IMG/VR virus record: IMGVR_UViG_3300027754_000211
Coordinates: 1 to 39,240 of that record
Strand: one strand, 5' to 3'
Source of the DNA: a virus
Length of the DNA stretch: 39,240 nt
The translations under genes and the position numbers were made by a program. Positions 1-39,240 of the stretch are shown here, in pieces (the stretch's first letter is position 1; each line of letters begins with the position of its first letter). A model generated the notes under the pieces. The model was not told where the DNA came from. It worked only from the letters and a program-made list of their open reading frames with translations, and made no database searches.

Positions 1-121
1 AAACTAAAATAGTAATGCCAGCCGGGGGAACGGTAAATGGTATAAATTTAACTGCATTTAGTTCTTCGGTTTCAAATACTATATTAAATCAAAATAGTGC
101 AACAAGTTCATACGAAACAAA
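1..121 (+). repeat. 121-bp exact repeat shared with 4980-5100
   Basis: All 121 bases are identical to 4980-5100 in the neighbouring fibre gene, including third codon positions. The similarity continues with mismatches beyond. Confidence 0.9.
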
Positions 122-2408
122 AGGTAGTGGTATAGTAAGTGGTTCTTCACAAATTACTACATTATTACCAACGGGTACAATAAGTGGTTCATCTCAATTA
201 AATAACGCATCTATTGAAAACTTAACTGTAATAAATTTGACAACTGTTAATGAAACTGCAAGTGTTTTATTTAGTAGTGGTTCTAATAGGTTTGGAGATT
301 TTGGAAACGATATACATGACTTTACCGGGTCAGTCAAAATTAGTGGTTCATTTACTTTAGTAGGTTCTTCAACTGCAACATCTTATAATGGAACAATAAA
401 TGCAACAAACGGAGTAGTTAGTGGTTCATCACAAATTACATACACAAACATATCTTCAATTCCGGGTGGTATAGTTTCGGGGTCATCTCAAACTATTACA
501 AACCTACCAACAGGTACAGTTTCGGGTTCATCACAAGTAGTGAGTATATTGAGTTCGGTAAACACATATACAGGTTCAAATGATACATTAAATTCTTTAC
601 AAACAACTAGAATTGACCAACTTGCTGCAGGAACAGCATCAGTAAATTCATTCACCGCAAGTAATGGTAATACATCATTAAATAGTTATACTGCAAGTAA
701 CGATACAACTAATACTGCACAAAGTGCAAGATTAACAACAATAGAAAGTGTTACAGGAAGTTACGAAACAAAAGGTAGAAGTATTGTATCGGGTTCATCA
801 CAAATAACTTATACTGGTATTTCTTCTATTCCGGGTGGTATAGTATCGGGTTCTTCTCAAATTACTTACACAAATGTATCTTCTATACCTGCAGGAATTG
901 TTAGTGGGTCATCTCAAATAACTTACGCAAATATATCATCTATTCCGAATGGTATAGTTTCGGGTTCATCACAAATTACTTTATCATCAACGACTGGATA
1001 TGGGTCAGTATTAAACCAAGCAGTATTAACAACTTCATCCCCCACATTCGCAGGAGTAACAATGAATGGAAGTATTGGAAAAACACATGATTTAATGTCA
1101 GAAGGTACATTTGGGTATTCTGCAACATATAAGACATTAAAATTGGGTAGTACATCTGCATCAAATCCACAATCAATTGCATTTGGAGTTGATTTAAGTG
1201 GAAACGCCGGAAGTTCTTTTAGTGGATATGGAACTGAATATTATTTCAGAAATGTTGGTTCATTCAAAACACCAAACTCAGCAAATAATGAATATAATAC
1301 ATTATTTGGTTGGAATTCTAGTGGTCAAATAACGTTTAATCAAAATGCTACATTTTCAGGAACCATCACAGGTAACGCATCAACTGCTACATCTGCGGCT
1401 ACATTAACAACCGCAAGAACAATCAACGGAACTTCATTTAATGGTTCTGCAGACATAACAATAGCAAATTTAGTATCGGGGTCAGCTCAAGTATCATTGG
1501 CATCGACAACCGGATTTGGAACTTATATAAATCAAGCAGTATTAACAACATCTTCACCAACATTCGCAGCAGTATCTGCGACAACATTTACAGGAGCATT
1601 AAGTGGAAATGCTACTACGGTTACCAATGGTGTATATACATCCGGTGACCAATCTATAAGTGGTGTAAAAACATTTGCAGTCATAAAAGGAGACTCTGGT
1701 GCGGCTTATCCACACTCATTTACAAATACCCACGCGGGAAACACTCATTGGACAAATAGAAGTGGTAGATTATTAACATCAAATGGTTCTAACTGGGCAG
1801 CTGATGGCAAAGACCCAATAATGGCATTGGTGGGAAGTACCGCATCTACTGTAAGAGGTCAGATGATTGGATTGGCGCTACATAATGAGAATAATACTAC
1901 TAATGCATTTTCTCCAATAATAGCATTCAGTGCATTAAGTAATAGTAGTGGATATAATTCTATGTATGCTTCCATAATGGGTAAAAAAACTGGAACAGGT
2001 TCTGGTTTAGATACTAACTGGAATAAAGGAGAACTTCATTTCTATGCACACGGTGATTCATATGTAGCGGATACCCCAAACCTTTTATTATCAGGCACAG
2101 CCGCAACATTTTCAGGAACAATAACAGAAAGTTCATCATTAAGATATAAAGAAAATGTTAAAACTATAAAATATGGTTTAGATAAAGTTCTTCAAATGAG
2201 AGGAGTTACTTATAATAAAAAAGATAATGGAGTAAAAGAAATTGGTGTAATAGCTGAAGAAATATATGATGTTTTACCTGAAGTAGTTTTGAAAAATGAA
2301 GAAGGTGAAATAGATTCGGTTTCATATGGTAGAATAACCGCAATTTTAATTGAAGCAATAAAAGAACAACAAAAACAAATTGAAGAACTTAAAGCTTTAA
2401 TTAAATAA
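3..2408 (+). CDS. Tail fibre with C-terminal S74 intramolecular chaperone (5' partial)
   Basis: The reading frame is open from the first complete codon of the window. The codons before the first ATG (position 15) match the interior of the fibre gene at 4046, so the true start lies upstream of the window. The shaft is Ser/Thr/Gly-rich with many VSGSSQI-type repeats alternating with ISSIP segments. The last ~90 residues form a peptidase S74 (endosialidase-type) chaperone: S-S-L-R-Y-K-E-N, then IGVIAEE, a LPEVV segment and a C-terminal helix. In this family the domain trimerises the fibre and then cuts itself off with a Ser-Lys dyad. Here the usual SD at the cleavage point is SS, but Ser and Lys keep their spacing of five. 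The gene overlaps the next one by one base (TAATG). S74 identification is strong; the receptor is unknown. Confidence 0.9.
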   Translation, partial: TKIVMPAGGTVNGINLTAFSSSVSNTILNQNSATSSYETKGSGIVSGSSQITTLLPTGTISGSSQLNNASIENLTVINLTTVNETASVLFSSGSNRFGDFGNDIHDFTGSVKISGSFTLVGSSTATSYNGTINATNGVVSGSSQITYTNISSIPGGIVSGSSQTITNLPTGTVSGSSQVVSILSSVNTYTGSNDTLNSLQTTRIDQLAAGTASVNSFTASNGNTSLNSYTASNDTTNTAQSARLTTIESVTGSYETKGRSIVSGSSQITYTGISSIPGGIVSGSSQITYTNVSSIPAGIVSGSSQITYANISSIPNGIVSGSSQITLSSTTGYGSVLNQAVLTTSSPTFAGVTMNGSIGKTHDLMSEGTFGYSATYKTLKLGSTSASNPQSIAFGVDLSGNAGSSFSGYGTEYYFRNVGSFKTPNSANNEYNTLFGWNSSGQITFNQNATFSGTITGNASTATSAATLTTARTINGTSFNGSADITIANLVSGSAQVSLASTTGFGTYINQAVLTTSSPTFAAVSATTFTGALSGNATTVTNGVYTSGDQSISGVKTFAVIKGDSGAAYPHSFTNTHAGNTHWTNRSGRLLTSNGSNWAADGKDPIMALVGSTASTVRGQMIGLALHNENNTTNAFSPIIAFSALSNSSGYNSMYASIMGKKTGTGSGLDTNWNKGELHFYAHGDSYVADTPNLLLSGTAATFSGTITESSSLRYKENVKTIKYGLDKVLQMRGVTYNKKDNGVKEIGVIAEEIYDVLPEVVLKNEEGEIDSVSYGRITAILIEAIKEQQKQIEELKALIK

Positions 2409-2839
2409 TGGCATACTTAACATCAAATTTATCGTTTGGAACATATGGTGTTCAATATGATTTTTACCAACATAGATTTTATGGTGGAGATACATATTTT
2501 CATTATAAAACAAACATACCTATGAATAATATTATGTGTATGATTGAAGCAATTGGATATGCGTATGGTGCAAATGCTGCGATTAGAAGTAGTTGGTCAT
2601 TTTACGCATACTCCGCAGGTGATACTACAATTTCAATTGGGTTACATAATTATTATAGTGCAATGACTGCACATGGTGTATATAGGTCATCGGACGGATA
2701 TGCATGTATTAGAGCAAATGTGGCATCCTATTTTAGTGGTTGGGCATTTAATGCATATTGTCTAAATCCAACCGGTGCAGGATTTCAAGTATCAATGTTG
2801 GCAGCAGTTCAAACTACAAATTCAGGAAATTATTATTAA
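2408..2839 (+). CDS. Small probable fibre-tip protein, paralogue 1 of 3
   Basis: 143 residues, started at the ATG overlapping the stop of the S74 fibre. It shares a family signature with the next two genes: a HYKTN/HIKTN-like segment near residue 37, M-x-M-I-E-A-x-G-Y-x-Y-G near residue 50, an aromatic W-S-F-Y-A-Y strand, G-V-Y-x-S-S-D-G-Y, an F-N-A-Y segment, and a final Y-Y. No signal peptide or membrane segment is visible. Position directly after a long fibre and before a fibre-associated protein suggests a small virion or receptor-binding subunit. I recognise similar proteins from marine T4-like phages only as uncharacterised structural proteins, so the role is inferred. Confidence 0.75.
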   Translation: MAYLTSNLSFGTYGVQYDFYQHRFYGGDTYFHYKTNIPMNNIMCMIEAIGYAYGANAAIRSSWSFYAYSAGDTTISIGLHNYYSAMTAHGVYRSSDGYACIRANVASYFSGWAFNAYCLNPTGAGFQVSMLAAVQTTNSGNYY

Positions 2840-3276
2840 TGGCAAATTTATCATCAAATACATATTTAGAAAGTGGGATGCATCAGTATGGTATCTTTAC
2901 ATTAAATAATACCAATGGTGCAAATGGAACATATATTCATATGGAAACCAATATAACTCAACCATCTTCAAATATTATGGTTATGATTGAAGCAGTTGGA
3001 TATAATTATGGAACATCTCTACCAATTAGATGTGCATGGAATTTTTATTCATATGCATATGTAATAGGTAATGTAAATAATTCATCATATACCGGATTGA
3101 GTGCAGATGGTGTATATTACGCTACGTCGGGGTATGTAGCAATTAGAGCGTATGCAAGTAATTTACATTATTGTGGATTTACATTAAATGCATATCAAGT
3201 AGCAGGGAATGGATACCAACAACCAATATCAATAAGAAGAGCATCACAAAACACAACATCAGGAACATATTATTAA
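2839..3276 (+). CDS. Small probable fibre-tip protein, paralogue 2 of 3
   Basis: 145 residues from the ATG at 2839, which overlaps the previous stop by one base. An upstream in-frame ATG at 2758 lies inside the previous gene and is not preferred. The protein keeps the family signature: Y-I-H-M-E-T-N, V-M-I-E-A-V-G-Y-N-Y-G, R-C-A-W-N-F-Y-S-Y, G-V-Y-Y-A-T-S-G-Y, F-T-L-N-A-Y and a final Y-Y. The first ~25 residues and the loops differ most between the three paralogues, while the core is conserved, as expected for a duplicated surface module. Function is not known. Confidence 0.75.
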   Translation: MANLSSNTYLESGMHQYGIFTLNNTNGANGTYIHMETNITQPSSNIMVMIEAVGYNYGTSLPIRCAWNFYSYAYVIGNVNNSSYTGLSADGVYYATSGYVAIRAYASNLHYCGFTLNAYQVAGNGYQQPISIRRASQNTTSGTYY

Positions 3277-3278
3277 TT

Positions 3279-3725
3279 ATGGCAACACTACAAGCACCTT
3301 TAAGAATTTATCCAAATAGTACATGGTCACTCCAACAAAGATATATTGGTGCATTTAATACTGGTTCCGGCAGTCCAACTTATATTCATATCAAAACAAA
3401 TTTAAGTACGGGTGGTGATGTTATGTATATGTTTGAAGCAGTCGGTTATAATTATGGAAATGGAAATAGTGTAAGATGTGCATGGGGATTGTATGCTTAT
3501 CAAAATGTTTTATATCATACAGGTGTACAAACCGCATATGGTGGATTATCTGCAGACGGAATATATGTATCATCGGATAATTATGTATGTTTAAGGGGAT
3601 ATATGAACTCACATTATTATCAAGGATTTATAATAAATGCATATCCAACCAGAACCGATACTACACACTACAATGTTTCAATAACGGCAATATCGCAAAA
3701 TTCAACATCGGGAAATTATTATTAA
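3279..3725 (+). CDS. Small probable fibre-tip protein, paralogue 3 of 3
   Basis: 148 residues from the ATG at 3279, two bases after the previous stop. The longer in-frame ORF from 3171 would overlap paralogue 2 by about 100 bases and is rejected. The signature is again present: Y-I-H-I-K-T-N, M-F-E-A-V-G-Y-N-Y-G, R-C-A-W-G-L-Y-A-Y, G-I-Y-V-S-S-D-N-Y and a final Y-Y. Three adjacent, coupled and diverged copies argue for tandem duplication followed by divergence. A role in host binding is inferred from the position only. Confidence 0.75.
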   Translation: MATLQAPLRIYPNSTWSLQQRYIGAFNTGSGSPTYIHIKTNLSTGGDVMYMFEAVGYNYGNGNSVRCAWGLYAYQNVLYHTGVQTAYGGLSADGIYVSSDNYVCLRGYMNSHYYQGFIINAYPTRTDTTHYNVSITAISQNSTSGNYY

Positions 3726-3736
3726 AATTATATATT

Positions 3737-4012
3737 ATGCATAGACAATTTAGAGACAACAACGGAGACATTCATTTTTTAATACAAGGTGAACCACAAG
3801 AAGATTGGGTAGAAATAATTATTGACCCAAATCAATTACCTGACCCTAACTATCAAATACCATATGATGCACAAAGAATGCATTCATATCCATCATTGGG
3901 AAATCAATTAGATATGTTATGGCATGAACTAAACAATAGTGGAAGTTTGACAACAAATGGTGAGTGGTTTAACAAAATTAAAGAAGTTAAAGACAATAAT
4001 CCAAAACCTTAA
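3737..4012 (+). CDS. Small fibre-associated protein (assembly or structural)
   Basis: 91 residues from the ATG at 3737 (11 nt after the previous stop). The in-frame start at 3587 would run through paralogue 3 and is rejected. The sequence is acidic and Pro-rich. Its second half has Y-P-S-L-G-N-Q-L-D-M-L-W-H-E-L, then a Trp and an I-K-E-V-K-D-N-N-P-K-P ending. This Y-P-x-x-G-x-Q-L-D-x-L-W pattern with a VK..NPKP end recurs in small proteins next to tail-fibre genes in many myoviruses (family recognition from memory). It probably assists or decorates the fibres. It closes the 1-4012 transcription block. Confidence 0.7.
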   Translation: MHRQFRDNNGDIHFLIQGEPQEDWVEIIIDPNQLPDPNYQIPYDAQRMHSYPSLGNQLDMLWHELNNSGSLTTNGEWFNKIKEVKDNNPKP

Positions 4013-4020
4013 TTTATTTG

Positions 4021-4029
4021 ATATTTATA
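4021..4029 (+). promoter_or_regulatory. Putative late promoter box ATATTTATA
   Basis: Exact 9-mer, 16 nt before the ATG at 4046 and 9 nt after the preceding stop. One of ten exact copies that sit at block starts in this window. Confidence 0.6.
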
Positions 4030-4045
4030 CAAAACAAAGTTAAGG

Positions 4046-7000
4046 ATGATTCAATATAACCCCACCGTATCAGGAAGTTTAGTTGTTACAGGTTCGTTAA
4101 TAACAACTGGTAATATTAACGGAATAAATCTTTCAACATTTAGTGCATCTATAAATAATGCCCTAACGGAAAGTAAAGTAACACATATTGTTTCAGCATC
4201 GGCTGGAATTTATTATATAGATGGTACTTCAAAACCATCCATGTCAGTTGTACCTGGTTTAACTTATAGATTTGAAACAGCTATTGTAGATATTTCTCAT
4301 CCATTCAAATTTTCAACATCACAAAACGGCCCTATACAATATGTCAATGGTGTAACAAGTGGTTCTAATTTTATTCAATTAGAAGTTAATTATGATACTC
4401 CAGACGTATTATATTATTATTGTACAATTCATAATAATATGGGTAATGCAATAAATGTATTAAAAATTGATAAATTATTAACTGTAGTTAGTTCTTCATT
4501 TGATTCAAGATATGTAATTAGTGGAAGTATTACTCAAACTACATGGGACAACATCGCATCAAAACCTGCGGGAATTGTAAGTAGTTCAGTACAAGTTTTA
4601 GGAGGAACAGGTACAGTATCGGGTTCTTCACAACTAACCGCATCAGCATTAGCAACAACAGGTTCAAATACATTTATAGGTAATCAAAATATTAGTGGTA
4701 CACTTTATTTAACCGGTTCTTTAATTCCAAGTGGTAGTTTTGTATACGATTTAGGTTCAGAAACAAATTCTTTTAGAGATTTATTTATTTCAACTGGTTC
4801 TATTAGATTTCATAACCCAGATGGAACTGAACAAGGTAGAATTACAGTTGATGCAAGAAGTGGTGATATATCACTATTAAAAACTGCAGGTTTAACAAAT
4901 GAACAAAAAGCAACAATTAGTCAAGGAAATATTAATCCTACTTTTTTAAGTGCAATATCGGCATCAAATTTATTTGTTCAAACTAAAATAGTAATGCCAG
5001 CCGGGGGAACGGTAAATGGTATAAATTTAACTGCATTTAGTTCTTCGGTTTCAAATACTATATTAAATCAAAATAGTGCAACAAGTTCATACGAAACAAA
5101 GGGTAGAGGAATTATTAGTGGAAGTTCTCAATTAGACGGAACTACGATTACAAATTTAACAGTAACAAATTTGACAACTGTTAATGAAACTGCAAGTGTT
5201 ATTTTTAGTAGTGGTTCAAATAGATTCGGAGATTTTGGTGATGACATACATAATTTTACCGGGTCAGTTCAAATAACAGGTTCATTTACTTTAGTAGGTT
5301 CTTCAACTGCGACATCTTATAATGGTATAATAAACGCAACTAATGGTGTTGTATCAGGTTCTTCACAAGTAGTGAGTATATTAAGTTCTCTAAATACCTA
5401 TACGGGTTCACAAGATACTAAAAACTCAACTCTTGCAACTTATACTGCAAGTTTAGATACAAAGAATTCAACCCTTGCAACTTATACTGCAAGTTTAGAA
5501 ACAAAAAATTTAACTCTTGCAACTTATACTGCAAGTTTAGAAACAAAAAATTTAACTCTTGCAACTTATACTGCAAGTTTAGATACTAAAAACTCAACCC
5601 TTGCAACTTATACTGCAAGTTTAGAAACAAAAAATTTAACTCTTGCAACTTACACTAGTTCAGTAGATACAAAATTTACATCAGTAGGAATAAGTACAGC
5701 ATCATTAAACACATACACATCTTCTCTTAAAACCGCGTTACAGTTAACAGGTTCAAATGTGGTTGTATTAGGTGATTTAACTGTATTAGGAACAACATCA
5801 ACTGCAAATTCAACAACATTAAATGTTAGTGACAAATTTATAACTTTAGCATCCGGTTCAACAACATCGGCACTAGCAAACGGAGCAGGTTTCCGTATAG
5901 CAGGTGCAAATGTTACTATGAGTTGGGAGTCTGCAAATTCACAATTAAAATTTAATACGGACATTTCTGCATCAAAATTTTATGGTGATGGTACAGGTTT
6001 AACATTTAACGGAAGTGGAATTGTATCAGGTTCATCTCAAATAGTGAGTATATTGAGTTCGGTAAATACCTATACAGGTTCAAATGATACAACTAATACT
6101 GCACAAAATGCAAGATTGACAACAATAGAAAGTGTTACAGGAAGTTATGAAACAAAGGGTAGAGGCATAGTATCAGGTTCTTCACAAGTAACCGGAATTG
6201 GAAATGCACAATTAACTAATAGTTCAACTACTATTGGTACAACTACAATCTCTTTAGGTGCAAGTTCAACTACATTAGCAGGTTTAACATCAGTAACCTC
6301 AACTGCATTTGTAGGAGCATTGACAGGTAACGCTTCAACAGTAACAACAAACGCAAACTTAACGGGTGATGTAACTTCAGTAGGTAATGCAACAACGATA
6401 GGTGCAGCAAAAGTAACAAACGCAATGTTAGCAGGTTCAATATCAAATGCTAATTTAGCAAATAGTTCAACTACTATTGGTACAACTGCAATTTCATTGG
6501 GTGGAACTGCAACAACAATAGCAGGTTTAACATCGGTAACATCAACTGGATTTACAGGAGCATTGACAGGTAACGCATCAACCGCAACAACTGCAGCCGC
6601 ATTAACAACTGCAAGAACAATCAACGGAACATCTTTTGATGGTTCTGCTAATATTACTATTCCAAGTTTAGTTTCAGGGTCAGCTCAAATAACAATGGCA
6701 TCAACTACCGGATTTGGAACATATATAAATCAGGCAGTATTAACTACATCAACACCAACATTTGCAAGAGTAACAACACCAAAAATAGCATTTGAGCGTA
6801 ATGCAAATACTGCACATGGTATAAGTTGGTATAATATTAGTACATATACTGCTTGGTGTGATTATATGGCTAATGGTGGAGCAACAAGTACGGGACCAAC
6901 GGGTAATATAACCGCATCAACGGGAACTTATGTAACGTCTTGGGCTCGTCGTTTCTTTGTTGAAGATTCAAGCACATATGGGTGGATATTTGAGAAGGGT

Positions 7001-7312
7001 GGGGTTGCCGGAACTTCCCCAACAGTTGTTGCTGAGCTACGTTCATCAGATGGTTTATTCAGTACGGCGGGAGAAATATATTCAGCAGGTAGTTTAGTTA
7101 AAACATCTGCAAACTCATCATACTCAACAACATTTACATCGGTATCATCCGTATCAGTAACACATAGTTTGGGTACTAAAAATGTAATGGTAATGTGTTA
7201 TGATAGTAGTGATGAGATGTTTTGGCCAGCAACGATTAAAACAACTTCGACATCCGTAGTAGACATTACATTCACAACAGCTAGAACAGGAAGAGTAGTT
7301 ATAATAAGATAA
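4046..7312 (+). CDS. Long tail fibre with cupredoxin-like domain and 14-residue repeat stalk
   Basis: 1088 residues. Residues ~1-45 are a short fibre-type head (VSGSLVVTGSL pattern). Residues ~45-145 look like a cupredoxin beta-sandwich with H85 in S-H-P-F and C126-T-I-H129-N-N-M132, the C-x2-H-x2-M spacing of amicyanin. Residues ~310-345 repeat, base for base, the start of the fibre at the left edge of the window. Residues 458-541 are six copies of a 14-residue repeat (TKN-S/L-TLATYTASL-E/D), probably a trimeric stalk. The C-terminus (~1030-1088) has V-T-H-S-L-G-T-K-N-V-M-V and an F-T-T-A-R-T-G-R-V-V-I end, resembling terminal beta-domains of phage adhesins. There is no S74 domain, unlike the other three fibres. 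It is a virion protein; the copper site is inferred from sequence only. Confidence 0.85.
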   Translation: MIQYNPTVSGSLVVTGSLITTGNINGINLSTFSASINNALTESKVTHIVSASAGIYYIDGTSKPSMSVVPGLTYRFETAIVDISHPFKFSTSQNGPIQYVNGVTSGSNFIQLEVNYDTPDVLYYYCTIHNNMGNAINVLKIDKLLTVVSSSFDSRYVISGSITQTTWDNIASKPAGIVSSSVQVLGGTGTVSGSSQLTASALATTGSNTFIGNQNISGTLYLTGSLIPSGSFVYDLGSETNSFRDLFISTGSIRFHNPDGTEQGRITVDARSGDISLLKTAGLTNEQKATISQGNINPTFLSAISASNLFVQTKIVMPAGGTVNGINLTAFSSSVSNTILNQNSATSSYETKGRGIISGSSQLDGTTITNLTVTNLTTVNETASVIFSSGSNRFGDFGDDIHNFTGSVQITGSFTLVGSSTATSYNGIINATNGVVSGSSQVVSILSSLNTYTGSQDTKNSTLATYTASLDTKNSTLATYTASLETKNLTLATYTASLETKNLTLATYTASLDTKNSTLATYTASLETKNLTLATYTSSVDTKFTSVGISTASLNTYTSSLKTALQLTGSNVVVLGDLTVLGTTSTANSTTLNVSDKFITLASGSTTSALANGAGFRIAGANVTMSWESANSQLKFNTDISASKFYGDGTGLTFNGSGIVSGSSQIVSILSSVNTYTGSNDTTNTAQNARLTTIESVTGSYETKGRGIVSGSSQVTGIGNAQLTNSSTTIGTTTISLGASSTTLAGLTSVTSTAFVGALTGNASTVTTNANLTGDVTSVGNATTIGAAKVTNAMLAGSISNANLANSSTTIGTTAISLGGTATTIAGLTSVTSTGFTGALTGNASTATTAAALTTARTINGTSFDGSANITIPSLVSGSAQITMASTTGFGTYINQAVLTTSTPTFARVTTPKIAFERNANTAHGISWYNISTYTAWCDYMANGGATSTGPTGNITASTGTYVTSWARRFFVEDSSTYGWIFEKGGVAGTSPTVVAELRSSDGLFSTAGEIYSAGSLVKTSANSSYSTTFTSVSSVSVTHSLGTKNVMVMCYDSSDEMFWPATIKTTSTSVVDITFTTARTGRVVIIR
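4980..5100 (+). repeat. 121-bp exact repeat shared with 1-121
   Basis: Second copy, inside the 1088-residue fibre gene and in the same reading frame. Identity at silent positions implies recent conversion or duplication. Confidence 0.9.
5417..5668 (+). repeat. Six 42-bp tandem repeats in fibre stalk
   Basis: Six copies of a 14-codon unit (TKN-S/L-TLATYTAS-L-E/D), near-identical at DNA level. Fourteen residues equal two heptads, which suits a coiled-coil stalk whose length can change by unequal exchange. Confidence 0.9.
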
Positions 7313-7315
7313 TAT

Positions 7316-8425
7316 ATGATAAGAGAATCAATGACGGTAACCGGTTCCGTAGACGTAAGTAGTGAATTTGTCTTACCATATGGAACAAGAGAAAATAGAC
7401 CATCATCTCCGGATAGTGGTTCTTTATATTTACAAACATCTCAAACGGGTAGTGCAATTTGGGTTTATAGTGGTGTAGCAAATAGAGAATTAGGTTGGGA
7501 AGTATTGGGTGAACAAAATGATTATGCTCCAACGTTTTTTTATAGACAAATTATAAATTATGCATATACGGCGGGTGGATATATAAATTCATCTCCGTGG
7601 AAAACTGTTCATAAAACAGTAGCAGCAACTGACCAAACAACAAATATAGGAGACCTATTAGATTATCCATCGTCATATTCATCAGGAGCATGTAGTAAGA
7701 GTATTTTATTTATGTGGTCGGTAAATACAAGTGGTGCATGGAGGTCGGCAACCGATGTTGCAGATACATATACATCGGCAGTTAATATGGTTAATGAAAC
7801 AAATTATGCACATCAATCTAAATTTGATATGACATATGCAAGAGATAACTTAGGAACGGTGTGGCAAGAAACTGAATTTGCATGGATGTTTGGTGGTAGT
7901 GTATCTAATGTTGAAAAATTCAATTTAACAAATGAATCAATGTATGTCCGTTCAGGCTGGACTTCATTAACATCTACATTGGGTTGTGCAGGAATGTCTG
8001 ACCAAGATTGGGGATATGTTTATGGTTCGGAGAGTGGTATTAAAGTTGCATACGCAACCGATAGTGTATATACAACCACACAATGGGGCCCATCAGGACA
8101 ACAAAAAGGTATTAGTTCTAAAATAGGAAGAGGATATTGTGGTAATGAGGGAACATATAATGGTGGATATAACTTAAGAAGATGGCAATTAAAAAACGAA
8201 ACTAATTTGGGAACCGTTCCAAAACCACATCCAAATTGTGGAGAAGAAAACTTTACACTAGGACAAGATTGGCAATATATGGTAGGCAATTATGATGGTA
8301 CTGGACAAAATAACACTAGCTGGAAATTTTATTATACAACCGAAAGTGGAACTGTAAACCCATCTGGATTAGCACCAACTGCACATGGTGGCCAATCATC
8401 AGGACATTGCGGATGGAGAAACTAA
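7316..8425 (+). CDS. Fibre-associated virion protein, paralogue A
   Basis: 369 residues, start 3 nt after the previous stop. The N-terminus (residues 1-55) carries the VTGS segment and a G-T-R-E-N-R-P-S-S-P-D-S-G-S-L-Y pattern typical of phage fibre attachment regions. The rest is a repeated aromatic/Gly beta structure with S-S-P-W-K-x-V-H-K-x-V-x-A-T-D-Q-T, E-T-E-F-A-W-M-F-G-G and several Q-K-G-I-S-S-K / R-R-W-Q segments, possibly propeller-like. It ends in C-G-W-R-N. It is the same length as the next gene and clearly homologous along its whole length. I recall similar sequences among T4-like marine phage structural proteins without known function. Virion location is inferred from the module. 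Confidence 0.7.
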   Translation: MIRESMTVTGSVDVSSEFVLPYGTRENRPSSPDSGSLYLQTSQTGSAIWVYSGVANRELGWEVLGEQNDYAPTFFYRQIINYAYTAGGYINSSPWKTVHKTVAATDQTTNIGDLLDYPSSYSSGACSKSILFMWSVNTSGAWRSATDVADTYTSAVNMVNETNYAHQSKFDMTYARDNLGTVWQETEFAWMFGGSVSNVEKFNLTNESMYVRSGWTSLTSTLGCAGMSDQDWGYVYGSESGIKVAYATDSVYTTTQWGPSGQQKGISSKIGRGYCGNEGTYNGGYNLRRWQLKNETNLGTVPKPHPNCGEENFTLGQDWQYMVGNYDGTGQNNTSWKFYYTTESGTVNPSGLAPTAHGGQSSGHCGWRN

Positions 8426-8434
8426 AAATTTACA

Positions 8435-8443
8435 ATATTTATA
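8435..8443 (+). promoter_or_regulatory. Putative late promoter box ATATTTATA
   Basis: Exact 9-mer, 16 nt before the ATG at 8460, in the short gap between the two paralogues. Spacing is identical to the box before 4046. Confidence 0.6.
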
Positions 8444-8459
8444 AAAAAGATATTAAGAT

Positions 8460-9569
8460 ATGATATACGAAAATTTGGTAGTTACCGGTTCACTTAAAGT
8501 AACATCAGGATTAGTGGGTGTTCCAAAAAACACAAAGGCAAATAGACCGGGTAGTCCTACTTCGGGGTCTTTATTTTTTCAACAATCTCCAAGTTCTAGT
8601 TTGTTATATGTTTATACGGGTATACCTAATAACGATAGTGGTTGGGAAGCAGTGGGTAACCAAGCTGCACCTTATAATTCATTCAAATATCGTCAAATTA
8701 TTAACTATGGATATGTTGCCGGTGGTTATAAAGATTCATCTCCATGGAAAAATGTTCATAAAGCAGTATCCGCAACCGACCAAACATCACATTTAGGACA
8801 ATTAATGGATTATCCCGCGAACTATACAAAAGGTGCATGTAGCAAAACAATTCTTTGGATATTTTCCTCAAATACAGGCAATGCATTCACAGGCCCCTCT
8901 ACAGTTTCGGACACATATACTACGGCAGTTAATATGGTAACCGAAACAGGATATACACACCAAACTAAATGGGATATCACAACAGCAAGAGCAGATTGTG
9001 GTGTAATGTTTCAAGAAACAGAGTTTGCATTTATATTCGGTGGATATGCTTCAACTGTAGATGTTTTTAATATGACAACCGAAATATGTTTAACAGGACA
9101 AGGATTATCATCGGTTGGTGGTGCAGAGACCTCTACCGCATTTTCCGATGAAAATAGTGGATATGGTTATACCGATAGTGTAGGAATAAAAATGAATTAT
9201 GCAAATAGAACATTTACTTCAACAACACAATGGGGAGCACATGGTCAACAAAAAGGAATTAGTAGTAAAAATGGTAAGGGATATGCTGGAAATGAAGGTT
9301 CTTATAATGGTGGAAACAATTTAAGAAGATGGCAATTTTCAACAGATACTAATGCCGGTAATGTAACTAAACCAGAAACTAATACGGGAGAAGAAAACTT
9401 TACAATGGGACAAGATTGGCAATATATGTTGGGTAATTATAATGGTTTACAAAATAATAATAACTGGAAGTTTTATTACGCAACCGACAGTGGAACTGCA
9501 GGAGTTAGTGGTTTATCACCAACCGCACAGGCAGGCCAATCATCAGCAATTTGTGGATGGAGACAATAA
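8460..9569 (+). CDS. Fibre-associated virion protein, paralogue B
   Basis: 369 residues, homologous throughout to the preceding gene: same N-terminal VTGS and K-A-N-R-P-G-S-P-T-S-G-S-L segment, Y-R-Q-I-I-N-Y, S-S-P-W-K-N-V-H-K, A-T-D-Q-T, E-T-E-F-A-F-I-F-G-G, N-N-L-R-R-W-Q, G-Q-D-W-Q-Y-M and a C-G-W-R-Q ending. Divergence is spread along the length rather than confined to a cassette, so this looks like an older duplication than the fibre-shaft repeats. Unlike paralogue A, it has its own upstream promoter box. Probably a second adhesin or fibre-connecting protein; function unproven. Confidence 0.7.
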   Translation: MIYENLVVTGSLKVTSGLVGVPKNTKANRPGSPTSGSLFFQQSPSSSLLYVYTGIPNNDSGWEAVGNQAAPYNSFKYRQIINYGYVAGGYKDSSPWKNVHKAVSATDQTSHLGQLMDYPANYTKGACSKTILWIFSSNTGNAFTGPSTVSDTYTTAVNMVTETGYTHQTKWDITTARADCGVMFQETEFAFIFGGYASTVDVFNMTTEICLTGQGLSSVGGAETSTAFSDENSGYGYTDSVGIKMNYANRTFTSTTQWGAHGQQKGISSKNGKGYAGNEGSYNGGNNLRRWQFSTDTNAGNVTKPETNTGEENFTMGQDWQYMLGNYNGLQNNNNWKFYYATDSGTAGVSGLSPTAQAGQSSAICGWRQ

Positions 9570-9596
9570 TATTTGGAAAATTGAAAAAAATTAAGT

Positions 9597-9605
9597 ATAT
9601 TTAGA
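9597..9605 (+). promoter_or_regulatory. Variant late promoter box ATATTTAGA
   Basis: One mismatch to ATATTTATA, 24 nt before the ATG at 9630 in a 60-nt gap with an A-rich leader. It probably starts the 9630-14474 operon. Confidence 0.4.
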
Positions 9606-9629
9606 ATTAATAAAAACAAAAGTTATAAA

Positions 9630-10400
9630 ATGCAAAACGAATTAAAATACGAACAAACAAGATTTTTAGAAGATGAATTAGATGTAAAACTAATTTCAGT
9701 AGCACAAGATTTATCATTCTCCACACCAAAATACAAACTTGATAACTTTGTAGGTGGTGCACAAATTACACCATATGCCAAAATTAAACAATGGTTTATG
9801 GAATTAAGAGCAAGAGAAGATGCGGTTGAACATTTGGAATATCTGGTTAAGAAAAAAGAAATTGAATTAGAAATTGAAGCAGAGAAATTAGAATTTGTAA
9901 CCGATGAAAAGAAAAAGAAATTAATTCAATTAGAAATTTTTGACGGTAATATTGATTTAAGAAAATATAAAAGAAGTCTAAACGATGCCTATAAAGAAAG
10001 AAAATCAATTATAGATTTAATCAAAAGTTTTTTAGATAGTGAAGATGGAAAATTACCAAATGGTGAATCTTTTATGGAAGTATTTAAGCAACCAGAATTA
10101 GAAGCACATTATGAACATGAATATTGGACGGTAAGAATGGCAAAACAGGCAATGTTAGATATGGTTTCTTATGGTAGATTGGGAACAGGTAATTTAGATT
10201 CAATTTTAATGATGAAACCTGAACAACAACAGCAAGTATTATCATTAACTGCACAATATGCTATTACAATGGAAAGAAATGTAAATGAGTTAATGGGAAG
10301 AGCGGCAACAGGAGAACCATTACCATTATTAGAACAAAAATTGAAAGAACAATTAAAATTAGGTTCCGTTAGTAATCAAATAAACGAACAATTATTATAA
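9630..10400 (+). CDS. Uncharacterised phage protein with coiled coil
   Basis: 256 residues, soluble, highly charged. Residues ~60-135 (E-E-I-E-L-E-I-E-A-E-K-like, then K-K-K-K-L-I-Q-L-E) read as a long coiled coil, followed by a helical region with E-Y-W-T-V-R-M-A-K-Q-A and a Gln-rich stretch. There is no signal peptide. I do not recognise the family. It begins a run of six genes with gaps of 0-5 nt and overlaps the next gene by one base (TAATG), so the two are probably translated together and may work together in fibre assembly. Confidence 0.65.
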   Translation: MQNELKYEQTRFLEDELDVKLISVAQDLSFSTPKYKLDNFVGGAQITPYAKIKQWFMELRAREDAVEHLEYLVKKKEIELEIEAEKLEFVTDEKKKKLIQLEIFDGNIDLRKYKRSLNDAYKERKSIIDLIKSFLDSEDGKLPNGESFMEVFKQPELEAHYEHEYWTVRMAKQAMLDMVSYGRLGTGNLDSILMMKPEQQQQVLSLTAQYAITMERNVNELMGRAATGEPLPLLEQKLKEQLKLGSVSNQINEQLL

Positions 10401-11134
10401 TGATACACATTTTATTCAAACCAGTAAACACACCGGGTTATATTAAAGTAATAGGAACATATTTGAATTATTCAGTAGGTAGAATACCTGATGAATATTG
10501 TGATAATAGAGTTGAACTACATAAAATAGATGCAATTGTAATTCCAGAAAATATTGCACCTGGATATAAATTTGCAGACATATATGGAGATTATGTATCC
10601 GTTAAAAAGAATACACAACTTGCCGAAGACTTTTCTTTATTACAATCCGATGAAGACCAGACAATAAAAGTTAGATACTTCTTAACGGAAGAAGATAGAC
10701 AATTGGCTGTAACTTTTAATAAAATTGTAATGAAAAAAATTATAAGTGATAGATTTACCGAAAGATTGAAAGAATTGATGTTTGACGCATCACTATTAGA
10801 AAAAGCAACTTGGGAAGAACAAAAAAGAGAAGCATTATTATATCAATCGGACAATACGGCAAATACTCCTTTAATTGATATTTTAGCAATCGGAAGAGAA
10901 TTAACAAAAGTTGAATTGGTAACAAAAATTATCAATAATGTAAACACATATAATACAGCATTAGCAAACTTATTAGTTGAACAACAACAATTGGAGCAAA
11001 GAGTAAAAGCATGTGTAACTATTGCAGATTGTCATAGATTAAGACATGAGAAATTTGGATTTAGTGTTAGTTATCAACAACAAATGGATGAAAATATTCC
11101 AACAACCCCATTGACACTTCAAATGGATTTCTAA
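10400..11134 (+). CDS. Probable tail-fibre assembly-type protein
   Basis: 244 residues. The second half contains A-T-W-E-E-Q-K-R-E-A-L-L-Y, a T-P-L-I-D-I-L-A-I-G-R segment, then repeated helices with V-x-K-I-I-N-N-V and Q-Q-L-E-Q-R-V-K-A-C. This pattern resembles the helical DUF4376-type region of tail-fibre assembly chaperones (recognition from memory; moderate). The first ~120 residues are mixed beta and were not recognised. Coupled to the previous gene by a one-base overlap. Could instead be a structural protein. Confidence 0.5.
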   Translation: MIHILFKPVNTPGYIKVIGTYLNYSVGRIPDEYCDNRVELHKIDAIVIPENIAPGYKFADIYGDYVSVKKNTQLAEDFSLLQSDEDQTIKVRYFLTEEDRQLAVTFNKIVMKKIISDRFTERLKELMFDASLLEKATWEEQKREALLYQSDNTANTPLIDILAIGRELTKVELVTKIINNVNTYNTALANLLVEQQQLEQRVKACVTIADCHRLRHEKFGFSVSYQQQMDENIPTTPLTLQMDF

Positions 11135-11139
11135 ATTTT

Positions 11140-11784
11140 ATGGAAAATAGTTATTTAGATACTTACGAATATGGTTTAATTGCAACCGATATGGTGGATA
11201 TTACTATTCTACCAACTTTATGTGAAAAAATATTAGGAAAGGAAGAATATATAAAAAATCTAAATGACAAATCCAGAGTTCCATTCAAATATGTAAATAA
11301 AGATAGTATCACCCAATATCACTATTATTATAGTTTAATGGAATTAGGTATTGAAGAAGTTGATATAATTGTTGTAAAAATAAAAGAACTGGTTTTCAAA
11401 TTATTTGGTTGGGAAACATTTTATCTTAAAATGTGGGGAAACATATATCGCAAAGGAGACTATATAGGATTACACAAACATATGGATAATAAAAGTCATA
11501 CAAAATATCCATACGCAATAAGTGGACATTGTTTTGTACATTCCACACAACCAACTGCAACTACATTCTTTTTTAGAAATCATAAAAAAAGCCCACACGA
11601 CTCTACTTTCAAAGAGCTGGATGTTCCAAATATTCCTGGTGAAATTACATTATTTTCATCTTATATAGAACACGAATTCAAACAATGGGATGGTGATTTG
11701 AGAATTAGCTTGGCATTTGATATTAATAACCAACCGGATGCTGATATTGAATTATTAGAAAAATGGAAATTTATAAAAGTATAA
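11140..11784 (+). CDS. 2OG-Fe(II) oxygenase, prolyl-hydroxylase-like
   Basis: 214 residues. The C-terminal half has the double-stranded beta-helix pattern of small 2-oxoglutarate/Fe(II) dioxygenases: M-W-G-N-I-Y-R-K-G-D-Y, H112-K-H114-M-D116 (HxD iron motif), I-P-G-E-I-T-L-F-S-S followed by H178, and R188-I-S-L-A-F-D, where the Arg binds 2-oxoglutarate. The order and spacing fit the putative 2OG-FeII_Oxy_5-type family. Such enzymes hydroxylate protein side chains or other small substrates; the substrate here cannot be read from sequence. It sits next to fibre genes and three further redox/SAM enzymes in the same operon, which suggests late modification of virion or envelope components (inference). 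Confidence 0.8.
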   Translation: MENSYLDTYEYGLIATDMVDITILPTLCEKILGKEEYIKNLNDKSRVPFKYVNKDSITQYHYYYSLMELGIEEVDIIVVKIKELVFKLFGWETFYLKMWGNIYRKGDYIGLHKHMDNKSHTKYPYAISGHCFVHSTQPTATTFFFRNHKKSPHDSTFKELDVPNIPGEITLFSSYIEHEFKQWDGDLRISLAFDINNQPDADIELLEKWKFIKV

Positions 11785-11785
11785 T

Positions 11786-12784
11786 ATGAATTTTGCAATA
11801 AATGGTTCCTGTTCTAAAGGTTGTTCATTTTGTTTCACCAAAGAAGATGCTAGATTAAAACATACATTGGGTGAAATGAGTATTGATATGGCTGAAAAGT
11901 TAATAACTCATTACAAAATAAAAGATAATAGGGAAGAAATTACAATATTAGGTGGAGAACCTACTCAACATTCAAACTTTTCAGGTTTAATTGATTATAT
12001 ATTTTCCAAAGGCCTTAAAGTTAATTTAGTTAGTAATTTATTATTTGGAAATATTATAAAAGATTATCTAATTAATAATATTAGAAATATCAAATGGATG
12101 TTACCAAATGCAGCAGAATTGGATGAGAAAAATAGATTACCAATATTCAAAAAGAATTATTTAGAATTATATCATGCATACCAAAATACATGGGGATTTG
12201 AAGAAAGTCCAAGATTGTATTTAGCATTAACCATTTCATCGGATTGGGAAAAACGAAACATATATGAATATATTAAATGGTTATATTTGGCATTAGATGG
12301 TAAAGTAAATGCAATTCGTTTAGGAATAGATTTGACAGGAACATACTTACTTAATAATAAAGAATTGGGTAAAGAAATAACAAAGATTTTGAAATTTGGA
12401 GAATACAATGATATTTTAATTACATCGGATTGTCAAGTTCCACCCTGTTTATGGGAAGGAAAAACAAAAGAAGCTGTATACGAAAATTCGTTGGGATTTG
12501 CAACTTTCAAAATAGCAAACTATGATACGATTTGTGGATATATGCCATTGGATGTTTTTCCGGATGGTAGTTCTATTCATTGTTATCCGTTACAAGACAA
12601 AGTAAAAATAGATAATGTATTAAATATTGTGGGTGAAGATAGACCACAAAGTTTAAGAGATACATTTGATAATTTATATATTGAAAACCATAAAAATTAT
12701 ACACTACCTACAATATGTCAGGAGTGTACATTCTACCCAAATGATTGTAATGGAATTTGTGGTGGATGTTTAGAAGGAAATTAG
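11786..12784 (+). CDS. Radical SAM protein with SPASM-like C-terminal cysteines
   Basis: 332 residues, start one base after the previous stop. C9-x3-C13-x2-C16 at the very N-terminus is the [4Fe-4S] motif of radical SAM enzymes, followed by L-G-G-E-P-T (SAM binding) at ~55-60. The C-terminal ~100 residues contain C-Q-V-P-P-C, I-C-G-Y, a P-D-G-S-S-I-H-C segment, and a final cluster C-Q-E-C-x6-C-x3-C-x2-C. This layout is that of SPASM/twitch domains that carry auxiliary Fe-S clusters. SPASM proteins mostly modify peptides or proteins. No separate small precursor peptide gene is visible nearby, so an existing phage or host protein could be the substrate. The class is strongly supported; the reaction is not. 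Confidence 0.85.
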   Translation: MNFAINGSCSKGCSFCFTKEDARLKHTLGEMSIDMAEKLITHYKIKDNREEITILGGEPTQHSNFSGLIDYIFSKGLKVNLVSNLLFGNIIKDYLINNIRNIKWMLPNAAELDEKNRLPIFKKNYLELYHAYQNTWGFEESPRLYLALTISSDWEKRNIYEYIKWLYLALDGKVNAIRLGIDLTGTYLLNNKELGKEITKILKFGEYNDILITSDCQVPPCLWEGKTKEAVYENSLGFATFKIANYDTICGYMPLDVFPDGSSIHCYPLQDKVKIDNVLNIVGEDRPQSLRDTFDNLYIENHKNYTLPTICQECTFYPNDCNGICGGCLEGN

Positions 12785-12786
12785 TT

Positions 12787-13812
12787 ATGAAAAAAATATT
12801 CTCAGTCCCACTTAATCCAATGATTTCCGAAAAAGATTTCTTTGAAAAGTTTTACCCATTCTTACACAAATATAAAGATTGGATTTATGACATTTATTTT
12901 ACTTGTAGAGTACCACCATTTGGACAAGATGCAATGGGTTCTGTATTTGTATCGGAAGATAAAACGACTTTATTTGATAATGCATTAATGATACAAAAAT
13001 CTTTAGGTATTAGAATCAGTGCAACTTTCAATAATGTAAATATATCACCAAAGTATGACAATTATAAATTATTTGTTGACAACTTAAAACCTTTATACGA
13101 TAGAGGATTGAGATGCATTACTATTCCACATGCACATTGGGTATCAATGGGTTTACACAATGAGTTTCCTGAAATGGAAATTAAAAATACAATTCTTAGA
13201 AAGGTTGCAACTGGACAAGATTTTATCTATGCAGCAGAACAAGGATTTGACTATGTTAATTTGGATAGAATATTAATGAGAGACATTGAAGAATTAAAAA
13301 ATATCAAAAGAGCACAAACTCACTTCTACGAAAAAACAGGTAAATATGTTAAAATATCTTTACTTACAAACGAAGGATGTTTGGGCAGATGTCCTATGAT
13401 GGATGAACATTACTCTTATAATAATTTAAGAGAAGATAATGAACTTCCATATTTTAGACATGAAATATCAAAACATACTTGTGAATATAAATGGGAAGAT
13501 GAGATTAACGCATTCTTCTTTAAGACGGGAGTAATTCCACCATTTAAGAAAGAGTATGATGAGTTTTTGGAGTATATTGATGTCTTTAAGATGCATGGTA
13601 GGGATAGTTTGAACAGATTGGATGAAACCATTGAAATCGTATCAAACTACGCAGAAGGTAACGAAATACTTGCTAATGCATCGGAGATTTATTTGGATGG
13701 AATACCTTCGGAAGAATTGAGAGGTTGGAGAAATAAAATTAAAAAATGTAAATTTCAATGTTGGGATTGTAATTATTGTGAAATTGTTGCAGAACATAAA
13801 AAGAAAAAATAA
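12787..13812 (+). CDS. TIM-barrel protein resembling peptidase U32 family
   Basis: 341 residues from the ATG at 12787, three bases after the radical SAM stop. An in-frame ATG at 12757 would overlap that gene and begins poorly. The middle has I-T-I-P-H-A-H, a F-D-Y-V-N-L-D-R-I-L-M-R-D segment, then V-K-I-S-L-L-T-N-E-G-C-L-G-R-C-P; the last part ends in C-K-F-Q-C-W-D-C-N-Y-C. The D-R-x-L-x-R-D strand followed by a G-C-L-x-x-C turn is reminiscent of U32 'peptidases' (YhbU/UbiU type), which bind a [4Fe-4S] cluster and act in RNA or ubiquinone hydroxylation. The number of cysteines supports a metal cluster. Family assignment is moderate; a radical-SAM partner role is an alternative. Confidence 0.55.
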   Translation: MKKIFSVPLNPMISEKDFFEKFYPFLHKYKDWIYDIYFTCRVPPFGQDAMGSVFVSEDKTTLFDNALMIQKSLGIRISATFNNVNISPKYDNYKLFVDNLKPLYDRGLRCITIPHAHWVSMGLHNEFPEMEIKNTILRKVATGQDFIYAAEQGFDYVNLDRILMRDIEELKNIKRAQTHFYEKTGKYVKISLLTNEGCLGRCPMMDEHYSYNNLREDNELPYFRHEISKHTCEYKWEDEINAFFFKTGVIPPFKKEYDEFLEYIDVFKMHGRDSLNRLDETIEIVSNYAEGNEILANASEIYLDGIPSEELRGWRNKIKKCKFQCWDCNYCEIVAEHKKKK

Positions 13813-14474
13813 TGGACTTAATTGAACATATAGAAAAATCATTACATTGGTCTGATTTGGAAGTATCTAAATTAAGACAAGATGTATTAGACATTCCAGG
13901 AATTAGTAGTAACAAAGTTAAAATGTTTTTGAATAACCTTTGTAGTTTGCCCAATTCAACATATTTGGAAATTGGAGTATATAGAGGTTCAACATTTTGT
14001 TCAGCAATTTATGGTAATGATATAACAGCAATTGGAATTGATAATTGGAGTGCACCATTCATAACACCATCTAACCCAACACATAAAATGAATTCAATAT
14101 TTAAGCAAAGGGCTGAAAACCCAAAGGATGAATTTTTGAATAATGTAAAAAAGTATGGTAAGGTAGAAAACATAAAAGTATTTAGAGCAAATTATTTGGA
14201 TTTTGATTATACAACAATTCCACAAGTTGATATTATTTTTTATGATGGTGAGACTAAATTTTTTGACAGATATAATATAATAAAAAAATTATTACCTGCA
14301 ATGAAAAATGAATGTATTATAATATTTGATGATTGGAATTGGGAAAATGATAAAGCACTACAATCAATAAAAGATAGTGGTTTATTTATAAAATACCAAA
14401 AAAACATATATACAAAAGGTGAAGATGCAACCGATTATTGGAATGGATTGGGTATCTTTATCTTACAAAAATAA
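13812..14474 (+). CDS. Class I SAM-dependent methyltransferase
   Basis: 220 residues, start overlapping the previous stop (TAATGG). Residues ~55-62 hold motif I (Y-L-E-I-G-V-Y-R-G-S-T), followed by I-G-I-D-N-W (acidic SAM ribose ligand), a D-I-I-F-Y-D-G-E segment and I-I-F-D-D-W-N-W. This is the pattern of Methyltransf_24-type enzymes, often found with sugar or tail-modifying genes. The substrate is unknown. It closes the coupled set oxygenase, radical SAM, U32-like, methyltransferase. No transcription terminator was found behind it, so transcription may run on into 14501. Confidence 0.8.
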   Translation: MDLIEHIEKSLHWSDLEVSKLRQDVLDIPGISSNKVKMFLNNLCSLPNSTYLEIGVYRGSTFCSAIYGNDITAIGIDNWSAPFITPSNPTHKMNSIFKQRAENPKDEFLNNVKKYGKVENIKVFRANYLDFDYTTIPQVDIIFYDGETKFFDRYNIIKKLLPAMKNECIIIFDDWNWENDKALQSIKDSGLFIKYQKNIYTKGEDATDYWNGLGIFILQK

Positions 14475-14500
14475 TTTCTTAACAACAAAAACAAACAACA

Positions 14501-15373
14501 ATGAAAAAACAGCTATCGCTTTTGTTAGCAACATTGTTTATTGTAATTGCTTCATTTAGTCAATATAGTAGCAGTGCAATAAAACAGGGAGTTGGTGAGG
14601 TTAAAAAGGACACAATAGAAAACACTTTGGAAGAAGTGATTGTATCTGCAAAACCTTATCCTCAATTTAAGTTAGTTGGTGACTACAAACAACCAGCATG
14701 GACATTAGTCCGCAAGTTTCCATCTACAAGAGTATATGTAATGACACCTCCGGGTACTATTATGTATGAAAAGTGGTTTGATGTTAGAACTCCAAGAGAT
14801 GGGTCACCTTCCGAAGTTAGAATGAGAGATGAATTTGCATTTGGACTTGGTAAAAGATTGGAATTAGATTTTTATATGCATACGGTCTATAAAAACAACA
14901 ACGAAGCTTTATCTACATTTGGATTTAGAGGATTTAGTTGGGAAGTTAGATATGCATTGGCAGATTGGGGTAAAATTCCAGGCAATCCAACACTTTATTT
15001 TGAACACAAACTATTAAACCAAAAAAGACAAGGCATAGAACCTAAGATTTTATTGGGAGATAGAATTGGTAAAAAAGGTATTTGGGGTTTGAATTTAATT
15101 TTAGAAGCAGATGTTGCAAAATTAAGAAAAGACCAAAATAGAGAGTGGGCATACACAGCATCTTATGGAAACATCGTTAATGATGATTTAACAATGGGAA
15201 TTTCTCATATGTTTAGATATAATGATGTAAAACAAACACAAGAGTGGTATGTCGGCCCATTGGTTCAGTATCGTTTTAACGGACATGGTTATTTGAATGT
15301 CGAACATATGCCAGGTTTGAATGACGCTGCAAAAAAATCTAGAACCATAATAATATTTGGATGGAGATTTTAA
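14501..15373 (+). CDS. Secreted small outer-membrane barrel with TonB-box-like segment
   Basis: 290 residues. M-K-K followed by a hydrophobic stretch L-S-L-L-L-A-T-L-F-I-V-I and A-S-F-S-Q is a clear Sec signal peptide of the Bacteroidota type. Residues 43-50 read L-E-E-V-I-V-S-A, close to the TonB box of TonB-dependent transporters. There is no room for a plug domain. The remaining ~200 residues alternate polar and aromatic residues like beta strands (L-E-L-D-F-Y-M-H, T-L-Y-F-E-H-K, W-G-L-N-L-I-L) and end in F-G-W-R-F, the C-terminal Phe typical of BAM-assembled barrels. The leader is A/C-rich like host genes. The gene overlaps the next by 13 nt. It is likely a moron acting on the infected cell, not a virion part; function inferred. 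Confidence 0.7.
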   Translation: MKKQLSLLLATLFIVIASFSQYSSSAIKQGVGEVKKDTIENTLEEVIVSAKPYPQFKLVGDYKQPAWTLVRKFPSTRVYVMTPPGTIMYEKWFDVRTPRDGSPSEVRMRDEFAFGLGKRLELDFYMHTVYKNNNEALSTFGFRGFSWEVRYALADWGKIPGNPTLYFEHKLLNQKRQGIEPKILLGDRIGKKGIWGLNLILEADVAKLRKDQNREWAYTASYGNIVNDDLTMGISHMFRYNDVKQTQEWYVGPLVQYRFNGHGYLNVEHMPGLNDAAKKSRTIIIFGWRF

Positions 15374-16365
15374 TTAAAGGACAAGAATTTCTTATCTATT
15401 TAATGTTAATAATGTTCATAACAGGTATCCTCAAAGAAAGAGGGTACCTGATGGACGTTTTTAAGTTATTGGAACAAAGGGTAAAGTCAAAAAGATTAGT
15501 AGTATTTTTAGTATCACTATTTGGAGGTATCTTACCAATTCCAGGTAGAGTTGCAATTTCGGCAAGTATGTTGAATACCATTGCACCTATCGATAGACAG
15601 AAAAGAAAGAAATTTGGTGTGATTGATTATTTAGCAACACATCATTATTACCTGTGGTCTCCCTTAGAAAAAACAGTTATTATTCCTATGGCAGTTTTGG
15701 GATTGACTTATATGCAATTTATGTCATACATTTGGCCACTATTACTAATATCGGGTTTATACATTGGATATTATATTACATCATTAAAAGAAGATGAGAT
15801 TGAAATTGATACAAAAGATGAACCTATAAATTGGAAGAACATTGGATTGGTAGTTTTACCCTTCCTTTTGACAATATTAATAAGTTGTGTTACGGATTAT
15901 TACTTTGCAGCATTTACTGCATTTACGACTTATTTAATAACATATTCAAATAGTTGGAAAAAACTATTAAGTTATATCAACTGGCAATTGGTTTTTATTG
16001 TTGCCGGTATAATTATATTAGGTAATTTTATCAACTCATACTATTCATTAATGGAATCTTATATAAAAACATATAATAATCCAAAAAATATATTAGTAGT
16101 ATCAGTTATTTCATTTTTAGTATCGTTTTTATTGGGGTCATCAACTAAGTATGCAAGCATAGTTAGTTTGTTGACAAGTGTGTTTGGAATGCATTATTTT
16201 GTATTATTTTTTACATTAGAATATTCGGCATATTTGATATCACCATCCCATAAATGCTTGCCAATAGGTCAAAAATATTTCCACACCGGATTTATGACAT
16301 ACTTAAAGGCATTGATAATTTGGATAAGTATTATGATAACATATGCTATCACAACTATTTTGTAA
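15361..16365 (+). CDS. DUF401-family integral inner-membrane protein
   Basis: 334 residues with about nine or ten hydrophobic segments. After the second segment comes G-G-I-L-P-I-P-G-R-V-A-I-S-A, and near the end I-S-P-S-H-K-C-L-P-I-G-Q-K-Y-F; both are landmarks of DUF401 membrane proteins, a group related to ion/organic-acid permeases. Bacterial members are somewhat longer, so this is a compact version. The ATG lies inside the last codons of the outer-membrane gene, which predicts translational coupling and a joint role of the two membranes. A transporter function is inferred from the family; no substrate is known. Membrane permeases of this kind are unusual between tail-fibre genes. Confidence 0.75.
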   Translation: MEILIKGQEFLIYLMLIMFITGILKERGYLMDVFKLLEQRVKSKRLVVFLVSLFGGILPIPGRVAISASMLNTIAPIDRQKRKKFGVIDYLATHHYYLWSPLEKTVIIPMAVLGLTYMQFMSYIWPLLLISGLYIGYYITSLKEDEIEIDTKDEPINWKNIGLVVLPFLLTILISCVTDYYFAAFTAFTTYLITYSNSWKKLLSYINWQLVFIVAGIIILGNFINSYYSLMESYIKTYNNPKNILVVSVISFLVSFLLGSSTKYASIVSLLTSVFGMHYFVLFFTLEYSAYLISPSHKCLPIGQKYFHTGFMTYLKALIIWISIMITYAITTIL

Positions 16366-16372
16366 AAATAAA

Positions 16373-16394
16373 ATATTTATAAACGATATTTATA
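16373..16394 (+). promoter_or_regulatory. Double late promoter box ATATTTATA x2
   Basis: Two exact copies at 16373-16381 and 16386-16394, separated by 4 nt; the second lies 18 nt before the ATG at 16413. It restarts transcription after the membrane-protein pair. Confidence 0.6.
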
Positions 16395-16412
16395 ACAAAC
16401 ATAAAGAATTAA

Positions 16413-18716
16413 ATGGCAGCAATATTTCAAATTAGAAGGGGTACATCTAACGAAACATTAACGGATGGTGAATTATATCTACATAAAGGTATTGGTTCTA
16501 TTCAATTTGGTAGTGGTTCTAGTAACGTAATTACATTATTACCATTAAATGCACCTGTAAATGGTAATATCAATTTAATTGGTAATATATCTGCTTCCGG
16601 TGATGTTAGAATCGGTGGAAACATTTATTTAGGAGATAATTTGGCAAATGATAGTGTAAATGTAAACTCACCTTTTAGTGGTTCACTTATCCCATCTGGT
16701 TCGAACATATTTGATTTAGGTAGTAACACATATAAATATAAAAATGTATACGCAACATCTATATCAGGAGCAATAGCATCAACAAACGGAGTAGTTTCGG
16801 GTTCATCTCAAATAACTTATGTAAACATCTCTTCTATACCAGCAGGAATAGTAAGTGGCAGCTCACAAGTTTTAGGAGGAACAGGAATACTTTCGGGTTC
16901 TTCACAAGTAACACCATTATTACCAACAGGTACAGTAAGTGGTTCTTCACAAATTACATACGCAAGTATTAGTTCTATCCCATCAGGTATAGTAAGTGGA
17001 GCTGCACAAGTAACACCATTATTACCAACGGGTGTAATTTCTGGTTCATCTCAATTGAATAATACAACAATTACAAATTTAACAGTAACAAATTTGACAA
17101 CTGTTAATGAAACTGCAAGTGTTTTATTCAGTAGTGGTTCAAATAGATTCGGAGATTTTGGTGATGACATACATAGTTTTACCGGGTCAGTCAAAATTAG
17201 TGGTTCAACTATAATAACAGGTAGTGTATCAGCAACATCATTTAATGGTACAATAAACGCAACCAATGGTGTAGTTTCAGGTTCATCTCAAATTACATAC
17301 GCAAATATTTCTTCTATTCCAGTTGGTATTGTAAGTGGTTCATCTCAAATAACTTACGCAAATATATCTTCTATACCTGCAGGAATTGTAAGTGGTTCAT
17401 CACAAACTATTGCAAACTTACCAACGGGTACAGTTTCGGGTTCTTCTCAAATAACTTACGCAAATATATCTTCTATACCTGCAGGAATTGTAAGTGGTTC
17501 ATCACAAACTATTGCAAACTTACCAACGGGTACAGTTTCGGGTTCTTCTCAACTCACATCATCATACGATACAAGATACTCTTTGAGTGGAAGTATATTA
17601 ACGTCATTCTCAACATCGGTAGATTATAGATTGGATGAGGTTGAATACACAGCATCTTTATTTGGAGGAGGAATCACAGCCCAATTGGATAAAATAAACC
17701 AAGCTACTGCATCTTTACAATCTAAAACAGGCTCATACGCAACAACTGGTTCAAATTCATTTAACGGAAGTCAACAAATTACGGGTTCATTATTGGTATC
17801 ACAAAATATTACCGGTTCTGCATCAGCATCATTTGTATCATTAGCAGTTAACACAACAACACCTGCACAAAAAATACATTTGAAAGGTATAGTTGGTATT
17901 GAAGCCGGAACTACCGGAGGTAATACCGCTGACCAAATTGTATTTGGTTATAATGGTAGTGGTCTTAGTCAATATAATCATAAAATCCAAACCGGACACG
18001 ATGCACAAGCTGCATTGAATAAATTGGATTTCCTTATTGCAGATGGTGCACAAACACAAAAAAATATTTTACAATTAAGACATGATAGAGTAATCACAAA
18101 TGGTAGTGCATATATTACGGGTTCTCTTATTGTAACGGGTTCAATTATAGGTACAATTGCAGCAACAAATGGTGTAGTAAGTGGTTCATCTCAAATTAAC
18201 TTTACACAATTAAGTGGAATTAGTAATGGTATTGTATCGGGTTCATCTCAAACCATTGCAAACTTACCAACGGGTACAGTAAGTGGTTCAATACAAGTAT
18301 TGGGTGGTTCTACAATTCATAGTGGTTCATCTGGTGATTATCAATTTAATTCAATTGGAGTTGGAACTGCGGCAACTACGGTAGCAGGTGAAATTAGAGC
18401 AATGAATGATATTACTGCATTCTATTCATCGGATATTCGTTTGAAAGAAAATATACACCCAATTCAAAACGCATTAGAAAAAGTTGAATCTATTAGTGGT
18501 AACACATATGATTGGAAAGTGGGATATGAAGAATTCCATTCTCATAAAGGAAATGATATTGGAGTAATTGCACAAGAAATTGAACAAATATTACCACAAA
18601 TTGTAACAAATAGAGACAATGGATACAAAGCAGTTCAATACGAAAAGATTGTACCATTACTAATTGAAGCAATAAAAGAATTATCAGCTAAAGTTAAGGA
18701 ATTGGAAAGCAAATAG
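16413..18716 (+). CDS. Tail fibre with S74 intramolecular chaperone
   Basis: 767 residues. The N-terminus F-Q-I-R-R-G-T-S-N-E-T-L-T-D-G-E-L-Y is the RRGT/GELY virion-attachment motif of many phage fibres. Residues ~20-480 are VSGSSQI/ISSIP repeats, including a perfect 102-bp duplication. A short segment around 365-395 (L-D-E-V-E-Y-T-A-S-L) may be coiled coil. The S74 chaperone begins at S673-D-I-R-L-K678-E-N with the canonical Ser-Lys pair, followed by I-G-V-I-A-Q-E and a C-terminal helix. The chaperone should be cut off after trimerisation. Shaft DNA is shared with the fibres at 3, 4046 and 18765. Confidence 0.9.
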   Translation: MAAIFQIRRGTSNETLTDGELYLHKGIGSIQFGSGSSNVITLLPLNAPVNGNINLIGNISASGDVRIGGNIYLGDNLANDSVNVNSPFSGSLIPSGSNIFDLGSNTYKYKNVYATSISGAIASTNGVVSGSSQITYVNISSIPAGIVSGSSQVLGGTGILSGSSQVTPLLPTGTVSGSSQITYASISSIPSGIVSGAAQVTPLLPTGVISGSSQLNNTTITNLTVTNLTTVNETASVLFSSGSNRFGDFGDDIHSFTGSVKISGSTIITGSVSATSFNGTINATNGVVSGSSQITYANISSIPVGIVSGSSQITYANISSIPAGIVSGSSQTIANLPTGTVSGSSQITYANISSIPAGIVSGSSQTIANLPTGTVSGSSQLTSSYDTRYSLSGSILTSFSTSVDYRLDEVEYTASLFGGGITAQLDKINQATASLQSKTGSYATTGSNSFNGSQQITGSLLVSQNITGSASASFVSLAVNTTTPAQKIHLKGIVGIEAGTTGGNTADQIVFGYNGSGLSQYNHKIQTGHDAQAALNKLDFLIADGAQTQKNILQLRHDRVITNGSAYITGSLIVTGSIIGTIAATNGVVSGSSQINFTQLSGISNGIVSGSSQTIANLPTGTVSGSIQVLGGSTIHSGSSGDYQFNSIGVGTAATTVAGEIRAMNDITAFYSSDIRLKENIHPIQNALEKVESISGNTYDWKVGYEEFHSHKGNDIGVIAQEIEQILPQIVTNRDNGYKAVQYEKIVPLLIEAIKELSAKVKELESK
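17343..17552 (+). repeat. Perfect 102-bp tandem duplication in fibre shaft
   Basis: Positions 17343-17450 are identical to 17445-17552 (period 102 bp, 34 codons, frame kept). Perfect identity implies a very recent duplication or conversion. Confidence 0.85.
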
Positions 18717-18725
18717 ATATTTATA
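18717..18725 (+). promoter_or_regulatory. Putative late promoter box ATATTTATA
   Basis: Exact 9-mer directly behind the previous stop and 39 nt before the ATG at 18765, the largest spacing of the set. Confidence 0.5.
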
Positions 18726-18764
18726 CATATTATATAACAACGGACTAAAAAGAAGGTAAACTAA

Positions 18765-20513
18765 ATGGCACTTAAATTTAGACGTGGGACAGCCGCACAA
18801 AAATCAGGCTCATTGGCTTTTGGAGAACCATATGTGAATACCACATTGGGAACATTACAAGTTGGTTTAGACACAGGAGATGTAACACTTACAGCAGTAG
18901 GCCCTACAACTCAATTAGAAATACAATCAATTTCAGCTTCTGCATTTATTTCAGCATCAAGTATACGCTCTACAAATGGAATAACCGGTTCAATTGCAGC
19001 AACAAACGGAGTAGTTTCGGGTTCTTCACAAATAACTTATACAAGTATTAGTTCTATTCCAGGTGGTATAGTAAGTAGTTCAGTACAAGTTTTAGGAGGA
19101 ACGGGAATAGTTTCGGGTTCTTCACAAATAACTTATACAAGTATTAGTTCTATTCCAGGTGGTATAGTAAGTAGTTCAGTACAAGTTTTAGGAGGAACGG
19201 GAATAGTTTCGGGTTCTTCACAAATAACTCCATTATTACCAACGGGTGTAATTTCTGGGTCATCACAATTAAGTGGAACTACAATTACAAATTTAACAGT
19301 AACAAATTTGACAACTGTTAATGAAACGGCATCTGTTATATTTAGTAGTGGTTCAAATACATTTGGTGACTTTGGTAATGATACACATAATTTTACAGGT
19401 TCAGTTAAAATAAGTGGCTCAATTACAACAATAGGTGCCTCAACTGCAACTACATTCAATGGTACAATAAATTCGACTAATGGTGTAGTTTCGGGTTCAT
19501 CACAAATTACTTATACGGGAATTTCTTCTATTCCAGGTGGCATAGTATCGGGTTCTTCTCAAATCACATACGCAAATATTTCTTCTATTCCAGGTGGCAT
19601 AGTATCGGGTTCATCACAAACAATTGCAAACTTACCAACGGGTACAGTAAGTGGTTCTATACAAGTATTGGGTGGAACGGGAATTGTTTCCGGTTCTTCA
19701 CAAATAACTTATACAAGTATTAGTTCTATTCCAGGTGGTATAGTAAGTGGTTCTACACAAGTAACACCATTATTACCAACAGGTACAGTAAGTGGTTCTT
19801 CACAAGTATTAGGTGGAACAACAATTCACAGTGGTTCATTTTTCAATGGTATTAGTGTAGTTTCAGGTTCAGCACAAATAGATGGTTCTTTATTAGGTTC
19901 AAATAAAACAATAACAATTGGTTCAACATCGACTACATTAGGTGGAACTTCAACAACAATAGCAGGTTTAACATCTGTAACTTCAACTACATTTGTAGGA
20001 GCATTGACCGGTAATGTAACAGGTAATGTGAGTGGAACGGCCGCTACAGTTACAACTGCAGCACAATCAGCTATCACATCAGTTGGTACGTTGACTACTT
20101 TGACGGTAAGTGGAGCAACCGCAACGGGAGCATTAACAGTAACCGGAGCAGTAACCGCAACTGGTGATATTACGGCATTCTTTACTTCGGATAAAAGACA
20201 TAAGAATAATATTCAAACTATTCCAAACGCTTTAGAAAAAGTAACTAAATTGAATGGTGTAACTTGGGAATGGAATGATGATGTGAATGAAGTAACAAAA
20301 TCAACTCCTAAAACAGGTTTGATAGCACAAGAAGTACAAGAAGTATTACCAGAAGTAGTTAAAACTAGAGATGATGGTTTCTTAGCATTAGACTATTCAA
20401 AAATGATGGGTTTAATGGTAGAAGCAATGAAAGAACAACAAACACAAATCGAAAAATTAAGAATGGATTTAGATAATTACGAATGTAAATGTGATAATTG
20501 CAAATCTAAATAA
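18765..20513 (+). CDS. Tail fibre with S74 chaperone and Cys-rich C-terminus
   Basis: 582 residues. It starts with L-K-F-R-R-G-T-A-A-Q and G-E-P-Y-V-N, the same attachment motif as the previous fibre. The shaft is VSGSSQI/ISSIPGG repeats with a 96-bp tandem duplication. Residues ~385-460 have T-T-I-A-G-L-T-S-V-T-S repeats also seen in the 1088-residue fibre. The S74 domain begins at S475-D-K-R-H-K480-N-N, then T-G-L-I-A-Q-E-V and L-P-E-V-V. After the usual C-terminal helix there is an extra tail with C-K-C-D-N-C-K-S-K, not found in the other fibres. An AGAAGG stretch precedes the start by 9 nt, the only Shine-Dalgarno-like site I noticed. Confidence 0.9.
   Translation: MALKFRRGTAAQKSGSLAFGEPYVNTTLGTLQVGLDTGDVTLTAVGPTTQLEIQSISASAFISASSIRSTNGITGSIAATNGVVSGSSQITYTSISSIPGGIVSSSVQVLGGTGIVSGSSQITYTSISSIPGGIVSSSVQVLGGTGIVSGSSQITPLLPTGVISGSSQLSGTTITNLTVTNLTTVNETASVIFSSGSNTFGDFGNDTHNFTGSVKISGSITTIGASTATTFNGTINSTNGVVSGSSQITYTGISSIPGGIVSGSSQITYANISSIPGGIVSGSSQTIANLPTGTVSGSIQVLGGTGIVSGSSQITYTSISSIPGGIVSGSTQVTPLLPTGTVSGSSQVLGGTTIHSGSFFNGISVVSGSAQIDGSLLGSNKTITIGSTSTTLGGTSTTIAGLTSVTSTTFVGALTGNVTGNVSGTAATVTTAAQSAITSVGTLTTLTVSGATATGALTVTGAVTATGDITAFFTSDKRHKNNIQTIPNALEKVTKLNGVTWEWNDDVNEVTKSTPKTGLIAQEVQEVLPEVVKTRDDGFLALDYSKMMGLMVEAMKEQQTQIEKLRMDLDNYECKCDNCKSK
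19012..19229 (+). repeat. 96-bp tandem repeat in fibre shaft
   Basis: Two full copies (19012-19107 and 19108-19203) appear identical and a third begins and breaks off at 19229. The period is 32 codons and stays in frame. Confidence 0.8.
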
Positions 20514-20535
20514 AAATTCAAAAGGTTTATAATAA

Positions 20536-21534
20536 ATGTATGATGTTTACTACACTACCGCAGGAGGACCCTGGTTCAATAGCGGAGCTGATATATGGGT
20601 AACTAATTGGATAAAAGAAGTGGCACCTGATTTAGAAGTCAAGCCACTTCTTATTTTCCATAGAAAAAAGCCTACAAATTACGAAGAATTTCCAATTGAT
20701 ATTGACCATGTTTGGGAAACCAACGAAGATAAAATTATTGAAATCTTTGAAGGTGCAAGAAGGATACATATATTACATGGTCATTATACTCCAACCAGAG
20801 CTATTCATCAAAACCTGGAAAAGATTGATTCAATAATTTTTCACAATTTAACCAAAGTGTCTTTAATGGCACAAATGGGAAAAGATGAATACTTACATTG
20901 GTATGGTAATTGGGAATATGAATCGGAATTAATTGATAAAATAAAAAATAAAATTTGGGTAGGATTGTATCATTTTCCATATCAAACGGAAAACTTACAT
21001 CACATACCAAATAATTATACATTTATACAAAATAACGAACTTTCAAACTCAATAGAATTAGGATACGCAGCAAGAGTTGAAGGTAGAAAAAATGTTGAAT
21101 ATATGGATGGGTTAGGTGGATACATTTCTACCAATTCAGAAACATTCAACAAATATTATAAAAAAAAATATGGATATAAATTTGAGAAATCAAAAATTTA
21201 CAAGTTTGATTACAAATATAAAGAAAGGTTCTACGGACTTGATTGGGGAATATCTCATTCTTGTTTTGAATATGAACCATTCGGATATGGAATTTTTGAA
21301 GCAGTGGATTGGGGTAAACTTCCAATACTACATGAAAAATGGTACGTTCCACTTGATTATAAGTACAAAGCGAATAGTAAGGAAACATTTAAGGAAACCT
21401 ACGAGACAATTTGTAAAGATGATTGGGAAACGAAGAAAAATGAATTTGAAAAACTTAAAAATTGGATGATAGAACACTTCTCTAATAAGGATGTGTGGAA
21501 AGATAAACTTTTAGATATTTATAACGGAGAATAA
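20536..21534 (+). CDS. GT-B-type glycosyltransferase
   Basis: 332 residues. Near residues 240-265 is H-S-C-F-E-Y-E-P-F-G-Y-G-I-F-E-A-V-D-W-G-K-L-P-I. It contains the E-x7-E motif and the G-x-P-type turn that bind the nucleotide-sugar donor in GT4-like retaining glycosyltransferases. Earlier, L-G-Y-A-A-R-V-E-G-R-K-N matches the R...K region at the start of the C-terminal Rossmann domain. The N-terminal half has G-G-P-W-F-N-S-G-A-D and H-G-H-Y-T. There is no membrane segment. It sits between a fibre and a lectin-like protein, so it may glycosylate virion proteins or host surface glycans (inference). Confidence 0.75.
   Translation: MYDVYYTTAGGPWFNSGADIWVTNWIKEVAPDLEVKPLLIFHRKKPTNYEEFPIDIDHVWETNEDKIIEIFEGARRIHILHGHYTPTRAIHQNLEKIDSIIFHNLTKVSLMAQMGKDEYLHWYGNWEYESELIDKIKNKIWVGLYHFPYQTENLHHIPNNYTFIQNNELSNSIELGYAARVEGRKNVEYMDGLGGYISTNSETFNKYYKKKYGYKFEKSKIYKFDYKYKERFYGLDWGISHSCFEYEPFGYGIFEAVDWGKLPILHEKWYVPLDYKYKANSKETFKETYETICKDDWETKKNEFEKLKNWMIEHFSNKDVWKDKLLDIYNGE
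21515..21523 (+). promoter_or_regulatory. Putative late promoter box ATATTTATA inside gene end
   Basis: Exact 9-mer within the last codons of the glycosyltransferase gene, 22 nt before the ATG at 21546. Confidence 0.45.
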
Positions 21535-21545
21535 CACTTTATACT

Positions 21546-23279
21546 ATGGCAAGAACAAATTTATCGTTAGGGAATTTACACAGAGCAGTAAGCGGTTCAA
21601 CAAGAAGTGGACAAGCATCTATGGGACAATTGGGTGGTAACACAGTAAATGGTTCGTTGATAGGATTTGCAACTGATGGTATTACAGTAACAGTTCCAAC
21701 TTATACTTACATAGTAGAAAGCACCGAAGAAACGGCACAATTTTCATTTAGTTTAACAGGTTCTTTATTTTATTCCAAAGTTCAACAACAATATAACAAT
21801 TATACTTGTTCATTTGACAATGCAAATTTTACAACAGGTAGTAAGGCAGTAACATCCGGCCCTACTATATTTCCAATGACACCTGCAGCAGTTGCAGCTG
21901 CAAACTATTCGGAAGCTAGTTCAATTTTAACAATGAAATATCAAGATGGATATAATATTAATGCAACTAATTATGGTACAGTAACTACTAAAACATTATA
22001 CGCAGTAGATGTTTATAATACAATTAACCAACCTGATTTCTGTCTATTATTTGGTACAAAAATACAATTAGCAAATGGTACGGAAATAAATGTTGAAGAT
22101 TTGAATATTGGTGATGAAATAAAAGCCTGGGTTCCAACTGGATTACCTGATGAAACTTTGGATGGTGCCGACTCCGGTGAAACTGAATGGAGATTTTTTC
22201 AACAAACGGAAATATCAGGCAATGCACAAAATGTAACCGTTTCCGATTTAACATTCAATTTTGCATCTGGATATTTCTCTCTTAATAATGGTTTAATAAA
22301 AGCAACCGAAACTCACCCATTATATGTTTGGGATAATGAAATTGAAAAATATAAATTCAAAAATGTAGGTGAAATTTTACCTGGAGATAAAGTAATAATG
22401 CAAGATGAAACAGAAGTGGTTGTATTTAATATTCAATTGATAACTGCGGATGTAGAAATTGTAACTGTAAATGTAGAAAATGCGGATGTATATATTTCAA
22501 ATGGTTTAATATCACATAACAAAGGGCAAGCGACTCAACCTCACATTCCATCATCTGGTTTAAGAATGTATTTAGAACCTGCAAAAACTGCATCATTTGC
22601 AGGGGCAACACTACCATCAACAGGAACACCAACGGAAGATTTATTAGATATGAGTGGGTATGGTACAGGTGTTAGACCTGGAGCACAATCACCATTAGCA
22701 TTAGCAAGTAGTAATCCATCTTATAATAATGGTGCAAGTAGAAAAGAAAGATATTATTCTTTTGATGGTGGTGACTTATTTTATAAAGATACAGCATCAA
22801 ATATCAATGGTGGTATTTCTCAATTCAATACTAATACCGGAACTATTCATATGTGGATAAGACCTACTACAACATTAGGTACAACTACAAGACACATTTT
22901 TGACTATGCGGGTTTTTATGGTTTAGCAATTGAATCATCGGATAGTTCTACTTTAAATAGAGTAAAATTCTATGGTAGTACATTAGGAAATAGTGCACAA
23001 TTAACGACTTCATTGCCATCAAACGTTTGGTATATGATTTCAGCAACATTCCAACCATCTGGAACTGTAACAGTTTATGTAGATAAAACATCGGTAGGAA
23101 CATTTACCGCATCAGCATTTACGGCACCATCATCTACGAACTATTTAACAATTGGTAGTAATAGTGCAAGAACAACATTCTGGAACGGACAAATTGGACC
23201 TGTATTATTCTACAATACATTACAATCAGCAGCATCAGTAGGACAAGTATATGATTATTTCTCTCCAACATACAAATAA
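21546..23279 (+). CDS. Hint (intein-like) domain plus LamG-like lectin virion protein
   Basis: 577 residues. Residues 1-165 are a virion-type head. Residues 166-325 form a Hint domain: C166-L-L-F-G-T-K-I starts block A, V-E-D-L-N-I-G-D-E-I follows, T254-E-T-H257 is the block B TxxH, and V-Y-I-S-N-G-L-I-S-H324-N325 is the C-terminal block. The next residue is K326, not Cys/Ser/Thr, so full splicing is unlikely; cleavage, as in bacterial intein-like (BIL) domains, is expected. There is no homing endonuclease insert. Residues ~334-577 are a concanavalin/LamG-type beta-sandwich (Y-Y-S-F-D-G, T-I-H-M-W-I-R-P, W-Y-M-I-S-A-T-F, V-Y-V-D, I-G-P-V-L-F-Y). It lies just before the sheath gene. Confidence 0.85.
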   Translation: MARTNLSLGNLHRAVSGSTRSGQASMGQLGGNTVNGSLIGFATDGITVTVPTYTYIVESTEETAQFSFSLTGSLFYSKVQQQYNNYTCSFDNANFTTGSKAVTSGPTIFPMTPAAVAAANYSEASSILTMKYQDGYNINATNYGTVTTKTLYAVDVYNTINQPDFCLLFGTKIQLANGTEINVEDLNIGDEIKAWVPTGLPDETLDGADSGETEWRFFQQTEISGNAQNVTVSDLTFNFASGYFSLNNGLIKATETHPLYVWDNEIEKYKFKNVGEILPGDKVIMQDETEVVVFNIQLITADVEIVTVNVENADVYISNGLISHNKGQATQPHIPSSGLRMYLEPAKTASFAGATLPSTGTPTEDLLDMSGYGTGVRPGAQSPLALASSNPSYNNGASRKERYYSFDGGDLFYKDTASNINGGISQFNTNTGTIHMWIRPTTTLGTTTRHIFDYAGFYGLAIESSDSSTLNRVKFYGSTLGNSAQLTTSLPSNVWYMISATFQPSGTVTVYVDKTSVGTFTASAFTAPSSTNYLTIGSNSARTTFWNGQIGPVLFYNTLQSAASVGQVYDYFSPTYK

Positions 23280-23305
23280 GAATTGTTGTTTTGATTGAAA
23301 ATTTT

Positions 23306-23314
23306 ATATTTATA
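23306..23314 (+). promoter_or_regulatory. Putative late promoter box ATATTTATA before tail sheath
   Basis: Exact 9-mer, 35 nt before the ATG at 23350, in a 70-nt intergenic gap with an AATTAATAAA-type leader. Confidence 0.6.
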
Positions 23315-23349
23315 TTGAGAATTAATAAATTTAAAAACTAGTATATAAA

Positions 23350-25623
23350 ATGGCAGAAAAATTAGTATCACCAGGCGTTTTCACAAGAGAAAATGACCTT
23401 TCATTCTTACAACAAGGTGTTGGAGAAATAGGAGCAGCATTCATCGGCCCTTTCAAAGAAGGCCCATTGGTTCCAACAATTGTAAATTCACAAGCTGAGT
23501 TTGAAACTTTGTTTGGAGTAGTAGATGACACTTACTATACTCCTTTAGCAGTTCAATCTTATTTAAGAGAAGCTGGAACCGCAACGATTGCAAGAGTAGC
23601 AGGTATTGGTGGATATACTGCACAAAATCCTTTATTATTAACTGCAACATCTGGAGCAGTAAGTGCATCGGTTGGTATACTTTTTCCTACTGATAAAAAT
23701 ACATTAACAACTGGATTGAGTGCTTCTACATATCAAACGGCAAGTAATGGTGATTTTGCTATTTTCATTAGTGGTTCTACTTCATTTACAGGAAGTACAT
23801 CACTTGACCCAGAAGATGTGAATGATATCGAATCCACATTTGGTACATCTCCATTTGGAAGTAAAGGTGCATATGTATATGCATTTTTCCAAAATCATAA
23901 CATAAATTTTACAGCTAACACATCGGCATCGGTTAATGTTTTGGATGACCAACCATTTACGTTTGATGCACAAGAAGCTTTGACTCCATTGATTAAATCT
24001 CAGTTAATTTCAGGTCAAAGATTTAATGTATTAAGATTTGTTACATTAGGTGCAGGTAACGCAGCTAATAGCAAAATTAAAATCGGTATTTCAAATATCA
24101 AACCAGCAGGTTCGGTAAGTGGAACTGATTATGGTACATTCTCAGTAGTTGTTAGAGGATATTCTGACACAAACAAAAAGAAAACAATTTTAGAAACTTA
24201 TAACAATGTGAATTTAGACCCTAATTCTCCTAACTATATCTCAAGAGTAATTGGTGATAGAAATAGAACAATCAACTCTGAAGGTAAAATTACAGAGCAT
24301 GGTGATTGGGTAGTTAATTCAAGATATGTTAGAGTTTGGAATAATAATGATGCAGACTATGTTGCACCTGAAGGAATACCGGTACAAGCCGTTCCTTATG
24401 GTCACGCTGCATATAAATTACCTGTTTTAGCAAATGCAACTTTATCTGCACGAATTCCAGCAGTAACTTTTGTAACTGCAACTGCTACACAATATGGTGG
24501 TATTGATTTAGATAATAATACGGATAACGCAATTTATATCAAACCAATCCCAACAGGAGCATTAACAGGTTCTAACGCAGTTTATTCTTTAGATGTAACT
24601 GATAGTTTAACATTAACTGGTTCAGTTTCAACCGATGTTGCAAAAAGACAATTTATTGTAGCATTCCAAGAAGGATTTGATGGTTTAAACCCAACAACTC
24701 CAATCTACAAAGGTTCGGACATTCTTCCTGGAAACACACAAGGATTTAACTTATCAACATCAACCGCAAGTGGTTCGGTAGCATATAGCAAAATGATTGC
24801 AGCTTTATCTAACACAGATGAGTATGATATCAATATGATTGTAGCACCTGGTGTTAATAGAGCAGACCACTCTTCAGTATTCACATCTATATTAGATATG
24901 GTTGAAGAAAGAAGTGACGCATTCTTTATTGCAGACGCAGGTAACGCAAACACATCATTATCAGCAACGGTAACACAAGCACAGTCAGTTGATTCTAACT
25001 ACGCAGCAGTTTACTACCCATGGATTAAGACTATCGACATCAATACAAACAAATTAATCACAGTTCCACCATCAGTATTATTACCAGGTGTATTCGCAGC
25101 AAACGATAACGTAGCTGGAGAATGGTTCGCACCAGCAGGTTTAAATAGAGGTGGTTTGACTGGAGCAGTTGCAGTATTGGATAGATTATCTCAAGCTGAA
25201 AAAGATACATTATATGAAAATAAAGTTAACCCAATCGTTCAATTCCCAGGACAAGGAATTGTAGTATTCGGACAAAAGACTTTACAAGATAAACCATCAG
25301 CATTGGATAGAATTAATGTAAGAAGATTATTATTAACAGTTAGAAAGTATATCGCTTCATCAAGCAGATACTTAGTATTCGAACAAAACTCAGCAGAGAC
25401 TAGAACTAAGTTCTTGAATATTGTTAATCCTTACTTAAATTCAATTCAAAGTAGACAAGGTTTATACGCATTCAGAGTTATAATGGATGAGTCAAACAAC
25501 ACACCTGATGTAATTGATAGAAACATCCTTAAAGGAGCTATCTACTTACAACCAACTAAGACAGCTGAATTCATTCAAATTGATTTCAACATCTTACCAA
25601 CAGGTGCAAGTTTTAACGGATAA
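23350..25623 (+). CDS. Contractile tail sheath protein (gp18-like)
   Basis: 757 residues (T4 gp18 is 659). The start L-V-S-P-G-V-F-T-R-E-N-D is the classic sheath N-terminus, followed by G-A-A-F-I-G-P-F and L-F-G. The C-terminal part has R-I-N-V-R-R-L-L-L-T-V-R-K-Y-I, F-E-Q-N-S-A-E-T-R and A-E-F-I-Q-I-D-F-N, which are the conserved C-terminal sheath elements. It polymerises around the tail tube and contracts on infection. The 3' half uses more C-ending codons (AAC, ATC, TAC) than the fibre genes, in keeping with high expression. It is followed directly by the tube gene. Confidence 0.95.
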   Translation: MAEKLVSPGVFTRENDLSFLQQGVGEIGAAFIGPFKEGPLVPTIVNSQAEFETLFGVVDDTYYTPLAVQSYLREAGTATIARVAGIGGYTAQNPLLLTATSGAVSASVGILFPTDKNTLTTGLSASTYQTASNGDFAIFISGSTSFTGSTSLDPEDVNDIESTFGTSPFGSKGAYVYAFFQNHNINFTANTSASVNVLDDQPFTFDAQEALTPLIKSQLISGQRFNVLRFVTLGAGNAANSKIKIGISNIKPAGSVSGTDYGTFSVVVRGYSDTNKKKTILETYNNVNLDPNSPNYISRVIGDRNRTINSEGKITEHGDWVVNSRYVRVWNNNDADYVAPEGIPVQAVPYGHAAYKLPVLANATLSARIPAVTFVTATATQYGGIDLDNNTDNAIYIKPIPTGALTGSNAVYSLDVTDSLTLTGSVSTDVAKRQFIVAFQEGFDGLNPTTPIYKGSDILPGNTQGFNLSTSTASGSVAYSKMIAALSNTDEYDINMIVAPGVNRADHSSVFTSILDMVEERSDAFFIADAGNANTSLSATVTQAQSVDSNYAAVYYPWIKTIDINTNKLITVPPSVLLPGVFAANDNVAGEWFAPAGLNRGGLTGAVAVLDRLSQAEKDTLYENKVNPIVQFPGQGIVVFGQKTLQDKPSALDRINVRRLLLTVRKYIASSSRYLVFEQNSAETRTKFLNIVNPYLNSIQSRQGLYAFRVIMDESNNTPDVIDRNILKGAIYLQPTKTAEFIQIDFNILPTGASFNG

Positions 25624-25635
25624 TTTTAAAAACAA

Positions 25636-25644
25636 ATATTTATA
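25636..25644 (+). promoter_or_regulatory. Putative late promoter box ATATTTATA before tail tube
   Basis: Exact 9-mer, 26 nt before the ATG at 25671; gives the tube gene its own promoter in addition to read-through from the sheath. Confidence 0.6.
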
Positions 25645-25670
25645 ATAGAACAACAAAAATATAAACGAAG

Positions 25671-32857: not shown

Positions 32858-35245
32858 ATGCCCGCATTATTTATATCTGATTTAAAACCTTGGGTAAAAG
32901 AAATTTTTAGAAATAGAGAAAGAGTAACAGAAAGTTCCATATTTAAAGTTCCATTTGTTATACTAACATCCCCCGCATTGGTTACAAAACAATCTAGTGA
33001 TACAAAACTGACATTAAAAGAAAGAGCGGAAAAATTCCAAGATATAATAAATAATACATTTGCGGCCTCATCTATGGATTCATATAAAGGTTGTATAATA
33101 ACAAATAAAATACAAAATAAAGATAATTCATATCAATTAGGCCCATCACATATTGGAGTTGATTTTCGTGGTAACAGAATTAATGTAGATGGTGAAACTA
33201 ATAGAGCAATACCAAATCCAATAATAGAATCATTACAAATAGATACGGATGGTACGGGAAATACTTTAAAGATTGCAACTGTGGGTGTAAGATTATTCAG
33301 TTTAAAACAACTTGAAATGTTTGAACTATTTTATTTAAAACCTGGTATGAATCTTTTATTAGAATTTGGTAATAACCAATCGGTATTTGCAGATATTAGA
33401 CGAGATTATATTAAAAATAGATATGGTGAGAATAGTGAAAAAACACAAACAGAAGGTGCACAAAACGTTATAAATTTACAAAAAGTTTTAGTAGATAAAT
33501 CCAATTACGACAGTTTTTGTTCAAATTTTTCAGAATTATCTATTGGAGATATGAAGGCCTTACAAAAATACTACAAAAGAGTAGAAGATTCCAGAGGAAC
33601 ATATGAACAAGTAGCTGGTAAAGTTTTGGATTATACATATTCTATTGAAGAAAATGGAACATATGTTGTAGTTTTAAAAATTACTGCAGGTAATGAAGTA
33701 TCTAGAGCAATTCCAAAATCAACAACAACGGCTAGTGGAAAAACTAAAGGAACAACTGTAAAGCCTGACGATTTTAATACTTGGATTAATCAAATTGAAG
33801 TTGACTTTGGGTTACCACAATTGAGTGAAGTAGTAACAAAATCCGATGATTCAAAATATTTTTTTAACTGGGGGGTTGCAAATGCCGATAAAGGTTATGA
33901 ATCTTTATCAAAAAAACCATATATTACATTGGGATTTGTAATTGATAAAATATTAAATCATAATGTTTTAGTAAATGCCGGATTTATTGATGATGCATTG
34001 GTTGGTATTGGAAAACAAAAATTTTATACCGATGCAAATGGTGGTGGTGAGATGGAGATGATTTTAGCAAATTCAGCAGAAGCTTTGATATCCTCAAATG
34101 AAAATGTTATTTTTCCAGGACAATTACCATCTTTTATTAAAGACAAAACCGAAAATACAATAGTTTTAAAAACCGATAAAAATGGAAATATTGAAACAAC
34201 GGATTGTAATATAAATGATTTAGAGTATACGATAAAAAATTCTACATTATTTGTAGAAAATGAAAAAAAACATGATACATCTCATGATGAAGTTAAAGAT
34301 TACATTCAGGTATATTCTAAAGATGGCGACGATATAAAATTAGGTAATGCATTAAATATATTCATAAACTATGAAGCTGTTTTAAGTTTATGGAGAAAGG
34401 CATACACTATGTTAGACTTTTTGGAAGGAATTTTAGATATGGTAAATGATAATTCATATGGTTTAATAAAATTAATATTAGGAACAATAGAAGGTGGAAA
34501 ATTCCCAGCATTTATAGTCGACGGTAAACTTAGACAAGATAAAAAAACATTACAGGGAATAATGACAAGTGTAGACCCAACATATAGATTTAGACCAACA
34601 ACCATTTCATCTATTGTAAAAGAATTTACATATGATTTTAATATGAGTGAAAATGTTGCTGGTAGAACTTTATTTAATTCATATGCATATATTGCACAAA
34701 CCAAAGCGGGTAAAAATCCGGACAATGAACAATTGTTGGGTATTCAAAAAGATGCATACGAAAGTGTTGATTTTTATAGAACACAAAATGCAGATGGTTG
34801 GTATAGTTTAAATTATGTAGATATTAAGTCGATAGAAAAACAACAAGCAAAAGCACAAAATAATAATGGATTAGAGCAATCAACTGGAACTAAATCAAAA
34901 ACACAAGAAGATGTTTCTAAAGTAATTGACGCATCATCTAAAAAATTTAAAACAAATAACGGAACAAAGATATTAATATTTCAAAATGAAAAAGTGGTTT
35001 CAAGATATGTAGCAAAATCTTTTTATGAAAAAAATAAAAGTTTATTAACACCAATTGAAATTAGTATAACAATTGATGGAATAAGTGGTATTAGTTGTGG
35101 TGAATATTTTAAATGTGATGGTGTTCCCGAAATACATAATGTAATCGGTGCATTTCAAATTGAAAACGTAAAACATTCAGTTACTCCTGATGGGTGGTAT
35201 ACAACATTGGACGCAAGGTGGCGAGTATTAGATATTGATAAATAA
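32858..35245 (+). CDS. Baseplate hub protein (gp27/late control D-like)
   Basis: 795 residues. Near residues 125-170: I-E-S-L-Q-I-D-T-D-G, then L-K-Q-L-E-M-F-E-L-F-Y-L-K-P-G-M-N-L-L-L-E-F-G. The C-terminus reads I-S-I-T-I-D-G-I-S-G-I, then F-Q-I-E-N-V-K-H, G-W-Y-T-T-L-D-A-R-W-R. A closing domain of the type '..F.i..v.H.i...gW.T.l' is characteristic of hub proteins at the tube/spike junction. Mid-protein there is a large variable insertion. No lysozyme domain is visible. Position directly after the gp53-like gene supports the call; exact homology to gp27 is inferred. Confidence 0.65.
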   Translation: MPALFISDLKPWVKEIFRNRERVTESSIFKVPFVILTSPALVTKQSSDTKLTLKERAEKFQDIINNTFAASSMDSYKGCIITNKIQNKDNSYQLGPSHIGVDFRGNRINVDGETNRAIPNPIIESLQIDTDGTGNTLKIATVGVRLFSLKQLEMFELFYLKPGMNLLLEFGNNQSVFADIRRDYIKNRYGENSEKTQTEGAQNVINLQKVLVDKSNYDSFCSNFSELSIGDMKALQKYYKRVEDSRGTYEQVAGKVLDYTYSIEENGTYVVVLKITAGNEVSRAIPKSTTTASGKTKGTTVKPDDFNTWINQIEVDFGLPQLSEVVTKSDDSKYFFNWGVANADKGYESLSKKPYITLGFVIDKILNHNVLVNAGFIDDALVGIGKQKFYTDANGGGEMEMILANSAEALISSNENVIFPGQLPSFIKDKTENTIVLKTDKNGNIETTDCNINDLEYTIKNSTLFVENEKKHDTSHDEVKDYIQVYSKDGDDIKLGNALNIFINYEAVLSLWRKAYTMLDFLEGILDMVNDNSYGLIKLILGTIEGGKFPAFIVDGKLRQDKKTLQGIMTSVDPTYRFRPTTISSIVKEFTYDFNMSENVAGRTLFNSYAYIAQTKAGKNPDNEQLLGIQKDAYESVDFYRTQNADGWYSLNYVDIKSIEKQQAKAQNNNGLEQSTGTKSKTQEDVSKVIDASSKKFKTNNGTKILIFQNEKVVSRYVAKSFYEKNKSLLTPIEISITIDGISGISCGEYFKCDGVPEIHNVIGAFQIENVKHSVTPDGWYTTLDARWRVLDIDK

Positions 35246-35253
35246 AGATAAAA

Positions 35254-35631
35254 ATGGCATATAACGATTTAATAAAAGATAAAAAAATTGATAAAATTAT
35301 ACTTCCTGAAACAATTGTTCCAGTTCCAACACAATTGGACTATGATAATGGATATATGATACGATATTTTATTCAAAAAGCAAATGATTTCAACGGCCAT
35401 ATTTTTGAATTAAACAATAGTGTATATACCACATATTTAAATAACGCATATTGGAAAGGTGTTGAATTAAAATGGAGAATTGCTGGCCCTAAAGAAATGG
35501 TTTATAAAAATGACGGAACCATCGATGACATCGGCCTAATTAATTCAAATAAAGCATCTATTGGTTTGGCGTCGGTAAGATTAAAAAACATAGGTTTATA
35601 TTTACCAAACCTATTACAATTCCACAAATAA
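35254..35631 (+). CDS. Small probable baseplate protein, unrecognised
   Basis: 125 residues with I-I-L-P-E-T-I-V-P-V-P-T-Q-L-D-Y-D-N-G-Y near the start, a beta-rich Y-W-K-G-V-E-L-K-W-R-I-A-G-P segment and a basic end. It starts 8 nt behind the hub gene with an A-rich leader and closes the tail block. No family recognised; a virion role is inferred from the operon position. The next gene has a different promoter type. Confidence 0.6.
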   Translation: MAYNDLIKDKKIDKIILPETIVPVPTQLDYDNGYMIRYFIQKANDFNGHIFELNNSVYTTYLNNAYWKGVELKWRIAGPKEMVYKNDGTIDDIGLINSNKASIGLASVRLKNIGLYLPNLLQFHK

Positions 35632-35632
35632 C

Positions 35633-35663
35633 TTTGTAATCTCAAATATTTTTCGTATATTAG
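35633..35663 (+). promoter_or_regulatory. Host-type (Bacteroidota) promoter before DNA polymerase
   Basis: TTTG at 35633-35636, 19 nt spacer, TATATTAG at 35656-35663. This fits the Bacteroidota -33 TTTG / -7 TAnnTTTG consensus with one mismatch. The predicted start of transcription is within a few bases of the ATG at 35670, so the message may be nearly leaderless. Confidence 0.55.
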
Positions 35664-35669
35664 AGTTCT

Positions 35670-36941
35670 ATGAACCTAATTGAAGATAAGCAATCACTAC
35701 AATCATTTTTAGGAGGCAATGTAAATATTGACCTTATCATTCCTGTATGGAGTTCTCATAGAGCACATCCATTAGGAAATCGTTTGTCATTCCTTTATTA
35801 TAGACAAAGTGACGGAAGTGATGGTATAATTAATTTTAATCACATAGACGCAAAGAAGTTAGACAAATTTGACATATCTAAAATAGTTCATGTCAATACC
35901 TTAGTTTTAGACAATAGGTATCTAAAGACCATAGGATTGGATTATGAGTGGGTATACTTTGAAGAGAATGGGAAACCATTTATCTTTAATGAGGTCGTAG
36001 AATCGGTTTATAAGGGGTATAGAAACGACTTTAAGGAGTTGAATGATTGTGTACCTTTAATGAAATGGTATGAAGTTCTAAAAACAATCCCAAATATCAG
36101 TACAAGAGGAGATTGGTATAGAAAATATACATCAGCAATCAACATATTGGGAAGGTTGGAAGGGGCTGGGGTAAAAGTCGATAGAGAAAAATTTATTGAT
36201 AGTTTTAACTTCAACGAGCAATACCTGCGAAAAAATGATATCGTCTACACACAATACAATCCATATACAACAACGGGTAGACCATCCAATAGACATCTTA
36301 ACGTCAACTACTCTGCGTTAAACAAATCCGATGGTACAAGAGAAATGTTTATTAGTCGTCATCCACATGGTACATTGATTCAATTTGACTATGAGTCTTA
36401 TCACATTCGTTTGATTGCGAAAATGGTTGGGTATGAGTTTCCAACGGGTACAACGGCTCACCAACACCTTGCAAACCTTTATGGGTGTGATTTAGAGACG
36501 GCAAAGAAAATAACCTTTACATACCTTTATGGGGGATTAGACGACAATGCAAGAGGAATTCCGTTTTTCCAATTGGTAGATAAATACATTAAGAAATTAT
36601 ACCAATCGTTCGTCATTTCGGGAAAACTTACGACACTCTTATATAAAAGAGAAATACCATTCCATAGAATCGAAGGTGCAAACGAACAAAAGGTATTTAA
36701 CTATTTGTTACAATCATTAGAAACTGAAATCAATTATATGAAGATTGGTGAGGTCATAGAGTATTTGGATGGGAGAATGTCAAAAATGATACTTTATACC
36801 TATGATGCATTTCTTATAGACACACATCCTATTGAAAGAGAAATACTTTTAAACGACATTAGAGAGATAATGGAGAGAGGTGGTTTCCCGGTTAAAGTTG
36901 AAGAAGGTGAGAATTATAACAATTTAGAGGTTATAAGTTAA
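35670..36941 (+). CDS. Compact family A DNA polymerase
   Basis: 423 residues. The thumb entry L-G-R-L-E-G-A-G-V-K-V-D is near 165. T-T-T-G-R-P-S-N-R-H-L-N-V-N matches the TGRLSS..PNLQN region. Motif A is D240-Y-E-S-Y-H-I-R. Motif B is A-K279-K-I-T-F283-T-Y-L-Y287-G; the Arg four residues before K279 (R754 in E. coli Pol I) is Leu. Motif C is Y378-D379 (HD in Pol I). Both catalytic Asp residues are present. The first ~150 residues do not show exonuclease motifs, so proofreading is probably absent. Length is well below typical phage PolA proteins (~600 or more). It has more G and mixed codons than its neighbours and its own host-type promoter, so it is probably expressed early. Confidence 0.85.
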   Translation: MNLIEDKQSLQSFLGGNVNIDLIIPVWSSHRAHPLGNRLSFLYYRQSDGSDGIINFNHIDAKKLDKFDISKIVHVNTLVLDNRYLKTIGLDYEWVYFEENGKPFIFNEVVESVYKGYRNDFKELNDCVPLMKWYEVLKTIPNISTRGDWYRKYTSAINILGRLEGAGVKVDREKFIDSFNFNEQYLRKNDIVYTQYNPYTTTGRPSNRHLNVNYSALNKSDGTREMFISRHPHGTLIQFDYESYHIRLIAKMVGYEFPTGTTAHQHLANLYGCDLETAKKITFTYLYGGLDDNARGIPFFQLVDKYIKKLYQSFVISGKLTTLLYKREIPFHRIEGANEQKVFNYLLQSLETEINYMKIGEVIEYLDGRMSKMILYTYDAFLIDTHPIEREILLNDIREIMERGGFPVKVEEGENYNNLEVIS

Positions 36942-36949
36942 AATTTTTA

Positions 36950-36958
36950 TATTTATAT
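36950..36958 (+). promoter_or_regulatory. Putative late promoter box ATATTTATA
   Basis: Exact 9-mer, 17 nt before the ATG at 36976, directly behind the polymerase gene; late transcription resumes here. Confidence 0.6.
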
Positions 36959-36975
36959 CATATAATTATATCAGT

Positions 36976-37278
36976 ATGAGATTAGTAGATTTGATTCCAT
37001 TAAAAGAAATGTATAACCCAGCCGATGCTTTTAATAAGAAGGTAAGTAGAATGACCGATAATAACGACCATTCCGCTGCGGCAGTTGAATTAGCAATTTA
37101 TATGGATGATAGAGATGCCGTTCATAAGTTACAACAAATCAAAAAGCAGCACGATAAGGATGGTAGTATATCTCCAGAAGCTGCAAAGAAAAGAGATAAG
37201 ATGGTAGACGATTTGTTAAAGAAAGCAAAAGAAACCCTAACTAATAAAGATTACACATTATTAAGTAATTCATTTTAA
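36976..37278 (+). CDS. Small helical protein with MRLxxLIPLxE N-terminal tag (1)
   Basis: 100 residues, charged and helical (A-A-A-V-E-L-A-I-Y, A-A-K-K-R-D-K-M-V-D-D-L-L). It begins M-R-L-V-D-L-I-P-L-K-E-M. The next gene begins with nearly the same 11 residues although the rest is unrelated. The tag ends in L-K-E, which matches the (L/I)-x-E cleavage rule of the T4 gp21 prohead protease. A small helical protein with such a removable tag fits an internal head protein or scaffold component (inference). Family not recognised. Confidence 0.6.
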   Translation: MRLVDLIPLKEMYNPADAFNKKVSRMTDNNDHSAAAVELAIYMDDRDAVHKLQQIKKQHDKDGSISPEAAKKRDKMVDDLLKKAKETLTNKDYTLLSNSF

Positions 37279-37290
37279 TAAAACAACAAT

Positions 37291-37809
37291 ATGAGATTAA
37301 TAAACCTTATTCCATTACAAGAAATCGACTTTGCATCACAAGGAGCATTCGACACTTATAATAAAGCACATAAATTAAGACCTGATACAAAAGTAAAAAT
37401 TGCAGGTAAAACTACAACTGCAGGACAAGCTTCCAAAGTTAAAGGTACATCGGTATTTAGTAAAGACAATACTAAAAATATATTTCATAAACAAGATAAA
37501 CCAAAAGATTTAGAGTCATCGGTTACAAATCATTTAAATAAAGTATCTGGTGGTGAAGGATATGCACAAAAAGATGAAGGTGGTGCAATTGCATATAATA
37601 TGGGTACGGGTGATGAACCAACTTATACTTTATATATGGGTAAAGAAGGTAGTAAACATCGTATTACATTAGAACCTACTTATGGTAATGACCCTGCAAA
37701 ATTACAAGGTAAAATTGATAAGAGTTTTGATAAAGCAGAAGATGCTATAAAATTTATGGGTGATGTTGCAAAGAAACATAGAAGAGAATTAGAAATGCAA
37801 GATAAATAA
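37291..37809 (+). CDS. Uncharacterised protein with MRLxxLIPLxE N-terminal tag (2)
   Basis: 172 residues starting M-R-L-I-N-L-I-P-L-Q-E-I, 12 nt after the previous gene. The body is Lys/Gly-rich with a T-Y-T-L-Y-M-G-K-E-G-S-K-H-R-I-T-L-E beta segment near 110-130 and a basic helical end. No family recognised. The shared tag with an otherwise unrelated neighbour suggests common targeting or processing rather than common ancestry. Confidence 0.6.
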   Translation: MRLINLIPLQEIDFASQGAFDTYNKAHKLRPDTKVKIAGKTTTAGQASKVKGTSVFSKDNTKNIFHKQDKPKDLESSVTNHLNKVSGGEGYAQKDEGGAIAYNMGTGDEPTYTLYMGKEGSKHRITLEPTYGNDPAKLQGKIDKSFDKAEDAIKFMGDVAKKHRRELEMQDK

Positions 37810-37817
37810 TATAAAAG

Positions 37818-39240
37818 ATGACAATAAATTTCCAAGAAATCCTAAAAGAATTAGAATATCGTGTAGAACATGGTATTATTGATTTAAACAAAGAGGAACA
37901 AGTTACAAAATTAACACAAATTCTAAGAGAGAATGGTGTTTCTGATGCTAATGAAATGGCACAGAAGGCAAGAGTATATTTTTCATATATCAATGAACAG
38001 GATGTTGTAAAAAATAAAAAATCAGGTAACATATACGTTGTTGGTAAGATGGACCCGGCTATTCATGATGTACCAACACCCGCAGAAATTAATAAAGCTA
38101 AAAAGGCAAATGGTGGTGAATTACCAACGGATAAAACTACATCAAAAACTGGAACAAAAGTAGGTGCACAAAAAACAGCACCAAAAGCTACAATTACAAC
38201 AACTGATGCGGAAAAAAATAGAGATAAAAAAACATCTAATACAAAACCAATAGATGTTCAAAAAGGTGCTGTTGTGGTAGCATCAACGGGAAGATACGGT
38301 ACAAAGGGTTCTAAAGAAGTTGACCAACAAAGAGCAAATAATAGATTAAAAGCATTACCAAAATCAGGAATTTCAACTGAACAAGCGGTAGCTAATTATA
38401 AAAAAAGATATGGTAAAAATGCACCAGTTACTAATTATGATTATCCAAAACCAATTCAAGCATTATTAAAATCAAAATTACCACCTGCAGGATATGATGC
38501 ATTGCGTTCTTTATTAAAAATGGGTAAGCAAGGAAAATTTGCACCACCAATTTCGGATATAACTGACCAATATGGTGCAGGACAAGTTTCGGCACAAGCA
38601 AATGAATTAGCAATGCAAGCGGTGTTTTGTTTTCCAAATACACCTGAAGGATTAAAACAAAGAGGTATTTTTATTCAATCTTTATCAGATAATCAAGATG
38701 CACTTACAAAAATGGGTGGAACTCCTATTTTAGATAAAACTTGGATTAAACATTTAACAGGAGCACATGATGCGTTTATTAAAAATATGAATAGAGAACA
38801 TGGTGTGGGTAAATGGGATGTTACAGGTATGACTTGGGATGTAAGAGCACAGCAAGAAGGATTGGGTATAAACTATAATGAAAAAGGTGACTCAACCGAT
38901 ATAAATGCACAAGTTAAAATCAATGGAAAAATTGAAAATTTAGAAATTAGTTGTAAAAAAGATTGGGGAATATTTTTATTAAATGCAGGATTGGGTGATG
39001 CATCGAATTGGTATTATACATTAGGGACAAAGGGTGAAGCTAGAGCAAATGAATTGGCAAAAATGAAAGAAGCAGAAGACCCTAGATTTGGTAAAAATGA
39101 ATTAAATGAATTAAAACAATTAAACCAAACAGCATTAGGTAAAGCACCTGTAAAAAATAGTGAATTACAAAGTGCACAAATGAAGTCTGCAAATGGTGGA
39201 TTTACTAATATTAGAGAGATACCTTCAAAAGATTTAAATG
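37818..39240 (+). CDS. Large uncharacterised probable structural protein (3' partial)
   Basis: At least 474 residues; the frame is open to the end of the window. It starts F-Q-E-I-L-K-E-L-E-Y-R-V-E-H-G-I-I-D-L. Residues ~80-140 are a Lys/Thr/Pro-rich linker. The later part is folded, with G-M-T-W-D-V-R-A-Q, then D-I-N-A-Q-V-K-I-N-G-K and L-E-I-S-C-K-K-D-W-G near 370-385. The D...E-x3-K arrangement could be a PD-(D/E)XK nuclease-like core, but this is weak. The start is 8 nt behind the previous gene. Probably a virion protein with unknown role. Confidence 0.6.
   Translation, partial: MTINFQEILKELEYRVEHGIIDLNKEEQVTKLTQILRENGVSDANEMAQKARVYFSYINEQDVVKNKKSGNIYVVGKMDPAIHDVPTPAEINKAKKANGGELPTDKTTSKTGTKVGAQKTAPKATITTTDAEKNRDKKTSNTKPIDVQKGAVVVASTGRYGTKGSKEVDQQRANNRLKALPKSGISTEQAVANYKKRYGKNAPVTNYDYPKPIQALLKSKLPPAGYDALRSLLKMGKQGKFAPPISDITDQYGAGQVSAQANELAMQAVFCFPNTPEGLKQRGIFIQSLSDNQDALTKMGGTPILDKTWIKHLTGAHDAFIKNMNREHGVGKWDVTGMTWDVRAQQEGLGINYNEKGDSTDINAQVKINGKIENLEISCKKDWGIFLLNAGLGDASNWYYTLGTKGEARANELAKMKEAEDPRFGKNELNELKQLNQTALGKAPVKNSELQSAQMKSANGGFTNIREIPSKDLN

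Follow-up and report, generated by a model that had tools for sequence, protein, structure and literature searches.

A fibre-linked phage gene unit encoding U32-like, methyltransferase and radical SAM enzymes, and its possible role in maturing a Kelch-type propeller fibre

Gene organisation of the locus

We analysed a stretch of viral DNA of 39,240 nucleotides (IMG/VR record IMGVR_UViG_3300027754_000211), referred to below as the window. Four intact open reading frames on one shared strand, here called A, B, C and D, lie downstream of two propeller fibre genes and two accessory genes:

7316–8425, plus strand: Kelch-type beta-propeller fibre, paralogue 1; matches phrog_1417; homologue of cyanophage T4-GC351 ("sericin 1 precursor-like")
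8460–9569, plus strand: Kelch-type beta-propeller fibre, paralogue 2; AF2 model with Foldseek matches to Kelch domains; likely substrate
9630–10400, plus strand: accessory protein g1409; phrog_1409; cyanophage T4-GC353; adjacent in all testable relatives
10400–11134, plus strand: accessory protein g1604; phrog_1604; cyanophage T4-GC352; precedes B in 71/72 testable loci
11140–11784, plus strand: A, 2OG-Fe(II) oxygenase, an optional member; PF13759 (E 2.9e-8), phrog_81 (E 8e-16); in about 1/10 of relatives
11786–12784, plus strand: B, radical SAM enzyme with a SPASM-type Cys layout; PF04055 (E 6.5e-9); invariant Cys; adjoins C in 66/66 loci
12787–13812, plus strand: C, presumed Fe-S hydroxylase; U32-like TIM barrel, seven invariant Cys; phrog_1458 (E 8e-94), AF2 model, Foldseek
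13812–14474, plus strand: D, presumed O-methyltransferase of the class I SAM type (Methyltransf_24); PF13578 (E 9.2e-8), C-terminal half of phrog_1458

A preliminary description of this DNA had given gaps of 2, 1 and 0 nt within a four-enzyme operon. The actual spacings are +1 nt between A and B, +2 nt between B and C, and a 1-nt overlap between C and D. The accessory genes g1409 and g1604 also overlap by 1 nt, and g1604 ends 5 nt before A, so that tight packing starts upstream at 9630 and the unit therefore comprises at least six genes. A–D form the 3' portion of a larger unit that consists of two propeller fibres, two accessory proteins, optionally A, and B, C and D. The four-enzyme operon does not hold up as the unit, since A is optional, cyanophages lack B, and C and D are fused there.

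Because dN/dS against relatives is 0.08–0.31 for all of A–D, these genes are under purifying selection and are not chance reading frames. A TTG start for C at 12757 was rejected since it falls inside B; the ATG at 12787 matches the conserved N-terminus. As the preliminary description had noted, no precursor peptide is visible: no such reading frame fits between the genes from 9630 to 14474, because gaps of at most 5 nt leave no room for a RiPP precursor gene. Profile searches found no RRE/PqqD peptide-recognition domain in A–D, and a promoter and terminator scan of the locus gave signals at or below shuffled expectation, a result that bears on transcript boundaries in neither direction.

The four enzymes

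The class motifs reported earlier are all present, namely HMD...H...R, CX3CX2C, a GCLxxC-type motif and SAM motif I. A scores 34.4 bits against PF13759 (cut-off 27) and carries HMD...H...R, as expected of a 2OG-Fe(II) oxygenase. It belongs with the cyanophage oxygenases of PF13759 and phrog_81. In P-HM1 and S-SM1 such enzymes adjoin alternative fibres, and in S-ShM2 they lie in the module region.

B is a member of the radical SAM superfamily, with 36.6 bits against PF04055 (cut-off 29.5) and an invariant C9-x3-C13-x2-C16. Its other invariant cysteines (C250-x10-G-x4-C266 ... C311-x2-C314-x6-C321-x3-C325-x2-C328) follow the SPASM layout CX9-15GX4C, gap, CX2CX5CX3C, gap, C, with one spacing off by one residue. 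Of the original assignment as radical SAM/SPASM, the radical SAM part stands; the C-terminal Cys layout resembles the SPASM one, and the Pfam SPASM profile gave no match; no NCBIfam equivalog cut-off was reached either. Neither 50,697 annotated phage records searched with B nor the PDB searched with its profile yielded a match, and its nearest plasmid relative lies inside a RiPP-like cluster. The CX3CX2C motif and SPASM-type auxiliary cysteines are shared with the radical SAM/SPASM maturases (anSME and RiPP enzymes), but here they occur with neither an RRE/PqqD domain nor a precursor peptide.

C carries an N-E-G-C-L-G-R-C-P motif and seven invariant cysteines, including a C-terminal CX3CX2CX2C. 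Searched against Pfam, it did not reach PF01136 or match any other family, but relatives that match its profile at E about 1e-20 do pass PF01136, indicating transitive U32 homology. The AF2 model (pLDDT 82, pTM 0.83) has as its best Foldseek match the U32 protein 5d88 (E 7e-7; TM 0.44/0.58, a moderate value), consistent with a U32-type TIM barrel. Judged by its predicted fold and sequence relationships, C is a remote relative within the U32 superfamily. Its sequence gave chance-level matches only in the PDB and none among plasmids. UbiU/UbiV and RlhA are O2-independent U32 hydroxylases with a TIM barrel, conserved cysteines and Fe-S dependent hydroxylation; C likewise combines a predicted barrel with conserved cysteines, whose residue-by-residue equivalence to theirs is putative, and differs in its set of seven invariant Cys with the C-terminal cluster, and presumably in substrate. 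The hallmark taken for U32 hydroxylases is prephenate-dependent hydroxylation independent of O2. Characterised U32 relatives of C hydroxylate aromatic rings, and to our knowledge the substrates of such hydroxylases are RNA or quinones, never protein. One cellular homologue of C is flanked by an RTX protein gene and the gene of a type I secretion transporter; others have sulphate activation genes (L104, L105) or molybdenum hydroxylase/UbiD genes (L360–L362) as neighbours. Because its cellular relatives occupy such varied settings, the C family as a whole is not fibre-specific.

D scores 33.4 bits against PF13578 (cut-off 26.3) and retains the conserved motif YLEIGVYRGSTF, which identifies it as a class I SAM methyltransferase. 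YLE(I/V)GVxxGxT, IFYD(G/A)(D/E) and DDxN are its conserved motifs. PF13578 alone was above cut-off; the COMT-like family (PF01596, the TrmR type) was not.

Propeller fibres

The two fibre paralogues are 56% identical. The AF2 model of paralogue 2 (pLDDT 77, pTM 0.78) matched best to the Kelch domains of Keap1 and KLHL12, with TMt up to 0.79, and its best viral match was a cyanophage sericin 1-like protein (E 9e-27). These propeller fibres are probable receptor-binding heads. The substrate had previously been sought among Ser/Thr/Gly-rich fibres; the fibres linked to the enzymes are instead the Kelch propellers at 7316–9569, not those from 16413 onward.

No one residue of the fibre is conspicuous as a modification site. 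Two candidates were rejected: the conserved fibre tail SSGHCGWR, considered as the obligate site of C, is absent from C-linked fibres in three loci (L107, L180, L204), and the W-x-N motif (SPWKNV), considered as a radical SAM cross-link site, also occurs in cyanophage fibres that lack B.

Linkage of the enzymes to the fibre

The order fibre–g1409–g1604–(A)–B–C–D is fixed in about 95 related IMG/VR loci. C directly follows B in 66/66 testable loci, and scans seeded from the fibre recovered it downstream in every testable locus (33/33 and 21/21). Equal counts of C and g1409 (123 and 123) occur in the 50,697 annotated phage records; such contig counts are not mutually independent observations. 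The weakest fibre matches among those listed share only an N-terminus of 58–59 residues.

In T4-like cyanophages, for which we use the T4-GC cluster names of PMC3037559, C and D form a single fused protein (T4-GC354) right behind the propeller fibre and both accessory genes, and B is absent. The quartet T4-GC351-352-353-354 of Syn19, P-HM2 and S-ShM2 shares with the present unit a homologous fibre of the propeller type, the pair of accessory proteins, C and D, and a place within the structural region, but differs in the C/D fusion, the reversed order of the accessory genes and the lack of B. Homologues of the fibre, GC352, GC353 and GC354 occur together in the phage analysed here, which thus carries the same module. 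The records compared annotate its proteins as hypothetical or sericin-like only and propose no function.

P-HM2 and P-HM1, of one species and with one host, differ by a cassette swap between identical flanking genes: P-HM2 carries GC351-352-353-354, and P-HM1 has in its place a different putative fibre together with GC516 and a 2OG oxygenase of PF13759. S-SM1 lacks all four quartet genes, and the site holds other genes and four 2OG oxygenases. In each of three loci (L224, L227, L230) the quartet is present twice, as diverged copies.

Gain and loss affect the unit in its entirety, propeller fibre included. The link of the enzyme unit to the fibre is well supported, in line with the earlier view that the enzyme set is tied to fibre genes. 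Independent occurrence of the genes in relatives, which that view had named as counting against it, was found for A and, when lineages are compared, also for B, and not for C–D or the fibre link. Gene linkage of this kind indicates functional coupling and does not by itself identify the substrate.

Proposed role and alternatives

On balance, we lean towards a maturation module cognate to the fibre: C would hydroxylate the propeller fibre and D would O-methylate it, and in this lineage B, sometimes with A, would modify it further. The phage would make the Kelch-type propeller fibre proteins, and g1409 and g1604 may assemble or present them. The putative Fe-S centre of C would then hydroxylate a propeller residue without needing O2, and D would methylate the newly made hydroxyl; D probably acts in series with C, because C and D are fused in other phages. 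B would introduce one further fibre change in this lineage, and A would add an O2-dependent hydroxylation in a minority of phages. We infer that the fibre is the substrate of these enzymes. In favour of this reading we count, besides the linkage, swap, duplication, C–D fusion and predicted folds described above, the methylated tail-fibre residues of Cellulophaga phages cited below, the RTX and type I secretion setting of one cellular C homologue, the RiPP-like cluster around the nearest plasmid relative of B and, as a chemical parallel, the single operon in which Bacillus subtilis combines U32 hydroxylases and an O-methyltransferase (PMC6599085). The characterised relatives of C hydroxylate aromatic rings; should C do likewise, one would look first at invariant Tyr or Trp residues in the propeller, and such a target is speculation by analogy.

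It is unlikely that the enzymes instead serve to build or trim some small molecule or glycan with which the fibre, virion or host envelope is decorated, the fibre link arising from its carrying or reading the product. The unit has no glycosyltransferase, nucleotide-sugar or ligase gene, and no match to a nucleotide-sugar pathway was found, a match to sugar-metabolism enzymes being another outcome that the preliminary description had held to count against it. In several cyanophages C–D is the sole recognisable enzyme in the quartet, which is gained or lost together with the fibre itself. Such a product would nevertheless fit with the small-molecule and sugar O-methyltransferases that belong to Methyltransf_24, with the location of some cellular relatives of C close to sulphate activation genes, a sulphotransferase and GNATs, and with a conserved neighbour, F, that is a DUF401 membrane protein.

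A nucleic-acid target, with C hydroxylating a pyrimidine (compare TrhP and RlhA) and D methylating it (compare TrmR) to give an mo5U-like tRNA or hypermodified phage DNA, would make the fibre link a modular coincidence, and we consider it quite unlikely. Bacillus subtilis offers a like enzyme pair in its trmR-trhP1-trhP2 operon, where the U32 hydroxylases TrhP1/TrhP2 and the O-methyltransferase TrmR carry out hydroxylation then methylation (PMC6599085), and the tRNA enzyme CmoA has been repurposed for DNA hypermodification in cyanophage S-B43 (PMC12783734). The Bacillus pair acts on tRNA U34 and has no fibre, and C has no direct TrhP/PF01136 match. Several points speak against a nucleic-acid target: D falls in Methyltransf_24 and not, as TrmR does, in the COMT-like family, and C–D sit within the structural region, tightly co-occur and co-duplicate with one fibre type, and are swapped along with the fibre between P-HM1 and P-HM2 on one host. 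That C–D are auxiliary host-takeover genes in an exchange hot spot beside fibre genes, with no action on the fibre, is highly improbable: the variable site downstream of cyanophage fibres does hold many unrelated auxiliary genes, but C–D would then be expected with other fibres or without g1409/g1604, and almost no such case occurs in the sets examined.

Returning to maturation of the fibre, a wider claim can be made, and we hold it only tentatively: C would be the first U32-superfamily enzyme acting on protein, an O2-independent Fe-S hydroxylase that, fused or coupled to an O-methyltransferase and joined in this phage by a SPASM-type radical SAM enzyme, matures a propeller receptor-binding fibre, and each swapped fibre type would come with its own cognate hydroxylase, of U32 or 2OG type.

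Implications

Methylated tail-fibre residues have been reported in virions of Cellulophaga phages, which infect Bacteroidota (PMC13288928); that methylation differs in affecting Lys and Arg, in being ascribed to presumed host enzymes and in having no phage-encoded, fibre-linked module. We found no description of the present module in the literature, and its composition appears to be undescribed. That the enzyme set is conserved alongside propeller fibres across many phages is an indication that the host-binding fibre receives its chemical finish from the phage itself.

Phage receptor-binding proteins determine which cells can be infected. If the proposal is true, T4-GC354, unannotated in 123 phage records, would gain a function, and U32 hydroxylases would be extended from RNA and quinones to proteins. 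The question is directly testable, since P-HM1 and P-HM2 are cultured, belong to one species, share one host and differ in the cassette. If the fibre is indeed swapped together with its own modifying enzyme, host recognition in abundant aquatic phages would depend on post-translational chemistry, and sequence-based host prediction and work with recombinant fibres would be ignoring the chemistry of the fibre.

Organization of the enzyme genes

The 39,240-base IMG/VR record carries myovirus genes for tail fibres, sheath, tube and baseplate. The four enzyme genes of the preliminary description (A to D) are all present on one strand, with spacings corrected here to +1, +2 and -1 nt. These genes and their neighbours are as follows.

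7316-8425 and 8460-9569: Kelch-type propeller fibres
9630-10400: accessory gene g1409 (T4-GC353)
10400-11134: accessory gene g1604 (T4-GC352)
11140-11784: A, 2OG-Fe(II) oxygenase (PF13759)
11786-12784: B, radical SAM protein (PF04055)
12787-13812: C, strong PHROG family matches, no family assigned in the Pfam profile search
13812-14474: D, Methyltransf_24 methyltransferase (PF13578)
14501-15373: E, 3' of the module, Bacteroidota-style signal peptide, no family
15361-16365: F, 3' of the module, DUF401/CitMHS-like membrane protein

All four enzyme genes are under purifying selection, as dN/dS was 0.08-0.31 across A, B, C and D. Among the baseplate genes, the protein encoded at 35670-36941 matches DNA polymerase A (PF00476) only below the threshold.

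A larger fibre-enzyme unit

The conserved unit is larger than, and different from, the four genes A-D. Approximately 95 IMG/VR loci contain, in this order, propeller fibres, g1409, g1604, B, C and D, usually followed by E and F. B adjoins C in all 66 testable loci, and A precedes B in only about one-tenth of related loci. None of the 50,697 annotated phage records contained a match to B. In the same set, g1409 and C were each found in 123 records, those with C being cyanophages, and the two agree in totals and organism-name breakdown, by which they were compared. C is fused to D as T4-GC354 in the cyanophage records that were read; correspondingly, the first 295 positions of PHROG 1458 match C and positions 303-519 match D. 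The cyanophage-type order is propeller fibre, g1604, g1409 and C-D, and in S-ShM2 other genes, 2OG oxygenases among them, separate g1409 from C-D. The earlier interpretation, a four-enzyme operon possibly acting on a Ser/Thr/Gly-rich fibre, is upheld only in part: the linked fibre is the propeller type and the core is a different set of genes.

P-HM1 and P-HM2 are classified in one species (Eurybiavirus PHM2), share the host MED4 and have common flanks (GC513-514 and GC517-519). Between these flanks, P-HM2 carries GC351-352-353-354 with GC585-586, and the P-HM1 interval holds GC515, which is a different putative fibre, GC516 and a 2OG oxygenase of the PF13759 family; within positions 1-181000 of its 181044, P-HM1 has no quartet protein elsewhere except a short fibre N-terminal match. 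In S-SM1, g1604, g1409 and C-D are missing and all fibre-like matches are short; the corresponding site is taken up by other genes together with four 2OG-type oxygenases. Three loci (L224, L227 and L230) contain two diverged quartet copies side by side (3081-13015 in L227; the first copy in L224 is cut at its start). Therefore, the fibre, g1604, g1409 and C-D behave as one unit in gain, loss, swap and duplication.

In the reverse test, with scans seeded by the fibre rather than the enzymes, C lay downstream of the fibre in 33 of 33 loci close to the window and 21 of 21 distant-type loci; these counts are not independent because many contigs are near-duplicates, and about 24-40 C lineages are left at 85-90% identity. 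The fibre query gave 132 matches in annotated phage records, of which the weakest listed (P-SSM7, S-CAM22 and S-H38) cover only the N-terminal 58-59 residues. Two IMG/VR loci carry C-D with no fibre within the fetched stretch, in the pattern OG2-minorcoat-OG3-C-D; S-ShM2 has the same pattern, and its fibre stands further upstream.

E and F are 97-98% identical in L006/L007, far above the adjacent fibres and enzymes (63-81%), suggesting recent exchange of E-F. Homologues of F (~37%) are also neighbours of the module in two other loci, L224 and L230, with further detections in L228 and L229.

Fibre and enzyme features

The fibre was modelled as a Kelch-type propeller (pLDDT 77), with Kelch domains of Keap1 and KLHL12 as the best PDB matches (TMt up to 0.79) and a cyanophage sericin 1-like protein as the best viral match. 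Such propeller heads are plausible receptor binders. Fibre C-termini in this lineage (8425 and 9569) end in SSGHCGWR plus 0-1 residue. The second fibre lacks the GHC of this tail in 15 of 15 A-bearing loci (7 distinct tail pairs), and GHC is kept in nearly all loci without A (exceptions L006, L007, L026 and L099), an association confounded by common descent.

The model of C is a TIM barrel (pLDDT 82, pTM 0.83), and among PDB structures the U32 protein 5d88 matched it best. Searching with a C profile gave protein hits in another 16 genomes from the phylum of a Syntrophaceae bin; several reach the PF01136 cut-off, and for some there is a weak match to TrhP and UbiU. From the fold match and these PF01136-passing relatives, C is probably a distant U32-superfamily member. 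It has seven invariant Cys and conserves DAMG, S-TFNN, KNT-L, DR-L-RD, NE-C-G-CP-M-EH, K-HGR and WR--I--C-F-CW-C--C. Motif I is conserved in D, where a D...DDxN pattern also suggests a metal-assisted O-methyltransferase, and the Cys layout of B resembles that of SPASM proteins.

Relatives outside phages

Close C homologues occur in three bacterial bins. In Desulfocapsa (L103, 1-4313), a 46% identical homologue is flanked by an RTX calcium-repeat protein and a peptidase-C39 ABC transporter, by analogy a likely cellular parallel to surface-protein modification. Two Syntrophaceae contigs (L104 and L105) show other uses of the family too: their C homologues adjoin GNATs, TauE, sulphate-activation-type genes and a second Cys-rich, GC-containing protein. 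L104 has a sulphotransferase further upstream, C is duplicated in tandem in L105, and the surroundings are possibly an undescribed biosynthetic cluster. More distant relatives of C in Desulfobacterota (L360-L362) adjoin molybdopterin hydroxylase subunits, and one also has a UbiD gene nearby, a setting that hints at aromatic compounds as substrates. The nearest plasmid relative of B lies in a RiPP-like cluster of Thiodictyon plasmid pTs417 (L331, 8576-14653), with two radical SAM proteins carrying PqqD-like domains, an amidohydrolase, YcaO and TfuA.

Proposed role of the module

C-D accompanies a single fibre type almost throughout, from which we infer that the propeller fibre would be the substrate of its predicted catalysis. 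In B. subtilis, TrhP1/TrhP2 (U32 hydroxylases) and TrmR (an O-methyltransferase) share an operon and successively hydroxylate and methylate tRNA U34 (PMC6599085); fused C-D would unite this pair of chemistries in a single chain. Methylated fibre residues have precedent (PMC13288928). B is predicted to make an additional change in the window's lineage alone, and A may be an occasional O2-dependent alternative. As far as our literature search shows, the module is undescribed, and it combines known kinds of system: phage fibre cassettes, U32 hydroxylase with O-methyltransferase, and radical SAM/SPASM maturases. Since 2OG oxygenases occupy the equivalent position next to other fibres (P-HM1 and S-SM1), the comparison supports the idea that each fibre may bring its own hydroxylase.

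Follow-up and report, generated by a model that had tools for sequence, protein, structure and literature searches.

An intein-like Hint domain between a conserved N-terminal domain and an exchangeable lectin in a putative self-processing phage tail adhesin

The window, a 39,240-nucleotide stretch of viral DNA (IMG/VR record IMGVR_UViG_3300027754_000211, positions 1–39,240), carries on its plus strand a single ORF (21546–23279) encoding a 577-residue protein laid out as an N-terminal domain (residues 1–165), a Hint domain (166–325) and a LamG/ConA lectin part (326–577). The N-domain (21546–22040, +) starts with a SLGNLYRAVSGS..(S)LGxL motif and forms a conserved unit, fused to a Hint in all complete homologues; the original prediction calls this 165-residue domain a 'virion head', Pfam and PHROG searches with it returned no match, and the antibody matches produced by phmmer were taken as spurious, low-complexity hits. 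It is followed by a BIL-like Hint domain of 160 residues (22041–22520, +), assigned by fold, profile and conservation, whose landmarks lie in the ORF translation exactly where the original prediction had put them: the block A nucleophile Cys166 (22041–22043, +) at the N-terminal junction F165–C166 (QPDF-C166-LLFGT), the block B TxxH motif T254-E-T-H257-P (T254 to H257 at 22305–22316, +), and the block G pair H324–N325 (22515–22520, +) at the C-terminal junction N325–K326 (SNGLIS-H324-N325-K326-G327). The +1 and +2 residues are K326-G327 (22521–22526, +), with no Cys, Ser or Thr at +1. As had been proposed, the domain is devoid of an endonuclease, no such model being present among its Pfam matches. 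Behind it, a linker and the start of the C-terminal module (22527–22817, +), delimited by DNA comparison of pairs identical in N-domain and Hint, lead into a LamG/ConA-like lectin (residues 425–565; 22818–23240, +); the LamG-like sandwich suspected at this place was recognised by Pfam as Laminin_G_3 (E=5.5e-16, above its cut-off) and by Foldseek as a ConA-like fold, and is further set apart by its mosaicism.

Immediately downstream lies the tail sheath gene (23350–25623, +; Pfam Phage_sheath_1, PHROG tail sheath), which adjoins the Hint gene in 264 of 265 testable loci, the Hint gene being directly upstream. A self-processing adhesin next to a sheath gene had been considered unusual; the sheath neighbour holds, but Hints in tail-type phage proteins are not unique to this locus, occurring also in Erwinia/Dickeya jumbo phages, in Phage NCTB and in several proteins of T4-like phages and siphophages. 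The gene immediately upstream (20536–21534, +) encodes a 332-residue protein and keeps its position in 188/189 testable loci; database searches with it gave no match, and by eye it resembles a GT-B glycosyltransferase (EPFGYGIFEA..G.LPI). The second and third genes upstream of the Hint gene (18765–20513 and 16413–18716) are fibre genes, each with a C-terminal Peptidase_S74 domain (endosialidase chaperone), itself a self-cleaving module, and a third S74-like end was noticed by eye in the ORF at 15–2408.

That residues 166–325 constitute a genuine, BIL-like Hint domain is supported by modelling and by sequence profiles. In an AlphaFold2 model of the Hint alone, built from 74 divergent sequences (pLDDT 86.9, pTM 0.83), the predicted fold is indeed that of a Hint, and all 50 matches listed by Foldseek against the PDB are Hint-superfamily structures. 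The best among those listed are BUBL1 BIL2 (6y75, TM 0.69/0.78) and the C. thermocellum BIL (2lwy, 0.64/0.81), with inteins and Hedgehog ranking behind the BIL domains. A three-domain model from 59 full-length homologues is of moderate quality (mean pLDDT 66.5) with a mostly well predicted Hint core, and in Foldseek its Hint part retrieves the BIL domains 6y75 and 2lwy while its C-terminal part retrieves ConA-type folds. A model-free profile search of PDB sequences likewise returned 2lwy, a 'bacterial intein-like domain', at E=1.1e-9, as well as the Pho RadA intein (5e-7) and BIL2 (1.5e-6). The Pfam signal is weak (Hint_2 at E=0.02 for the window protein), and some family members match PT-HINT (weakly, in 18/76), Intein_splicing or Hint_2. 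A weak Pfam match to AXH, the ataxin-1 module, appears in 41/76 Hint members and may be a cross-match between beta-folds; in the window protein it falls below the cut-off (E=5e-4 for the whole protein) and was rejected, the region being accounted for by the Hint fold.

Among viral contigs at least 234 relatives were found, of which 80 were taken, and additional scans brought the alignment to 105 unique sequences. The Cys, TxxH and His-Asn residues highlighted by the original prediction are conserved throughout: C166, T254, H257, H324, N325, K326 and G327 are invariant in 105/105. In a 74-row alignment reaching down to 33% identity all seven positions are within its 27 invariant columns (p about 1e-6, if invariant columns were random over 176 positions). 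A second subfamily, retrieved by a query ending before the C-terminal junction, has a Hint identity of about 35% and a different lectin, and carries HNKG in every readable member. The Cys166 codon is TGT in all 105 sequences and K326 is encoded by AAA in 96 and AAG in 9, with synonymous codon variation seen at T254, H257, H324, N325, K326 and G327; these synonymous changes, together with a Hint dN/dS of about 0.29, like that of the flanking parts, indicate purifying selection. Within the N/Hint part, conservation is among the highest in the zones flanking both junctions. An exception to the BIL pattern is Asp314, present in 103/105 members where 2lwy has the block F His, a replacement that may make the C-terminal step slower or decouple it. 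A search of bacterial and archaeal genomes gave 44 pattern matches and no relatives, and thus no prophage version at that sensitivity.

The residue at +1 is the non-nucleophilic Lys in all 105/105 homologues, which rules out canonical intein chemistry. Among 80 viral loci sampled independently as a control by their intein-like C-terminus (pattern ANGILVHN, the typical intein end), +1 was Cys in 63, Ser in 6, Thr in 6, Lys in 1 and other residues in 4; with 75/80 Cys/Ser/Thr and 1/80 Lys, Lys+1 belongs to this adhesin family rather than to phage Hints at large. In a sample with +1 left free and Gly at +2, the residues other than Cys, Ser and Thr were Gly (3), Lys (2) and Phe (2, one being an evident chance ORF). 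The idea of Lys+1 as typical of phage Hints generally was dismissed on counts of 1/80 and 2/102, since other non-nucleophilic residues occur as well. From these sequences Lys is one among several non-nucleophilic choices at +1, yet fixed in this adhesin family. It does recur in other phage Hint proteins, including some with only 1–20 residues past the Asn: a search for NG-phi-phi-V-HNKG yielded 32 loci across several unrelated proteins, among them a phrog_32 tail-assembly protein, large proteins of 1378 to 1725 residues, some with two tandem Hints, and one of 2723 residues. Individual cases include two 1700-residue T4-like phage proteins (L416, L429) with two tandem Hints each and Lys after both His-Asn pairs, a tape-measure-like protein (L294) whose Hint has Val at +1, and a 768-residue protein on a 245-kb phage contig (L197/L199, G002) with about three tandem Hints, the last ending HNK*; the latter phage additionally encodes a member of the lectin-Hint family.

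Loci L022 and L149 are 99% identical in the N-domain and 96% in the Hint and only 35% in the lectin, the DNA identity between N/Hint-identical pairs dropping from about residue 330, just past the Hint, and the converse pairing, with a lectin identity of 96% and an N-domain identity of 59%, was also seen. Judged from these comparisons, N-domain and lectin vary independently and lectin cassettes are swapped at the C-terminal edge of the Hint. The Hint itself is always retained: 38/38 relatives found with an N-domain-only query possess it, in complete, contig-cut or frameshifted form, and no Hint-free homologue was found among more than 240 loci, a behaviour unlike that of a parasitic intein. Three candidates for separate split or lectin-only genes (L094, L109, L146) look like frameshifts instead.

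A divergent phage contig (L431) sheds further light on the relation between the three parts. Its syntenic orthologue starts with an N-domain (profile E=1e-17) into which about 160 additional residues are inserted. A C-terminal Hint (E=4e-39) closes the protein with HNKGTNDAP*, the stop standing seven residues past the Asn, and there is no lectin. The local gene order is an S74 fibre, a Hint protein ending THNVHAK*, a 335-residue homologue of the 332-residue upstream gene product (36% identity), and the lectin-free orthologue. The THNVHAK* protein (348 residues; 12631–13677 of that contig, minus strand) is a second Hint protein two genes from the orthologue, and the same contig encodes a glycosyltransferase family 7 domain fused to a Laminin_G_3 lectin (651–2156, minus strand), with two similar-looking genes after it. 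Taken together with the C-terminal Hints of jumbo phages and Phage NCTB, the orthologue shows that what is conserved is the combination of N-domain and Hint, to which the lectin is optional cargo. Since HNKG is kept there without a lectin, and Asn cleavage would free a mere 7-residue peptide, the conservation of Hint and Lys-Gly is not accounted for by release of the lectin alone, and lectin release as the purpose of the Hint is thereby weakened on sequence grounds.

Type A BILs offer the closest chemical framework for these observations. They form a thioester at the N-terminal junction and undergo Asn cyclisation at the C-terminal one, with cleavage dominant and some free-amine ligation, and they possess a C-terminal His-Asn and no +1 nucleophile (PMC4031507, PMC7664689). 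By analogy with this chemistry and with the isopeptide precedent of BIL2, autoprocessing without canonical splicing is the most likely reading, and on sequence, model and precedent we somewhat favour the 577-residue protein being the precursor of a tail-region adhesin that processes itself through a type A BIL-like Hint. In the proposed course of events Cys166, aided by T254 and H257, would attack the F165–C166 bond to place a thioester on the N-domain, and Asn325, aided by His324, could cyclise and cut the chain ahead of K326. Lys at +1 would block the usual transfer to a Cys, Ser or Thr side chain, so that either water would resolve the thioester, giving cleavage, or an amine would do so, giving ligation of the sort put forward for type A BILs. 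The chief outcome would be an N-domain of anchor type that is either split from the exchangeable lectin cassette or unconventionally re-joined to it. We infer the autoprocessing, the fate of the thioester and the presence of the protein in the virion; a cleavage-dominated outcome is the likeliest single one, though less probable than not. For an adhesin role the lectin must be kept on the particle, which double cleavage would prevent unless the lectin were bound or ligated.

An alternative is unconventional splicing or conjugation, in which an amine rather than a thiol or hydroxyl resolves the thioester. It could act in cis, the new alpha-amine or the epsilon-amine of K326 attacking so that N-domain and lectin are joined, or in trans, a lysine of another virion protein attacking so that the N-domain is covalently fixed to the particle. 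Free-amine ligation is the mechanism proposed for type A BILs (PMC4031507), a Lys-epsilon isopeptide bond has been reported for BUBL1 BIL2, whose fold matches best (PMC8616854), Lys+1 is invariant in the family and recurrent in other phage Hint proteins, and cyanophage S-CREM2 has a Hint-free anchor-plus-LamG protein, the very architecture expected from splicing. Gly, Phe, Ala and Val at +1 of other phage Hints, however, argue that Lys is no general requirement, and we regard such amine-resolved joining as rather unlikely. A bolder extension, in which HN-Lys-Gly would define a phage Hint class whose lysine amine resolves the thioester, so that the adhesin would be joined by an isopeptide or amide bond or phage proteins would be covalently cross-linked, with the Hint doubling as a fixed dock for exchangeable lectin cassettes, is a long shot.

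Alternatively, no processing may occur at all, the Hint being an inert spacer whose conserved residues could be kept for folding or through recent descent. Lys+1 is incompatible with canonical splicing, and the function of the whole protein might require a single chain. BIL and Hint domains can, moreover, be slow or inactive out of context. Yet Cys1, TxxH and HN are chemically specific, and they are invariant at about 35% Hint identity, where most positions change; an inert spacer would be expected to lose its Cys or Asn in some lineages, so that an idle Hint appears unlikely. A degenerate mini-intein in an adhesin gene, its +1 nucleophile recently lost, would have the same fold and motifs and is very improbable given Lys+1 in every homologue, the lack of an intein-free allele and a dN/dS of about 0.29, hence not that of a degenerate element; a canonical intein is excluded by Lys+1 and by the absence of a Hint-free allele.

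Returning to self-processing by a BIL-like domain, comparison with known systems indicates that type A BIL-like is the most fitting label for the Hint, on sequence and model. It resembles the C. thermocellum domain (2lwy) in fold, profile, Cys1, TxxH, C-terminal His-Asn, the lack of both an endonuclease and a +1 nucleophile, and size (about 130–160 residues, here 160). BILs occur where non-conserved proteins are hypervariable (PMC7765530), and the present domain similarly adjoins a variable stretch of such a protein, with lectin exchange at its border. It differs in residing in a phage tail-region adhesin, in its fixed Lys-Gly at +1/+2, in having Asp for the usual block F His, and in that its activity is a prediction. 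Tetrahymena BUBL1 BIL2 (6y75, 6tmm), the top structural match among those listed, is also a Hint between two flanking domains, in that case eukaryotic ubiquitin-like ones, and sets the precedent for a lysine-dependent isopeptide; in the phage Hint, what was seen in this regard is the Lys at +1 and the similarity in fold. Collagen-like tail proteins of jumbo phages (Erwinia/Dickeya Alexandravirus, phrog_38766) and the 'intein domain' proteins of Phage NCTB are tail-type proteins with a homologous Hint (tblastn E to 3e-10) that retains Cys1, TxxH and HN; there, however, the Hint is terminal, with a tail of 3–10 residues past HN, Thr, Ala or Lys at +1, and no lectin. The L431 orthologue and the other HNKG Hints of T4-like phages and siphophages have the HN-Lys-Gly end in common and lack a LamG domain after the Hint. 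PT-HINT domains of polymorphic toxins also precede an exchangeable C-terminal domain, whereas the cargo here is a Laminin_G_3 lectin rather than a toxin and the next gene encodes a tail sheath rather than an immunity protein. Class 1 inteins and the Hedgehog Hog-Hint share the fold and block A/B chemistry. The phage domain differs from the former in its Lys at +1 and in that every complete homologue of N-domain or lectin carries it, and from the latter in being followed by a LamG lectin and not by a sterol-recognition region.

The domain would accordingly be a variant of type A BILs in phages, not a new kind, with a mechanistic core that is plausible from sequence. The biochemistry of type A BILs has been described, but to our knowledge little has been established about what they do for the organisms that carry them. 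A large, uniform and strictly conserved phage family in which one +1 residue is fixed and the lectin can be exchanged is a tractable case for the role of BILs, for which tail adhesin maturation, cross-linking or host-range switching are candidates, and if active it would add further self-processing chemistry to phage tails besides the S74 intramolecular chaperone. The points of main interest are the fixed Lys-Gly, the swapping of lectins where the Hint ends, and the orthologue that lacks a lectin. Searches of the literature turned up no paper dealing with a BIL or Hint domain in the tail adhesin of a phage, and in the Dickeya AD1 paper neither inteins nor mass spectrometry gave a text match.

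Several other genes of the window deserve mention. Within the tail gene block, 11786–14474 encodes a radical-SAM protein, a 351-residue unknown and a methyltransferase-like product, and the N-terminal 100 residues of the radical-SAM protein show a weak, sub-cut-off viperin-like match (NCBIfam 4.5e-9, PADLOC pVip 2.7e-11). Amid structural genes, 15361–16365 encodes a membrane transporter-like protein of DUF401/TIGR00529 type (phrog_14035, unknown function, E=1.4e-81). Finally, tandem paralogues were recognised by eye at 2408–3725 and 7316–9569, three of about 140–180 residues and two of 369, which are probably repeated tail or fibre components.
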